Shown: one piece after another, positions 1-55,822 of the stretch
Layout of the letters: each line of letters opens with the position of its first letter
How positions within the stretch are numbered: the first letter of the stretch is position 1
Source: Candidatus Hydrogenedentota bacterium
GTDB lineage: Bacteria; Hydrogenedentota; Hydrogenedentia; Hydrogenedentales; SLHB01
DNA: 55,822 bases
Direction: 5' to 3'
Assembly: GCA_016209895.1 (NCBI GenBank)
Contig: JACQVH010000163.1
Span: forward strand, 1 to 55,822
Position numbers and translations under genes: made by a program
The notes under the pieces: model-generated
What the model was told of the DNA's origin: nothing
The model's database searches: none
The model's input: the letters and a program-made list of their open reading frames with translations, nothing else

Positions 1-1
1 G

Positions 2-1720
2 GTCGTAGACGGCCAGTACCAGAAGTACATTGTCGAGTCCGGCGCCTACATCCGCGAGCATTTCTTCAACGTAGACCCCCGGCTGGCCAAGATCGTCAAG
101 AATCTTACCGATGAACAACTGCGGAAGTTGAAGCGCGGCGGTCATGATCCCGAGAAGGTCTACGCAGCCTATCATGCGGCCGTAAATCACAGAGGCGCAC
201 CGACCGTCATTCTCGCGAAAACTATCAAAGGCTACGGATTGGGCGAGAGCGGTGAAGGCAAGAATATTACCCACCAGCAGAAAAAACTGAATGAAGACGA
301 ATTGCGCGAGTTCCGTACCCGGTTCGGCATCCCGATTTCGGATGAAGACGTGGCCAACGCCCCGTTCTATCGGCCCCCGGAAGATAGCCCCGAAATGACT
401 TACCTGCGCCAGCGGCGTGAGTCGCTCGGCGGTTATGTCCCGTGCCGAAAGCCGAACTCCACTCCGCTGCCGATTCTGCCAGAGAGTCTCTTCGAGGAAT
501 TCTACGAAGGCACGCACGAGCGCGCGGTCTCCACGACTATGGTTTTCGTGCGAATCTTGTCCAAGCTGCTCCGCGACAAAGAAGTCGGCAAACTCGTCGT
601 ACCGATCGTTCCCGACGAGGCGCGGACCTTCGGCATGGAAGCGTTATTCCGCCAGGTCGGCATCTACGCGCATACCGGTCAACTCTACGAGCCGGTAGAC
701 TCCGATAGCCTCATCTACTACAAGGAGGCCAAAGACGGACAGATTCTCGAAGAAGGCATTACGGAAGCCGGCTCGATGGCGTCCTTCCTCGCGGCGGGCA
801 CCGCCTATTCCGTCCACGGTATCAATACCATCCCGTTCTTCATTTACTATTCGATGTTCGGGTTTCAGCGCATCGGCGACCTGATCTGGGCGGCGGGCGA
901 CATGCGATGCCGCGGGTTCCTCGTGGGCGGCACTTCGGGGCGCACGACCCTTGCCGGTGAAGGACTGCAGCACCAAGACGGGCACAGTCACCTCTTGGCC
1001 TACAGCGTTCCTAACTTGGTGGCGTATGACCCGGCCTTCGCCTATGAACTGGCGATCATCATTCGAGACGGCATCCGGCGGATGTACACGGACCAGGAGA
1101 ATGTCCTTTATTACCTGACGGTCGGAAACGAAAACTATCCGATGCCGCAGATGCCCGAAGACGCGAAGGACGGCATCTTGAAAGGGATGTACAAATTCCG
1201 TCAGTCCTCGCGTACGGACCTCAAACTCCGGGCCCAACTGCTGGGAAGCGGCGCGATCCTGAACGAGGCGCTCAAGGCGCAGACCTTGCTCGAGGAAAAG
1301 TATCAAATCGCATCCGACGTCTGGAGCGTCACGAGCTACAAAGAGCTTCGGCGTGACGCCTTGGAATGCGAACGCTGGAACACGCTGCACCCGCTGGACA
1401 AGCCCAAGATGCCTTACGTTACGCAATGTTTGCAGAATACCTCGGGCGTCTTGGTAGCGGCTTCCGACTATGTCAAGGCATTGCCGGACTCTATCAGCAA
1501 ATGGATGTCGCGCCCTCTCACTTCCCTCGGAACCGACGGCTTCGGTCGCAGCGAATCGCGAGCGGCGCTACGGGACTTTTTCGAAGTGGACGCACGTTTC
1601 ATTGCTTTGGCCGTCTTGCGTGCTCTGGCACGGGACGGCCAGATTCCGCCGGAGGCCGTGACCCAGGCGATGAAAGACCTGGACGTTACGCCGGACAAAC
1701 GAAACCCGATGACGAGTTAA
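2..1720 (+). CDS. aceE: Pyruvate dehydrogenase E1 component, homodimeric type (5' end missing)
   Basis: E1 decarboxylates pyruvate with thiamine diphosphate and passes the acetyl group to the lipoyl arm of E2. The reading frame is open from base 2, so the gene starts left of the window and only the C-terminal ~572 residues are visible. The first residues resemble the AceE stretch around DGQYQKYIVESGAYIREHFF; later blocks such as TTLAGEGLQHQDGHSH and the C-terminal SLGTDGFGRSESRAALRDFF are characteristic of the single-chain (alpha2) E1 family rather than the alpha2beta2 type. It is followed 34 bases later by aceF and then lpd, the normal PDH operon order. No frameshift or missing block is seen in the visible part. 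Identity is firm; only the start is unknown. Confidence 0.96.
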   Translation, partial: VVDGQYQKYIVESGAYIREHFFNVDPRLAKIVKNLTDEQLRKLKRGGHDPEKVYAAYHAAVNHRGAPTVILAKTIKGYGLGESGEGKNITHQQKKLNEDELREFRTRFGIPISDEDVANAPFYRPPEDSPEMTYLRQRRESLGGYVPCRKPNSTPLPILPESLFEEFYEGTHERAVSTTMVFVRILSKLLRDKEVGKLVVPIVPDEARTFGMEALFRQVGIYAHTGQLYEPVDSDSLIYYKEAKDGQILEEGITEAGSMASFLAAGTAYSVHGINTIPFFIYYSMFGFQRIGDLIWAAGDMRCRGFLVGGTSGRTTLAGEGLQHQDGHSHLLAYSVPNLVAYDPAFAYELAIIIRDGIRRMYTDQENVLYYLTVGNENYPMPQMPEDAKDGILKGMYKFRQSSRTDLKLRAQLLGSGAILNEALKAQTLLEEKYQIASDVWSVTSYKELRRDALECERWNTLHPLDKPKMPYVTQCLQNTSGVLVAASDYVKALPDSISKWMSRPLTSLGTDGFGRSESRAALRDFFEVDARFIALAVLRALARDGQIPPEAVTQAMKDLDVTPDKRNPMTS

Positions 1721-1754
1721 CGGAATCGGACGTTCTAGGGGCTAGGACCATCAG

Positions 1755-3131
1755 ATGGCGAGTGAATTTGCTCTACCCGAACTGGGCGAGAACATCACCA
1801 CCGGTAACGTCACGAAGATCATGGTCTCGGTAGGAGACCAAGTTTCGGTTGACCAACCGGTAGTCGAGATTGAGACCGATAAGGCGGTGCTCGAGGTGCC
1901 GTCTTCCGTCAGTGGAACGGTCACGCAAGTGAAAGTCAAAGTAGGCGACGTGATCCGCGTCGGCGACGTCGTGTTCGCAGTTTCGAACGATGCGGCTGCG
2001 ACCGTTCCCGAATCTACTCCTGCTAAGAAGCCGTCCGTTGCCAAAGCGCCCCGAGTCGAGACGACCCCCGCGTCGGAACCAGCCGCGAAACCAGCCAAAC
2101 CGGAAGTGGCAGAGAAGCGACCGTCGCCGCCTCAAGGCGAACCGACGATGGCGCCGGAGCCCCACCCCCCCGCCGAACCGGCGCCCGGCAAGATCGAGCC
2201 ATTTCCACCCGCGCGTCCCGCCCGCGAGACTGCCCCGGCATCCCCAAGCGTGCGGCGCCTGGCCCGAGAAATCGGCGTAGATATCCACGAGGTAAACGGC
2301 ACGGGCCCAGGTGGGCGCGTGACGGAAGAGGATGTCAAGGTTTTTGCCCGCCAGGCGAACGTAGACGTCCGGGGCGTCTCGTCGCAAGTTCGGCTCCCGC
2401 AATACACGATGCCCGACTTCGGTCGGTGGGGAGACGTCGAACGGCTCCCAATGAGCAGCGTGCGCCGGCGCACGGCGGAACATATGACGCTGTCATGGGC
2501 GACGATCCCTCACGTCACGCAATTCGATAAGGCGGATATCACCGAACTCGAAAAGCTCCGGGCCCAATTCGGCAGGCGCGTTGAGGCCAAGGGCGGCAAG
2601 CTGACCGTTACGGCAGTCATGCTTAAAGTGCTGGCTTCCGCGCTGAAGAATTTCCCGCAGTTCAACGCCAGCGTGGACGTCGAGAACAATCAAATCATCT
2701 ACAAGAAGTTTTACAACATCGGCGTTGCCGTAGACACCGACCGCGGCCTGCTGGTGCCGGTAATTCGCGACGTGGACAAGAAAAACATCGTGGACCTCGC
2801 GATCGAGCTGAGCCAACTGGCGGACCGGGCGCGCAACCGCAAGACGACGTTGGAAGAGATGCAAGGCGGCACCTTTACGGTGACGAATCTCGGCGGTATC
2901 GGCGGCACCGGATTCACGCCGATCATCAACTCGCCGGAAGTAGCGGTGCTGGGCATTGCGCGGGGGCGTGTCGAACCCGTTTTCGTCAACGGGCATTTCG
3001 AACCCCGCACGTTGTTGCCCCTGGTCGTCTCGTACGATCATCGGGTGATTGACGGGGCGGACGCCGCCCGTTTCCTGAAATGGGTGGTGGAAGTGATCGA
3101 GCAGCCGTTCCTGCTATTTCTCGAGGGATGA
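1755..3131 (+). CDS. aceF: Dihydrolipoamide acetyltransferase, PDH E2
   Basis: This is the acetyl-carrying core of pyruvate dehydrogenase; it transfers acetyl groups from the lipoyl arm to CoA. At 458 residues it holds one N-terminal lipoyl domain (about 1-78, lipoyl lysine K43 in ETDKAVLEVP), a long Pro/Ala/Glu-rich linker (about 80-160), an E3/E1-binding domain (about 163-200, SVRRLAREIGVDIHEV) and the catalytic acyltransferase domain (about 235-458) ending with the active-site motif DHRVIDGADAARF. The ATG follows an AGG-containing leader and starts in the first lipoyl beta strand (EFALPELGENI), as expected. It lies between aceE and lpd on the same strand. One lipoyl domain is at the low end of the one-to-three range known for AceF. 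Confidence 0.96.
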   Translation: MASEFALPELGENITTGNVTKIMVSVGDQVSVDQPVVEIETDKAVLEVPSSVSGTVTQVKVKVGDVIRVGDVVFAVSNDAAATVPESTPAKKPSVAKAPRVETTPASEPAAKPAKPEVAEKRPSPPQGEPTMAPEPHPPAEPAPGKIEPFPPARPARETAPASPSVRRLAREIGVDIHEVNGTGPGGRVTEEDVKVFARQANVDVRGVSSQVRLPQYTMPDFGRWGDVERLPMSSVRRRTAEHMTLSWATIPHVTQFDKADITELEKLRAQFGRRVEAKGGKLTVTAVMLKVLASALKNFPQFNASVDVENNQIIYKKFYNIGVAVDTDRGLLVPVIRDVDKKNIVDLAIELSQLADRARNRKTTLEEMQGGTFTVTNLGGIGGTGFTPIINSPEVAVLGIARGRVEPVFVNGHFEPRTLLPLVVSYDHRVIDGADAARFLKWVVEVIEQPFLLFLEG

Positions 3132-3188
3132 TCGCGCGCCGCGCCAGCGCTCGGCGCCGGCGGCCAATTAGATCGGTTGGGGATTTGG

Positions 3189-4616
3189 ATGGAGAATGAT
3201 CAGAACAGTACGCATGTAGCTGTAATCGGCGCAGGACCGGGCGGGTATGCCGCGGCGTTCATGGCGGCGGACCTTGGAATGAAAGTGAGTCTCATTGATA
3301 CTGAGCCGAATCCGGGCGGCGTTTGCTTGTACCGGGGTTGCATCCCATCCAAAGCCCTGCTGCACGTCGCCAAGGTGCTGACGGACGCGCGAGAAGCCAA
3401 GGAATGGGGCATCACCTTTGCGGAACCCAAGATTGACCTCGAGCTATTGCGCAACGGCAAAGACTCGGTCGTTCAGAAGATGACCGACGGGTTGGGCCAA
3501 CTCTGCAAAGCGCGCGGCGTATCGTTTATTCGCGGACGCGCAAGCTTCATGGATTCGACCACGCTACAGATTACTTCGGACCGAGGCAAGGAACGGACAC
3601 TCCAGTGCGATTTTACGATCCTGGCCCCCGGTTCACGACCGGCCACCTTGCCGGACGTGTATCTGGAATCGCCGCGGCTGATGAACTCGACCGCCGCGCT
3701 GCAACTGAACGATATTCCCAAGAACATGTTGATCGTGGGCGGCGGATACATCGGGCTTGAACTCGGTATCGTCTACGCCAGCCTCCGTACGCAGGTCACC
3801 GTCGTGGAGATGACTCCGAGTCTCTTGCCGGGCACCGACTCCGACCTCGTGAAGATTCTCGCCAAACGCGTGCAAACCATGATCCACGCCATCCTCCTGA
3901 ACACGAAAGTTGTGGACATGAAAGAGGTCAAGGGCGGTATCCGTGTGAAGTTCGAAGGACCGGGCCTCAAGACCCCGGAGCAGAACTTCGAGAAAGTGCT
4001 CGTATGCGTCGGACGCAAACCGAACTCCAGTGGACTGAGTCTAAACAGCACGAAAGTGGAGGTGGATAAACACGGTTTTGTCAAAGTGGACGAACAGCGG
4101 CGCACCACGGACCCGAAGATATTCGCCATCGGCGACGTCGCCGGCGGGCCGTTATTGGCACACAAAGCCACCCATGAAGGTCGGGTGGCGGCGGAAGTTA
4201 TCGCGGGCCACAAGGTGGCATTCGAACCGCGCGCCATCCCCGCCGTGGTGTTCACCGATCCCGAAGTGGCTTGGTGCGGACTCACCGAATCCCAGGCCCG
4301 GCAGGAAGGCCGCACGGTGAAGGTGGCGCGTTTCCCCTGGGGCGCCTCCGGACGGGCCTCCACCCTGCACCGCAGCGATGGCATGACCAAGATTATTACC
4401 AACCCAGAGACCGATCAGGTGCTGGGCGTGGGCATCGTGGGTCCCGGCGCGGGTGAACTCATCTCGGAAGGCGCACTGGCGATCGAGATGGGTGCATCGG
4501 CCGGCGACGTGCGCTTGACCATTCATCCGCACCCCACGCTGGGGGAGACCATTATGGAATCGGCGGAAATGATCTTCGGCCACAGCACGCACGTCTACCG
4601 ACCGAAAAGGGATTAG
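3189..4616 (+). CDS. lpd: Dihydrolipoyl dehydrogenase, PDH E3
   Basis: This FAD flavoenzyme reoxidises dihydrolipoamide and passes electrons to NAD+. Visible are the N-terminal FAD fold (VAVIGAGPGGYAAA), the redox disulfide in GGVCLYRGCIPSK (C46 and C51), the NAD-binding motif GGGYIGLELG near residue 185, the second FAD contact AIGDVAGGPLLAHKA, and the C-terminal His-Glu active site in HPHPTLGETIMES. The frame is also open from a TTG 12 bases upstream, but ATG 3189 has the GGGG Shine-Dalgarno at good spacing and leaves the normal short N-terminus. Length, 475 residues, is typical. CLYRGC is a variant of the commoner CLNVGC but keeps both cysteines and their spacing. It is the third gene of the PDH operon. 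Confidence 0.95.
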   Translation: MENDQNSTHVAVIGAGPGGYAAAFMAADLGMKVSLIDTEPNPGGVCLYRGCIPSKALLHVAKVLTDAREAKEWGITFAEPKIDLELLRNGKDSVVQKMTDGLGQLCKARGVSFIRGRASFMDSTTLQITSDRGKERTLQCDFTILAPGSRPATLPDVYLESPRLMNSTAALQLNDIPKNMLIVGGGYIGLELGIVYASLRTQVTVVEMTPSLLPGTDSDLVKILAKRVQTMIHAILLNTKVVDMKEVKGGIRVKFEGPGLKTPEQNFEKVLVCVGRKPNSSGLSLNSTKVEVDKHGFVKVDEQRRTTDPKIFAIGDVAGGPLLAHKATHEGRVAAEVIAGHKVAFEPRAIPAVVFTDPEVAWCGLTESQARQEGRTVKVARFPWGASGRASTLHRSDGMTKIITNPETDQVLGVGIVGPGAGELISEGALAIEMGASAGDVRLTIHPHPTLGETIMESAEMIFGHSTHVYRPKRD

Positions 4617-4643
4617 GGTTTTCGATTTCTGGACGGGATCATC

Positions 4644-6062
4644 TTGGCCAAGAACGAATCCAGAGCGCTTCGGGTCGGTTTCGCCGTCCGGTGCATCACG
4701 CCGCCGGTGGGCAAGGAGATTCCGGGACTGCTTGAACGCCGGTTCGCTACCGGCACGAATGATGACCTTTTCGCACGCGCGGTCGTCTTGTCGGACGGAC
4801 CCCGCCGGGTTGCATTGGTCCAGGTGGACAGTCTGGTGGTTCCGACCAGCGTCGTGGCTGCGGCCCGCAAAGCGGCCCGACATCATTGTGGAGTTTGTGG
4901 TCAGAATTGTTTGATTGCCGCCACTCACACCCACTCCGGCGGCCCCATCTTCGACGGCTTCCTTTCCGAACACGACCCCGACTACGAATCCTTCCTCGCG
5001 TCGCAGATCGCTTTGGCGATTTCCGAAGCCGATGCCGACAGTCGTCCGGCGCAGGCGGGAATTGCGACGAGCCGAGCGGAAGGGGTCGCATTCAATCGCC
5101 GGTTCATAATGAAAGACGGCTCCCAGCGCACGCATCCCGGGAAACTGCATCCGGACATCGTGCGGTCAGCGGGTCCCGCTGACCCGACGGTCACCGTAGT
5201 GGGTTTTCGCGACCCGCAATGCAACGAACCGTTCGGGTGCATCGTAAACTTCGCTTGCCATGCGACTCACATGAATGGCCTGCGGTACAGCGCTGACTAT
5301 CCGAGGTGGATCGTGGATACGCTGCAACGCGTCCATGGACCGGACTTCGGAGTGGTCTTCTTGAACGGCGCCTGCGCGGACGTGACGCAAGTGGATAACC
5401 TCAGTGACCGCCCGGTCGAGTTGGGACCATACTGGTGTGCGCGCACGGGTCGCGCCGCGGGCGCGGCGGCACTCCAGGCGCTCGCGGTGATGCCGTACCG
5501 AAAGAAAACCGCGCTCGGCTCGACTTCCGCGAACGTCATGGTTGGCGTACGCCGAAACAGCGCGGCGGCAATCGCGGAAGCGCGAAGGATTGTGGCGAAG
5601 AATACTGCAGATTCACCGAACCCCGAAACGATTTTCGCCCGAGAACTGCTGCACGTCGAGCGATTCCGAAAAACGGCGCCCAAGGTCAACCTGGAAATTC
5701 AGACGCTGCACATTGGAGACGCGCTTTTCTGGTCGGTGCCGGGCGAACTCTTCCAGGCCTTGGCGCTCGAAGTACGGGACCTATCGCCATTCCCGTATAC
5801 CTGTTGCGTCGAATTGGCCAATGGCTACGCCGGCTACATCTGCACACGGGATGCTTACTCGGGCGGAGGCTATGAAGTCCGTCCCGCCCGGAGCAGTTTC
5901 CTGGCCGAAGATACCGGCAAACGAATGGTCAAGGCGGCCCGTACGCTCATCAAAAAGCTGCCAAAGCCGAATGCTGCGTCAAACCTCCTCTGGGACAGCG
6001 CGCACGAATCCGGCAGCGACGATGCCAACCTCTTCCAATTAAGCGCCAAACGTAAGAAATAG
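4644..6062 (+). CDS. Neutral/alkaline non-lysosomal ceramidase N-terminal domain protein
   Basis: A 472-residue protein resembling the N-terminal domain of neutral ceramidases. Support is the opening RVGFAVRCITPPVGKEIPG, the metal-ligand-type motif ATHTHSGG near residue 95, and later NFACHATHMNG and VFLNGACADVTQ, which match the ordered histidine blocks of the family. Many bacteria, especially planctomycete-like ones, carry short relatives like this with unknown substrates, so ceramide hydrolysis is not assumed. No signal peptide is visible, so it may be cytoplasmic. The start is a TTG with GGACGGGA just upstream. It begins 27 bases after lpd on the same strand and may be transcribed with the PDH operon, although a functional link is not obvious. 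Confidence 0.82.
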   Translation: MAKNESRALRVGFAVRCITPPVGKEIPGLLERRFATGTNDDLFARAVVLSDGPRRVALVQVDSLVVPTSVVAAARKAARHHCGVCGQNCLIAATHTHSGGPIFDGFLSEHDPDYESFLASQIALAISEADADSRPAQAGIATSRAEGVAFNRRFIMKDGSQRTHPGKLHPDIVRSAGPADPTVTVVGFRDPQCNEPFGCIVNFACHATHMNGLRYSADYPRWIVDTLQRVHGPDFGVVFLNGACADVTQVDNLSDRPVELGPYWCARTGRAAGAAALQALAVMPYRKKTALGSTSANVMVGVRRNSAAAIAEARRIVAKNTADSPNPETIFARELLHVERFRKTAPKVNLEIQTLHIGDALFWSVPGELFQALALEVRDLSPFPYTCCVELANGYAGYICTRDAYSGGGYEVRPARSSFLAEDTGKRMVKAARTLIKKLPKPNAASNLLWDSAHESGSDDANLFQLSAKRKK

Positions 6063-6138
6063 ACTGGCGGACCGATAGTCCCGCCCGCACGGCACGCCCT
6101 ACCGCCTACCGTCTCCAGTCTGCAGTCTCAGTCCAAAG

Positions 6139-6168
6139 TTGCGCCGCTCGGCCTAAACGGGGTATACT
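6139..6168 (+). promoter_or_regulatory. Probable sigma70-type promoter for yicC-gmk-rpoZ-coaBC
   Basis: A TATACT box (6163-6168) lies 18 bases after TTGCGC (6139-6144), about 55 bases before the yicC start. The -10 is five of six to consensus and the -35 only three of six. It sits in the only sizeable gap before a co-directional four-gene block. Confidence 0.5.
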
Positions 6169-6221
6169 CTATGTTTTGTGCCATAGACCATTGATAGAGT
6201 TGGAGTTAAAGTGGGCGTCAT

Positions 6222-7100
6222 ATGCCGCGTAGCATGACCGGCTTCGGAAAGGCCAGTTGCGACCTGAACGGGACCGCCCTTTCCGTCGAGCTATGCGCGG
6301 TGAATCACCGCTATCTGGATTGTTACTGCCGCATACCGACCGCCTGGATGGGCCTGGAACCCGTCATCAAGCAGACTATTCGCGAGCGTATTTCCCGTGG
6401 AAAGATTTCAGTGTCCATTAATCGCCGTCGGCCGCAGACCACGGACGAGGTGGTTCATTTCGACCGCACGCTCGCGCAGCAGTACATCGAAGCTTCGAGG
6501 GAATTGGCTCAAATGTTGGGCACGTACGAGACGCTTTCACTCAATATACTCGCCCAGATGGAAGGCGTCTTGTACCAAGAGGAACCCGAAGCGGACCTTG
6601 ACGGCGTGAGCTCCGTAGTGGTCAAGGTGTTGGGCGAGGCGATCACACAGTTGAATACCATGCGCGTCAGCGAAGGCTCGGCGCTGTGTGAAGACTTGCG
6701 CCAGCGGGTAGCTGTCGTCCGCGAAGCGCTGGCGACGGTCGAGGAACGACTGCCGTTGCTCAATCAGGCTTACGAGGAACGGCTCCGGAGTCGGATCAAC
6801 GAGTTGAAGAGCGAATTGACCATGAGCGAGGACCGCGTGGCCATCGAGGTGGCGCTCCTCGCCGACAAAGGTGACGTGACCGAAGAAGTGGTGCGCTTGA
6901 AGACCCACCTGGACCATATGCTGGAACTGCTGGAGTCTGAGGAACCGGTGGGCCGGCGGCTGGATTTCCTGATCCAGGAGGTGCAGCGCGAAATCAATAC
7001 GCTCGGGGTCAAGACCCGAGACGGCGACGTTACGAAAGAAGTATTGCGGATGAAGTCGGAGCTCGAAAAAATCCGCGAACAGATTCAGAACATTGAATGA
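6222..7100 (+). CDS. yicC: YicC family endoribonuclease
   Basis: YicC proteins are conserved bacterial endoribonucleases implicated in small-RNA turnover. The 292-residue protein begins with the family signature SMTGFGKASC, has the middle region around SLNILAQMEGVL, and ends with the highly conserved tail LDFLIQEVQREINTLGVK through REQIQNIE. The ATG at 6222 gives the usual N-terminus, although the sequence just upstream (gggcgtcat) offers only a weak Shine-Dalgarno. It heads the block yicC-gmk-rpoZ-coaBC, an order conserved in many bacteria; gmk follows after 9 bases, so translation is probably coupled. Confidence 0.93.
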   Translation: MPRSMTGFGKASCDLNGTALSVELCAVNHRYLDCYCRIPTAWMGLEPVIKQTIRERISRGKISVSINRRRPQTTDEVVHFDRTLAQQYIEASRELAQMLGTYETLSLNILAQMEGVLYQEEPEADLDGVSSVVVKVLGEAITQLNTMRVSEGSALCEDLRQRVAVVREALATVEERLPLLNQAYEERLRSRINELKSELTMSEDRVAIEVALLADKGDVTEEVVRLKTHLDHMLELLESEEPVGRRLDFLIQEVQREINTLGVKTRDGDVTKEVLRMKSELEKIREQIQNIE

Positions 7101-7109
7101 GGCAAGCCG

Positions 7110-7685
7110 GTGGCCAGACGGGGAACTTTATTTGTGGTGTCAGCGCCCTCCGGGGCGGGAAAACATACCATCCTGAGGCAGGTATTGGCGCACGACCCCG
7201 ACTTAGCCCAGGCGATCACCGCCACGACCCGTCCGCCCCGGCGCAGTGAAATGCCCGGGAAAGATTACTACTTCCTGGACCGAAACGAATTCCAGGAGAA
7301 GGTGCGGTGTGGGTATTTCGCCGAGTGGGCGGAAGTGCATGGAAACCTCTACGGAACGCCGGCCTCGGAACTGACGCGGCTGCTGAACTCCGGAAGAGAC
7401 GTTCTCTTGCAGGTGGACGTACAAGGAATGCGCAACCTCCGCCAAGGCGGGCATGCCTTGGTTTCGATTTTTATTATGCCGCCGTCGTTGGACGAATTGG
7501 AGCGGCGGCTGCAACGGCGCGGCGCCGATTCCGCCGAGACCATCGCGCTTCGGGTACGTAATGCCCGTGACGAGATGCTGGCGCGTGATGCCTATGACCA
7601 CGTCATCGTCAACGAAGACCTGGACCGGGCCGTGAAGGAGTTCGAGGCCTTGGTGAGCAAGTACCGGTTGGAAACCGTAAGTTAG
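7110..7685 (+). CDS. gmk: Guanylate kinase
   Basis: Phosphorylates GMP to GDP with ATP, linking guaBA-derived GMP to GTP and dGTP synthesis. The 191-residue protein has the P-loop SAPSGAGKHT (residues 11-20), the GMP-binding TTRPPRRSE and KDYYFLDRNEF segments, the VDVQGMRNLR block and the lid region RLQRRGADSAETIALR. The start is GTG, directly after yicC. The residue after the P-loop lysine is His (H19), where Ser, Thr or Gly is usual; the rest of the site is intact. Length is slightly under the usual 200-210. It belongs to the yicC-gmk-rpoZ-coaBC block. Confidence 0.94.
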   Translation: MARRGTLFVVSAPSGAGKHTILRQVLAHDPDLAQAITATTRPPRRSEMPGKDYYFLDRNEFQEKVRCGYFAEWAEVHGNLYGTPASELTRLLNSGRDVLLQVDVQGMRNLRQGGHALVSIFIMPPSLDELERRLQRRGADSAETIALRVRNARDEMLARDAYDHVIVNEDLDRAVKEFEALVSKYRLETVS

Positions 7686-7709
7686 CAAAGAGTATAGGAG
7701 CAAGTCTGG

Positions 7710-7940
7710 ATGGAGCGAATGGAAAGAATCTCGATTGAGGACTTCGACAAGAAGGTGGACAGCCTTTATCGTCTGGTGCTGCTCGGCGCGCGCCGCGCCG
7801 GCCAACTGGCCAAACCGGACTCGCGGTCGCTGGTTCCGGCTAAGTCCAAGAAACCTACCATAGTCGCCCTGCAAGAGATTCTGGGCGGGAAAGTAACGTA
7901 TAAGACAGGTGTGGGCGATGAGGAGGATTTGGTCGGATAA
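7710..7940 (+). CDS. rpoZ: DNA-directed RNA polymerase omega subunit
   Basis: A 76-residue omega subunit, which helps fold and stabilise the beta-prime subunit of RNA polymerase. Recognised by the conserved early segment YRLVLLGARRAGQLAK (family form: RFxLVxxAAxRARQL), the following KKPTIVALQEILGGKV (family form: KPxxIALxEIxxGKI) and by position between gmk and coaBC. The ATG is preceded by AGGAG. The coding end overlaps the coaBC start by 23 bases. Confidence 0.9.
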   Translation: MERMERISIEDFDKKVDSLYRLVLLGARRAGQLAKPDSRSLVPAKSKKPTIVALQEILGGKVTYKTGVGDEEDLVG

Positions 7941-9174
7941 GTGCATCGTGCTCGGCGTGACCGGCTCGATCGCCGCATACAAGGCGTGCGATTTGGCCTC
8001 GCGTCTCGTCGAGTTGGGCGCGGAAGTGGTACCCGTTCTCACCAAGTCGGCGCGGGAATTCGTGGGCGCCGCAAGTTTTGAAGCGATCACGGGACAACGG
8101 GCCATCACCGAGATGTTCGAGCCCGTGCAGAATCCCGCGATTGAACACATCGCCCTGGCCACGCGCGCAAGCCTCTTCATCATCGCGCCCGCCACGGCCA
8201 ACATCATCGCCAAGGCCGCCCACGGCATCGCCGACGACTGGCTGAGCACGACGCTGCTGGCCACGCGCGCGCCCATCCTCTTCGCGCCCGCGATGAATTC
8301 GAACATGTACTCGCACCCGGCGACCATCGCGAATATCGAGTTGCTCAAGTCGCGCGGATGTCATTTCGTGGGACCCGAAAGCGGACGTCTGGCCTGCAAG
8401 ACTATCGGCCCGGGCCGGCTGATTGACGTTCAAGCCATCATCGAAGCGGCTACCCCGCTCGTCTCCGGCAACCACGAACTGGCCGGGAAACGCGTGCTCA
8501 TCACCAGCGGAGGTACACGGGAGCCCGTGGACCCCGTGCGATTCCTCGGGAACCGGTCTTCCGGCCGGATGGGTCGAGCCTTGGCCTTGGCGGCCCTGGC
8601 GCGTGGTGCAGAGGTAACGGTCATCACCGGACCCGCCCACGTAGCCCCGCCCTATGGTGCGCGTGTCGTCGAAGTGGAAACCGCCGCGGAAATGGCCGAA
8701 GCCGTGGCCAAACATGCCCCGAAGGCAGACGTTGTCATCGCGGCCGCGGCCGTCGCGGACTATCGAGTCAAAGCACCCTCAGTCCAAAAACGCAAGCGCG
8801 ACGGAGCGCCCGTCACCCTGGATTTGATTGAGAATCCGGACATTCTCGCCGCCTTGGGTAAGTCGCGACGAAAAGGAAGGATTCTCGTCGGGTTCGCCGC
8901 CGAAACCGAACGGCTGCTCGAAAACGCGCGCGCCAAGCTGCAAAAGAAGAACCTGGACCTCATCGTCGCCAATCAAGTCAGTGTTGCGGATTCCGGCTTC
9001 GAGGTGGACACCGTCAAAGGCGCCATCCTCGACCGCGCCGGCCCAAACGAAGAGTTCCCGCTCTGCGCCAAAGAGGAATTCGCCGAACGGCTGATGGAGC
9101 GAATCGTGGCGCTGGCCAATGCGGAATCGGATTCTTCCGGAATCGGTCGGGCCAACTTCGTACCCGGGGGCTGA
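7918..9174 (+). CDS. coaBC: Bifunctional phosphopantothenoylcysteine decarboxylase/phosphopantothenate-cysteine ligase
   Basis: Carries out two steps of coenzyme A synthesis: cysteine ligation to phosphopantothenate (CoaB) and decarboxylation (CoaC). The FMN-dependent CoaC half (about 1-185) shows GVTGSIAAYKACDLASRLVE, the active-site histidine in IEHIALATRA, PAMNSNMY, and the cysteine in SGRLACKT. The CoaB half (about 190-415) shows VLITSGGTREPVDPVRFLGN, RSSGRMGRALA and the IENPDILAALG block. ATG 7918 with AGGTG upstream is preferred over the in-frame GTG at 7909; either overlaps rpoZ. The final ~20 residues are less conserved. Its stop faces the xerD stop only 21 bases away. Confidence 0.94.
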   Translation: MRRIWSDKCIVLGVTGSIAAYKACDLASRLVELGAEVVPVLTKSAREFVGAASFEAITGQRAITEMFEPVQNPAIEHIALATRASLFIIAPATANIIAKAAHGIADDWLSTTLLATRAPILFAPAMNSNMYSHPATIANIELLKSRGCHFVGPESGRLACKTIGPGRLIDVQAIIEAATPLVSGNHELAGKRVLITSGGTREPVDPVRFLGNRSSGRMGRALALAALARGAEVTVITGPAHVAPPYGARVVEVETAAEMAEAVAKHAPKADVVIAAAAVADYRVKAPSVQKRKRDGAPVTLDLIENPDILAALGKSRRKGRILVGFAAETERLLENARAKLQKKNLDLIVANQVSVADSGFEVDTVKGAILDRAGPNEEFPLCAKEEFAERLMERIVALANAESDSSGIGRANFVPGG

Positions 9175-9195
9175 AGCTCGAACAACGAAAAGTTC

Positions 9196-10125
9196 CTAGG
9201 CCCGCGGATGAAAATCTTTGTGCGCCCGGCTAAGTCGTTCGACGCTTACGTGGGTGTACACCTGAGTTGTCGAGATATCCGCGTGACCCAACATCTCCTG
9301 GACCGCACGGAGGTCGGCGCCGTTGTCGAGCAGATGTGTCGCGAAAGAATGCCGCAGCATGTGGGGGGTGACATTGTCCCGGATATTCGCCGCCCGCGCA
9401 TAACGCTTAACGACCCGCCATACGCTGGTGCGGCCCATGCGTCCGCCTCGCGACGATAAGAAGACCGTATCCGAACGAAGTTTGCCCTGGGAGCGCACTT
9501 CGACCCATTCCCGGAGACGTTGCATAGCCTTCTCCCCTAACGGTACCAGCCGCACTTTGGAACCTTTGCCACGCACGCGAATGCAGGACTCGGCAATTGA
9601 AACATCCTGAAGCCGAAGACCGCCAAGCTCGGAAATCCGCAGCCCCGAAGAATAAAACAACTCGAGGATGGCCGTGTCGCGGATACCGTCCCGGGTGGCG
9701 GTGTCCGGAGCGGTGGTGAGTCGTTCCGCCTCGGCAACGGAAAGAGCCCGCGGCAGGCGTTTGACGCATCGCGGTGACTCGAAACCTTCCGTTGGATCAG
9801 AAGCGGCTTGACCTTCTTCGCGGAGAAACGCATGAAACCGGCGGATAGCACTGAGTCGCCGGGCTGTGCTGCGCCCGGATTGGCCTTCTTTGCGCAGCGC
9901 GATCAGGAATTCGAGCAGCAATTCGCGGGTGATGGCGTCCGGACTTTGAATGCCGCGGCCTTCCAAGTAACCCAGATAGCGGGCAATATCCGAGTGGTAC
10001 GCGGATACGGTCTTCTCCGAAAGGCCGGACTCAAAAATGGTCGCTTCGAGATACCGGTCGAGAAGGCCGCGGAGGGGCGAGTCCGGTGATGAGGTCGAAG
10101 CGGTGGAATCGGCAAAATTAGGCAT
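9196..10125 (-). CDS. xerD: Site-specific tyrosine recombinase, XerD-like
   Basis: Tyrosine recombinase of the XerC/XerD type that resolves chromosome dimers at dif. It has the N-terminal SAM-like DNA-binding domain (about 15-105, GLSEKTVSAYHSDIARYLGY) and the catalytic domain with Arg in YSSGLRISELGG, Lys in RVRGKGSKVRLVPL, HMLRHSFATHLL, GHADIS and the nucleophile Tyr in STTQVYTHV. The tail QEMLGHADISTTQVYTHVS is more XerD- than XerC-like. I start at the Met of MPNFADSTAS (309 residues); a frame 19 codons longer is open but its N-terminus does not look conserved. No integrase neighbours or attachment sites are seen, so this is read as the housekeeping enzyme. Confidence 0.88.
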   Translation of the reverse strand: MPNFADSTASTSSPDSPLRGLLDRYLEATIFESGLSEKTVSAYHSDIARYLGYLEGRGIQSPDAITRELLLEFLIALRKEGQSGRSTARRLSAIRRFHAFLREEGQAASDPTEGFESPRCVKRLPRALSVAEAERLTTAPDTATRDGIRDTAILELFYSSGLRISELGGLRLQDVSIAESCIRVRGKGSKVRLVPLGEKAMQRLREWVEVRSQGKLRSDTVFLSSRGGRMGRTSVWRVVKRYARAANIRDNVTPHMLRHSFATHLLDNGADLRAVQEMLGHADISTTQVYTHVSVERLSRAHKDFHPRA

Positions 10126-10200
10126 TGAAAGAGACCGGCTCCGCTGGAAGCAAAAGTGGCGTCGTGGCCGCGGCACTCCCAAAGTTCGTGGGTAAAGAAA

Positions 10201-10231
10201 ATCGCCCCAACTCGCGGCGAGTTGGGGCGAT
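10201..10231 (-). terminator. Rho-independent terminator of the Pal-like gene
   Basis: A perfect 14-bp stem (ATCGCCCCAACTCG with its complement) closes a 3-base loop. Read on the minus strand it is followed at once by TTTTCTTT. It sits 68 bases beyond the stop of the OmpA/Pal-like gene, which is transcribed leftwards into it. Confidence 0.85.
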
Positions 10232-10298
10232 CACAGTATCTTGCATCCGGCATGCGAGCCCTCCATCGGCGGACCCGCCCGGCGCTTCTTCAGACAAC

Positions 10299-10943
10299 TC
10301 AGTCAACAATCGTGATCTTGAACACCGCGCGACGGTTCAGCTTGCGGTTCGCCGCCGAAGTGTTCGGGACCGCCGGCTGCGATTCGCCGAAGCTCTTGGC
10401 CTCGAGGCGTCCGGCGTCCACGCCGTTGTCTACCAAGTACTTCTTGACGGAGTCGGCGCGGCGCTGACCGAGACCCATGTTGTATTCGTCGGTGCCGATG
10501 TCGCACGTGTGGCCTTCGATCACCAGGGTGTCTTTGCCATACTGCTTCATCCAGTCCACGACCTTGTTTGCCTCGGCCTGGCCTTCCGGCTTCAGGTTAT
10601 ACTTGTCGAAGTCGAACAGGATGTGGTTCAGAACCGGGACGTCACGCTTGGGCGCGGGTGGCGGAGTGGGTGGCGGAGGTGTGACTTTGACCACTTCCTC
10701 GGCTGCCCAAACATTGTGGAACACTTTGCCGCGGTTACCCCAAGTCTCGGAGTCATTCGCATTGGACTTGGGTTCGGTGGGCCACCACCAGTAGCCGGTT
10801 CGGGTCGCGTCCTTGTAAGGTGCGGGCGTAGCCCCGCTCTTGCCCCACCAGGACAGGTCATCCCAAATCTTACCTTGCGCGGACGCAGTCCCCCACGTCA
10901 GCGCAAGCGTTAATCCTACCGCGCACACGATTAGCTTTTTCAT
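10299..10943 (-). CDS. OmpA-family peptidoglycan-associated protein (Pal-like)
   Basis: An exported protein of 214 residues with a C-terminal OmpA/MotB-type peptidoglycan-binding domain. A signal peptide (MKKLIVCAVGLTLALTWGTA) ends in ASAQ; there is no lipobox cysteine, so it is not a classical Pal lipoprotein. A Trp/Pro-rich middle (about 25-105, including a PPPPTPPPAP run) is followed by the OmpA domain (about 110-214) with ILFDFDKYNLKPEG, IEGHTCDIGTDEYN, GLGQRRADSVKKYL and NRRAVFKI. AGGAGG lies 11 bases before the chosen ATG; another ATG three codons upstream is too close to it. It probably anchors the envelope and could serve as the Pal partner of the TolB encoded near 53 kb. Confidence 0.87.
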   Translation of the reverse strand: MKKLIVCAVGLTLALTWGTASAQGKIWDDLSWWGKSGATPAPYKDATRTGYWWWPTEPKSNANDSETWGNRGKVFHNVWAAEEVVKVTPPPPTPPPAPKRDVPVLNHILFDFDKYNLKPEGQAEANKVVDWMKQYGKDTLVIEGHTCDIGTDEYNMGLGQRRADSVKKYLVDNGVDAGRLEAKSFGESQPAVPNTSAANRKLNRRAVFKITIVD

Positions 10944-11125
10944 TTTGGTCATTTCCTCCTCTTCCGCTCGTAAAACCAGATAGGTATTACTGGCATGCCT
11001 TCCGTTGGCCATTAAATCACAAACTCAAACCGCTGTCAAGTTTATCCCTGAAACTTCCGTGTCGTTCCCCCCTTCCCTGACTCCGGACCGTTTCAGGGGC
11101 CAAGCTCAGTTTCCTTACTATACTG

Positions 11126-11155
11126 ATTTTATCATAGCTTAAAGCGCTCGTGCAA
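11126..11155 (-). promoter_or_regulatory. Possible promoter of the Pal-like gene
   Basis: Read on the minus strand, TTGCAC (11155-11150) and TAAAAT (11131-11126) are separated by 18 bases, about 180 bases before the Pal-like start. The -10 is five of six to consensus, the -35 weaker. This AT-rich patch is the only promoter-like stretch in the 294-base gap. Confidence 0.4.
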
Positions 11156-11186
11156 GCGATTTTTCGTGAGGACTTCTTGCAGTTTC

Positions 11187-11233
11187 TTCGGTCCCGTTGG
11201 ACCTGTCGGACCAGTCGGACAGGTCAGACAGGT
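11187..11233. repeat. Short 9-bp direct repeats after the sigma-like gene
   Basis: About four degenerate copies of a 9-base unit resembling GGACAGGTC (ggacctgtc, ggaccagtc, ggacaggtc, agacaggtc) lie just beyond the stop of the sigma-like gene. No reading frame or strong hairpin explains them. Confidence 0.6.
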
Positions 11234-11237
11234 CGTA

Positions 11238-11672
11238 TCAGGCTGCGCATTCTGCGGCTTGTGTGAACCGCGCCTGCAGCGTATCCAGGGCCGCGTGAAT
11301 CTCGCGCGACTCATTGTGCTCGATAGCTTTCCGCAGTTTTGGGATGGCCCCGCCGACTTTGCGGCCTTGGCGAACGGTCCCAAACAAGTGCCGGCTGACC
11401 GTGGACTGGCTCAGGCACAACTCCGCCGCGATATCTTCTTGCGTCTTGCCCGCGAGATAATACAGATGCAGAATCTGCCGTTGGCGCGACGTCAACCGCG
11501 ACTCGATGAGCTCGTTCACCACCGGCAACACAGCTTGAAAGAAATCGTGCAGCGCATAACGACGCTCGCGCCCTGCTTCGGTCTCGTACCACAGGGCCCG
11601 CTCCGCCGGCAAGTTTTCCAGGTACTTCGAACTGGCCGGGATTTCCCAGAACTCGATATTGAACGGTGTCAT
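11238..11672 (-). CDS. Small sigma-70 region 4-like HTH regulator
   Basis: A 144-residue protein whose middle (about 58-98) is a sigma-region-4-type helix-turn-helix: LTSRQRQILHLYYLAGKTQE followed by DIAAELCLSQSTVSRHLFG. There is no region 2, so it is not a complete sigma factor; it is more likely a DNA-binding regulator built on that fold. The N-terminal ~55 residues (TPFNIEFWEIP...) and the Arg/Glu-rich C-terminus match nothing I recognise. The start is set by GGGAGG seven to eight bases before the ATG; the longer open frame runs back into a terminator hairpin. A terminator lies only 29 bases upstream of the start, so expression may depend on read-through. Confidence 0.72.
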   Translation of the reverse strand: MTPFNIEFWEIPASSKYLENLPAERALWYETEAGRERRYALHDFFQAVLPVVNELIESRLTSRQRQILHLYYLAGKTQEDIAAELCLSQSTVSRHLFGTVRQGRKVGGAIPKLRKAIEHNESREIHAALDTLQARFTQAAECAA

Positions 11673-11700
11673 GACTCGTGCCTCCCTTCTCGTCACGGGC

Positions 11701-11747
11701 AAAAAAACAAAGGCGCCGCAGGTTTTCGGGTTCCACCTGCGGCGCCT
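11701..11747 (-). terminator. Strong intrinsic terminator between small ORF and sigma-like gene
   Basis: A perfect 13-bp GC-rich stem (AGGCGCCGCAGGT, 11711-11723, paired with 11735-11747) encloses an 11-base loop. Read leftwards it is followed by TTGTTTTTTTG. It ends transcripts from the promoter at 11981-12009 and lies just before the ribosome binding site of the sigma-like gene, so it could also act as an attenuator. Confidence 0.85.
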
Positions 11748-11779
11748 CTTATGGTTGGTATGTGGTTTGGGCTACTTCA

Positions 11780-11911
11780 TTAAGAGAACACCTCAGGACG
11801 CGAACCGAGCTGCCACACTCGCACGCGCAAGGCGAGGAGCAAGGTGTGCATCCGGACAGACTGCGCCATGGCTATGATGTTGGCGCGGTGAATGTCGTGC
11901 ACATCAAACAT
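11780..11911 (-). CDS. Probable small protein of 43 residues with its own promoter and terminator
   Basis: A short frame not recognised as any family. The ATG at 11911 has AAGGA ten bases upstream; an in-frame ATG eight codons earlier (11935) has no Shine-Dalgarno. The product begins MFDVHDIHRANIIAMAQSV, has a hydrophobic middle (HTLLLALRVRVWQL) and is Arg/His-rich, possibly an amphipathic helix. Evidence that this is a real gene is its placement: a near-consensus promoter 70 bases before it and a strong intrinsic terminator 33 bases after it, with nothing else between them. The alternative is a noncoding RNA of about 270 bases from the same unit, or an attenuator leader for the sigma-like gene downstream. 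Confidence 0.45.
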   Translation of the reverse strand: MFDVHDIHRANIIAMAQSVRMHTLLLALRVRVWQLGSRPEVFS

Positions 11912-11980
11912 CCGGTTCACGTCCTTATGGTTCATACAAGGGAGCTAAATTCGCTCCCAGACCATCTCCAAACGGGACAC

Positions 11981-12009
11981 ACTATACACTCTCGCTTCGG
12001 ACTTTTCAA
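11981..12009 (-). promoter_or_regulatory. Near-consensus sigma70 promoter, leftward
   Basis: Read on the minus strand: TTGAAA (12009-12004), 17-base spacer, TATAGT (11986-11981). Each hexamer is five of six to consensus with ideal spacing. Transcription would start near 11974, pass a small GGGAGC/GCTCCC hairpin (11940-11958) and the 43-residue ORF, and reach the terminator at 11747-11701. The remaining gap, 12010-12364, holds no gene that I can support. Confidence 0.65.
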
Positions 12010-12364
12010 ATTCCTCAGTCCTTCGCAAAAAAACACTCCTACTTTCTTCGGCGTTATGCATACCGACACCGCACCGGAGAACGATAGACCGAATGGACGC
12101 GGTAAACTTCGTGAAGTTAACTCTTCACAATTGTGAGAGCGCGGGCAGGAATGGCGCGTTTCGATTTTTTCGCTGTACAAATCTGCACAGCCGGCCTCCA
12201 ACCATGCTCAAATCTGGACGAAAATGTACAATCAAAACCGGTCGCGTGATCTGTGGAACCTGCTGAAATAAAGCGGGTTAGACATAATGGGAAATAATGG
12301 TACGGCGATTGCTCTTCCCATTTTGCCACTTGTCGGAGGGACATTTGTCTGAGGTCATGGATTG

Positions 12365-13531
12365 ATGAGTACAGACCTGTTGGAGCTGGAAAGTGAGGTT
12401 CGAGTGGGGCCGACCGAGGTGAATCTATTTAACCTTTACCCGGAGCGCGCTTCGATTCTGGTCGTGGACGATGAGAATGGTCCTCGCCAGGCGTTGCGAA
12501 TGTTGCTGAAGGAGCACCACGACGTGTTCCTCGCGAGCGACGTGACCGCGGCGCAGCAGATTGTCGAACGCGAGTGCGTTGACCTGATCATCACCGATAT
12601 CCGCATTCCGAGACAGTCGGGGATCGAATTGCTGCAGCAGGTTCGCAAGTGCTACCCGGATATCGAGGTCATAATCTTGACCGGCTACGGCCATCTCGAA
12701 TCGGCCATGAAAGCGGTCGAATACGGGGCTTTTGCTTATCTCGAAAAACCGTTCGACAACGCCACGATGCTCAAGCACGTCGAAGCCGCGTTGCAGAAAC
12801 GCCGGCGCGAACTGGTTCGGCGCCGGCTCGAGGACCTCGCGTTGGAGGCGAACCGGTTCGAGACGTTAGGCCGCGTGGTGTCGGGGATGATCCACGATCT
12901 GGGGACGCCCCTGTCGGTGGTAGGGAGTCACGTTGAGTTGCTTCTCTTGGACCCCGGGAAAGCCGATTTGGAGAACCGGCTCAAGATTATCCGGGCGCAA
13001 GTCGGTCATTGCACCGACATCGTCCGTTCAACGATGAACTTTCTCCGCCACCAAGCGCAACAGTCCACACCCATTAACCTCAACGAAATCGCGGAGGCGT
13101 GTCTGGAAGTGGGACACCCACTGTTGCGACGGCAGAACGTGAGCGTGGCCAAGTGTTATGCCGAAGGGCTGCCGTATTGCGTGGGCGATTTTGTCCTGGT
13201 GCGCCAAGCTATTCTGAACTTGCTCACGAACGCCTGCCAAGCCATGGACAAGCAAGAACAACCCCGCGAGATTACCGTGCGTACGTGGTCCGAAAACCAG
13301 TCGGTATGCTTCTCGATCGCCGACAACGGACCCGGCATTCCGCGCACGGATCGGACCAAGGTGTTTGACGCATTCTATTCGACCAAAGGCAAAGCCGGCA
13401 CCGGACTCGGCTTGGCCGTGGTCAAGAACGTGATGCAGCGGCACGGGGGCGAAGTGTGCCTGGGCGAAAACCGCGGCTGCGGCGCCTTGTTCGTCCTTAA
13501 GTTCCCCATCCAGCAAAACGGAAATAGCTGA
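12365..13531 (+). CDS. Response regulator-histidine kinase hybrid (REC-HisKA-HATPase)
   Basis: A soluble signalling protein of 388 residues with the receiver first and the kinase second. The REC domain (about 30-145) has the acidic pair in ILVVDDE, phospho-acceptor D78 in LIITDIRIP, a Thr in ILTGYG and K128 in YLEKPF. The kinase core follows after an Arg-rich coil: H177 in SGMIHDLGTPLSVV, N289 in NLLTNACQAM, the ATP motifs IADNGPGIP and KGKAGTGLGLAVVKN. There are no membrane segments or sensor domain, so input is presumably phosphotransfer to the REC domain. A separate output regulator is not adjacent. It begins at ATG 12365; the frame one codon longer starts with TTG. Identity is firm, role unknown. 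Confidence 0.92.
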   Translation: MSTDLLELESEVRVGPTEVNLFNLYPERASILVVDDENGPRQALRMLLKEHHDVFLASDVTAAQQIVERECVDLIITDIRIPRQSGIELLQQVRKCYPDIEVIILTGYGHLESAMKAVEYGAFAYLEKPFDNATMLKHVEAALQKRRRELVRRRLEDLALEANRFETLGRVVSGMIHDLGTPLSVVGSHVELLLLDPGKADLENRLKIIRAQVGHCTDIVRSTMNFLRHQAQQSTPINLNEIAEACLEVGHPLLRRQNVSVAKCYAEGLPYCVGDFVLVRQAILNLLTNACQAMDKQEQPREITVRTWSENQSVCFSIADNGPGIPRTDRTKVFDAFYSTKGKAGTGLGLAVVKNVMQRHGGEVCLGENRGCGALFVLKFPIQQNGNS

Positions 13532-13540
13532 GCAGCGGCT

Positions 13541-13660
13541 CTCGCAATTGAAATTCGCAATCGGGACTCGTAATCAAGTTTCGTGCTCGTAATCGTGATT
13601 CTCCATTAGGAAATACGACTACGAGTCACGATCACGAGCAAGAGTCTCGATTGCAAATTG
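13541..13660. repeat. Imperfect inverted repeat built from TAATCG/TACGAG words
   Basis: The left half (gcaatcgggactcgtaatc, then gtgctcgtaatcgtgattc) is largely the reverse complement of the right half (acgactacgagtcacgatc, acgagcaagagtctcgattg), around a centre near 13605. It lies between two convergent genes and supplies the last ~10 codons of the thioesterase. The same words recur at 15570-15822 and 38728-38818. Confidence 0.75.
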
Positions 13661-14159
13661 GCGTGCTTCTGCGCAGATGGTCAAATACCCGTTCCTCGCC
13701 GCCGCGATAGAGTAAGGCGTCGTCTACCGTAATCGTCTCTTCCACGCTAAGGGGGAGAAAGCGGCCTTCGGCCTGGGCTAATTCGAGGCCGGCGTTGTCC
13801 ACGATGGTGCCCACGGCCTCGACCAACCGCCGGCCGGCCCGGCGCACTTCGGCGCGGACCATGGTTTCGCGGTCCGCGGGCACGGGCCGGAGAAAGCGAA
13901 TGCTCAGGTCCCCGGTGTAGCACATACGTCCGATGGCGCGTGCCGCCGCCCAGCCCATGCATTCATCCAGAATGGCGGTGAGAACGCCGCCATGTACGAC
14001 GTTCGCGTAACCGCAATGATGGCTCTGTGGTCGTAAGATCGTCTTGACGATCCCATTCTCAACAAAAAAGCGTGTCTGCAGACCCGCCCCGTTGGCCTCG
14101 CCGCACACAAAGCACGTCTCCGAGTTTGGTAGGAACCGCTTCTGATCGCTGTCACTCAT
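13632..14159 (-). CDS. Hotdog-fold thioesterase, PaaI/acyl-CoA thioesterase-like
   Basis: A 175-residue single hotdog domain. The family core is clear: a cysteine-containing opening NSETCFVCGEANGAGLQTRF, the active-site region ANVVHGGVLTAILDECMGWA (His-Gly-Gly then the acidic residue on the central helix), and GDLSIRFLRPVPADRETMV. Such proteins hydrolyse acyl-CoA thioesters; substrate cannot be told. The last ~12 residues (ending ICNRDSCS) are encoded by the dispersed repeat, so the natural C-terminus has probably been altered by repeat insertion. The DCC-family gene ends 9 bases before this start on the same strand, suggesting co-transcription. Confidence 0.84.
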   Translation of the reverse strand: MSDSDQKRFLPNSETCFVCGEANGAGLQTRFFVENGIVKTILRPQSHHCGYANVVHGGVLTAILDECMGWAAARAIGRMCYTGDLSIRFLRPVPADRETMVRAEVRRAGRRLVEAVGTIVDNAGLELAQAEGRFLPLSVEETITVDDALLYRGGEERVFDHLRRSTPICNRDSCS

Positions 14160-14168
14160 GGATTCGCG

Positions 14169-14582
14169 CTAATGGCCATGTTGTTCCGGTTTGGTTCCCG
14201 TTCCCGCGGTCCTTTGCTTCCGCGCCACGATGATCGACAGCATATACCGATGTTTCGCAATCCACCGGTACACCGAAGGCGAAAAATAGGCCACACCGGG
14301 AATTCGAAAGGCCGCTGCCACCCACCGCCACCGCGGCATCATTCGAAGCAAATGCGGCAACGCCTCCTCGCCCGCGAGGACGCGACCGTCCTCAAGAACG
14401 AGCTGCATGGCTTCGAGGCACTGCGCCTCGGATATCCCGGGGAATCGCCGTGCCCGTTCCGTATCCTGGCACGGCACCAACTCCACGACTCTGGGCGGCA
14501 CGGAGCGCCGTACCCAATCCGCCGCTTTGGTGCAGAGCGGGCATCCAGCATCGTAGATTAAGGCAACCTGTCCGACGGTCAT
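14169..14582 (-). CDS. DCC-family thiol-disulfide oxidoreductase-like protein (DUF393)
   Basis: A 137-residue protein named for the DxxCxxC motif near its start, here LIYDAGCPLCTKAADWV (D11, C14, C17 approximately). It continues with a thioredoxin-like region (PCQDTERARRFPGIS) and the typical end in which a Pro/Trp-rich helix (RMMPRWRWVAAAFRIPGV) precedes VYRWIAKHRYMLS. The chosen ATG gives the standard N-terminus; an upstream open extension of 74 codons is not conserved-looking. The reaction is not established for this family, though redox activity is presumed from the CxxC pair. The thioesterase gene follows after 9 bases. Confidence 0.86.
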   Translation of the reverse strand: MTVGQVALIYDAGCPLCTKAADWVRRSVPPRVVELVPCQDTERARRFPGISEAQCLEAMQLVLEDGRVLAGEEALPHLLRMMPRWRWVAAAFRIPGVAYFSPSVYRWIAKHRYMLSIIVARKQRTAGTGTKPEQHGH

Positions 14583-14770
14583 TCCGGCGCTTATGTTACT
14601 GCCTGCTATACCGGGGGCGCAATGGTGGAGGAAAAAGGACAAAGTACGAAGGACAAATGAGCCCGGAACCGGAAGATGAGAAAATCTTGCGTGGACGTGG
14701 GGATATTGGTAAGCGAGTTGAAACCCAGCAGGGGCGGTGATGCATGAGGGGAGGGCGCGCTGCCTTGGAC

Positions 14771-15535
14771 TCACATCTTGACCGCGGCCAGCATCACGAA
14801 CCAATGGTTACACCAAAGCTCGCCGTCTCGTTTGTCGAGATTGAACGTCCGTCGCTGTGCCTCGTTCAGCACATCGAGCAAGCCATACATCCGCTCCACG
14901 TATTCCGCGGAAACTCCATTCGTGAGTGACGACAGGGGCCGAGGCTTCACGTAGGGATCGACCATCTCCACGCAAAAACCGGCCTCCTCCAAGTAAGTCG
15001 TCCATTCGCTGGGACGGTATTCACGCACGTGCGACTCGTCGTGCAGACGATCAAGTTCATTCATCAACGCGTCCGCGAAATCGTCTTCCGGCACACTCCG
15101 ATCATCAACTACGAGACGTCCGCCGGGCCGCAACACACGGCGCATCTCACGCAGTGCGCGGCGTAAGTCGGAAAAATGGTGGGCCGCCCGCCGGCACGTC
15201 GCCAGTTCGAAGCTTTGGTCCAAAAAGGGAAGCCACCGCGCATCGGCCAGTCCGAAGGCCACATTAGTCACGCCGTGTCGCCGACTCAGTCTCCGCGCTT
15301 CAATCAGCATTTCCGGGGTCAGGTCCACCCCCGCTACCCGCGCAACGTGCGGCGCCACCGCAAATGCCGTGTGTCCGGTCCCGGTCGCGATATCCAACGC
15401 GGTCCAGTTTGATTGCGCGTGAGAAAGCGCCACAACCCGCTCCAGCACGTGCGGGTCGGTGTGCGCGGAACTGGTCGTATACGTAGCCGCCCGCTCGCCA
15501 AACACGCGCCGGGCCGCGAATTCGGGGGTCTCCAT
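14771..15535 (-). CDS. Class I SAM-dependent methyltransferase
   Basis: A 254-residue methyltransferase of the UbiE/Methyltransf_11 type. SAM-binding motif I is LDIATGTGHTAFAVAPHVAR, motif II has the acidic residue in VAGVDLTPEM, then ADARWLPFLDQSFELATCRR and the post-motif EMRRVLRPGGRLVVDDRSVP. The substrate is unknown. The start is the Met of METPEF with AGGAGA upstream; an open extension of nine codons lacks a better site. The repeat at 15570-15822 lies immediately upstream, so the gene may be cut off from the HAD gene on the same strand. The gap down to 14583 holds no gene. Confidence 0.88.
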   Translation of the reverse strand: METPEFAARRVFGERAATYTTSSAHTDPHVLERVVALSHAQSNWTALDIATGTGHTAFAVAPHVARVAGVDLTPEMLIEARRLSRRHGVTNVAFGLADARWLPFLDQSFELATCRRAAHHFSDLRRALREMRRVLRPGGRLVVDDRSVPEDDFADALMNELDRLHDESHVREYRPSEWTTYLEEAGFCVEMVDPYVKPRPLSSLTNGVSAEYVERMYGLLDVLNEAQRRTFNLDKRDGELWCNHWFVMLAAVKM

Positions 15536-15569
15536 TGAATCTCCTCGCTTTCCAACGATCAACTGGCCT

Positions 15570-15822
15570 AATCGAAACTCGTGATCGAGGTTCGTAATCG
15601 AGAATCGTGCTCGTAATCGTAGGTCGTAATCGAGACTCGTAATCGAGATTCACCCGTGTCTGGCGGAATCCCCAGTCGCACTAGCAACCGCTTGGTGCCC
15701 GTTCAAAACATGACTTTCGATCGATGATTACCATTTTCGATTAGGAGCCGCGACTACGAGCACGCGACTCGATTACGATTCTCGAATCTCGATCACGACT
15801 ACGAGTCTCGATTGCGAGTGGG
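15570..15822. repeat. Large inverted array of TAATCG/TACGAG words
   Basis: Left arm (15574-15651) has several copies of a word like CTCGTAATCGAGATT in forward sense; right arm (about 15750-15820) carries the same words in reverse complement (ACGACTACGAGTCTCGATTG). The ~100 bases between the arms are unrelated to the words. The arms could fold into a long imperfect hairpin. The last ~8 codons of the HAD gene run into the right arm. Confidence 0.75.
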
Positions 15823-16518
15823 AGAATCGATCGTTTTTGTCTCTTGCCGCAGTCTACCGGCTTCCGCGAGTAACTGTGATAGCGGGATATCGGCCAATGA
15901 GTTCAGGCGTAGGTCGGCGCCGTGCATGGCCAGTCGGCGCGTAACAGAATTGGGCACGGCCACGCAGAACATTCCCGCACGTTTCGCAGCGAGGATTCCG
16001 TTGGGGGCATCCTCCAGGACAATTGCGCAATCAACGCCGATGCCAAGACGTTCTGCGGTGGCGCGGAAGAGGTCCGGGTTGGGTTTTGGGCGAATCCCGT
16101 CGGAAGTACACTTGATGCAATCGAATTGGTCGAGCAGGGCGCGGCGAGAGAGATGGCCTTCGACCCAAGCGCGCGGAGCGCTGGACGCCACGGCCAGTTT
16201 CAACCCGAGGCGTTTCCCTTCGTTGATATAGTCCTGAACTCCGGGACAAACCGGCTGGTGAGCCACCAAGTCGTGGTAGCGTTGGCGTCGGCGCGCGGCG
16301 ATGGCGTCCCGCTCCACCGCGCGACCGATTTGCTTCTCCAGATAATCTAACGGATCAAAAAAGCCGGACTCCCGACCGATACAGTCCTCCCATACGTCAA
16401 GCGGCAGAATGCTCCCGAACTCGCGGAACAACTCCTGCCACGACTCATAGTCCGGGCCTTCCGTGTCTATGATCAATCCGTCAAAATCGAAGATCAGTGC
16501 GGCAATTCTCTCGCCCAA
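15799..16518 (-). CDS. HAD-superfamily hydrolase, beta-phosphoglucomutase/phosphatase-like
   Basis: A 239-residue HAD hydrolase with a helical cap. Motif I is ALIFDFDGLIIDTEGP (nucleophile Asp in FDFDG), motif II SSAPRAWV, motif III lysine in GIRPKPNPDLF, and motif IV IVLEDAPNGILAAKRAGM. The FDFDGLIIDTE form and the helical cap after it are those of the beta-phosphoglucomutase/phosphatase group acting on small phosphorylated metabolites; the substrate is unknown. The C-terminal tail SPTRNRDS is translated from the dispersed repeat and is probably not native. It lies alone between two repeat-bearing gaps, downstream of the epimerase-aminotransferase gene on the same strand. Confidence 0.88.
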   Translation of the reverse strand: MGERIAALIFDFDGLIIDTEGPDYESWQELFREFGSILPLDVWEDCIGRESGFFDPLDYLEKQIGRAVERDAIAARRRQRYHDLVAHQPVCPGVQDYINEGKRLGLKLAVASSAPRAWVEGHLSRRALLDQFDCIKCTSDGIRPKPNPDLFRATAERLGIGVDCAIVLEDAPNGILAAKRAGMFCVAVPNSVTRRLAMHGADLRLNSLADIPLSQLLAEAGRLRQETKTIDSPTRNRDS

Positions 16519-16540
16519 GTAGTTGATACCTCGTTGATCA

Positions 16541-16642
16541 GTTGCTAGTAACTGGTGGTCAGTGATCGGTGGTCAGTAAGCAAGAACCCACTATTCGTCA
16601 CTCATTGCTCATTGCTTGTCACTCGGAACTCGGTACTCGTCA
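16541..16642. repeat. Low-complexity gap with GGAACTCGGTACTCGTCAC element
   Basis: This gap holds short near-repeats (ggtggtcagtgatc, ggtggtcagtaag; gtcactcattgctcattgc) and ends with actcggaactcggtactcg, a word shared with the tandem array at 52601-52660 and, in shorter form, with 25185-25200 and the reverse complement at 52050-52075. It abuts the stop of the epimerase-aminotransferase gene. Confidence 0.6.
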
Positions 16643-18817
16643 CTTCTTTTTCGCGTGCGCCAGGACTTTCTTCAGCGCCTCGACCACGTCGTGAAGGTTC
16701 TTATCGGTCATCAGCGGATACAGCGGCAGCGAAAGGATTTCGCGCGACGCCGCAGTGGCGTGCGGCAAGTCCTCCGGGCGATTACCGAGCGTCTTCTGGT
16801 AATACTCGTGAAGATGCAGACCGTAGAAATGGACGCCGGTCCCGATGTTCTCGCGCCGCAACTCGTGTGCGATTTCGTCGCGGCTCTTGATCAGCTTGTC
16901 GAGACGTAGCCGGACGATCATCAGATGCCAGGCGTGCTCGACGTCGTCGCGCACCTTGGGCAACACGATCTCGTCGAGGTCGCTTAATACCGAGCAGTAC
17001 ATTCTCGCCAGGCGCCGCCGCGCGGCCTTGAATGAGGGGAACTTTCGCAGTTGCTCGATACCTATCGCGGCGCCGACGTCGTTCATGTGGTACTTGAATC
17101 CGGGCTCCATGACCTGAGCCGGCCCCGCAACCGCGCTACGCCCGTAGCGATTCCACGCGATGGAAGTCATGCCGTTGGTGGCCAAGCGGCGCAAATGCTC
17201 AGCATCGCTCTCGCGCTGGACCGCGATCACGCCGCCTTCGACGGTTGTAACATTCTTGATCGGATAGAAGCTGAAGCAGGTGAAGTCGCCGTCGCTGCCG
17301 ACGGGTCTGTTCTTGTACGCGGCGCCCAAGGCATGCGCGGCGTCTCCGATGACGGGAACGCGACGTCGTTCAGCGACGCGGCGAATGGCGTCCATATCGC
17401 AGGGCTGTCCCGCGAGGTGGACCGGCATGATGGCCTTGGTGCGCTCGGTGAGCGCCGATTCCAGTTTTGCCGGATCGAGGTTCAGGGTGTCGGGACAAAT
17501 GTCTACGAATACCGGTTTGGCGCCCATGCGAAGGATGGTATTGCCCGTCGAGGCCCACGTCAGCGGCGATGTGATGACTTCGTCCCCGGGACCCACGTTG
17601 AGGTGAGCCAGGCACAAGTGCAGCGCCGCAGTGCAGGAAGAGGTCGCGACGACGTAACGCGCCGACACGATTTCCGCAAACATCCGTTCGAAGATCTGGA
17701 CCTTGGGTCCGGTCGTCAGCCATCCACTGCGCAACGTGTCCACCACCGCTTGCTCTTCTTCTTCGCCGAGCGAAGGCCGCGCGAGCGGAATGAATCGAGG
17801 TGCCACCGGCTCGCCGCCCTCGTCCACGGGCGTGGACAGCAATCGCCGCATCCGCCGAACGTTGAAGAAGGGCTCGGCCAAGGGATCATACGCGGGGTCT
17901 TGAAGGGCTTCCCGAAGTTCGCGGAGGCCGTCGTCCAACGAGTACCGACATTCGAAATCGAGTCGTTCGCCGAGTTTACCAAAATGGACGCGGTAGCTGC
18001 GGAGGTCGTCGTCGCTTTTCGGAACTTCCAGCGCTACTTCCGAAAAGGCCTGGGCAATCCGCTGCGCAAGGTGCAGAATCTGGAAGTTGTTCTCGTCGGA
18101 ACCAACGTTGAATACCTGGGCGCGTGCGTGTTCTTTGGGCGTTTCGAGCAGAATGGCGAAGGCACGCGCGGCGTCGCGAACGTGCACCATGGGACGCCAT
18201 TGCCGTCCGCCGCCGACGATGGTGATCTTCTTAGAACGAACCGCACTGGCCACCATTTGATTCACGGCGAGGTCAAAGCGCATCCGGGGGGATACTCCGA
18301 ACATGCTCGCGGTCCGCGCCACCATCGGCTCGAAATAGTCGCTGTTCATCGAGAGAATCGCGCGCTCCGCCTCGAGCTTAGTGGCACCGAAGGTGGACAC
18401 GGGATTGGTCGGACTTTCCTCGTCGAGCCAGTCGAACAGGCCTCTACCGTAGACGACACAGGAAGATGCCAGGAGAAAGCGCCGCACGCCCTTCTGGATG
18501 GCCAGACTCGCCAACTCCCGCGTGCTTTCTACGTTAACGTCGTGGGCCATGTCGGGGTTCAAGTCGCAGGAAGGATCATTGGACAGGCTGGCGAGGTGGG
18601 CGATGGCCTCGACGCCGTCGAGCAGCCCCGGACGTTCCTGCAGCCGCCGGACATCACCCTTTACGATCTCGCACTCTTTCGAAGTCCGAAACGACTCTAC
18701 ACTTTCTTCGCCGAAACAAAACCGGTCAAAAATGCGGACGCGATGACCCCGCCCCAACAACTCCGCCACGAGGCAACACCCGAGGTAACCGCCCCCACCC
18801 GTCACCAATACCTGCAT
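16640..18817 (-). CDS. Fused NAD-dependent sugar epimerase/dehydratase and DegT/DnrJ/EryC1 aminotransferase
   Basis: A single 725-residue frame with two enzyme domains normally made as separate proteins. Residues 1-~310 are an extended SDR: VTGGGGYLGCCLVAELLGRG, LASSCVVYGRG and WRPMVHVRDAARAF. Its YxxxK site reads STFGATK, with F143 in place of the catalytic Tyr and K147 kept. Residues ~340-725 are a DegT-family PLP aminotransferase: RSGWLTTGPKVQIFE, VATSSCTAALHL, IGDAAHALGA and PLP lysine K521 in FSFYPIKNVTT, ending LPLYPLMTDKNLHDVV. Such enzymes make amino sugars for surface polysaccharide. The join shows no stop or frameshift. No other polysaccharide gene is adjacent. Confidence 0.9.
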   Translation of the reverse strand: MQVLVTGGGGYLGCCLVAELLGRGHRVRIFDRFCFGEESVESFRTSKECEIVKGDVRRLQERPGLLDGVEAIAHLASLSNDPSCDLNPDMAHDVNVESTRELASLAIQKGVRRFLLASSCVVYGRGLFDWLDEESPTNPVSTFGATKLEAERAILSMNSDYFEPMVARTASMFGVSPRMRFDLAVNQMVASAVRSKKITIVGGGRQWRPMVHVRDAARAFAILLETPKEHARAQVFNVGSDENNFQILHLAQRIAQAFSEVALEVPKSDDDLRSYRVHFGKLGERLDFECRYSLDDGLRELREALQDPAYDPLAEPFFNVRRMRRLLSTPVDEGGEPVAPRFIPLARPSLGEEEEQAVVDTLRSGWLTTGPKVQIFERMFAEIVSARYVVATSSCTAALHLCLAHLNVGPGDEVITSPLTWASTGNTILRMGAKPVFVDICPDTLNLDPAKLESALTERTKAIMPVHLAGQPCDMDAIRRVAERRRVPVIGDAAHALGAAYKNRPVGSDGDFTCFSFYPIKNVTTVEGGVIAVQRESDAEHLRRLATNGMTSIAWNRYGRSAVAGPAQVMEPGFKYHMNDVGAAIGIEQLRKFPSFKAARRRLARMYCSVLSDLDEIVLPKVRDDVEHAWHLMIVRLRLDKLIKSRDEIAHELRRENIGTGVHFYGLHLHEYYQKTLGNRPEDLPHATAASREILSLPLYPLMTDKNLHDVVEALKKVLAHAKKK

Positions 18818-18951
18818 GCGCGCTGCCGCTCCTTCTTTTGGTCAAAAGATCGACGAAGGAGTATATCAGGTCAAGACCGCGAGTGGGAACCTTACGACCT
18901 TGCCCTCATTTCCCCATTGACAAACTTCCGATCATGTTCTAGGGTCTTTCC

Positions 18952-19719
18952 ATGCCTAAGAATAGCGATCCGCGGCAGATGGAGTTCGGTTGGCGCGACG
19001 AGGCCGGGTTGCGTCACGAGTTGGAACGGGAAACCGGCCTGTCGTTGCGATTGACACTGACCGACAACGTGTACCACATCATGACGATGAAGCCCCTGCG
19101 CCAGGAGAATCGTGTGGCGCTCCGAATTCATCGGATGTTTCTTACCGCCGACACCCCGGTGGTGAAGGCCTTGGCCGGCTGGGTGCGACGGCCCCGGCGC
19201 GGCGTCAGCAGCCGCGTGCTGGACCAATTCATTCGTGGCCACCGACACCTAATTCGCAAGGGTCCGGCACGGGAAGCGTCCGTGCAGACGGCAGGCCGGC
19301 ATCATAATCTTCGCGCCATGTTCGACGGGTTAAACCGGACCCACTTTGGAGGCGCCGTTACCGCCCGCATCACTTGGGGGAATTTGCCGCGCCGGTCGGC
19401 CCGGGGCAAGCGGCGACGCTCGATCCGTTTCGGGAGCTACACCGCCGAGGATCACATCATTCGGCTTCACCCCTTCTTGGACCAACCATTCGTGCCCGAA
19501 TATTTCGTGCGCTACATCGTCTTTCATGAGATGCTACATGCCGCTCTCGGGAGCGAGGAAGACCCGGATTCTGGTCGCCGCTGCGTGCATACCCGGGAAT
19601 TCAAACAGCGAGAGCGCGCGTACCCCGACTACCCGCGGGCTACCGCATGGCAGAACGAGTCTCCAAATATCCGCAGGTTGCTGCGATATCGGCCTGACGG
19701 AAAGGCACGTGCCCAGTAG
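18952..19719 (+). CDS. SprT-like zinc metallopeptidase-domain protein
   Basis: A 255-residue protein with an SprT-like fold. The first ~110 residues are basic and poorly conserved (GLSLRLTLTDNVYHIMTMK). The C-terminal ~120 have LRAMFDGLNRTHFGGAVTAR, then RRSIRFGSYTAEDHIIRLHP and the zinc motif HEMLH (H192, E193, H196) in VRYIVFHEMLHAALG, with a further His in CVHTREFKQRERAYPDY. That layout is typical of bacterial SprT-like domain proteins, whose substrates are mostly unknown; eukaryotic relatives cut DNA-protein crosslinks. It is the first gene of a plus-strand run that continues with the ECF sigma factor, but a 146-base gap separates them. Confidence 0.85.
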   Translation: MPKNSDPRQMEFGWRDEAGLRHELERETGLSLRLTLTDNVYHIMTMKPLRQENRVALRIHRMFLTADTPVVKALAGWVRRPRRGVSSRVLDQFIRGHRHLIRKGPAREASVQTAGRHHNLRAMFDGLNRTHFGGAVTARITWGNLPRRSARGKRRRSIRFGSYTAEDHIIRLHPFLDQPFVPEYFVRYIVFHEMLHAALGSEEDPDSGRRCVHTREFKQRERAYPDYPRATAWQNESPNIRRLLRYRPDGKARAQ

Positions 19720-19865
19720 TCGAGCATCGTCAATTAGCCGGTGTAAGTGGCTTGGAATCAGGGGGATGCAGCCCTTGGCGGAGGAATGGCGCAAGCGGAT
19801 TCCTACGTTTTTGTGATATTTTTCATCTTGATGGGTAATATCTTCGGACAGGGCGCTCTGACGCG

Positions 19866-20501
19866 GTGCGAACTGCGAACGCGAATTCTACGTCCTCCGA
19901 CCATCGGAGCTTCCGCTTGAAAGCGGTGCCGAGAACGGACGAGGACCTGATGGTGCGGCTCTGCCGGGGCGACGCAGACGCTCTGGCGGGGCTGGTGCAG
20001 CGGTATCAGAATGACATCTTCAGATTCTGTCTGCATTACGTAAGAGACGTTGAGCGCGCCAAGGAATTGGCTCAGGAGACGTTCATCCGCGTGTATGTGG
20101 CGCGCGCCAGGTTTGACGAGTCGCGGAAGTTTCGACCATGGATACTCTGTATCGCACGGAATCTCTGCCTCAACGACCTCAAGCGCAAGAAGACCGTTTC
20201 CATGGAATCCCTGGATGAATACGCGAGCACCGCACGCGAAGAGAGCGCTAACGCGCCCTGGATGTCGGACGGTCCCGACGGGCAACTCATCGCCACGGAG
20301 CGGCGGGAAGTCCTCGCGCGGTTGTTGAATACGCTCGATGACGAGGCCCGTGAGATCGTGACCTTACGCTTTTTTGAAAAATTGGCCGCTCGCGATATCG
20401 CCGAGATCGTGGGCAGTACCGAAGGCGCCATTCGAACGCGGTTGCACCGCATCTTGAGGTCCCTTCGGGACAAAAAAATAGATGGCAAAGAAGATTTGTG
20501 A
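19866..20501 (+). CDS. ECF-type RNA polymerase sigma factor
   Basis: A sigma-70 family extracytoplasmic-function factor. Region 2 is seen in DEDLMVRLCRGDADALAGLV, YVRDVERAKELAQETFIRVY and FRPWILCIARNLCLNDLKRK; region 4 in LLNTLDDEAREIVTLRFFEK followed by LAARDIAEIVGSTEGAIRTR. There is no region 1 or 3. The frame starts at GTG 19866 (211 residues); the first ~20 residues are not conserved, and a GTG at 19929 just before PRTDEDL is an alternative. The downstream membrane anti-sigma factor overlaps its stop by four bases, so the two are made together. A TAATAT box near 19840 may belong to its promoter. Candidate targets include the small-peptide cluster downstream. Confidence 0.93.
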   Translation: MRTANANSTSSDHRSFRLKAVPRTDEDLMVRLCRGDADALAGLVQRYQNDIFRFCLHYVRDVERAKELAQETFIRVYVARARFDESRKFRPWILCIARNLCLNDLKRKKTVSMESLDEYASTAREESANAPWMSDGPDGQLIATERREVLARLLNTLDDEAREIVTLRFFEKLAARDIAEIVGSTEGAIRTRLHRILRSLRDKKIDGKEDL

Positions 20502-22036
20502 CCACCCCAAGTTGTAACGAGTACGAGCAAGACCTGATGGCGTACCTGGATGGTACGCAGGGTCCCGGTGTGTCCCGTCAGTTTCAAGCACATCTGCAGG
20601 GATGCGTTGCGTGTCGCCGTGAAGTGGCGGCGCTACTCGAACTTTGCCAGGACTTGGAATGGCTCGGAGACCGGACGCGGCGGCAGACGTCGCCGGTCGA
20701 GTTGGTGGGTCCGGTATTGTTGGCGGTGCGGCAACGTGACGCCGCCGTTTCGACGACAGACTTCGGCAAGTCGTATGGTGCGAAATGGCGTTGGTGGCTC
20801 GCCGCGACCAGCCTGGCCGCGGCGTTGTTGATAACATGGTTCGGTCCGCGCTTGGTGTCTCCCGAAAAACCGGCTACGGGTGAACTTCCCATAGCCCGCA
20901 GCGGAGAGAACCGGCCGTTGCCGAACCCCACTCCCGACGCCGGTGACCACCGGGCGCCAACGGAGACCTACAGCCCGAGCAAGCAGCGGCTCGAGTTGGC
21001 GAAAAAGCATTTGCCCGAGACTACGGGCGGACGCCCCAGTGGGTCGGAAGGCCTCGAGGCTACCGTCGCGCCGCAGATCCAGAGCGTCACTATTCAGGAC
21101 GTGATCAATGCCCGGAAGCAGGCGCTTACGGACCCTGCCGCACGAGCACGCCTCCGACAGATGGCCAGCCTTACGCCCGACGCGGCGCGCGAGATCGCTC
21201 AGAATGAGACGGCGTCTCCCGAAGCCGTCGCGGGCGCTGCGCAAGCGCTTTCTACCGAAGAAGCCCAGGCGGCCCTCCTGCGCGTCGTCGGACATTACCC
21301 GGACCGAGCCTATCTGCGATACGCCCTCGTCCAGCAAACGCAGGCCCAACCGGCGGCCGCAGACACACCGAAGATCACGGAAGCGCAACTTAGTACGCTC
21401 CGCGATCTCGACGAGGATAACGCGCTGGTTTACTATCTCGAAGCCCTCTCGCATTTGGAAGCAGGCGACGTCGCCGGCGCGCTCACGGCGTTGGAAACTG
21501 CCAGCCGGCTCGACAAGGCCAGCGCCTACACCCTGGAAGCCGCCCTGGCGCGGGAGCAATCCCTTGTCGCCGGTGGCATGGACCCACAGGCGGCCCGCGT
21601 GGCAACGGCATTCACTGCCGGCGACGACGAATACGGCGTGCTTTGCGATCTGGGTAACAAGCTGCTACAATACGGTAGATATTACGCCGAATCTGGCGAT
21701 CTGGCAACGGCGCAACGAATTGCCGAAGCCACGCAACAATTCGGCCAACAGTTGGATGACAGCGCACTGTTCGCACAAGAACGGTTGGCGGGTTTGGATA
21801 TTCAGCGCGCGGCGATCGACATTCTGGAAGGCATTTACGAGGCCCTCGGATCGGGTGATGGAATTGAAACGTTGGTGGCGCAGACGATGGCGCTAGTCAA
21901 CGGTTTTCAGGAGTGGCAGAACTTCTTCAACAACCTGGATGAGGTCATCTCGGAAGCGACCGATGACCGATTCGTGGGATTCCTGGCGGACCTAATCCTT
22001 CGCCAAGGGGACTTGAACATATTGGACTACTTGTAG
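20498..22036 (+). CDS. Membrane anti-sigma factor with zinc-finger N-terminus and repeat-rich C-terminus
   Basis: A 512-residue partner of the ECF factor. The N-terminus carries an HC2-type anti-sigma zinc finger (FQAHLQGCVACRREVAAL; His, Cys, Cys) preceded by YEQDLMAYLDGT. One membrane segment (about 110-132, WWLAATSLAAALLITWFGP) places the rest outside the cytoplasm. The external part has a Pro/Thr-rich stretch (about 135-210) and an Ala-rich helical region (about 215-512) that looks like degenerate TPR repeats (e.g. VYYLEALSHLEAGDVAGALT). The GTG start overlaps the sigma stop (GTGA), so translation is coupled. The large external helical region suggests it senses something outside the membrane. 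Confidence 0.82.
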   Translation: MTTPSCNEYEQDLMAYLDGTQGPGVSRQFQAHLQGCVACRREVAALLELCQDLEWLGDRTRRQTSPVELVGPVLLAVRQRDAAVSTTDFGKSYGAKWRWWLAATSLAAALLITWFGPRLVSPEKPATGELPIARSGENRPLPNPTPDAGDHRAPTETYSPSKQRLELAKKHLPETTGGRPSGSEGLEATVAPQIQSVTIQDVINARKQALTDPAARARLRQMASLTPDAAREIAQNETASPEAVAGAAQALSTEEAQAALLRVVGHYPDRAYLRYALVQQTQAQPAAADTPKITEAQLSTLRDLDEDNALVYYLEALSHLEAGDVAGALTALETASRLDKASAYTLEAALAREQSLVAGGMDPQAARVATAFTAGDDEYGVLCDLGNKLLQYGRYYAESGDLATAQRIAEATQQFGQQLDDSALFAQERLAGLDIQRAAIDILEGIYEALGSGDGIETLVAQTMALVNGFQEWQNFFNNLDEVISEATDDRFVGFLADLILRQGDLNILDYL

Positions 22037-22230
22037 CGGAATCGTTTGCGACCCGACCGGGGTTTTTTCCCGGGCCGAAAAAAAAAGTTGCTTCTTTTGA
22101 TGAAATAGTTCAAAATAGCGGCGTTCATTGAAAAGAAGGAGTGGGGTTGTAAGTGCAAGTCAGTAAGGGGACTTGTGCATACGAACCAAACGTGTTGACA
22201 GTCGGAAGGAGAAGGGAGGTGAAGCACCGT

Positions 22231-22398
22231 ATGAAGCATCTCAAGGTGTTGTCGAACCAGAAACCCGCGCAGGCCGCGGAAACTGCATGGGTACAACTGA
22301 AGGACATCATTTGCGTGGGCAATCTGTGCCCGGGCGGCTTGAACCTACGCCAAGGCAAATGGCTGGCCACCCAAGTTGACCAGTGGCTGCAGAAGTAG
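22231..22398 (+). CDS. Small peptide 1 of six-gene family (55 residues)
   Basis: First member of a tandem family sharing the N-terminal pattern MxH[VL]xx[IVL][ST]xx[LK]PAxA. Here it reads MKHLKVLSNQKPAQAA. The body is unrelated to the others: a hydrophobic stretch with two cysteines (IICVGNLCPGG) and a Trp-rich end (KWLATQVDQWLQK). The start is fixed by a strong GGGAGGTG Shine-Dalgarno and by alignment with the other members; a longer frame from 22153 is not used. I know no family that matches. A conserved N-terminus on variable bodies suggests a leader peptide of processed precursors (RiPP or bacteriocin-like) or a secretion tag. The gap from 22037 holds no other gene, only an A/T-tract palindrome near 22062-22088. 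Confidence 0.72.
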   Translation: MKHLKVLSNQKPAQAAETAWVQLKDIICVGNLCPGGLNLRQGKWLATQVDQWLQK

Positions 22399-22423
22399 CC
22401 TCCGGGGAATTCAAACGACAGTA

Positions 22424-22438
22424 GTTCCGTAACGGAAC
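22424..22438. promoter_or_regulatory. 15-bp palindrome between peptide genes 1 and 2
   Basis: GTTCCGT-A-ACGGAAC is a perfect 7-bp inverted repeat around one base, 26 bases after peptide gene 1. The compact symmetry fits a dimeric-repressor operator better than a transcript hairpin, since the loop would be one base. Confidence 0.4.
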
Positions 22439-22474
22439 GTTTCCACTACGTTAAAGTGAAGTGAACGAGTTAAC

Positions 22475-22497
22475 GGTCGTTCAATATGCGAACGGCC
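22475..22497 (+). promoter_or_regulatory. Hairpin before peptide gene 2
   Basis: GGTCGTTC pairs with GAACGGCC (one G-U pair) around the loop aatatgc, about 20 bases before the start of peptide 2. No T-run follows, so it is not a terminator; it may stabilise or mark a processed transcript end. Confidence 0.4.
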
Positions 22498-22517
22498 CTT
22501 GACGAAAGGAAGATGAG

Positions 22518-22727
22518 ATGATGCATCTGCGGACAGTCACAAAAAGGCTTCCGGCCTCCGCCCAGCTCAACGTGCAGGGCGTGCCGATAAACCTTTTCGG
22601 CAATTTGTTCGGTTGGCTGGCGCCCTTGCTGGCCGGCAAGCAACTGTATATCCAAGCATTGAATCACACCCAGGGCTCTCTCGACCCCAACAACGTCGAC
22701 AACGCTGGGCTCTTCGGCAAACTGTAA
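22518..22727 (+). CDS. Small peptide 2 of six-gene family (69 residues)
   Basis: N-terminal block MMHLRTVTKRLPASA. Starting at the first of two adjacent ATG codons keeps His at position 3 as in the other five members, which decides the start; the Shine-Dalgarno is AAAGGAAG. The body has a hydrophobic, Gly- and Leu-rich segment (INLFGNLFGWLAPLLAG) that could form a membrane-active helix, followed by a polar Asn-rich tail ending LFGKL. It lacks cysteine. It is the longest member and lies 119 bases after peptide 1 and 62 before peptide 3. No family is recognised. Confidence 0.72.
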   Translation: MMHLRTVTKRLPASAQLNVQGVPINLFGNLFGWLAPLLAGKQLYIQALNHTQGSLDPNNVDNAGLFGKL

Positions 22728-22789
22728 TCAAGGCAAATGGAACTTAGTCCTGCGTCCCCTCAGCGGGCGCATGAGGAGGTGAAACAACT

Positions 22790-22972
22790 ATGAAGCATGT
22801 GGGATGTATTTCCAAGAAGCTCCCGGCGAAGGCCGTCGTTGTTTATGAGACCGCCCTGGAACGCTGGATTGACTTGGCGAAGGGTCTCGCCCAGCGCGGG
22901 CCAGGCTTGTTCGGAAAGAACGAGTTGGGCGACACGGTGGCGCGGTTCAGTTTCGGCAAACTGCCACTCTGA
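22790..22972 (+). CDS. Small peptide 3 of six-gene family (60 residues)
   Basis: N-terminal block MKHVGCISKKLPAKA, directly after a near-perfect GAGGAGGTGA Shine-Dalgarno. The body is amphipathic and more charged than its neighbours (ETALERWIDLAKGLAQRGPG) and ends in ARFSFGKLPL. Both peptides 2 and 3 contain LFGK followed by an Asn or Leu and finish with a GKL motif, the only similarity I see between bodies. A Cys in the shared block (position 6) is unique to this member. It is followed by a GC-rich hairpin at 22981-23002. Confidence 0.72.
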   Translation: MKHVGCISKKLPAKAVVVYETALERWIDLAKGLAQRGPGLFGKNELGDTVARFSFGKLPL

Positions 22973-22980
22973 TCCCAGCG

Positions 22981-23002
22981 GGCGCGCCTCGGACGGCGCG
23001 CC
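22981..23002 (+). promoter_or_regulatory. GC-rich hairpin between peptide genes 3 and 4
   Basis: GGCGCGCC is repeated around TCGGAC and, being self-complementary, forms an 8-bp stem with a 6-base loop eight bases after the stop of peptide 3. The following bases (gttccactgcg) are not a T-run, so at most it is a weak or partial terminator. Confidence 0.45.
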
Positions 23003-23077
23003 GTTCCACTGCGTACAAGATTTGGTAGGACTCGGAAGGAGAGAACGAGAATTCTCAAGCTAAAGAAGGAGAAAAAC

Positions 23078-23260
23078 ATGAAGCATGTAACAAGCATTTC
23101 GAGAGGGCTGCCGGCGCTGGCTACCACGACTCCCGACAAGACCACGCAAAAGCAGCAAATACTGACAGGGGTTACGGCAGGGCTTCAGGGTCTGCTCGCC
23201 GGGCTCGGCAACGTTCAGCAGGCGGCCTTGGGCAATCTCCTGGACAAAATCTACGGATAG
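23078..23260 (+). CDS. Small peptide 4 of six-gene family (60 residues)
   Basis: N-terminal block MKHVTSISRGLPALA after the Shine-Dalgarno GAAGGAG. The body is Thr/Gln-rich at first (TTTPDKTTQKQQ) and then an almost uncharged Gly/Leu/Ala helix-like stretch (ILTGVTAGLQGLLAGLGNV), ending LLDKIYG. The composition resembles pore-forming or class II bacteriocin-type peptides, but no family motif is present. It is 105 bases after peptide 3 and only 12 bases before peptide 5, so those two are probably translated together. Confidence 0.72.
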   Translation: MKHVTSISRGLPALATTTPDKTTQKQQILTGVTAGLQGLLAGLGNVQQAALGNLLDKIYG

Positions 23261-23272
23261 GAGGAACGTTTA

Positions 23273-23434
23273 ATGAAGCATGTGGCAGGAATTTCGAAGA
23301 AACTCCCGGCGTCCGCCCAGACCACGAACAACAAGTCGCTGAACACGAATCTTTGCAGCTTCTTGGCGGGTCTGTTGGGCGTGCCCTCGACGGTAATCCC
23401 GGGTTGCTACACGAAGACGTCCAGCAAGTCCTAA
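23273..23434 (+). CDS. Small peptide 5 of six-gene family (53 residues)
   Basis: N-terminal block MKHVAGISKKLPASA with GGAGGAA just upstream. The body opens Asn-rich (TTNNKSLNTN) and has two cysteines that bracket a hydrophobic core (LCSFLAGLLGVPSTVIPGCY), so an intramolecular disulfide or thioether ring is possible; it ends TKTSSKS. Its shared block is closest to that of peptide 3 (both HVxxISKKLPA), suggesting duplication followed by replacement of the body. It starts 12 bases after peptide 4. Confidence 0.72.
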   Translation: MKHVAGISKKLPASAQTTNNKSLNTNLCSFLAGLLGVPSTVIPGCYTKTSSKS

Positions 23435-23583
23435 GGGACCGGACGCCATTCCCGAAACACTTGGGCGATGCGAGCTAGTGCCACGTCATCGCCAAATTGT
23501 GCGGAACTGGAAAACAGGGTAAGACAGCGCTTGTGTGACGCTGATTAGAACCATGGGGACAATGTAGAGAAGGAGAGTAACAA

Positions 23584-23709
23584 ATGGTACATCTGCATCC
23601 CGTATCGAAGAAGAAACCGGCGAAAGCCAGCCTCGTTCCGGACGAGTTGCTGTGCAAGCTGTTGTCGCTTATCGGCAAACAGAGCTTGCTCGGCTCCAAG
23701 TGCTCGTAA
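23584..23709 (+). CDS. Small peptide 6 of six-gene family (41 residues)
   Basis: The last and shortest member. N-terminal block MVHLHPVSKKKPAKA after the Shine-Dalgarno GAAGGAGA. The body is a short amphipathic Leu/Lys helix with two cysteines (ELLCKLLSLIGKQSLLG, then KCS at the end). His at position 3 and the PAKA motif place it clearly in the family even though it is separated from peptide 5 by 149 bases that hold no other recognisable gene. It is followed 27 bases later by the inverted repeat that closes the cluster. Confidence 0.68.
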   Translation: MVHLHPVSKKKPAKASLVPDELLCKLLSLIGKQSLLGSKCS

Positions 23710-23736
23710 TTCACTGAGCAGACGAGGATTGACGTG

Positions 23737-23764
23737 AACCGTGGAGGTAATAGCCTCCACGGTT
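23737..23764 (+). terminator. Inverted repeat ending the small-peptide cluster
   Basis: AACCGTGGAGG and CCTCCACGGTT form a perfect 11-bp stem around a 6-base loop. The T content after it is modest (ctgcgtttctgg), so it is a likely but not textbook terminator. It lies between the last peptide gene and the convergent oxidoreductase gene, where a shared terminator is expected. Confidence 0.6.
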
Positions 23765-23839
23765 CTGCGTTTCTGGGAGGCCCATCCCTATCCCTAATGA
23801 CACAACCACACGCTGGGAATCGCCACCGAATACCCGCCG

Positions 23840-25144
23840 CTACACGGTTTCTCCTTCGTGAGCATGCAATGCCCTCGGCGGACTCACCATAATCGTCTGC
23901 CCCGTCGCGTCCCACGACAACGTCTTGCCCCGGCGATAGGCCTCCACCCCCATCGCAATACCTACCATCGTACGGTAGCCCAACTCCTCGTCACAGGCGC
24001 ATTTCGTTCGCGTGCGGATGCCGTCCAGCCAGTTGGCCACGTGGTCCGGGCGCGTCTGCACGGGGATCGCTTTCTCGGCTTCCACTCCAAAACGCTGCGC
24101 GAACTCCCCTTTGAACTCGTCTTCCGCCACCACGCGTACCGCCGCCCCTTCGCAATACAGAGAAGCCTCGCGACCGCGAATCACTCCCGGCAACCCCTGC
24201 CGGTTTGCCATCGAAGACGCCAAAACGATCGTGTGTCCGCTCGGATACTCGAGGGTCATTACGAACGTGTCCGGCACTTCACGATCATCCTGTACGTAGA
24301 CGCCGCCCGCCGCGGAGACGCGTTCGGGGAATTCAGGTCCGATGGCGATCAACAGCGGCGCTAGTTTGTGATAGAAAAGGTCGGTGGCGATGCCGCCCGA
24401 GTAATCCCAGTATTTGCGCCAACGGAAGAATCGTTCGCGGGTGAAGGCCCGCTTTTCGGCGCTGCCGAGGAAGCGCTCCCAATCCAACGTTTTCAGCGTT
24501 GCCTCGGCGGGGATCGGCGAGTTCCACTCGCCGCCTTTCGAGTTGCGACTGTACCCCGCTTGGCTCCACAGCACGCGCCCGATGTGCCCCGCGCGAATGA
24601 TCTCCCCCGCCGTGTACCACTGGCCGTCCGAAGCGTCTTGCGTGCCGATCTGAACAATGCGTCCCGTCTCGGCGGCGCCATCGCGAAAAGCCTTCGCCTC
24701 TTCCACGGTGTGGCTCATCGGCTTCTCACAATAAACGTCCTTGCCGGCTTGCATGGCGGCGATCGCGATCGGCGCGTGCCAATGGTCCGGCGTCGCGATC
24801 ACCACCGCATCGAGATCACGGCGCGAGACTACGTCTTCCCAATGGTGATACAAACGTGCTGAACTCGCGTCTTTGGCGCGCTGCTTTCGGGGTTCGTAAA
24901 TGTCACAAACGGCCGCGACGACCACCTTGTCGCCACGCTCTCCCCGAGCGATCAGGTCCTTCATGAGATACGTACCGCGACTCCCGCAGCCGATCACGCC
25001 GACCTGAATCGTCTCATTCGCGCCTACCACGCGCGCCGATGCCAATCGCGTGACTTTAGCTCTCGACACCGAAGCACAACCCGCCGCGGCCCCAGCCGTC
25101 ACCGCCAGGAACGCCCTCCGCGTCAGCCCATCTCCTTCCCGCAT
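23840..25144 (-). CDS. TAT-exported Gfo/Idh/MocA family oxidoreductase
   Basis: A 434-residue NAD(P)-type sugar oxidoreductase with a twin-arginine export signal (LTRRAFLAVTAGAAAG, possibly a lipoprotein given the following Cys). The Rossmann fold shows IQVGVIGCGSRGTYL and VAAVCDIYEPRK; the family EKP motif is in KDVYCEKPMSHTVEEA, and the preceding VVIATPDHWHAPIA block is typical. The C-terminal domain has YWDYSGGIATDLFYH. Exported members of this family in planctomycete-like bacteria act on glycosides, often with DUF1080 proteins. It is the third gene of a minus-strand trio (26437, 25196, 23840). Substrate is unknown. Confidence 0.9.
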   Translation of the reverse strand: MREGDGLTRRAFLAVTAGAAAGCASVSRAKVTRLASARVVGANETIQVGVIGCGSRGTYLMKDLIARGERGDKVVVAAVCDIYEPRKQRAKDASSARLYHHWEDVVSRRDLDAVVIATPDHWHAPIAIAAMQAGKDVYCEKPMSHTVEEAKAFRDGAAETGRIVQIGTQDASDGQWYTAGEIIRAGHIGRVLWSQAGYSRNSKGGEWNSPIPAEATLKTLDWERFLGSAEKRAFTRERFFRWRKYWDYSGGIATDLFYHKLAPLLIAIGPEFPERVSAAGGVYVQDDREVPDTFVMTLEYPSGHTIVLASSMANRQGLPGVIRGREASLYCEGAAVRVVAEDEFKGEFAQRFGVEAEKAIPVQTRPDHVANWLDGIRTRTKCACDEELGYRTMVGIAMGVEAYRRGKTLSWDATGQTIMVSPPRALHAHEGETV

Positions 25145-25195
25145 AACACCTCCTCGACAGTGACCAGCTACACCAAGCCCGTTACTCGCTGCTCG

Positions 25196-26407
25196 TCACT
25201 TTCCTGCCGCCCTAATCTCAATGTCTCTGAAGTCCACAATCGAATTCTTATCGTGGCCTTGCAAGCAAATCCAGCCGCTTCTCCATTGGTCGTGCTTGGG
25301 GCTCTCGTAATTCGTGACAACTTTACCGTTTACCCCAACCTGGATGTGCGGCCCTTCCGCGCGAATCAGCATCTGGAACCAGCAGTTGTCCAGGGCCCGT
25401 AGTTCACTCGCGTTCTTCTGCCCGAAGATGGCCCCCGTGTAGTTCTCCGGGTCGTGGTTGTCCACCTGCGCCTCATAACTGCGCGGCCACGCGTCCTCGC
25501 CGCTGCAACGGAAAAACACGCCGCTATTGGCCCGGTCGTGCGGACGTATCGAGAGCCGTAGCTCGAAGTCGTCGAACGTCTCCGTAGTTTTCAAGGCGCT
25601 CCGTTGGGTCATCCCGGCGTTAAGGACTTGGAGAATACCACCCTCTCTGACGTGCCACTTGGAATCGCCCACCGCTTCCCAGCCGGTCAGATCCGTGCCG
25701 TTGAAGAGCGGTCGCCACCCCTCGCCGCCGGGCAACGGCTTAATCCGAATCCGACGAAACTCGACGTGGTTGGAGTAATCCTGGAGGGCGATATGGCCGA
25801 TCTTGGCGCGGTCCACAAGTTTCTTCCGCCAGTCCTGGTCCTCGGTGTAGTCCGAGATTCTAATGTCGTAGAGCTCCTGACCATTCATCGCGGTGCGAAT
25901 ACGCGGGCCGTCGCACAAGACCTCGACGCTGTTCCATTCGCCCATGGGCTTGTCGGCTTGCACCGCCGGTGGCACGGTGGCGTAGAGCGCGCCCGCGCGT
26001 TGCCAAGGCGTTTCCCAACCATCTTTAATTACTTGGATTTCCATGCCGGTGTAGGCTGGATTGCCCTCTTTGGTGGCGCGTATCCCAACACCCGAATTCC
26101 CGATGCCGCTCAGACTTCGATACTCGTAGCGAAGCACGAAGTTCTCATACTCCTGATCGCTAAATATCCAATCGCCGCCGCCCGCGCCGGTGACGACCAG
26201 CCGGTCGTCTTCGACCGCAAACGCGCCTTTGTTCTCGCCGCGAATCCACCAGCCGTCCAGGTCAGTCCCGTTGAACAACGGATAGAACCCTTCTGCCGCC
26301 TCATCGTACCCCAAGAGTTTCGGCGCCCAGTCCGGTCCAGTCGGTTCACGCGCCCAAGCCGCAAACGACAACACTACGATCGCGAAAACCTTGAACGTAA
26401 TCCTCAT
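25196..26407 (-). CDS. Exported protein with two DUF1080 (3-keto-glycoside lyase/hydrolase-like) domains
   Basis: A 403-residue exported protein with two tandem DUF1080 jelly-roll domains. Each opens with the family signature: FYPLFNGTDLDGWWIRG and WRPLFNGTDLTGWEAVG. Each also has the buried-core strand form (NFVLRYEYRSLSGIGNSGVG; FELRLSIRPHDRANSGVFF). The signal peptide is MRITFKVFAIVVLSFAAWA; I start there rather than 15 codons upstream because of its fit and GGAG. DUF1080 proteins have been linked to cleavage of 3-keto-glycosides made by partner oxidoreductases, and the flanking Gfo/Idh/MocA genes on the same strand fit that. The duplicated domain is unusual but not unique. Confidence 0.87.
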   Translation of the reverse strand: MRITFKVFAIVVLSFAAWAREPTGPDWAPKLLGYDEAAEGFYPLFNGTDLDGWWIRGENKGAFAVEDDRLVVTGAGGGDWIFSDQEYENFVLRYEYRSLSGIGNSGVGIRATKEGNPAYTGMEIQVIKDGWETPWQRAGALYATVPPAVQADKPMGEWNSVEVLCDGPRIRTAMNGQELYDIRISDYTEDQDWRKKLVDRAKIGHIALQDYSNHVEFRRIRIKPLPGGEGWRPLFNGTDLTGWEAVGDSKWHVREGGILQVLNAGMTQRSALKTTETFDDFELRLSIRPHDRANSGVFFRCSGEDAWPRSYEAQVDNHDPENYTGAIFGQKNASELRALDNCWFQMLIRAEGPHIQVGVNGKVVTNYESPKHDQWRSGWICLQGHDKNSIVDFRDIEIRAAGK

Positions 26408-26436
26408 CTCCAGCACCTTCCCTGCAAGCACCGGCG

Positions 26437-27837
26437 CTACGCTTGCCTCCAACCCTTATAATACGGCGGTTTCAGCATCCAGCCGTTTTGATACGGTCGG
26501 AACGCCCACTTATTCGCCTTCTTTACCAAGTTTTTCGGCTCGCCAACGAACCGCTCCTGCTCCGCGTCCCACGTCAGTTTGCTACCAACCTTGTATGACG
26601 TCGTGCCCAAGTGGCAAACGGTAGCCGTGTTGTGCGCCGACTCCACGAAGCTGATCGGGTCCTTGCGCGACTTCACGCAATCCACAAAGTTTTGCCAGTG
26701 CGCCTGGTTCATGTCCATCTCTTTGACGCCCTCGACTTTCTTCGGCGCACATCCGGCGCCGTTGGCCTTGGATGGCGTCACTTCGTAGCCCATCCGGTCG
26801 GCGTACAAGGTCCCCAACGTTCCGTAAAATAGCATCCCGTAGCGATTGTGGCGCTCGTGGGGCACGTAGCCGTTGTACACCCGGTTCGAGAAACTCAACA
26901 CGTAGTCGTCGAACGCATAGAGAACTTCAAGTGTATCCGGCGTGGTGCGATTGTCGGTGAGAATGTACTTACCACCTTGGGTGCTCACCGATTTCGGCTT
27001 CTTCTCTTCACCCATGGCCCAGAGCACGATATCCATTAGGTGCGCGCCCCAATCGGTCACCTTCCCGCCCGAATACTCGAGAAACCACCGGAAATTATAG
27101 AGGAATCGGTTCGGATTGAACGGCACCTTGGGGGTCCAGCCGAGGTAACGGTCCCAGTCAAGCCCTTCCGGCGGATTCCCGTCGGGCGGACTGCCGATCC
27201 CCCCGATCTTCTCACCGTCATGAATCCAGGTCTCGACGCGGGCGACCTTGCCGATATAGCCGCCGCTGACCATGTCCTTCACTTCCTGGAAATGGGTTCC
27301 GCTCCGCTGGAAATTGCCGCATTGAAGGACGACGTTGTTGCGGCGCACGGCTTCGATCAGCGCGCGGCCCTCGCCAATCGTGGTCGAGAGCGGCTTCTCA
27401 CACCACACGTCCTTTTTCGCGTCGGCCGCCATCATGGAAGGGATGGTGTGCCAATGGTCCGGTGTCACCACCACGACCGCATCTACGTCCTTGTTCTCGA
27501 TGATCTCTTCAAAATAGACGTGCGTAGACGGCTTCGGGTACTTGTTCGTAACGATGTCTACCGCCTGATTCCGGTGCTGCTCCAACAAGTCACACACGGC
27601 AATCGGCTGAATATCCTCTCGAAGTATACAGAACTGCAGATTCCGTTTGCCCATCCCGCCGGTACCGATGTGCCCGGTGAGGACGCGCTCGTTCGCGCCC
27701 ACCACCGTCTGCGGGAAAATGTTCTTGTACACGTCCGCCTGCGCGCTCTGCGCCGCGACCGCACCGGCGGCCACGCCCGCCGCCGCGTGAGCCGTCCGGG
27801 CAAGAAAATCTCTCCGTGATACCTGGTCCCGCGTCAT
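26437..27837 (-). CDS. TAT-exported Gfo/Idh/MocA family oxidoreductase
   Basis: First gene of the trio, 466 residues. It has a twin-arginine signal (VSRRDFLARTAHAAAGVAAG), a Rossmann domain (VLTGHIGTGGMGKRNLQF), VVVVTPDHWHTIPSMMA and the EKP motif in KDVWCEKPLSTTIGEGRA. A large C-terminal domain contains LEYSGGKVTDWGAHLMDIVL and QAHWQNFVDCVKSRKDPIS, as in the larger planctomycete-type members. The ATG is preceded by GGGAGA; an upstream open stretch of 22 codons is not used. The neighbouring DUF1080 gene begins 29 bases after its stop, so they are likely one transcript. Predicted to oxidise a sugar or glycoside outside the cytoplasm. Confidence 0.9.
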   Translation of the reverse strand: MTRDQVSRRDFLARTAHAAAGVAAGAVAAQSAQADVYKNIFPQTVVGANERVLTGHIGTGGMGKRNLQFCILREDIQPIAVCDLLEQHRNQAVDIVTNKYPKPSTHVYFEEIIENKDVDAVVVVTPDHWHTIPSMMAADAKKDVWCEKPLSTTIGEGRALIEAVRRNNVVLQCGNFQRSGTHFQEVKDMVSGGYIGKVARVETWIHDGEKIGGIGSPPDGNPPEGLDWDRYLGWTPKVPFNPNRFLYNFRWFLEYSGGKVTDWGAHLMDIVLWAMGEEKKPKSVSTQGGKYILTDNRTTPDTLEVLYAFDDYVLSFSNRVYNGYVPHERHNRYGMLFYGTLGTLYADRMGYEVTPSKANGAGCAPKKVEGVKEMDMNQAHWQNFVDCVKSRKDPISFVESAHNTATVCHLGTTSYKVGSKLTWDAEQERFVGEPKNLVKKANKWAFRPYQNGWMLKPPYYKGWRQA

Positions 27838-28033
27838 TTCTGTCTCCCTCGACCGTAGTTTACTGAAATGCGACTCGGGGGATATCTCTCCGCCTCGTCG
27901 CACAAATTATGTCTAGCCCCACAAGAGCGTAAGCATATCAGCTTTGGTCAGGTCCTTTCACGCCCGCTAAACATCCAAGCTCTTCAATCGAGGTTGTTTT
28001 GCTAATGCCGCCAACCTAAGTTAGACTTGTTAT

Positions 28034-28487
28034 GTGAGGATATACTTTGACATGTGCAGTTTGCAGCGGCCATTAGATACCAGGATCTCGGTCCGGATTG
28101 GGGCAGAAGCCGAGGCAATTATCGGCGTTCTTTCACTGGTTGAGGAAGGACACATTGAGCTGGTTGCTTCTGATGCTCTTGCATTTGAAACAGGTCGCAA
28201 TCCCCATCCCATACGGAAGAGACATGCATTGGAAGCGCTTTCAAAGGCCAAGCACTTCGTCTACGCTGATGCCTGTGTCGAGGAACGTGCGCGAAAGCTG
28301 CAAGATTCTAATCTACAGCCGCTGGACGCGCTTCACTTGGCATCAGCCATTGAGTCCGACGCAGACTACTTCTGTACCTTGTGACGACAAGTTGTTGAAG
28401 CGCGCTAAAGCCGTGGATAGCGGAAAGACGAAGACTGTATCACCACGGGAATTGGCGATGGAGGTAGCAACATGGCGAATCAAGTGA
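28034..28487 (+). pseudogene. PIN-domain toxin (VapC-like) broken by a one-base frameshift
   Basis: The frame from 28034 encodes a PIN nuclease with the first acidic residue in IYFDMCSLQRPLD, the middle acidic residue in ALAFETGRNPHP and LDALHLASAIESDADYFCT, then stops at 28382-28384. Dropping one T at 28379-28380 (accTTgtg) restores CDDKLLKRAKAV and continues to a stop at 28485-28487, giving 150 residues, the usual PIN length, and placing the last conserved acidic pair correctly. So the gene carries a single extra base. It may be a real pseudogene, an assembly error or, less likely, a programmed shift. PIN toxins cut RNA and pair with antitoxins; the downstream ORF overlaps its restored end. 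Confidence 0.78.
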
Positions 28488-28681
28488 AGACACTGGTTGA
28501 GCTCACAGATCGGGCCATCAGCTTGCTCTACCGTGAAATGGGGATGTCGGATACGATGCGTTTCCTGAATCAGTTCACAACAGGATATGGGAACTACACC
28601 GAGGAGCGAGAGCTTCTCAATCAAAGTTTGAATCTTGACGCCATCCTATCTGCGATAAGAGCTGAGCGAAAAGAGGGCTAG
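28472..28681 (+). CDS. Small protein paired with the PIN gene
   Basis: A 69-residue acidic/polar protein (starts MANQVKTLVELTDRAISLLY, contains RFLNQFTTGYGNYTEERE). The ATG has GGAGGT upstream and overlaps the restored end of the PIN gene by 16 bases, the arrangement of a toxin-antitoxin or PIN-companion pair. It has no ribbon-helix-helix or AbrB motif that I can see, so calling it an antitoxin rests on position alone; such companions usually precede rather than follow vapC. No family is recognised with confidence. Confidence 0.6.
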   Translation: MANQVKTLVELTDRAISLLYREMGMSDTMRFLNQFTTGYGNYTEERELLNQSLNLDAILSAIRAERKEG

Positions 28682-28739
28682 AGTTCCTTCGTTGCGGGCG
28701 ATTTTCTTTTCCAGGAATTCACGTTGAAACTTCGACGGT

Positions 28740-28768
28740 TTGACTCCCTTGTCCTGACATCCTATACT
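28740..28768 (+). promoter_or_regulatory. Sigma70 promoter of guaBA
   Basis: TTGACT (28740-28745), a 17-base spacer and TATACT (28763-28768), each hexamer five of six to consensus. It lies about 100 bases before the guaB ATG in the 186-base gap and leaves a leader of some 90 bases. Confidence 0.72.
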
Positions 28769-28861
28769 CAGCCGACCACCGTTGATCGCGTGGTCGCTGC
28801 TGTTTCCCTCCGGAAAATAGCCGCGTTTCGGCGCACCTGGGCGGATTCCCTTAGGCCTTGA

Positions 28862-30337
<1,476 letters not shown>

Positions 30338-30340
30338 CGT

Positions 30341-31888
30341 ATGGAAGGCATCGGCCGCCCCATCATCGTTCTCGATTTCGGCGCGCAATATAGCAAGCTG
30401 ATTGCACGGCGCGTCCGCGAAGCCAAAGTTTTCAGTTTGATCCTGCCCTTTGACACGCCGCTCGCCGAACTGAAAGCGCTGAACCCGGCCGGCATCATCT
30501 TCAGCGGCGGGCCGGCCAGCGTGCACGTGCCCGGCGCGCCCCAGCCCGATCTCGGAGTCTTTCAACTCGAGACGCCCATCCTCGGCATCTGTTACGGCAC
30601 GCAACTTTTCGCCCACATGCTCGGCGGCAAGGTCGAGCGCGCCGAGAAACGCGAGTACGGCATTGCCCACCTCGAACACAACGACACCACGGGCTTTTTC
30701 GCGGGGGTGGACGAGCATACCCAAGTCTGGATGAGCCACGGGGACGCCATCACCCAACTGCCGCCGAACTTCGAAGTCATCGGTAAAACCGAGAATTGTC
30801 CGTATGCCGCCGTCGCCGACGCATCGCGGCATCGTTACGGCGTGCAGTTTCATCCGGAAGTCGTCCATACGCCCCAGGGCGCGCGCATCATCTCCAACTT
30901 TGTGCACCACGTCTGCGGTTGCGATTCGAGTTGGACGATGGGCTCCTTCGTCGAACTCGCGGTCAAGCGCATCCGTGAACAAGTGCGCCGCGGGCACGTA
31001 ATCTGCGGTCTCAGCGGCGGCGTAGATTCGAGCGTCGCCGCCGTCCTCATCCATCGCGCGATTGGCAAGCAACTCACCTGCGTGTTCGTCAACAACGGTC
31101 TCCTCCGCAAAGGCGAGCCGGAGATGGTGCAGCAAGTGTTCCGTGACAACTTCCATCTCGATCTGCGTTACGTGGACGCCGAAGACCGCTTTTTGGACGG
31201 GCTCCAAGGTATCGCCGATCCGGAGGAGAAACGGAAGACCATCGGCCGGCTGTTCATCGAGGTCTTTGAAGAAGAGGCGCACAAGATCGGCCACGTGGAC
31301 ATCCTCGCGCAGGGCACGCTGTATCCGGATGTCATCGAAAGCGTCTCGGCGACCGGCGGTCCTTCCGCCACCATCAAGAGCCATCATAACGTCGGCGGAC
31401 TGCCGGAACGCATGCACCTCAAGCTGCTCGAACCGCTCCGCGAACTCTTCAAAGACGAGGTGCGCGCCGTGGGTAAAGAGCTTGGACTGCCCGAAGACAT
31501 CGTTTGGCGGCATCCGTTCCCCGGTCCCGGTCTCGGCGTGCGTTGCATCGGCGAATTGTCTAAGGAACGCCTCCAGACGCTCCGGGAAGCCGACGCGATT
31601 TTCATCCAGGAGATCAAGCGGGCCGGACTGTATCGCGAGATTTGGCAGGCGCTGGTGTGTTTGTTGCCGGTGCGCAGCGTCGGCGTGCAAGGTGACGAAC
31701 GCACCTACGAAGAAGTCTGTTCCCTCCGCGCTGTCACCAGTGAAGACGCCATGACCGCCGACTGGTACCGCTTCCCGGATGAAGTCCTCCAACGCATCGC
31801 CAACCGCATCTGCAACGAAGTCAAACACATCAACCGCGTCCTCTACGACGTGACCTCAAAGCCGCCAGGCACCATCGAGTGGGAGTGA
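30341..31888 (+). CDS. guaA: GMP synthase (glutamine-hydrolysing)
   Basis: Converts XMP to GMP using glutamine and ATP. The 515-residue protein has an N-terminal class I glutamine amidotransferase domain ([20 protein letters not shown]; nucleophile C84 in [10 protein letters not shown]; His/Glu in [12 protein letters not shown]), the ATP pyrophosphatase domain (P-loop [14 protein letters not shown]) and the dimerisation domain ([20 protein letters not shown], ending [12 protein letters not shown]). It is immediately downstream of guaB, so the two enzymes are co-expressed and feed GMP to the gmk product encoded near 7 kb. The DUF2442 gene begins just beyond its stop. Confidence 0.97.
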
Positions 31889-31896
31889 GGCTTGGC

Positions 31897-32193
31897 ATGA
31901 CTGCTTTGGTTCTTGAGGAAGAACCACTCGCCGTTGATGTGCGGTGTTCGGACCATAAATTGATGGTCGAGTTGAATGACGGAAGAACCCTCCTAGTTCC
32001 TCTGGACTGGTACCCGCGACTGGCCCATGCCATTCCCGCCGAGCGCGAGCACTGGCAACTCTTGCGGGATGGCTACGCGATCGAATGGCCCGACTTGGAC
32101 GAACATATCGGGGTCGAGGGGCTGCTGGCTGGCCGACGCAGCGGTGGATCGCAAGAATCCTTTCGCGCCTGGCTGGCATCTCGCCACGGCTAG
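31897..32193 (+). CDS. DUF2442 domain protein
   Basis: A 98-residue member of DUF2442, a small family often encoded next to toxin-antitoxin-like DUF4160 genes. The pattern is clear: VRCSDHKLMVELNDGRTLLV, then PLDWYPRLAHAIPAEREHWQ and the end DGYAIEWPDLDEHIGVEGLL. I start at the second in-frame ATG because GAGTGAGG precedes it and the N-terminus (MTALVLEEE) fits. It lies 8 bases after guaA; its usual DUF4160 partner is not present. The 220-base gap to the next gene holds AT-rich patches (TATAAT near 32284, TATACT near 32359) that may be promoters but lack good -35 boxes. Confidence 0.82.
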   Translation: MTALVLEEEPLAVDVRCSDHKLMVELNDGRTLLVPLDWYPRLAHAIPAEREHWQLLRDGYAIEWPDLDEHIGVEGLLAGRRSGGSQESFRAWLASRHG

Positions 32194-32413
32194 AGAGAAG
32201 CCTCCAACTTCCGCCGGCAGATTGCCTCGACCTCTTGGTGTCGTCGGATGTAGCCACTGTAAGATCAAGGTCTTGGTTTCATGATATAATTTCATCTGGA
32301 AATGAGCGGGGAAACAATATTGGAGTTGATAAAGTGACTGCTGACCGACACGGTAAACTATACTCTCCCGCTACGTCGGTCGAACACCTGCAGATTAAGG
32401 CCGCTTCGGGGGG

Positions 32414-35400
32414 ATGACGCGAATGGCGTGGAACGCGTCCGGGGGTTTTGCTTGGGTGGCACTGTCAGCCGGGATGCTGCTCCTATGCACGGGCGCACAA
32501 CCCCAAGAAGCAAGCATGGATGGGGCGCTGACTTGGAGCGTTGGCGCGGGCGGTGGCAGTTATGACTATGGTAACGCCATAGCCGCGCTGCCCAATCGCG
32601 GTGTGGCGGTAGCCGGGAAGTTCTACGGGGGAGCAATTTTCGGCGAGGGCGAGCCGGGAGCTACCCCGCTATTCGAAATCGGTTTCGGCGATGTGTACGT
32701 GGCCTGCTACGAACCGAACGGCGCTCTCGTGTGGGCCAAGCGTGCCGGCGCAAGCGGAGAGGACCATGCCAAGAGTATTACGGCTTTGCCGGACGGGGCC
32801 GTGGCGATAACCGGTTACTTCTACGGCACCGCAACATTCGGGCTCGGCGAAGCAGGAGAGGAAACGCTAAGCGCCGCAGGCGGCACTTCTGACGCGGACC
32901 TGTTCGTAGCCAAGTATAACTCCGACGGTACGCTCGCATGGGCCCGACGCGCGGGCGGAAGCTATTTCCTCGACAGCGGCTCCGACATCACAGGGTTTCC
33001 AGACGGGAGTGTAGCGCTGACCGGAACCTTCTACGGCAACGCCACCTTTGGCAGCGGGGAGGCGGTGGAGGTGACACTGGCGGCGGCCGGTGACTACAAC
33101 GACTCGGACGTATTTGTTGCCAAGTATGGTCCAGACGGGACGCTGATGTGGGCTAAACGCGCCGGCAGCAGCAACTTCGAATCGAGCCTTGATTATGGCT
33201 CCAGTATTGCCGCACTGGACGGCGGAAGCATGATCGTGACGGGAGGCTTTCAGGGTACTGCGACCTTTGGCCCTGGAGAAGCCGGGTCTTCGACGCTGAC
33301 GGCAACGGGTGATTCTCACGACTCCGATGTTTTCGTCGCCAAGTATAACTCCGACGGTACTCTGGCTTGGGTCACGCGGGCGGGGGGACCCAGTGTAGAC
33401 CATGGAAGCTCCGTGGCCGCCTTGCCGGACGGGGGCGCGGCGGTGACCGGCTGGTTTTACGACAAGGCTACGTTCGGGCCCGGAGAAGCGGACGAGGTCG
33501 TGCTAACTGCCGCGGGCGGCGCCGAGGACTGGGATGTCTTCGTAGCCAAGTACCATCCAAACGGTACACTCGCGTGGGCCGGACGCGCGGGAAGTAGTTC
33601 CTCCGACTATGGCTGTGGCATCGCCGCGCTACCCGAAGGCAGCGTGGTGGTGACCGGGTATTTCTCCGGTGAGGCCTCGTTCGGATTGGCAACCGACACG
33701 CCGGTGACCCTGCTCGCCGCGGGCGGTTTTGACGACTGGGATATCTTCGTAGCCGAATACCACCCGGACGGGGCCTTGGTATGGGCTAAGCGTGCCGGTG
33801 GTAACGATACGGACATTGGCAACGATATCGTCGCGCTGCCTGACGGCTCCGTAGCTGTAACCGGTAATTTCTCCGACGTCGCGACCTTTGGGCCGGGAGA
33901 GCCGGGGCAGTCCGCGTTGAGTTCAACGGGCGGCTACGACACTTTTGTGGCCAGATTTCAGCGTATCGAAGAGAGGCAGCGCATTCAATCGGTTTCCCAT
34001 CCCGACTTGCGCTTCTGGTACTTTGATCCCGTGTTCGACATCAACTGGAGCTTGTACTATCCGGGCGTTCCGGTTCGCCTGACGGCGATCAACCAGGACG
34101 TGAACACCGCAATTACCCCTACCACGGCGCAGAATAGCTGGCCCGCGGCAACAACCTCATCTTCTTTCCCGGGATTCACGCCAGGTGCATGGTACTTTCA
34201 CATTGCGGCGGCAAATACAGACAGCCAAGTTGTCCCCGGGTCACAGCGCCGGTTCACCTTCAATGTCGCTGATGATCGGCCCGAGGTTACGAGCTCATCT
34301 CATCCGAGCGGGTCAGAGCTGGCTTCCTCGGTGTCACGTGATTTCCTGGCAGATGTCCGGTTTGGCACGGGCCACGCCGGATTTTATGTTGGTTCGGACA
34401 GTTTTCCGGCATTCTACTATCGTCTCGACACCCAGTCCGATACCGTACCGACCAGGTCGGATACCCACGTTACGACTTTGCCGTTGGCAGTTCTGCAGGT
34501 TCCACCCGGTACCCACTGGTTCCACGTGATTGCCGAAGATCGCGTCGGAAACCTGTCTCAGGCGGGCCACTATCAATTCACGGTCTTGTCGTCACCGGGA
34601 CCCGACGTATTGTCTTCGTCCCACCCGTTTGAGGACCAACGTTCACCCATAAAGAACGTCACTTTCTCCTGGACCGATCCGACCGGTACGCCGGCGGGTC
34701 AAGTTGCGCGGTACTACTATCGCTTCGATACGCTGGCAAACTATGAGCCAAGCCGCGCCGATGCTTCAACGGAACTCCGGAATGTCTCATTCCCGGGTAC
34801 GTCGCCCGGAACGTATTACTTTCACATTCGGAACGAAGACAAGTACGGGCTGCTTTCAGCGGTCACACATCGTGCCGCCACGGTGACCATTGCCGCGTCG
34901 CCGCAAGTTCACTCGACGACGCACCCGGACCCGGCGCAGGCATTCGCCGCGAAAGATATCGCTCTCCAATGGGACGACCCGGACGGCCTGGCGGTGATTT
35001 ACTATGGTGCGTTCGATCAATTACCGAATACCGTCCCGGACGCGTCGTCGCCCTCCGCGACGGACCCCACCATTGCCATTCCCAATGTCACCTCGGGGAC
35101 GCATTATTTCCATGTCCGCAACGCCGATGTGTACGGGTTCCTGTCTTCCCCTGCGCATTTCCGGATAAACGTACGTGACGCACGGGCACCCACCGTGACG
35201 TCGGCCACGCATCCCGACCCGTTACAGAATTATCCCGGACGGGAGGTGCAGTTCTATTGGACGGACCCGGACGGTCTGGCCCGCAAATACTATCTGGAAT
35301 TCGACGACGAACCGGGCACCATTCCAACCACGGCGAGCCTTTCTACCGCCGAAAACGACTGGACCTATTCGGATGTGGCACAAGGTCCTCATTTTTTCCA

Positions 35401-38400
35401 TATCCTGAGTGAAGACCAATACGGGAATCTCTCACCGCCGGCTCATCTGCGCGTCAATGTCGCTCAGGGCGCACCCTTGATCGTGATCGGTGATCCTTCG
35501 CCAACAGTCACCAAAACGGGTCCAGTAAACTTTGTGATAACGTATGTCAACGCGACGTCAATTAATCTCCGGCCGGAAGACGTCACTCTGAATCGAGAAG
35601 GTACTGCTGATGGGGTGGCACACGTGGCCGGCGACGGTAATCAGACGCGGATTGTTTCAATCACGGATATCGTAGGTGACGGCAAACTAAGCATTGCGAT
35701 CGGGCCGAACACCGCTACCTTTGCGTCCGGTGCGCCCGCGCCCCCCGAGGGACCGAGCCAGACTTTCATCGTTGATCGTACGCGTCCCCGGCTGGCCAGT
35801 GCCGCCGCCGTTGATAGTGTCACGGTGCGCCTGCTGTTTACGGAGGATATGACGCAAAACCCGGTCTTGACCGCGCCCGCGTCCTATGCCTTCTCACCGC
35901 CGACTTCCCTCACTGTGAGCGGAGTGACACGTTTTGATTGGCGTACCGTGGATGTCACGGTCAGCGAGATGACCAGCGGTGTCGTTTACACCGTGGAGGC
36001 GGCGCTGTTCGATGGACCCACGGACTTCGTCGGCAACGTGATGGACTCAAAGCATGACACCGCGTCGTTCGTGGGTCGGGGCGTTCCGCCCAACATGCCC
36101 GTAATAACGACCAACAGTGGTAACGACTTTGAGACCGACGTCCCCATGGCAGCGTTGGCCGGTACCTGCGATCCGGACAGTGCGTCGCTTCTCGTAAACG
36201 GCTCGACTGATGGCGTGACCTACACTCCCGGAACGTCCGCCTGGTCGTACACGGGTCCTCTCATTGAAGGTCAAAACTCGTTCGCGGTGACGGCGCGGGA
36301 CGCGGCCAACAATTTCTCGGCGCCGGACGCGATTGGCGTCCGATACATGCCCGCGATACCTGAAACCCGGATTTCCCTCCGGGTCCGAGCGCCGGTGGTC
36401 GCACTCGGCGCGCCAGTCGAGGTGTTTGGGCGGCTGGACACCTATCCCCAATTGCCGACCGGAGAGGCCTACTCCGGTAAGTCAATCCGACTGCGCTTCA
36501 CGTTGAGCGGCGAAGTGGTGGAGGAACGGTTGGTAGCGCTTGACAGCAACGGATATCTTGTGGACGAATGGACACCACCAAGTGCCGGACAGTGGTCAGT
36601 GCACGCTAAGTTTGATGGGGATGCCGCACTACAGGAATCACCGTGGTGTCAGCCCGTGCCGGTAGTTGTTCAGTCCGCGGCCGGGTACGGAATCTTGATC
36701 ACGGGACAAGTGGCGTCACGCTCCGGCCTGCAGGATCACCAACACACGCTGAACCACGTCTACCGGAATTTGCGCTTCACCGGTTTCGACGACCAGCACA
36801 TCGTACACATTGACCCGGATTACTCGGGCAAGACGCCGGGCGGATGGCACGTTCCACTAAGCAAGGCCGCGATACGAGAATGGATTGAAGTCAGGGCCAG
36901 TGACGCAATGCGAAACGCGCCCGCGCCCTTGTTCCTAGTGTTGGTCAATCATGGCTCGGAACGAATCTTTCATATCTTTCACAGTGAAAATGACCAAGCA
37001 AACGTTATTACGCCCCAGGAACTCGACTCTTGGCTCGACGCCTATGCGCTGAACCTGGGCAGCGATACGGCCGGTGAAGCCGCAAAGAAACAACCGCTCG
37101 TGGTTGTGATGGGGTACTGCTATTCCGGCGCGTTCATCGCGGAACTGTCGCAATCCGAAGGCGAGCTCCCGCGACGGGTTCTGATCGCCAGTGCCGACCC
37201 GGCCGAAGAAGCGTATAAGGGGCCTCTCGAAGGCTACGACGCCCAGCAAAACGCTATCCGCGACGGGGACTATTTCGTCAGCCGGCTATTCGACGGCTTG
37301 GGACGCGGCCGGAACCTCAAGGTCGCATTCGATACGGCGGCGCAGGCGCTGCGCGATTACACCGCGAACGCCAACGGGAATGGGCTCCGTTCAACGACGG
37401 AGTATCCGGACACCGGAGCCCAGCATGCGCTTCTCGATGACAATGGGAACGGCCGCGGTTCGCATTATCTCGTACCGAATTCACTCGCCGGAGAAGAAGG
37501 GTACACCGCCGCGTCGCTCCGGTTGGGAGTCGGCAATTCCGCCGAGCCGGGCGTGGTGCCGGTCGAGATTATCGAGGCCGCGCCGAGTTTGACGTTGGCG
37601 CCCGGCGGCTCCGACGCCCCGGCGCTTTGGGCGCGCTTGAACGAACCTGCAATCAGCGCCATCTGGATCGAGGTCAAGCCTGCCGGCTTTGCCCTGAATC
37701 AGTCCGAGCAAACCGAACAGAAAACACTAGGTGATCTACCACAGATAGAACCCGATGCTACCGACTCAGTGGAGCACCGCTACTCTTGGAGCAGCGCTCG
37801 GTTGGCGGCACTGGATTGGACGGTACCAGGCATGTACGAAGCGATGTATTTCGTCTTGGACGCCGAAGGTGAACTCGCGCCGATTGCCCGAACCTTGGTG
37901 TATCGTGCGCTGCCCGGACCCAATCAGCCCCCGGCGGATTTCGGTCTATCGAGACCCGAGGATAACGACTTCGTTAACCGTACGCCGGCGCTGGTCTGGG
38001 GACGCACGAGCGATCCGGATGGACATTCACTGACCTTCACGTTGGAATTGATCCCCGTTGCCTGGCCAAACCAAGGGACCGAGGCTTCGCCGTTCCCGAA
38101 CATTCTCATTGACGGCTTGACAGCAAGTTACTACCTGTTCCTGGAACCCGGTGTGTCGGGCGGTCCGGCGGACCTTGTGGATGGCGTCACCTATGAGTGG
38201 CGTGTCATCGCCTATGATGCCTATGGCGCGACCACCTCCTCACGGGACACACGACGGATCACCGTGGACGAATTGAGCGATCCCCGGACCGACGCTGAGA
38301 TGTGGATTACTCTCCACGACCGCGGAACCGGACGGCCGGTTGACAATGCGACCGTAAACCTCGGCGGCATGGCCATGGAAAACCTCGGCGGTGGCGTTTA

Positions 38401-38719
38401 TCACCTGTCAGATGCGCAGCGAGGTCGAACGTTTTCAGTGAGCGTAACGACCGCCGCCGGCTACGCGGTCCCGGTGACGTTCTCGGTAACCGTTCCGGAG
38501 CGGGGCGATGTCTGGATGACCGTCGAGATGGACGCCATGTACTACAATCTGCCCAGCGACGTTGACGAAAACACCGCTGTAAACGCCGTGGACGTCCAGT
38601 TGGTAATCAATTCCGCGTTGGGTCTTGACACCATTTTCAATTGCGACATTGATGACAATGGCGAAGTGGACGCCGTGGATATCCAATTCGCGATAAACGG
38701 CGCCCTCGGCGTGACATGA
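32414..38719 (+). CDS. Giant secreted protein: SBBP repeats, Ig-like modules, caspase/legumain-like domain, dockerin
   Basis: A 2101-residue exported protein. After a signal peptide (AWVALSAGMLLLCTGA), residues ~35-515 carry about eight SBBP-type beta-propeller repeats of some 65-70 residues (DVFVAKYNSDGTLAWARRAG form). Residues ~520-1420 are Ig-like/fibronectin-type modules with recurring THPDP and YYFHIRNED motifs. Residues ~1420-1630 look like a clan CD (C13/caspase-fold) peptidase: His in LFLVLVNHGSE (H1513) and Cys in VVVMGYCYSGAF (C1569). Further beta modules follow, and the last ~55 residues form two dockerin-type repeats (NAVDVQLVINSALG, DAVDIQFAINGALG). GGGGGG precedes the ATG. It is probably a surface or cell-associated protein; the peptidase assignment is by motif only. 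Confidence 0.85.
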   Translation: MTRMAWNASGGFAWVALSAGMLLLCTGAQPQEASMDGALTWSVGAGGGSYDYGNAIAALPNRGVAVAGKFYGGAIFGEGEPGATPLFEIGFGDVYVACYEPNGALVWAKRAGASGEDHAKSITALPDGAVAITGYFYGTATFGLGEAGEETLSAAGGTSDADLFVAKYNSDGTLAWARRAGGSYFLDSGSDITGFPDGSVALTGTFYGNATFGSGEAVEVTLAAAGDYNDSDVFVAKYGPDGTLMWAKRAGSSNFESSLDYGSSIAALDGGSMIVTGGFQGTATFGPGEAGSSTLTATGDSHDSDVFVAKYNSDGTLAWVTRAGGPSVDHGSSVAALPDGGAAVTGWFYDKATFGPGEADEVVLTAAGGAEDWDVFVAKYHPNGTLAWAGRAGSSSSDYGCGIAALPEGSVVVTGYFSGEASFGLATDTPVTLLAAGGFDDWDIFVAEYHPDGALVWAKRAGGNDTDIGNDIVALPDGSVAVTGNFSDVATFGPGEPGQSALSSTGGYDTFVARFQRIEERQRIQSVSHPDLRFWYFDPVFDINWSLYYPGVPVRLTAINQDVNTAITPTTAQNSWPAATTSSSFPGFTPGAWYFHIAAANTDSQVVPGSQRRFTFNVADDRPEVTSSSHPSGSELASSVSRDFLADVRFGTGHAGFYVGSDSFPAFYYRLDTQSDTVPTRSDTHVTTLPLAVLQVPPGTHWFHVIAEDRVGNLSQAGHYQFTVLSSPGPDVLSSSHPFEDQRSPIKNVTFSWTDPTGTPAGQVARYYYRFDTLANYEPSRADASTELRNVSFPGTSPGTYYFHIRNEDKYGLLSAVTHRAATVTIAASPQVHSTTHPDPAQAFAAKDIALQWDDPDGLAVIYYGAFDQLPNTVPDASSPSATDPTIAIPNVTSGTHYFHVRNADVYGFLSSPAHFRINVRDARAPTVTSATHPDPLQNYPGREVQFYWTDPDGLARKYYLEFDDEPGTIPTTASLSTAENDWTYSDVAQGPHFFHILSEDQYGNLSPPAHLRVNVAQGAPLIVIGDPSPTVTKTGPVNFVITYVNATSINLRPEDVTLNREGTADGVAHVAGDGNQTRIVSITDIVGDGKLSIAIGPNTATFASGAPAPPEGPSQTFIVDRTRPRLASAAAVDSVTVRLLFTEDMTQNPVLTAPASYAFSPPTSLTVSGVTRFDWRTVDVTVSEMTSGVVYTVEAALFDGPTDFVGNVMDSKHDTASFVGRGVPPNMPVITTNSGNDFETDVPMAALAGTCDPDSASLLVNGSTDGVTYTPGTSAWSYTGPLIEGQNSFAVTARDAANNFSAPDAIGVRYMPAIPETRISLRVRAPVVALGAPVEVFGRLDTYPQLPTGEAYSGKSIRLRFTLSGEVVEERLVALDSNGYLVDEWTPPSAGQWSVHAKFDGDAALQESPWCQPVPVVVQSAAGYGILITGQVASRSGLQDHQHTLNHVYRNLRFTGFDDQHIVHIDPDYSGKTPGGWHVPLSKAAIREWIEVRASDAMRNAPAPLFLVLVNHGSERIFHIFHSENDQANVITPQELDSWLDAYALNLGSDTAGEAAKKQPLVVVMGYCYSGAFIAELSQSEGELPRRVLIASADPAEEAYKGPLEGYDAQQNAIRDGDYFVSRLFDGLGRGRNLKVAFDTAAQALRDYTANANGNGLRSTTEYPDTGAQHALLDDNGNGRGSHYLVPNSLAGEEGYTAASLRLGVGNSAEPGVVPVEIIEAAPSLTLAPGGSDAPALWARLNEPAISAIWIEVKPAGFALNQSEQTEQKTLGDLPQIEPDATDSVEHRYSWSSARLAALDWTVPGMYEAMYFVLDAEGELAPIARTLVYRALPGPNQPPADFGLSRPEDNDFVNRTPALVWGRTSDPDGHSLTFTLELIPVAWPNQGTEASPFPNILIDGLTASYYLFLEPGVSGGPADLVDGVTYEWRVIAYDAYGATTSSRDTRRITVDELSDPRTDAEMWITLHDRGTGRPVDNATVNLGGMAMENLGGGVYHLSDAQRGRTFSVSVTTAAGYAVPVTFSVTVPERGDVWMTVEMDAMYYNLPSDVDENTAVNAVDVQLVINSALGLDTIFNCDIDDNGEVDAVDIQFAINGALGVT

Positions 38720-38727
38720 TTCACGCC

Positions 38728-38818
38728 TTTCGCCCTCGTAATCGAGGTTGGTAATCGAGATTCGTGCTCGTGTTCGTAATCGTCAGTTCGTAATCGAGAC
38801 TCGTAATCGACATTCGTA
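38728..38818. repeat. Half-array of TAATCG words after the giant gene
   Basis: About six words of the type CTCGTAATCGAGATT occur in one orientation only (cgtaatcgaggttggtaatc, then cgtaatcgagactcgtaatc), starting nine bases after the stop. Unlike the two other copies, the inverted right arm is missing. Confidence 0.7.
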
Positions 38819-38870
38819 CACCGTACGGAAGATCCTAACCCGCTCGATTGCTGCGGAGAAGAAAGGAACG

Positions 38871-39383
38871 ATGACCACCAAAGAAACTATCAAGTCGCAG
38901 TACCGCGCAGCTCTCGAAATGCTCGGCGAGGCGATCGCCAACTGTACGGACGCGCTTTGGGATGATCCGGAGCACCAGAACCGGTTCTGGCATATCGCCT
39001 ATCATACGCTCTTTTTCACGCACCTCTATCTGCAGGAGTGCGAGGAAAAATTCGTTGCGTGGAGCAAGCACCGCAACGAGTATCAGTTTCTTGGTCCCCT
39101 TCCTTGGCCGCCGCACAAGCAGCCCAGCATCGAGAAGCCGTACACGAGGGACGAAATCCTCGAGTATCTCGGCGTGTGCCGGAACGAGGTCGAACAGCGA
39201 GTGTCCGCCGTGGACCTCGAAGCCGCGTCCGGCTTTCATTGGCTGCCCTTCAACAAGCTGGAGCTCCAGTTCTACAATATCCGGCACATCCAGCATCACA
39301 CCGGGCAACTCATTGACCGCCTGAGAACCAAAGCGAATATCGGCATTCCCTGGGTCGGCATGAAGTCGAAGCAGCCAGCGTAG
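38871..39383 (+). CDS. DinB-like four-helix protein
   Basis: A 170-residue protein of the DinB/YfiT-like superfamily, metal-binding four-helix bundles that include thiol transferases and many of unknown role. The first His is in NRFWHIAYHTLFFTHLYL and the pair that completes the metal site in NIRHIQHHTGQLIDRL, with a helix-starting MTTKETIKSQYRAALEMLGE. The start at 38871 has AAAGGAA upstream; the longer open frame would run into the dispersed repeat. The exact reaction cannot be told. Two small genes follow on the same strand. Confidence 0.78.
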   Translation: MTTKETIKSQYRAALEMLGEAIANCTDALWDDPEHQNRFWHIAYHTLFFTHLYLQECEEKFVAWSKHRNEYQFLGPLPWPPHKQPSIEKPYTRDEILEYLGVCRNEVEQRVSAVDLEAASGFHWLPFNKLELQFYNIRHIQHHTGQLIDRLRTKANIGIPWVGMKSKQPA

Positions 39384-39471
39384 GGTGTATTATAATGCGC
39401 CACTTCCCGCGCGAATATGCGAGTTTTTCGGAGGATTTGGCCTGCCGGTACGTCACTTTGAGGAGCGCAGT

Positions 39472-39690
39472 ATGAAGAACTTGAGGATGCAGATTAAACT
39501 GACGATGGCCTTGGGGGCATTGTCACTACTTGCGGGCCTAATGGCCCACCTCGCCCTGACCGACATCTACCACGGAGAGGCGGACGTAACGCTGGAGTGG
39601 AACATCGTGCGTGTATGCGCACTGGTGCTTCTGTTCTTCATTGGCATGACACTCTTTACGCTCAGACGCGCTTTGCGAGCCTTAATATGA
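39472..39690 (+). CDS. Small membrane protein of unknown function
   Basis: A 72-residue protein (MKNLRMQIKLTMALGALSLL...) with two probable membrane helices (about 11-31 and 46-64, LVLLFFIGMTLF) separated by an acidic loop with HGEADVTLEWN. The start is chosen for GAGGAG upstream and a positively charged N-terminus. I recognise no family. It is sandwiched between the DinB-like gene and the DUF4826 gene, 6 bases before the latter, so co-translation is likely. Confidence 0.6.
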   Translation: MKNLRMQIKLTMALGALSLLAGLMAHLALTDIYHGEADVTLEWNIVRVCALVLLFFIGMTLFTLRRALRALI

Positions 39691-39696
39691 GCCGCT

Positions 39697-40146
39697 ATGT
39701 CCTCACTTGATTACGACGATCCGGCGGTGGAGGAAAAATGGTGCAATGAGTGCCGTGCCAGGGTCGCAGATTACCTTAAAGGACAGGGCGTCACACACGG
39801 TCGAATCGGCGAATGGCCGGCGTGGCACATCGCGCCGTATGTGTCCATTTGGGCCATTGAAAGCGTGAAATACCCGGAATCGGTCGGTTGGTGGGCCATC
39901 TGTGGAGACGTTCCTACCGACTACGTCTCGGCGGCCACCATTAAACACCCCCGCGATGCCATGCGTGCCCTCGCCGAAAGTTGGTTCGAAGTGTCGGACT
40001 ATATGATGCGAGGAGAGAAGCATCCGACCATAACTATGGGTACTCCACAGTCCTGGCCGGAAGTAGGGCCATTGCTCAAAGCAAGAGCAGAGATTCTGAC
40101 AGAGTGGGCGAACGATGAAAGTCTGTGGGAAGATGAAGTTCCGTGA
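39697..40146 (+). CDS. DUF4826 family protein
   Basis: A 149-residue soluble protein matching my memory of DUF4826, whose hallmark is the segment PESVGWWAICGDVPTDYVSA in the middle. The rest is acidic with VEEKWCNECRARVADYL near the start and KARAEILTEWANDESLW near the end. Function is unknown; members are thought to be scattered in bacterial accessory regions. The ATG has TAATATGAGC upstream, a weak site, consistent with coupling to the membrane-protein gene that ends six bases before. Confidence 0.65.
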   Translation: MSSLDYDDPAVEEKWCNECRARVADYLKGQGVTHGRIGEWPAWHIAPYVSIWAIESVKYPESVGWWAICGDVPTDYVSAATIKHPRDAMRALAESWFEVSDYMMRGEKHPTITMGTPQSWPEVGPLLKARAEILTEWANDESLWEDEVP

Positions 40147-40190
40147 GACACCGCTTCATTCGCCCTTTTCTGGGCGCGCGAACAGCGTCT

Positions 40191-40433
40191 TCATACATAC
40201 TCCGCTACTGCTACGCGCCGTTTGGTGGACAGATTTCTGCGATGCAATTTGAGGCGCTCCAGCGACTGCAACGTTTCTGCCGTGAGGTAGCTTTCACGGC
40301 ACCGGGGACATCGTACCACGGGCACGTTCTCGACAACGAGTAAGTCGTCCCCGGTCCCATAGCTTCGTGTAACGCGGCGCACTCGTGCCCCTTCTTTCCC
40401 ACAGAGATCGCAAACCATCGCTTCAATCCTCAT
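40191..40433 (-). CDS. YgiT-type zinc-finger protein (MqsA-like N-terminus)
   Basis: An 80-residue antitoxin-type protein with two CxxC pairs (MVCDLCGKEG; VVRCPRCRESYLT) and the typical linker RVTRSYGTGDDLLVVENVPV, as in the zinc-binding part of MqsA. It lacks the helix-turn-helix half. Such genes follow a DUF4258 toxin gene with a 4-base ATGA overlap, and the frame upstream ends with exactly such an overlap (see 40430-40531). The start could also be the ATG five codons later. Probably the antitoxin of a decayed module. Confidence 0.8.
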   Translation of the reverse strand: MRIEAMVCDLCGKEGARVRRVTRSYGTGDDLLVVENVPVVRCPRCRESYLTAETLQSLERLKLHRRNLSTKRRVAVAEYV

Positions 40434-40531
40434 TTCTGCTGTTCGAGAAACTGGGTGATGATCACCAGCTTACCGGTCACATCACTTACCGGCGAGTGCG
40501 AATCTGGTCGCGCATTCGACTTGGCATACGG
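40430..40531 (-). pseudogene. Remnant of a DUF4258 toxin gene upstream of ygiT-type gene
   Basis: A 33-codon stretch without a start codon ends DVTGKLVIITQFLEQQK and its TGA overlaps the next ATG (ATGA). TGKLVIIT plus a short tail matches the C-terminus of DUF4258 proteins, the usual partner of this zinc finger. A TAG closes the frame upstream, and the N-terminal half cannot be followed in any frame. Confidence 0.42.
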
Positions 40532-40703
40532 CTAAACATCATCAGCCCTCAACATCGCCCAGATGTAATGAGACACTCGTGTTCAATCTTCCGCTCAGGC
40601 CGGAATTGTAGTCTGGCGACATCGAAAATGGAAAAGCGCCCTGCTATCGTGCTGCCATGCCGGTCGTTATAGCAGGGAATCGGAGAATGGAGGGTTCGTG
40701 GCG

Positions 40704-42437
40704 ATGCGAAATGCGTTGGGCAGTTTTGTTGGCTTGGGTCTTGCGCTCGCGACTCTATCGTGCGCCACGGTCGGAGATCGGCATCCGGCGCGCGGGCATT
40801 GGGCACGGTACGAAGTGGCAGGCGGCAGCGCCGCCAAACCGGCTGTGACAGAACTGGTGCTGAGCATCCCGGCCGGCAAGACGAAGAAGGGCGAGAAGGG
40901 CGTCTGGTTTCAGTTGGAGGCATTTGCGGGGAACGAGCGCCTGTACGCGTTCGCGGTACGGGCGTCGTCGCTGGAGTTCTTACGATCATCGGAGAACGCA
41001 GCGGAAGTCACGGCGTATCGCTACGTGCTGTTCCCTTCGGAAGGGGAACCTCTCGAATATGTGAATAAGCGAACGGGCCTGGCCTATCTGCCGCCGTTCG
41101 ATTTCTGGCGCGCGCTCATACCCCATGCGAAGACGGGCTCGCGAGACGCGTTGTTCGAGGAGGGCGTCTATCTGGGCCGGGCGATTCGGCGGGTCGAAAC
41201 CGGCCGGAATGCCGGGCTGCTTCCGGTGGATTTGGCGCGCCGCCTCGAGTTGGACCCGGACATCTCAATCGGCACGGGCCGCAATTTCAAGGAAGCCGAG
41301 GGACGTCGCATTTACACCGAAGACAAACCCAAACCTGCCGGCGAGCCGGATTACACGTACATCCCGCTTGTTGAAAACGACTACGCGCAACTCATCCACG
41401 AGGTCGGCATGAACCGGTTCCCGGTGGCCTACGATCAATTGAAATACGTGGTGGATCAACCCGTTTTCTTCCTCTTGTCGGAAGGACTCGACAAAGTCCC
41501 GGACCTGCTCTACCGGAGTAACTTCATCGGTACGGTACAGTTCATGGACGAGCCGGTGTGGATCGCGACCGCGACGCATGAACTCGAGGACGCGAAAACA
41601 CCCCAAGAAGCGGGCACGCGGCTCATCGAGCGGATTCGGAAGACCCAGGCCGGCGCAGAGTACGGCGGAGTTCGACACTTGACGGAGGCGCTGAAACAGG
41701 CGGGCTACGATTTCGGCGATTGCGAGATTCGGCAACGTGATATACCCGTCTGGGAAACCTCCGTGAGCGGGGCCTGGTACGAACTTGAAGCAGGCATGAC
41801 CGGCTACGTCTACGAAGGCCGCTTCCGTCCCAAGAATTTCTCCAAATTCATGAAGGAGACGCTCGGCGTGGACTTCCCGGTAGACGTGGATTTGTGCGAG
41901 AAACTGCACTATGCGTTCTTCCGCGGAGCGGCCCGGCATTTTGGGGCGAAATGGGGCGTGGCGGTCTACGGTCAAATGAATCTCGAAGCGAGCGCGCGGG
42001 CATTTCCCTTGGCGTACGACGAAGGCGCGTCCTATTTCTGGTTCTGGACTTCCGATCACAGTCATCACGTCGCCTTCGCCGAACAGAAACAACTGACGCG
42101 CGCCTTGCGTGAGTACGCGGCGATTCACCCGCGTCCGACTCCGCAAGCGTTAACGGCGCAGGCCAAAGTAGCGATCGTTCTGCCGTGGGGCTATATGTTT
42201 GGCGATCATGATCTGCATACCGGGATGCTCTGGTGGTGTCCGAATCTGAAACTCGAGAACGACAATGGGCACGGGGCCACCTACGGCGCGGTGTTAAAGG
42301 CCGCCATGGAAGAGGCAGTGCGGTTGCTGCGGCAGGACATTCGTTTCGATGTCCTGTTCCTGCGCGAGAACGAACACGCCGAAGGCTACGGAGAGGTCTA
42401 CCGCGTGATGGAAAACGGGCAAATCCGGCTGGAGTAA
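40704..42437 (+). CDS. Large predicted lipoprotein of unknown function
   Basis: A 577-residue protein with a lipoprotein signal (MRNALGSFVGLGLALATLSC, lipid Cys about residue 20). The rest is soluble and Trp/Tyr-rich. I see no named domain. Residues ~20-270 resemble a beta-rich family with repeated acidic loops; residues ~300-577 include HTGMLWWCPNLKLENDNGHG, a strand/His pattern that might be a metal or glycan site, and the middle has DHSHHVAFAEQKQLTRALRE. The ATG at 40704 sits 9 bases after GGAGGG; a GTG two codons earlier is too close. It is probably attached to the inner or outer membrane. It stands alone on the plus strand. Confidence 0.7.
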   Translation: MRNALGSFVGLGLALATLSCATVGDRHPARGHWARYEVAGGSAAKPAVTELVLSIPAGKTKKGEKGVWFQLEAFAGNERLYAFAVRASSLEFLRSSENAAEVTAYRYVLFPSEGEPLEYVNKRTGLAYLPPFDFWRALIPHAKTGSRDALFEEGVYLGRAIRRVETGRNAGLLPVDLARRLELDPDISIGTGRNFKEAEGRRIYTEDKPKPAGEPDYTYIPLVENDYAQLIHEVGMNRFPVAYDQLKYVVDQPVFFLLSEGLDKVPDLLYRSNFIGTVQFMDEPVWIATATHELEDAKTPQEAGTRLIERIRKTQAGAEYGGVRHLTEALKQAGYDFGDCEIRQRDIPVWETSVSGAWYELEAGMTGYVYEGRFRPKNFSKFMKETLGVDFPVDVDLCEKLHYAFFRGAARHFGAKWGVAVYGQMNLEASARAFPLAYDEGASYFWFWTSDHSHHVAFAEQKQLTRALREYAAIHPRPTPQALTAQAKVAIVLPWGYMFGDHDLHTGMLWWCPNLKLENDNGHGATYGAVLKAAMEEAVRLLRQDIRFDVLFLRENEHAEGYGEVYRVMENGQIRLE

Positions 42438-42472
42438 ACCGGGCACCAACAACCGGACCGGAGAGAGGTATT

Positions 42473-42499
42473 GGTCCTATACGTCCTATAGGTCCTATT
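42473..42499. repeat. Three 9-bp GTCCTATA units
   Basis: Ggtcctata, cgtcctata and ggtcctatt follow each other directly 35 bases after the lipoprotein stop. They are a short array distinct from the other gene-tail repeats. Confidence 0.6.
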
Positions 42500-42590
42500 A
42501 CAGCATGCCGTCCCAGGCTTTTGGAAATAGCGCGGGGCTTGTCCGCGTTGATCTGTCTACGTCTATGCTTTCTGACGGAGGGCAGGCAGT

Positions 42591-45500
42591 TTGGGCAGTT
42601 GGTTAGAAGGGGTCCACAAGTCGGGATGGAGTGGCGTGGCTACAGCGCTCTCAGGAACCCCTCGTTTCGCTGACTTCCTCTCGCTCTTCCTATCCCTAGC
42701 GCTGCTCGTCTGCGTCGGCGCGCAGGCGCACACCTTCGATAAAGACGTTATCGTCATCTACGGCCTCAATAAGACCGAACAGTTCACCATTACCGACTTG
42801 AGCGGCTGCACCGCCGACGTGCACGCGGGACTCTTTAACAGTTCGATTATCTCCGTGTCGCCCACCTCCGCCCCGGCCGTGGCGACCCAGACCTTTACGG
42901 TGACCTCGCTCAACTATGGCTTTACCGCCATTACGGTGGATTGGCAAGGCACGGACGTTGGCGATCCGGAAGGCGAATGCACGGAAATCAACGCACACAT
43001 CATCTTCGTCAGTGTGGAGAAGGAGGCCATGACCGCGGCCAACGCGGTTCAGAACAATGCCACCGCAAACGATCCCATCTCCACCGCCAACGGCGAATTG
43101 ACTGACCAAGTAATGGACTTGGACCTCGGAGGCCCGCTCCCGCTCCGCTTCATTCGCTACTACGCGTCGTTCCTGCTCGATGACGGCCGCGTTCGCGACG
43201 ACGTCGGCGCAAATTGGACGCACAATTACGCGATTTATCTGCGCCTCTTCCGGGACGCGTTTCAACAGGCAGAAGACATCGAGGTCGTATACATTCGCGG
43301 CCAGAGTATCCCGTTTCGACTCGTCAACGGCGTTTATACGCTTCGCAATCTGGAAAAGGTCCGATACCAACTGTTGCAAACCTTCAACGGTTTCATGTTC
43401 CTGGACCCGCGGCACGGGCTGATTTTCACATTTGACGCCGACGGCCGCCTCACCCTCATGGAAGACCGCAGTGGGAACCGGGTTAACGTCACCTTTCAGC
43501 TTCCGGCGCCGGACATGCACATCGCGACCATCGCCGACGGTCTGGGACGCTCGCTCGAATTCACCTATTCGGGCGAGGACTTGGTTCAAGTCTCAGACCA
43601 GACCGGACGGAACGTCCAGTTCAGCTACACCGACGGTCCTAATCAGGGCATGCGCTACTTGGCCTCGGCGATGGATGCGCAGGGCAACGCAACGACGTAT
43701 TCTTACACCGAAGCGGGGAATCGAGTCGGCCTGCTGGTTTCCGCGACCAAACCCGAAGGGAATACGCCATTTCGCCAGGAATACGATTCGGTAGGCCGGG
43801 TAATTCGCCAGATTGACAGCAACGACCACGCCACCACCCTCGCGTACGACACGCCCGGTCCGGGGCAAACAACGGTGACGGACCCCCTGGGCGGTACGAC
43901 AATTCACACCCATGCGGACCGCCGCAATCTTACGCAATACGGCGATGCGAACGGGAATTCGCTCGATTTTGCTTACGATCCCTCCGGCCACCGGACCGCG
44001 CTATCCGACCGCCTGGGAAATACGTTCACCGCCGGCTACGATTTCGTTCTTGGTCAGCCGACGTCGTATCGCGACTCGCTGAATAATCAGACGACCTACA
44101 GCTACACGAATCAGCAGCGCGACGGCTTCGAATTTTCCGACCTGTCCGGGTTCACGTTTCCGGATGGCGCCTCCGGTCAGCTCTCGCTCGACGAATTTGG
44201 CCGCCCAACCACAGTTACGGACCCAGCCGGACACACGAAGTCTTACACCTACGACGCGCGAGGCCAAGTCTTGAGCGTGAGCAACGCCGCCGGCGGCACG
44301 ACCACTTTTACTTACAACGCCGATGCCACGATGGCAACGCGGGCCGATCCCTTCGATCATACGACGACGTATTCGTACGACGCGTTAAAGCGGCTGCAAA
44401 CAATCACGTACGCCGATAACGCGTCGGTCCGGTTTGTGTATGACAACAACAACCGTGTGACGGACTATACGGACGCGCGGGGCGGCGTGACCCATTACGA
44501 GTACGACCGGAACGGGAGGTTGGTTTCGCTACGGGATGCCAACAACCACACCCAGACCTGGCAGTACGATGGCAATGATCGAATCATTCGGGCCACCGAC
44601 GGCGAAGGCGCCGAAGTGACCATCACCTATGATGCCCTGGGGCGACCCGGCACAATCATAGACCGCGCCGGCAATACACATGACCTCACCTATGCCAGTC
44701 AAAACCCCTACTTGTTAGCTTCGATCACCGATGCTGCGGGACGAAACAGCGCCTTGAGTTTCGACGTGGAAGGCCAACTCACGGGCATATCCTGGCGACC
44801 CGGGCGAACTTGGCAGTACGATCTCGACGGCATGGGGCGCACGATTGGGCTGACCAGTCCGCTCGGTCTCGAGCAGCGGTATACTTACGACGCCCTCGGC
44901 CGGATCATTTCGCACGCCGACGCCCTCCAGCGCACCACCGCCTTTTCGCATGATCCGCGTGGGTACGTTTCCGGCATCACTGCGCCCGGTGGCGCCTCCA
45001 CGAGTTATGAATGGGACCCGCTTGGCCAACTCATCGGGGTCACCGCACCCAGCAATGAAGTCTGGGCTTTCACCTACGATCAGAAGGCGCGGCTCACAAC
45101 CGCCACGGACCCGCTCTCTCTGACTACGACCTATGCGTACGATGCGCGGGACCGCTTGTCGAGCGTGCTCCACCCGGACGGCGCCACGGAAACGCTCGAA
45201 TACGACGCGTCCGGCAACTTGATTCACCGCGCGTATTCGGACGGCCTCGAATTGACGTTCGCATACGACGCGAAGAACCGCCTGCTGGCCACGACCGACC
45301 TGACCGTGGCGCTAGACGGTCGTGGCGGAATCACGAACTGCAACGGTCTCGCGATGACCCGCGACGCGATTGGTCGCATCGCCACGCTCGAACTCGCGCC
45401 GGGCAACATGATTGCCTACCACTACAACAACCGCGGCTATCTCGCCGACGTCGCCGACTGGTTGGGCGGAACGACCACCTTTACCTATGACGAGGGCGGA

Positions 45501-46364
45501 TTGCTGGTTTCAATCACGCGCCCCAACGGCGTGACCACAAGTTATACGTACGATGTGGACGACCGTTTGATTGGCATCCAGGAGAACTCGACGAAGGCCG
45601 CCCTGTCTTCCATTACGCGGACCTTGGACGCGGCTGGAAACGTGACGGCGTCCGTCCGCGACGTGCCTTTGGCGCCGAGTGTGACCGAGGGCGAGGAGAA
45701 CTACAGCTACACCGCCGGGGACCAGCTTGCGAGCGCTACTTACGATAGGCGCGGGCGCGTGACAAGTGATGCGGCCCGCACGTACCAATGGGACGGGGCC
45801 GCGCGCTTGACCTCCCTCACGGAAGGCGGAAATTCGATTGGCTATACCTACGACGGGGCCGACAAAATCGTGACTCGGACGCAGGGCGTCGTGACGCGCG
45901 CGTACGTGTGGAATTACGCGTTCCGATTGGCCTCGATCTCCGTCATGCGCGAGGGTGGCAGTGATCAGCGCTATTACGTGCATACACCGGACGGCACGCT
46001 GCTGTACAGCGTAGACGCCGGTTCCGAGGCGCGCCATTTCTATCACTATGACGACTCCGGCAATACGCTCTGCCTCACCGATGATGCTGCTGCGGTCACC
46101 GACTCGTACACGTACACCCCCTACGGGCGAGTCATCGGACACAGCGGCACAACGGAGAACCCGTTCACGTTCGTGGGAGCATACGGAGTGATGCAAGAGG
46201 ACGACGCGGGGACGCTGTACTACATGCGCGCGCGCCATTACGATGCCATGCATGGGCGGTTTCTCACGCGCGACCGCATCCGCACCTATACTCCCAAGAG
46301 CGCCAACCCTTACCAATATGCCGGGCAGAATCCGCAGCGCAACGCGGACCCGACCGGCGCGTAG
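42591..46364 (+). CDS. RHS/YD-repeat protein (DUF6531 + RHS core), ends at an in-frame TAG
   Basis: A 1257-residue secreted RHS protein. A hydrophobic export signal (FLSLFLSLALLVCVGAQA) is followed by a domain with LSGCTADVHAG, the DUF6531 region (DPISTANGELTDQVMDLDLG, LPLRFIRYYASFL) and about 40 YD repeats (e.g. TYDALKRLQTITYADN), then the RHS core with YYMRARHYDAMHGRFLTRDR and NPYQYAGQNPQRNADPTGA. TAG follows at 46362-46364. RHS proteins form a shell that holds a C-terminal toxin; here the expected toxin domain continues in the same frame after the stop. The start TTG has GGAGGG 8 bases before; a GTG at 42636 is an alternative. It is the head of a possible contact-dependent or secreted toxin locus. 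Confidence 0.88.
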   Translation: MGSWLEGVHKSGWSGVATALSGTPRFADFLSLFLSLALLVCVGAQAHTFDKDVIVIYGLNKTEQFTITDLSGCTADVHAGLFNSSIISVSPTSAPAVATQTFTVTSLNYGFTAITVDWQGTDVGDPEGECTEINAHIIFVSVEKEAMTAANAVQNNATANDPISTANGELTDQVMDLDLGGPLPLRFIRYYASFLLDDGRVRDDVGANWTHNYAIYLRLFRDAFQQAEDIEVVYIRGQSIPFRLVNGVYTLRNLEKVRYQLLQTFNGFMFLDPRHGLIFTFDADGRLTLMEDRSGNRVNVTFQLPAPDMHIATIADGLGRSLEFTYSGEDLVQVSDQTGRNVQFSYTDGPNQGMRYLASAMDAQGNATTYSYTEAGNRVGLLVSATKPEGNTPFRQEYDSVGRVIRQIDSNDHATTLAYDTPGPGQTTVTDPLGGTTIHTHADRRNLTQYGDANGNSLDFAYDPSGHRTALSDRLGNTFTAGYDFVLGQPTSYRDSLNNQTTYSYTNQQRDGFEFSDLSGFTFPDGASGQLSLDEFGRPTTVTDPAGHTKSYTYDARGQVLSVSNAAGGTTTFTYNADATMATRADPFDHTTTYSYDALKRLQTITYADNASVRFVYDNNNRVTDYTDARGGVTHYEYDRNGRLVSLRDANNHTQTWQYDGNDRIIRATDGEGAEVTITYDALGRPGTIIDRAGNTHDLTYASQNPYLLASITDAAGRNSALSFDVEGQLTGISWRPGRTWQYDLDGMGRTIGLTSPLGLEQRYTYDALGRIISHADALQRTTAFSHDPRGYVSGITAPGGASTSYEWDPLGQLIGVTAPSNEVWAFTYDQKARLTTATDPLSLTTTYAYDARDRLSSVLHPDGATETLEYDASGNLIHRAYSDGLELTFAYDAKNRLLATTDLTVALDGRGGITNCNGLAMTRDAIGRIATLELAPGNMIAYHYNNRGYLADVADWLGGTTTFTYDEGGLLVSITRPNGVTTSYTYDVDDRLIGIQENSTKAALSSITRTLDAAGNVTASVRDVPLAPSVTEGEENYSYTAGDQLASATYDRRGRVTSDAARTYQWDGAARLTSLTEGGNSIGYTYDGADKIVTRTQGVVTRAYVWNYAFRLASISVMREGGSDQRYYVHTPDGTLLYSVDAGSEARHFYHYDDSGNTLCLTDDAAAVTDSYTYTPYGRVIGHSGTTENPFTFVGAYGVMQEDDAGTLYYMRARHYDAMHGRFLTRDRIRTYTPKSANPYQYAGQNPQRNADPTGA

Positions 46365-47078
46365 TGGGGCCCCGTGCGCGAGTACGGAAAGAAACTCGGC
46401 ACTTGGACCGGGCCGGACGGTTGCGAGTACGACTTGTATGAACTCAGCGAAGACGAGATGTACCAGGAACTGCGGATCATGCGCGAGCGCGCCCTCCAGG
46501 TCGGCGGGGAGTCCACCTTCGACTGGGACGTCTTCGGGTACAAGTTTAACCCCGGCGGCGCGAACCCCGGATGGGCCGTGGCGGCGTGGGACAGCTACTT
46601 CTTCGATCAGAACGGCGTGTCCTCGCCGGGCCGGCCGCGGGCCTACAAGTTCCGCGGGCGCATTTACAATTATGGCGAGATCAATCAGTATTTCTTTGGA
46701 CAATTGGGCTATGACGCCGGCGTGCCCAACTGGCTCATCGAAGTGGGACTCTGGGTCTGGAAAATCCCCAACTATGGCCTGCAAGGACCCAGCGACAACG
46801 ACGTGGATATGGTCTACTCGGGCTACCACGACGCCTCGCTCGACGATTCCGGCATCCGACAGCCCATCGAGACCAAGCGGTACGTCGAAGAGAACGCCGG
46901 CGGCTTTACGAGTGGAGTGCGCCTGGCGCGTGACATCGCTTCGGGTCTGGTGGACGCTGCAATTGACATCGGCGGTACGGCGGTAGACGTCATTTCGGAT
47001 TATGGCAGCGAAGCAATTCAAACCGCCGGCGGCGTAATAAGCTGGGGTTTGAGCGAGATCGGGAGTCTTTTCGAATGA
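46365..47078 (+). CDS. RHS C-terminal toxin-like domain, in frame beyond the TAG
   Basis: The frame of the RHS gene continues after TAG 46362-46364 as WGPVREYGKKLGTW... to a TGA at 47076-47078, about 237 residues. A GTG at 46374 could start it separately, without a clear Shine-Dalgarno. Sequence such as YNYGEINQYFFGQLGYDAG, a following Trp/Gly-rich strand (WLIEVGLWVWK) and SDNDVDMVYSGYHDA resembles the polymorphic-toxin type 44 pattern (YG...G.AAG...D..D...I..G), so a nuclease-type toxin is a guess. A long Ala/Gly-rich helical tail follows (SGVRLARDIASGLVDAAIDI). It either has been split off by a nonsense mutation or is reached by readthrough. Confidence 0.6.
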   Translation, partial: WGPVREYGKKLGTWTGPDGCEYDLYELSEDEMYQELRIMRERALQVGGESTFDWDVFGYKFNPGGANPGWAVAAWDSYFFDQNGVSSPGRPRAYKFRGRIYNYGEINQYFFGQLGYDAGVPNWLIEVGLWVWKIPNYGLQGPSDNDVDMVYSGYHDASLDDSGIRQPIETKRYVEENAGGFTSGVRLARDIASGLVDAAIDIGGTAVDVISDYGSEAIQTAGGVISWGLSEIGSLFE

Positions 47079-47437
47079 CGGCCCGAGCATTCATAATTCT
47101 TGCCCTCTCCTGGGGCGTCTTGAACGCCGCTGCCGAACAATACCGCTATGACGCCCAAGGCCGCCTGATAAAGGTCGTTTACGACGACGGGATGAGCATC
47201 GCGTACACTTACGACGCCAACGGCAACCTCCTCCAGGAGAAACGCGCCAGTGCCGCCACCGGAGACATTGACGGTGATTCCGAGGTCAACGCCGTAGACG
47301 TCCAGCTCGTCATCAACGCCGCCCTCGGCATCAATATCGGCCCCCTCAACGCCGACATTGACAGCAGCGGAAACGTGGACGCCGTAGACGTCCAACTCGT
47401 GATCAACGCCGCCCTCGGAATTCCGATTAATCTGTAG
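47075..47437 (+). CDS. Small secreted protein with one YD repeat and dockerin-type tail
   Basis: A 120-residue protein with a signal peptide (MTARAFIILALSWGVLNAAA), a single RHS-style YD repeat (YRYDAQGRLIKVVYDDGMSI) and two dockerin-like repeats (DIDGDSEVNAVDVQLVINAA and DIDSSGNVDAVDVQLVINAA). The repeats are nearly identical to those closing the 2101-residue protein. Its ATG overlaps the stop of the toxin-like frame by 4 bases (ATGA), so translation is coupled. It occupies the place where an immunity gene is normally found, but a dockerin tail is not typical of immunity proteins. Confidence 0.72.
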   Translation: MTARAFIILALSWGVLNAAAEQYRYDAQGRLIKVVYDDGMSIAYTYDANGNLLQEKRASAATGDIDGDSEVNAVDVQLVINAALGINIGPLNADIDSSGNVDAVDVQLVINAALGIPINL

Positions 47438-47492
47438 GCGACGGTCATTCAGGGCATTTGATCTACGTCTCTTCTTACTGAACCACAAAGAC

Positions 47493-47549
47493 ACCAAGGC
47501 CACTAAGAATTGAGGTCCGTATTTTCTTGTGTTCTTCGTGCCTTGGTGA
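47493..47549. repeat. 9-bp inverted repeat CACCAAGGC/GCCTTGGTG
   Basis: CACCAAGGC (47493-47501) and its complement (47541-47549) flank a T-rich spacer in the gap before the PhyH gene. Similar words often occur in bacterial intergenic DNA. The T-tract is inside the loop, so it is not a canonical terminator. Confidence 0.45.
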
Positions 47550-47644
47550 TTAGATCAGCGTCGCCATGTGAGCCGGCTCCAACGGATGGCCGCACCGGCA
47601 AAGTTAGTGCAATTCTTTTTTGTGTGTAGGAGAGTCTTCATACC

Positions 47645-48445
47645 ATGAAATCAGTGTCCGATGGCCGCGAGCGATATTCGGAGGATGGGTTCTACATTTG
47701 GGACCAGCCGCTGATCCCAGCGGCGGTGGTGTCGCAGGCCATTGCCGGGATGGACGCCGTCCGCACAGGTGTGTACGACACCGGTGTGCCGCCGCAGCCA
47801 TCCTACTGGAACCCCGGAGACAGTCCGAAGAAACTGTGCAAGATCGAGATGCCGCAGATCGCGAACCGTGCCGTGATGGAACTGGTGAGTCATCCGGCCC
47901 TGGGCGAACTCGCGGCCGCGGTCACCGGCGCGAAAATGGTGCAGGTGTGGTGGGTCCAATTGCTCTGCAAACCGCCCGCCGACCCGGACGGTGCCGAAAA
48001 GACGGACGTGGGCTGGCATCAAGACCGGCAATACTGGCAGATATGGGAGGAAGGCAGCGAGTTGTTCACGGCCTGGGTGGCCCTCACGAATGTTACGGCG
48101 GAAGCCGGACCCATGCGCTTCATTCGCGGCTCGCACCGATGGGGCTTCCTGAATCAGGGCGATTTCTACGGACAGAATCTCGAAACGCAACGCCACGGCA
48201 TTCAGGCCCCGCCCGGCACGGTATGGGACGAAGTCCCCGCCCTGCTACCCCCGGGCGGCGCAAGTTTCCATCATTGCCTGACGTTCCACGGGAGCGGCCC
48301 GAATCACACCACTGAATTCCGGAGAAGTTTCGCCATCCACATGCGCACCGAGAACTCCGCCCCGGTCCATGGCGAGCGAAAAGGACTTACGCAGTTCATT
48401 GACCGACCGGATTACTGCCCGATCACTTACCACAAATCGGTATAA
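47645..48445 (+). CDS. Phytanoyl-CoA dioxygenase (PhyH) family protein
   Basis: A 266-residue Fe(II)/2-oxoglutarate-dependent oxygenase. The facial triad is visible: His and Asp in VGWHQDRQYW (H125, D127) and the distal His in HHCLTFHGSGPN (H215). The Arg contacting 2-oxoglutarate is probably in RRSFAIHM. The N-terminus (RERYSEDGFYIWDQPLIP) and GPMRFIRGSHRWGF are typical of PhyH. Bacterial members hydroxylate diverse small molecules; the substrate is unknown. GGAG lies 14 bases upstream of the ATG. It stands alone with no operon partner on the same strand. Confidence 0.88.
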   Translation: MKSVSDGRERYSEDGFYIWDQPLIPAAVVSQAIAGMDAVRTGVYDTGVPPQPSYWNPGDSPKKLCKIEMPQIANRAVMELVSHPALGELAAAVTGAKMVQVWWVQLLCKPPADPDGAEKTDVGWHQDRQYWQIWEEGSELFTAWVALTNVTAEAGPMRFIRGSHRWGFLNQGDFYGQNLETQRHGIQAPPGTVWDEVPALLPPGGASFHHCLTFHGSGPNHTTEFRRSFAIHMRTENSAPVHGERKGLTQFIDRPDYCPITYHKSV

Positions 48446-48493
48446 GTCCCCACTCATAAGCCAGTTGTTTCAAGCACGACGCCTGCCCACGAT

Positions 48494-48718
48494 TCACGCA
48501 TACTTGTACAATGGGGCGTACTTCTCTGGTTTGGCCTTTTGACGAATTAGCTCTTCGAGATGCCGCACCGTCTGCGGGGCAAGGACCGTATCCGAACACA
48601 TGTTGCACACTTCGGCGGGAACCTTCTCGAATACTAATACCTCGCCGCCGCGGGTTACAGTGTGGATAATCAACTTCACCTCATAATGGCCCGGGCACCC
48701 TTGCACGGAGCAATTCAT
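48494..48718 (-). CDS. YgiT-type zinc-finger protein
   Basis: A 74-residue zinc finger of the same family as the protein at 40191, with a Cys-rich start (MNCSVQGCPGHYE), the linker TVTRGGEVLVFEKVPAEVC and the second pair in VCNMCSDTVLAPQTVRHLEE. The ATG overlaps the TGA of an upstream DUF4258-like frame (ATGA), the normal order of these pairs. It probably acts as an antitoxin or autorepressor. The upstream toxin is only partly recognisable (48715-48867). Confidence 0.8.
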   Translation of the reverse strand: MNCSVQGCPGHYEVKLIIHTVTRGGEVLVFEKVPAEVCNMCSDTVLAPQTVRHLEELIRQKAKPEKYAPLYKYA

Positions 48719-48867
48719 TTAATTTCTCCTCGGTCAAACGGGGTCAACCACTTTGGCGGTTGCGGTAGATAGACCGTGATGATTATCACAACTTCCAGGG
48801 ACGTGGTGCAAACCACATGGAGATAACGCCCCCGACTCGTCCGTTGACAGACCAAGCAACATGGTCC
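48715..48867 (-). pseudogene. Truncated DUF4258 toxin gene
   Basis: A 50-codon frame without ATG or GTG ends GRYLHVVCTTSLEVVIIITV and YLPQPPKWLTPF, matching the end of DUF4258 proteins (form: GRPLHVV...IITVYEPDPxxW). Its TGA overlaps the YgiT-type ATG. Upstream the frame stays open into metY but loses family features, so the N-terminal half has been lost or shifted. Another frame of the same DNA encodes VPAEDLIVALNFGEDHVAW, which I cannot place. Confidence 0.5.
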
Positions 48868-48964
48868 TCGCCGAAGTTCAGGGCAACAATTAGATCCTCT
48901 GCCGGCACGTTCACTCCAGACTCCCGATGGATCAGATTTGTCGGTCTTGCTTATTCCGCTGACA

Positions 48965-50218
48965 CTACACCTTCTTCAGTGCCTGGTCGAGGTCTTCGAG
49001 GATATCGTCAATGGCCTCGATCCCGACCGAGACGCGGACGAGGTCCGGCGTGATGCCGTTGGCGCGGCGCACGTCCTCGGTAAAGTTGATGTACTGCGAC
49101 GACCACGGGTGGATCACCAGCGTCTTGCAGTCGCCCAAATTGGCGAGGTGATAGATCAGCTTCACGTTCCGAATGAAGTCGAAGCAGGCCTTCTCGCTCT
49201 CGAGTCCGAACGCCAGCATCCCGCCGTAGCCCTTGCCCTGGAACTGCTTCTTGGCCATGGCATGCGCGGGCGACTTCGGTAGCCCGGGGAAATTCACCCA
49301 CTTCACTTTCGGGTGCTTGTCCAGGTACTCCGCCACCTTCGCCGCGTTACTCACGTGCCGTTCCATCCGAAGCACGAGGGTATCGAGTCCAATCATGGTC
49401 AGAAACGAGTGAAGCGGGGCCTGGCTCGTCCCGAAATTAATGTGGATTTCACGCCAGACCTTGTCAATGTACGCCAAGTTGCCTTTGCGTTCCTTGAATA
49501 ATTTGAAATCGGGGTACTTATCCAGCGCGAAATCGAACTTCCCGGAGTCAATAACTACTCCGCCGACGGCGGAGCCGTGCCCGTTGAGGTACTTCGTGGT
49601 CGAGTGCAAGACGATATCCGCGCCGAACTCGAAGGGGCGGAACATCCAGGGCGTCGCCATGGTGTTGTCTACCACCAGCGGGGCGCGGTGCGCATGGGCC
49701 AAGTCGGCCAACGCCTTGATGTCCGGCACGTCCATCTTCGGATTCCCGATGGTCTCCACGAAGAGGGCCTTGGTCTTGTCGTTGACCGCCGCTTTCCACG
49801 CGTTCAGATCCGCGCTTTCGACCAACTTGACCGTAATGCCCAGTTTCTTGAACACGTTGTTGAACAGCAGGTAGGTGGACATGAACAGCGAATTGCCCGA
49901 CACGATCTCGTCGCCCGCCATACAAATGGCCAAGAGGGCGTCCGTAATGGCCGCCATGCCGGAACCCGTCACCACCGATTCCAGTCCCCCTTCGAGCAAG
50001 GTCATCTTCTTCTCGAGCGTGTCGTTGGTGGGGTTGCGAAGCCGCTGGTAAATGAAGCCCTGCTTCTTGCCCGCGAACACGTCCGAGAGCTCCTCGGCCG
50101 TCTCGAATCGGTGAGACGCGCTCTGATAAATGGGCGCCACGGTCGTGCATTTCCACTGGTCCGGGAACTGGGCCCCATGGATCACCTGCGTCTCGAATTT
50201 CCACTGATTGTTAGCCAT
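48965..50218 (-). CDS. metY: O-acetylhomoserine sulfhydrylase / Cys-Met metabolism PLP enzyme
   Basis: A 417-residue PLP enzyme of the Cys/Met metabolism family, most like MetY, which makes homocysteine from O-acetylhomoserine and sulfide. Visible are the start FETQVIHGAQFPDQWKCTTV, APIYQSASHRFETAEEL, RLRNPTNDTLEKKMTLLEGG, the SGMAAI phosphate-binding turn, and PLP lysine K209 in VLHSTTKYLNGHG. The end VRVSVGIEAIDDILEDLDQA is standard. I start at MANNQWKFET because GGAGGAG lies 8 bases upstream; a 65-codon extension has no family features. The 244-base gap upstream shows no riboswitch I recognise. Other enzymes of this family (MetB, MetZ, MdeA) are alternatives. Confidence 0.87.
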   Translation of the reverse strand: MANNQWKFETQVIHGAQFPDQWKCTTVAPIYQSASHRFETAEELSDVFAGKKQGFIYQRLRNPTNDTLEKKMTLLEGGLESVVTGSGMAAITDALLAICMAGDEIVSGNSLFMSTYLLFNNVFKKLGITVKLVESADLNAWKAAVNDKTKALFVETIGNPKMDVPDIKALADLAHAHRAPLVVDNTMATPWMFRPFEFGADIVLHSTTKYLNGHGSAVGGVVIDSGKFDFALDKYPDFKLFKERKGNLAYIDKVWREIHINFGTSQAPLHSFLTMIGLDTLVLRMERHVSNAAKVAEYLDKHPKVKWVNFPGLPKSPAHAMAKKQFQGKGYGGMLAFGLESEKACFDFIRNVKLIYHLANLGDCKTLVIHPWSSQYINFTEDVRRANGITPDLVRVSVGIEAIDDILEDLDQALKKV

Positions 50219-50462
50219 TTCCGCGCTCCTCCTGCATACTCCACACGTGATCGCAGGAGTATCGCGTTTCCGCGGCCCCGAGTCAAGCTCGCATTGATTG
50301 CACTTGCTCCACGCCGCTAGCGAAAGTACCATCTGCGCTACGCGCACGACGTTCCGCCACGCGCGTAACTGAAGTGCTATCGGAACGGAAGTCAGAGCAT
50401 AAAGGTATGACAAGCCCGGTCGCCAAGTGTCGGCGAATGCCGTTTCTGCTAGAATATCGTGG

Positions 50463-51398
50463 ATGCCAAGTCATTCGAGAATGGATGAGCGGAAGCGCCT
50501 GACCGTCGCCGCTTCCACCTCAATACTGCTTCACATCGTCGGCCTGCTCGTGCTCTCGTTTCATCGCGTGGACGCCCGGGTAGGTCTCGCGGGTGGTGAT
50601 GAACCCATCATCGTGCGCCTGCAGCCCATGCAGACCGATCCGATCAAACGACTCGTGAATTCAGCCGTGCCTGCCAAGGAGCCTGTAGACATTTCAACCG
50701 ATCTCATTTCCGATAGAAACTCGAAGGCCAGTGATTTTTCCAACGTCGAAGGAACCCGGAAAGCGCCCCAAATGGACGAGGCCTCGCAATTCGACGAATT
50801 GCGCAGTCCGGGACCGGTACCAATGGCCACGGGTACGACGCCGTCGGCGCCTGCCGCCGAGATATCACCTCCCAAACCTAAATTACAGGAAGAAACCACG
50901 TCGGCGGAACCGACGCTGACTGCTGCTCCGCCGCCGGAACCGCGATCCCCGCCGGAAGCAAAGCTGGAAGAATCCGAGCGGATGCAACTCGCGCAAGCAG
51001 TAACACCCGCCGTGCCCTTGCCCGAAACCGGACCGTCCCGCGGCCGTGTCGAGGGCGGCGTGAAGAATCTCGGCTTCCTCGGTTTCGAGGCGATGAAGCA
51101 CGAACTGGCGCCGTATCTTCAAGAAGTCCGGCGTCGCGTCGAGAAACGCTGGATCGCGGCCCTCCATATGAAATACTCGGGCGCTTCGCAAACGCAGGCC
51201 GTGCTGGATTGCGCCATCAATGCCGACGGCAAACTGGTCTACGTGGCGATTGTGGACCCCGGCCCGGCGGTCGGCTACGCGCCGCTTTGCAAAGAAGCCA
51301 TCGAGTCGGCGGGGCCGTTTCCGCCGTTTCCATTTCGCGTCCCGGAAGTCTATCGTAGCAAGAACTTGGAAATTCGCTGGACCTTCAGCTTTCTCTAA
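50463..51398 (+). CDS. TonB/TolA-like energy-transducing protein
   Basis: A 311-residue protein with an N-terminal membrane helix (STSILLHIVGLLVLSF), a long Pro/Ala/Glu-rich periplasmic linker (about 60-210) and a TonB-C-type domain (about 220-311: LAPYLQEVRRRVEKRW, LDCAINADGKLVYVAIVDPG, ending LEIRWTFSFL). The starting HIVGLLVLSFH after a basic N-terminus is typical of TonB/TolA. MotA/TolQ/ExbB follows 18 bases later on the same strand, so they probably form one proton-driven motor. Starts at 50427 and 50481 are possible. A TAGAAT box near 50451 could be part of its promoter. Confidence 0.8.
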   Translation: MPSHSRMDERKRLTVAASTSILLHIVGLLVLSFHRVDARVGLAGGDEPIIVRLQPMQTDPIKRLVNSAVPAKEPVDISTDLISDRNSKASDFSNVEGTRKAPQMDEASQFDELRSPGPVPMATGTTPSAPAAEISPPKPKLQEETTSAEPTLTAAPPPEPRSPPEAKLEESERMQLAQAVTPAVPLPETGPSRGRVEGGVKNLGFLGFEAMKHELAPYLQEVRRRVEKRWIAALHMKYSGASQTQAVLDCAINADGKLVYVAIVDPGPAVGYAPLCKEAIESAGPFPPFPFRVPEVYRSKNLEIRWTFSFL

Positions 51399-51416
51399 AG
51401 GAGTGCAGATTCGCAT

Positions 51417-52043
51417 ATGTTCCACATGCTGAGGCAGGGCGGGCTGCTCATGGTCCCGTTGGCATTGTGCTCGATCGCGGCGCTCACCATCATCATCGAA
51501 CGCTGGCTGGCCCTGCGCCGCGACCGTATCCTCGATTCCCGGCTGTTGCGTTTGCTCGACGAGTACGACGGCGACCAGTCCGCCGAGGCCGCCATCATGC
51601 TCTGCCGGCGTGTGGGTGGACCTTTCTCGCGGATTCTCGAAGAAATCCTCAAAGCGCGTCACCTCGACCACACCCAAGTCCTCGAAACCATGCACGCCAC
51701 CGGCCGCACCCAAATCGGCGTTCTGGAGCGGGGTTTGACTTTGCTCGAAATCATCGCCGGTGTCAGTCCGCTCCTCGGATTGCTCGGCACCGTGCTCGGC
51801 CTCGTCAATATCTTCGATGCCATCACCACCGCCGGCATCGGCAACGCCCAGGCCCTTTCCGACGGCATCGCCAAGGCCCTCATCACCACCATCGCCGGAC
51901 TCACCGTCGCCATTCCCGCCCTCGCCGCCCATAGCTGGTTCAGCAAACGCGTAGACGACCTCGCCACCGAAATGCAAGACCGCGCCACCGGCTTCATCGC
52001 CAAGCTCTACGCCATCCAACGCCGCAAAGCGGTGAGACAGTAG
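51417..52043 (+). CDS. MotA/TolQ/ExbB proton-channel family protein
   Basis: A 208-residue inner-membrane protein with three predicted helices (about 8-30, 110-135 and 150-175). Conserved parts are LLEIIAGVSPLLGLLGTVLG, LVNIFDAITTAGIGNAQALS and DGIAKALITTIAGLTVAIPA, the TolQ/ExbB signature with the Thr in the third helix. It partners TolR/ExbD, but no such gene is nearby: only 50 bases separate its stop from a four-helix gene on the other strand. Its location next to a TonB-like gene and opposite tolB and tolA makes a Tol or Exb role likely. Confidence 0.88.
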   Translation: MFHMLRQGGLLMVPLALCSIAALTIIIERWLALRRDRILDSRLLRLLDEYDGDQSAEAAIMLCRRVGGPFSRILEEILKARHLDHTQVLETMHATGRTQIGVLERGLTLLEIIAGVSPLLGLLGTVLGLVNIFDAITTAGIGNAQALSDGIAKALITTIAGLTVAIPALAAHSWFSKRVDDLATEMQDRATGFIAKLYAIQRRKAVRQ

Positions 52044-52093
52044 CCAGTTCCGAGTGACGAGTACCCAGTGACGGGTTCGGTAAGACGACAAAA

Positions 52094-52492
52094 TTACCGG
52101 CGTTTTGCGGGCGAAGATTGATCGCGGTCTCGGAGGAGGGAAGCATGGAGCCCACCCAAGATCCGCGCGACCTCAATTGCCTGTGTGGAGAGTTCCGAGA
52201 AGAGTTTCTCAGATATGTAGCCCACATCCAAGGCAATATAAAGCTGCGAGCGCAACTCCGCGCACGAGGCCTTGGCGATGAGGACGAACCTTGCAAATTC
52301 GGCGGCCCCGCGACGTTCAAAGCCTTCCGCCACATTGGGCATGACGGAAACGGCAGCGCGCCTTATCTGGTCCGTCAATGTATAGTCCTTGACAAAGCTT
52401 CCTTGTGCGGTGGTCTTATAAATAGTAGCCGTCAGCGCCCGCGCCTTCTGCCACGCCACCAAGTCCTCGAATTGTTTGATCTTCTGCCCCAT
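52094..52492 (-). CDS. Four-helix-bundle protein (23S rRNA intervening-sequence family)
   Basis: A 132-residue all-helical protein of the family first seen encoded within 23S rRNA intervening sequences. Recognised by IKQFEDLVAWQKARALTATI, FVKDYTLTDQIRRAAVSVMP, NVAEGFERRGAAEFARFVL and CAELRSQLYIALDVGYI. Free-standing copies are common in bacterial genomes and often sit in isolation between repeats, as here. Function is unknown. It separates tolQ from tolB and is flanked on both sides by repeat words (52050-52075 and 52560-52660), so it may have been inserted there as a mobile unit. Confidence 0.85.
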   Translation of the reverse strand: MGQKIKQFEDLVAWQKARALTATIYKTTAQGSFVKDYTLTDQIRRAAVSVMPNVAEGFERRGAAEFARFVLIAKASCAELRSQLYIALDVGYISEKLFSELSTQAIEVARILGGLHASLLRDRDQSSPAKRR

Positions 52493-52559
52493 CACGCAGC
52501 TTCCTCCCTCAATGACGGTTTTGATTTCCGCGCGCCAATCAACACTGGTTCTTCACCAC

Positions 52560-52672
52560 ACACCACTCGGAACTCACTATTCGTCATTCGGAATTCACTA
52601 CTCGGAACTCGGAACTCGGAACTCGGAACTCGGAACTCGGAACTCGGAACTCGGTACTCGTCACTCACTCTC
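52560..52672. repeat. 7-bp tandem array (CTCGGAA)x7 with degenerate flanks
   Basis: Seven exact copies of ctcggaa (52601-52649) are followed by ctcggta and ctcg, and preceded by looser copies (actcggaactcac, attcggaattcac). It starts 68 bases after the four-helix gene and ends at the stop of tolB (52665). The same words are at 16620-16642. Confidence 0.8.
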
Positions 52673-53978
52673 TTCTCGGCCCCCAACTCGGTCCTTCACA
52701 CCGCAAATTCAGGTTGGGAATCGCACGCTGCTCCCCGGTCTCGACGTTGACCGTCCAGAGTTGCGACTGACCCGTCCGCGTGGACGCGAACACCAGATGG
52801 CGGGAGTCCGCCGACCAACTGGGAGACTCATTCGTGCCGCCGGAGGCCGTCAATTGGCGGGGGTTGGCCCCCGAGGCATCCATGACGTAGATTTGGATAC
52901 CGCTGCCGGAACGCTCCACCACGTACGCGATCAACTTGCCGTCCGGTGACCACACCGGATGCGTCGCTTTGCCCCCCTGGTACGACACCCGGCGCACGTT
53001 GCCACCCTCGGCGCTCATGACGAAGATCTGCGTCGCCCCACTGCGCTCGCTCGCAAATGCAATTTCGTTGCCGCTCGGACTGAACGACGGCGACGTGTCA
53101 ATCGCGCGGTCATTGGTCAGCCGCTGGGCCCCCGAACCGTCCGCGTTCACCCGGTATACCTCGACGTTTGCGTCCTTACTCAGCACGATCGCCAATGTAT
53201 TGCCGTCCGGCGCCCACGTCGGCGCGCAATTCAGCCCCACTTTCTTCGACAACGGCTGCGATGCCCCGGAGGCCAGATTCAGGATATACAGAAACGGATA
53301 CCGGTCCTTGTACGACAGGTACGCGATTCGGCCCCCGTCCGGCGACAGGCACGGCATAATGCTGATCGAATTGTGCTTGGTCACCTGCGTCAGATTGGCC
53401 CCGTCATAGTCTGCCATGTAGACTTCCTTCTTCCCCGACGGCCCCGCGCTGAAACAGATTTGGGACGTAGCAATGCCCGGGACGCCGGTAAGATATCGAA
53501 CGATCTCGTCCGAGAACTGGTGCGCCACGAGCCGCAGCCACTTCTGCTCCGCCTCGAACTTCTTGCCCACCACTTGGTTCCCGGACAAGACGTCGAATAG
53601 CCGGCATTCGGCGCTGACCCGGTTGCTCTGCGTGGTGACGTAGGCGTACACCAATTGTTCGATGCCCGTCTTTTTCCACGCCTCGAAATCCACGTGGGTC
53701 GCGTCCGAGGTGAATCCGGTGAAGCCTTTCGGGTAGGACTCTCGCGGAAGGATCGTCACCGACCCGGTAAATTCGAGGTCATAGGTGACAACCTGCGCCA
53801 ACTCCTTGCCCAAGGCCTCCTGGCCCGGCGCCGCCGCAAAATCCGGCACGGCGATCGGGATGCGTTTATCAATGGCCCCTTCCGTGGTGATCCGGACCGG
53901 CTGATCCGCCGCCCGTCCCGCCCCACCGATGGCAAAGACGATCACGTTCACCACAACGGTCAATCGTAATGACTTCAC
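52665..53978 (-). CDS. tolB: TolB beta-propeller protein
   Basis: Periplasmic component of the Tol-Pal system, 437 residues. It has a signal peptide (MKSLRLTVVVNVIVFAIGGA), the N-terminal TolB domain (IPIAVPDFAAAPGQEALGKE; KTGIEQLVYAYVTTQSNRVS) and a six-bladed propeller of WD-like blades (MPCLSPDGGRIAYLSYKDRY; SPSFSPSGNEIAFASERSGA; HPVWSPDGKLIAYVVERSGS), ending EGPSWGPRRE. It binds Pal and links the outer membrane to peptidoglycan. The TolA-like gene ends 21 bases upstream on the same strand, so they are one operon. A Pal-like protein is encoded far away at 10.3 kb. Confidence 0.92.
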   Translation of the reverse strand: MKSLRLTVVVNVIVFAIGGAGRAADQPVRITTEGAIDKRIPIAVPDFAAAPGQEALGKELAQVVTYDLEFTGSVTILPRESYPKGFTGFTSDATHVDFEAWKKTGIEQLVYAYVTTQSNRVSAECRLFDVLSGNQVVGKKFEAEQKWLRLVAHQFSDEIVRYLTGVPGIATSQICFSAGPSGKKEVYMADYDGANLTQVTKHNSISIMPCLSPDGGRIAYLSYKDRYPFLYILNLASGASQPLSKKVGLNCAPTWAPDGNTLAIVLSKDANVEVYRVNADGSGAQRLTNDRAIDTSPSFSPSGNEIAFASERSGATQIFVMSAEGGNVRRVSYQGGKATHPVWSPDGKLIAYVVERSGSGIQIYVMDASGANPRQLTASGGTNESPSWSADSRHLVFASTRTGQSQLWTVNVETGEQRAIPNLNLRCEGPSWGPRRE

Positions 53979-53999
53979 GATGCTCTCCTTCTTATTCCG

Positions 54000-54731
54000 T
54001 TATCTGACCAAGGTAAAGACGTACACCACCTCTTGTTCCGTGCCCTTGAAATCGTCCGGCAACGGCGGCAAGGGCGCGGCTAACCGGATCGCGCGAGCGC
54101 CCGAAAGCCCCAACTCCTCGTCGCTCGCGTGCTTTACGATCTCCGGCTCTCCCATTAAGTTTCCCTCCCGGTCCACCCAGAAGGATATCATCGCCTGATT
54201 GTTTTCGATATCCAGCCGAATGCCCGCCGGAGGCTGCCAGAACTTCTCCACTTTGCGCTGGACCAACCGCGCCCACGCGCTCAACTCGTTCGGCAGACCC
54301 TCCTTCACCGTAACCCCGGTCTGTTTGGAAACTTCCGGTTTTGGCTCCGCCTTCGCCAACTGTGTCGGCTTGGGTTTGGGTTTAGGCGCCTCCTTCGGCT
54401 TAGGCTCTTCCTTCGGTTTCTCCTCTTCCTTCGGCTTCAGAGCGGGCTTGGGCTTGGGTTCGGGTTTAGGTTCCTCTTTCGGCGGTTCCGGCGGAGGCGG
54501 CGGCTCCCGCACCGGTTCCGATGGCGGCGCTACCGGTGGTTCCGGCGTCTCGACCGGCGAATCCGTCACAAAACGCACCTCGTACACCGGAGCCGAAGGC
54601 ATAATTGGCGCGGCGTACCACCGGAATCCCAAACTCAATAGCACTCCCAAATGGACCGCCATCGAAATCCCAATGGCCCGTCGAAGACTGGCCGACTCGC
54701 CATCGTGTCGGATTGAATACAGGTAGCTCAT
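54000..54731 (-). CDS. TolA/TonB-like protein with Pro-Lys-Glu-rich linker
   Basis: A 243-residue envelope protein. The N-terminal membrane helix is AIGISMAVHLGVLLSLGFRW. Residues ~45-140 are a rigid Pro/Glu/Lys linker (PPPPPEPPKEEPKPEPKPKP), and the C-terminal ~90 residues form a TonB/TolA-C-type domain (LVQRKVEKFWQPPAGIRLDI, NQAMISFWVDREGNLMGEPE). Position directly upstream of tolB supports a TolA role. The Shine-Dalgarno is weak (gggtcaattgcgaattc). The start ATG is the first available; no alternative is better. Confidence 0.85.
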   Translation of the reverse strand: MSYLYSIRHDGESASLRRAIGISMAVHLGVLLSLGFRWYAAPIMPSAPVYEVRFVTDSPVETPEPPVAPPSEPVREPPPPPEPPKEEPKPEPKPKPALKPKEEEKPKEEPKPKEAPKPKPKPTQLAKAEPKPEVSKQTGVTVKEGLPNELSAWARLVQRKVEKFWQPPAGIRLDIENNQAMISFWVDREGNLMGEPEIVKHASDEELGLSGARAIRLAAPLPPLPDDFKGTEQEVVYVFTLVR

Positions 54732-55552
54732 GAATTCGCAATTGACCCTGAATAAGGCCGACAGGAGTCAGTAGTGAAAATGGTGCGAAGGCGCAAGTTA
54801 TGCCCGGCGCGGCTTGTTTCGGCCATCAACCCACAAGGTGATGCGTGTTCGCCCGGTAACTCGCCCCTAATCTGACTCCTGTCTTCTGACTCCTACTGCT
54901 GTTTCTAGGTGAGCCGTTCCCAATCATACCCCGCCCTTTCGGTCCGGTCAATCCCAACCACAACGGGTGGTAGTAGACCTTCGGAACTGCTTCGTTTCTT
55001 GTATCCCCCCGATCCTTGCAGAGTTCCTCCCTGCTGGCGACCTCGAGGTACAGCCTACGCTAACGGGCAGAAGACACGGAAGAAGATGCGACGCAAGCTG
55101 CACGCTCTGGAGTGCGGCGGCTGAGACGCCGCTTTGGCCTGCGGCGGAGCCGCTTCACGCCCAAACCGAGTCATTGATACCCCAACCAATGTGGGGTGCC
55201 GAAGCCCGCTCCGCCGCTAGGGAGGGTGCATGTCCCCGCGCTCCACGATTGGCCCAAACCACAATAAATAGGGACAGTCACCGTTTATTTCAACCTCTTA
55301 GCGCTTTTTCCGAATAAACGGTGACTCCTATTTAATCATTTTCCATTTTGCGGTTTAAACCTAAACTCTCGATCTCCTGTTCTTAGTTGCTCTATTGAAA
55401 TATTGAATCACTACATATATTAACTTTGAACATAGTCGTAAAATGTAGCTCGTAAGTTCCCAAGCATAATAACCAACTGAAGATATTACAGCCGCGAGGA
55501 GTTCGCCCAAAAGATCAATAAGGGCCGAAATCACTACTTAACCATCCTCAGC
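54732..55552. other. 820-base gap with inverted repeats and no supportable gene
   Basis: GACAGGAGTCAG (54760-54771) and its complement CTGACTCCTGTC (54872-54883) form a 12-bp inverted repeat that flanks about 100 bases, with a second looser copy ending at 54898. A GC-rich stretch (55085-55160, gtgcggcggctgagacgccg) resembles widespread intergenic repeats. Short frames on both strands (near 54909-55317) lack ribosome binding sites and family features. The REP-like palindrome at 55264-55336 is separate. Confidence 0.6.
55264..55336. repeat. REP-like palindrome associated with RAYT transposase
   Basis: AGTCACCGTTTATT (55276-55289) and AATAAACGGTGACT (55313-55326) are exact complements around a 23-base loop. 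Flanks (aaatagggac on the left, cctattta on the right) extend the symmetry with a two-base gap. This word is typical of repeats that accompany REP-associated tyrosine transposases, one of which lies 216 bases away. Confidence 0.75.
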
Positions 55553-55822
55553 CTAGCCCCTTTCAACTTCCACGAAATGAGCGCCTTTCCGCCAGCCTTT
55601 CTGCCGCCCAATCGGTAGCGCCCGCACGCACCGGCCGAGCCGATGCTCGAGCTTGCTTAAGAACGAATCGCCGCCGAGCGGGCGACCGCTGTGTGTCCCC
55701 CCGCGAATCTCCTTCTCGACGACCTTGTCACGCGCCACCGCTTTCAATGTGGCTTTCCACTCCTTGGCCGGCACCCGCACCCGCCCCGCGCGCACCGGAT
55801 TCAATTCCACGTAGGCCAGACC
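55553..55822 (-). CDS. REP-associated tyrosine transposase (RAYT/IS200-like), C-terminal part
   Basis: The frame runs into the right edge, so only the last 89 residues are seen. GLAYVELNPVRAGRV is the hallmark of RAYT/transposase_17-type Y1 proteins (form: YVELNPVRAGLV); the tail has HSGRPLGGDSFLSKLEHRLG, another family mark. The catalytic HUH and Tyr motifs would lie outside the window. RAYTs are domesticated IS200-like enzymes that copy REP palindromes, and such a palindrome is just downstream. Whether the gene is intact cannot be judged. Confidence 0.82.
   Translation of the reverse strand, partial: GLAYVELNPVRAGRVRVPAKEWKATLKAVARDKVVEKEIRGGTHSGRPLGGDSFLSKLEHRLGRCVRALPIGRQKGWRKGAHFVEVERG

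Follow-up and report, generated by a model that had tools for sequence, protein, structure and literature searches.

The described systems closest to the one analysed here belong to several kinds of peptide pathway. The SCIFF ranthipeptide maturase CteB (TIGR03974, PDB 5WGG) has an N-terminal RRE, a TIM-barrel-derived body, and SPASM cysteines. In RiPP clusters of Bacteroidales, pseudo-rSAM proteins (IPR026418), which are derived from radical-SAM proteins and have no assigned catalysis, are found in precursor-peptide clusters, where they are accompanied by an active radical-SAM enzyme and, in most cases, by C39 exporters (PMC10352776). In the selidamides and nostolysamides, GNAT-family proteins act on leader-bearing precursors and acylate Lys or ornithine side chains (PMC9505594, PMC13060382); the leaders are of the NHLP or Nif11 type, mostly accompanied by LanM enzymes and C39 transporters. 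In the case of the prochlorosins, one enzyme system, the LanM lanthipeptide synthetase ProcM, serves many precursors with a common Nif11 leader and very different cores (PMC10783134).

The stretch of DNA analysed here, called the window, comprises positions 1–55,822 (55,822 nucleotides) of contig JACQVH010000163.1 from the uncultured Candidatus Hydrogenedentota bacterium (GCA_016209895.1). The first-pass annotation, made from the sequence alone, had described six tandem open reading frames of 41–69 codons with a common N-terminal block, each behind a Shine-Dalgarno site. These frames are present at 22231–23709 on the + strand with a GA-rich site before every one, and M1, H3, P12, A13, and A15 of the block are invariant in the six peptides. 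This block likely serves as the leader in a new RiPP-like system that acts in trans and extends across the phylum Hydrogenedentota. At the sequence level, this reading draws on the leader family, the processing cluster, their distribution, the lost radical-SAM motif, and the lysine bias of the bodies. The features of the locus are as follows.

19866..20501, + strand: ECF sigma factor (Sigma70_r2, Sigma70_r4; Pfam PF04542, 4.6e-18, and PF04545, 2.8e-11)
20498..22036, + strand: zf-HC2 anti-sigma factor, overlapping the sigma gene (PF13490, 4.7e-08; NCBIfam antisigma, 7e-08)
22087..22118, + strand: sigma70-like promoter of the peptide operon, GTTGCTT-N11-AATAGTTCAAAATAG (= GTTGCTT-N11-AATnGTTCACAATA)
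22231..22398, + strand: peptide 1, 55 aa; leader block 22231–22275; body of the VAWVELKNI..WL..DNWLQ family
22518..22727, + strand: peptide 2, 69 aa; leader block 22518–22562; body of the YIxxLx..GSLDP family
22790..22972, + strand: peptide 3, 60 aa; leader block 22790–22834; body of the PGLFGxNELxD family
23078..23260, + strand: peptide 4, 60 aa; leader block 23078–23122; body without a close relative
23273..23434, + strand: peptide 5, 53 aa; leader block 23273–23317; body with two Cys, without a close relative
23584..23709, + strand: peptide 6, 41 aa; leader block 23584–23628; body with two Cys, without a close relative

The ECF sigma gene has an orthologue at the equivalent position in six other loci, and the anti-sigma gene is syntenic in seven loci. 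The anti-sigma factor contains one hydrophobic (membrane) segment and a C-terminal part that is weakly TPR-like (TPR_2, 0.008); used as a query, it gave no relatives among the genome contigs searched. Behind this pair, the bodies of peptides 1, 2, and 3 are kept between related genomes in unchanged order, and alignment placed orthologues of peptide 1 in 14 loci, all in Candidatus Hydrogenedentota/Hydrogenedentes. The promoter consists of a −35 element, TTGCTT (22088–22093), a 17-bp spacer, and a −10 element, CAAAAT (22111–22116). The motif is conserved in ten orthologous loci, 119–144 nt 5' of peptide 1, and scores 30–43 bits compared to a shuffled maximum of 8.1, where the matrix was built from these very sites. 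Because the window peptides have this conserved promoter of their own and an ECF sigma/anti-sigma pair in front, they are probably made on an envelope signal. The peptide 1 promoter was absent upstream of the scattered block peptides, which indicates that there is no common promoter regulon. A gene for a SprT-like putative metalloprotease (18952–19719, + strand) lies upstream of the ECF sigma gene, as it does in four other loci.

The orthologous pairs of peptides 1–3 have dN/dS values of 0.07–0.32, a sign of purifying selection, which indicates that these frames are translated; the values cover peptides 1–3, and peptides 4–6 have no close orthologue. The block codons vary synonymously (CAT 36 vs. 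CAC 23; AAG 33 vs. AAA 18), so that conservation acts on the protein. These results are the opposite of the non-coding substitution patterns that, according to the first-pass annotation, would refute its proposal. Its description of the bodies as unrelated holds among the paralogues within the operon and fails between genomes for peptides 1–3, whose bodies are orthologous. As to whether the bodies evolve faster than the block, the block of peptide 1 evolves no slower than its body.

The block has the consensus MKH[VLI]xx[VIL][ST][KR]x(0-3)PAxA, with a length of 15 residues in the window peptides; MKHVAGISKKLPASAQ is one leader peptide of this type. The block-coding DNA pattern ATGAARCAYVTNNNNNNNVTNWSNARR, which corresponds to MKH[VLI]xx[VIL][ST][KR], gave 95 matches among 60 related genomes, in 39 of them. 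In the same 60 genomes, a control pattern with His replaced by Gln gave 6 matches, being 16 times rarer, and the reversed block pattern gave none. The genome counts are lower bounds because the strict pattern allows no gaps and so overlooks members in which the SK-PA linker is shortened. When the genome and its relatives were searched with a profile, as the first-pass annotation had advised, the block was found phylum-wide. The six window peptides gave no significant match in Pfam or NCBIfam and hence none to a Nif11 or NHLP leader model, on which ground a Nif11 or NHLP system was rejected; together with the profile search, this supports the earlier suggestion of a new leader family. The reported lack of a double-Gly motif likewise extends beyond the window, as none of the 52 strict members has GG in its leader region.

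In total, 153 distinct block peptides of 29–75 aa were collected, none of which exceeds 80 aa, although longer ORFs were allowed; they have the short precursor, conserved N-terminal leader, and variable core of RiPPs. In a sample of 128 peptides, the block sits on 52 body clusters, which include hydrophobic helices, Cys-paired and Trp-rich bodies, and short Pro/Lys repeats. The occurrence of one short block on so many bodies points to leader logic. The window genome contains further block peptides on contigs C65, C6, and C209. Three loci (L122, at G024:C843, L128, and L159) carry block peptides of 29–32 aa with KPVKPKPVKPK-type bodies, three in tandem.

There is no processing gene at the window locus. 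The ORFs around approximately 70 loci were compared, and their parts were identified using Pfam and NCBIfam. In the first 20 loci, the sigma/anti-sigma pair was the sole major recurrent neighbour, and a processing cluster emerged after 40 more loci had been included. The recurrent order is block peptides, GNAT1, GNAT2, CPBP protease, ABC ATPase, ABC-2 permease, and a large protein. This order is kept, with the block peptides directly upstream, in the window's family and in seven other families of the phylum; three f10 clusters have no recognisable peptide directly upstream. The CPBP/Rce1-like protein (PF02517) has the EExxxR motif, so that the cluster contains, as judged by domain assignment, a candidate leader protease and a candidate exporter formed by the ABC ATPase and ABC-2 permease. 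The cluster has three GNAT folds, namely GNAT1, GNAT2, and the C-terminus of the large protein, and these domains mostly lack the usual [QR]xxGx[GA] CoA loop. Neither an active radical-SAM partner nor LanM was seen among the genes of the cluster. With Pfam, NCBIfam, and PADLOC, neither the peptides nor the cluster could be assigned to a specific family or defence system; the matches of the ABC ATPase to PADLOC ATPase models are generic. A literature search, the scope of which excluded most subscription journals, found no description of the system.

The first-pass annotation had placed any maturation machinery elsewhere in the genome, and the cluster is indeed found on contig C195 of the window's own genome, where the large protein is encoded at 39895–41802 (E = 9e-279) and three block peptides at approximately 35438–35995 lie upstream of GNAT1 (36119). 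The co-occurring maturases, peptidases, and exporters that it had proposed to look for correspond to this RRE/SPASM, GNAT, CPBP-protease, and ABC-exporter cluster, which adjoins block peptides in many relatives. One body, ADAFTNFFNAVWRAWxDFRYEKKNE, is found directly upstream of GNAT1 and is conserved across families of the phylum (loci L044, L220, L221, L225, L226–L230, and L234–L236); the GNAT1-adjacent peptide is a likely founding substrate. The window genome has a diverged version of it that starts with MNKH (L219, 6835–6996). An additional GNAT2 paralogue lies between GNAT1 and GNAT2 in L229, L230, and L234, and in three genomes (L134, L152, and L175) the peptide cluster is preceded by glutamate-synthase-like genes.

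The large protein has 600–680 aa. It starts with an RRE (PqqD-like) domain, continues with a radical-SAM/SPASM body that resembles CteB, and ends in a GNAT domain. Its central region is homologous to the SCIFF/Nif11 radical-SAM maturases and has SPASM cysteines; the best PDB relative is CteB (5WGG, residues 4–431, E 3e-44). The CX3CX2C motif is absent in 39/39 sequences, the CNLRCKYC of CteB being aligned to non-Cys residues, and CxxCW-xLCGGG is retained in all 39. In the AlphaFold2 model (pLDDT 86.7, 38 sequences), the N-terminus has the order beta-beta-beta-alpha-alpha-alpha, as in RREs, so that this beta3-alpha3 domain, homologous to the N-terminus of CteB, is a predicted RiPP recognition element. 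Foldseek with the model returned CteB at the top, followed by GNAT enzymes (RimL/SpeG acetyltransferases). From the loss of CX3CX2C, the retention of the SPASM cysteines, and the AlphaFold2 and Foldseek results, the large protein is, as judged from sequence and predicted structure, a pseudo-radical-SAM scaffold fused to a GNAT fold. In the RRE-like domain, C25 and C28 (alignment positions 24–29, FCFECD) are invariant in 38/38 sequences along with E27 and D29; the two cysteines possibly form a metal site, which is not expected in an RRE.

The large protein was found in 62 of the 68 genomes of the phylum, compared to none of approximately 89 outside it, nearly always as one copy. Among the six phylum genomes without it, four genomes of family f4, a family that seems to have lost both parts, also have no block peptides, one assembly (G057) is 60% complete, and in another (G027) the block-peptide locus runs past the contig end. 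Profile-detected peptides are missing in 5 of the 6 genomes without the large protein vs. 5 of the 54 with it (Fisher p = 2.6e-4, a test that ignores the relatedness of the genomes), and three of the latter five do carry block peptides beside the cluster. The genomes with the sigma-linked peptide operon also contain the machinery. Stand-alone PqqD-like proteins were considered as the partner and rejected, as they do not track the block and none occurs in the block-rich genomes G009 and G021.

In many genomes, the essentially single-copy cluster lies beside block peptides, and others occur dispersed elsewhere in these genomes, singly or as tandem arrays. Action in trans on the six window peptides, which have no processing gene beside them, rests on the shared leader. 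To compare leaders, a position matrix was built over residues 1–9 from 39 peptides that adjoin the machinery, all of them in other families. The six window peptides score 12.4–18.0 on it, within the training range of 12.1–25.3. At most three of 29,639 ATG-initiated 9-mers without His3 reach the scores of the window peptides.

The composition of the bodies is biased with respect to lysine. Only 1 of 123 non-redundant bodies has no lysine, where composition predicts 17 (z −4.3); with one body per cluster, none is without lysine vs. 6.8 expected (P = 5e-4). No comparable avoidance of absence was observed for R, E, D, Q, N, S, T, G, A, or P with one body per cluster. In the bodies with a single lysine (n = 38), it lies at a median relative position of 0.8, usually right after a hydrophobic stretch. 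The obligatory lysine in the bodies, together with the three GNAT folds in the cluster, suggests lysine-specific chemistry.

If the block is the leader of such a system, the RRE of the pseudo-radical-SAM protein would bind it, with HVxxVS as an added beta-strand, and the GNAT-fold proteins would act on the obligatory lysine of the body, typically just past the hydrophobic stretch. The CPBP protease would then cut the leader off near PAxA, and the ABC pair would export the product. The scattered peptides, including the six in the window, would be served in trans, as the prochlorosins are by ProcM (PMC10783134). A further-reaching version, which we put forward tentatively, is that a radical-SAM maturase lost its catalytic activity and turned into a scaffold that reads the leader, that the joined GNAT folds use an unusual donor to modify the obligatory lysine, and that at least a dozen unrelated small peptides per genome are served in trans. 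This would be a core peptide system that defines the phylum, and a new RiPP class with a new modification.

Compared to CteB, the large protein has the same RRE N-terminus, TIM-barrel-derived body, and SPASM cysteines over residues 4–431; however, it lacks CX3CX2C and has a GNAT domain fused C-terminally, and the precursors are many and scattered and are not Cys-rich SCIFF peptides. Only 11 of the 52 strict members have any Cys in the body. Identity with a SCIFF/ranthipeptide system was rejected because of the missing motif and the bodies, which are not Cys-rich. The Bacteroidales pseudo-rSAM proteins resemble the large protein as radical-SAM-derived proteins in a precursor-peptide cluster, whereas the Hydrogenedentota cluster showed no active radical-SAM partner and its large protein carries a fused GNAT domain. 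The combination of GNAT-family proteins with leader-bearing precursors, and the obligatory lysine in the Hydrogenedentota bodies, recall the selidamides and nostolysamides; however, the leader is new here, and the usual CoA loop is mostly missing from the GNAT domains. The resemblance to the prochlorosins lies in one enzyme system with many precursors, a common leader, and very different cores, although no Nif11 leader model matched the six peptides and no LanM was seen in the cluster. The RRE, protease, and exporter logic is already known, which places the system within the RiPP kind, while the leader and scaffold are new and the chemistry is probably new as well.

The account that competes most directly with the leader reading, which we consider rather unlikely, is that the block serves solely as an export and chaperone tag. 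The RRE/pseudo-radical-SAM protein would then be an adaptor without catalytic activity, passing the peptides on unmodified to the CPBP protease and the ABC exporter, and the GNAT-fold proteins would have a structural role or shield the producer. The radical-SAM cluster motif missing in all 39 sequences, the mostly lost canonical GNAT CoA loops, and the lack of a common modifiable motif in the bodies would fit such a tag. However, lysine is absent from none of the body clusters against an expectation of 6.8, while arginine is free to be absent, which suggests lysine-specific chemistry, and three GNAT folds and the SPASM cysteines are maintained. It is very unlikely that the peptides instead remain in the cell or membrane and regulate the neighbouring ECF sigma/anti-sigma pair, with the block binding the regulator. 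At other loci, block peptides mostly lack a neighbouring sigma pair and many adjoin the RRE/exporter cluster, although peptides 1–3 are syntenic with the pair in seven loci and the promoter is conserved.

The block lies at the start codon and is preceded by strong Shine-Dalgarno sites, a position that might reflect an RNA or translation-start function, with the frames being spurious or incidental. The synonymous codon variation in the block, the dN/dS values, and the 16-fold rarity of the Gln control pattern already contradict this explanation, to which we give hardly any credence. Small hydrophobic peptides in tandem also resemble ordinary double-glycine bacteriocins exported by C39-peptidase transporters. 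As stated, that explanation is refuted and has practically no probability left, as the 52 strict members have no GG in the leader region, no C39 domain occurs in the window genome, and the distribution of C39 does not follow that of the block.

In this uncultured phylum, the system is present in almost all of the sampled genomes and essentially as one copy, which is unusual for natural-product clusters; this near-universal, single-copy presence suggests a core physiological role. The leader also makes hundreds of small genes that have been overlooked accessible by sequence and, together with lysine, provides a testable substrate rule, and the large protein would be an example from nature of how a radical-SAM enzyme became a scaffold and was joined to an acyltransferase fold.

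In the window, a 725-aa ORF at 16640–18817 (− strand) encodes an NAD-dependent epimerase fused to a DegT/DnrJ/EryC1 aminotransferase, and L043 has a 724-aa homologue, similar at the N-terminus, upstream of its sigma locus. A 2101-aa ORF at 32414–38719 (+ strand) has BLAST-linked relatives near the block-peptide loci L034, L049, L122, and L124. Open frames of 24,497 and 6,570 codons were observed at G006:C80 near 80074 and at G037:C32 near 42672, respectively, which are possibly giant genes in Hydrogenedentota.
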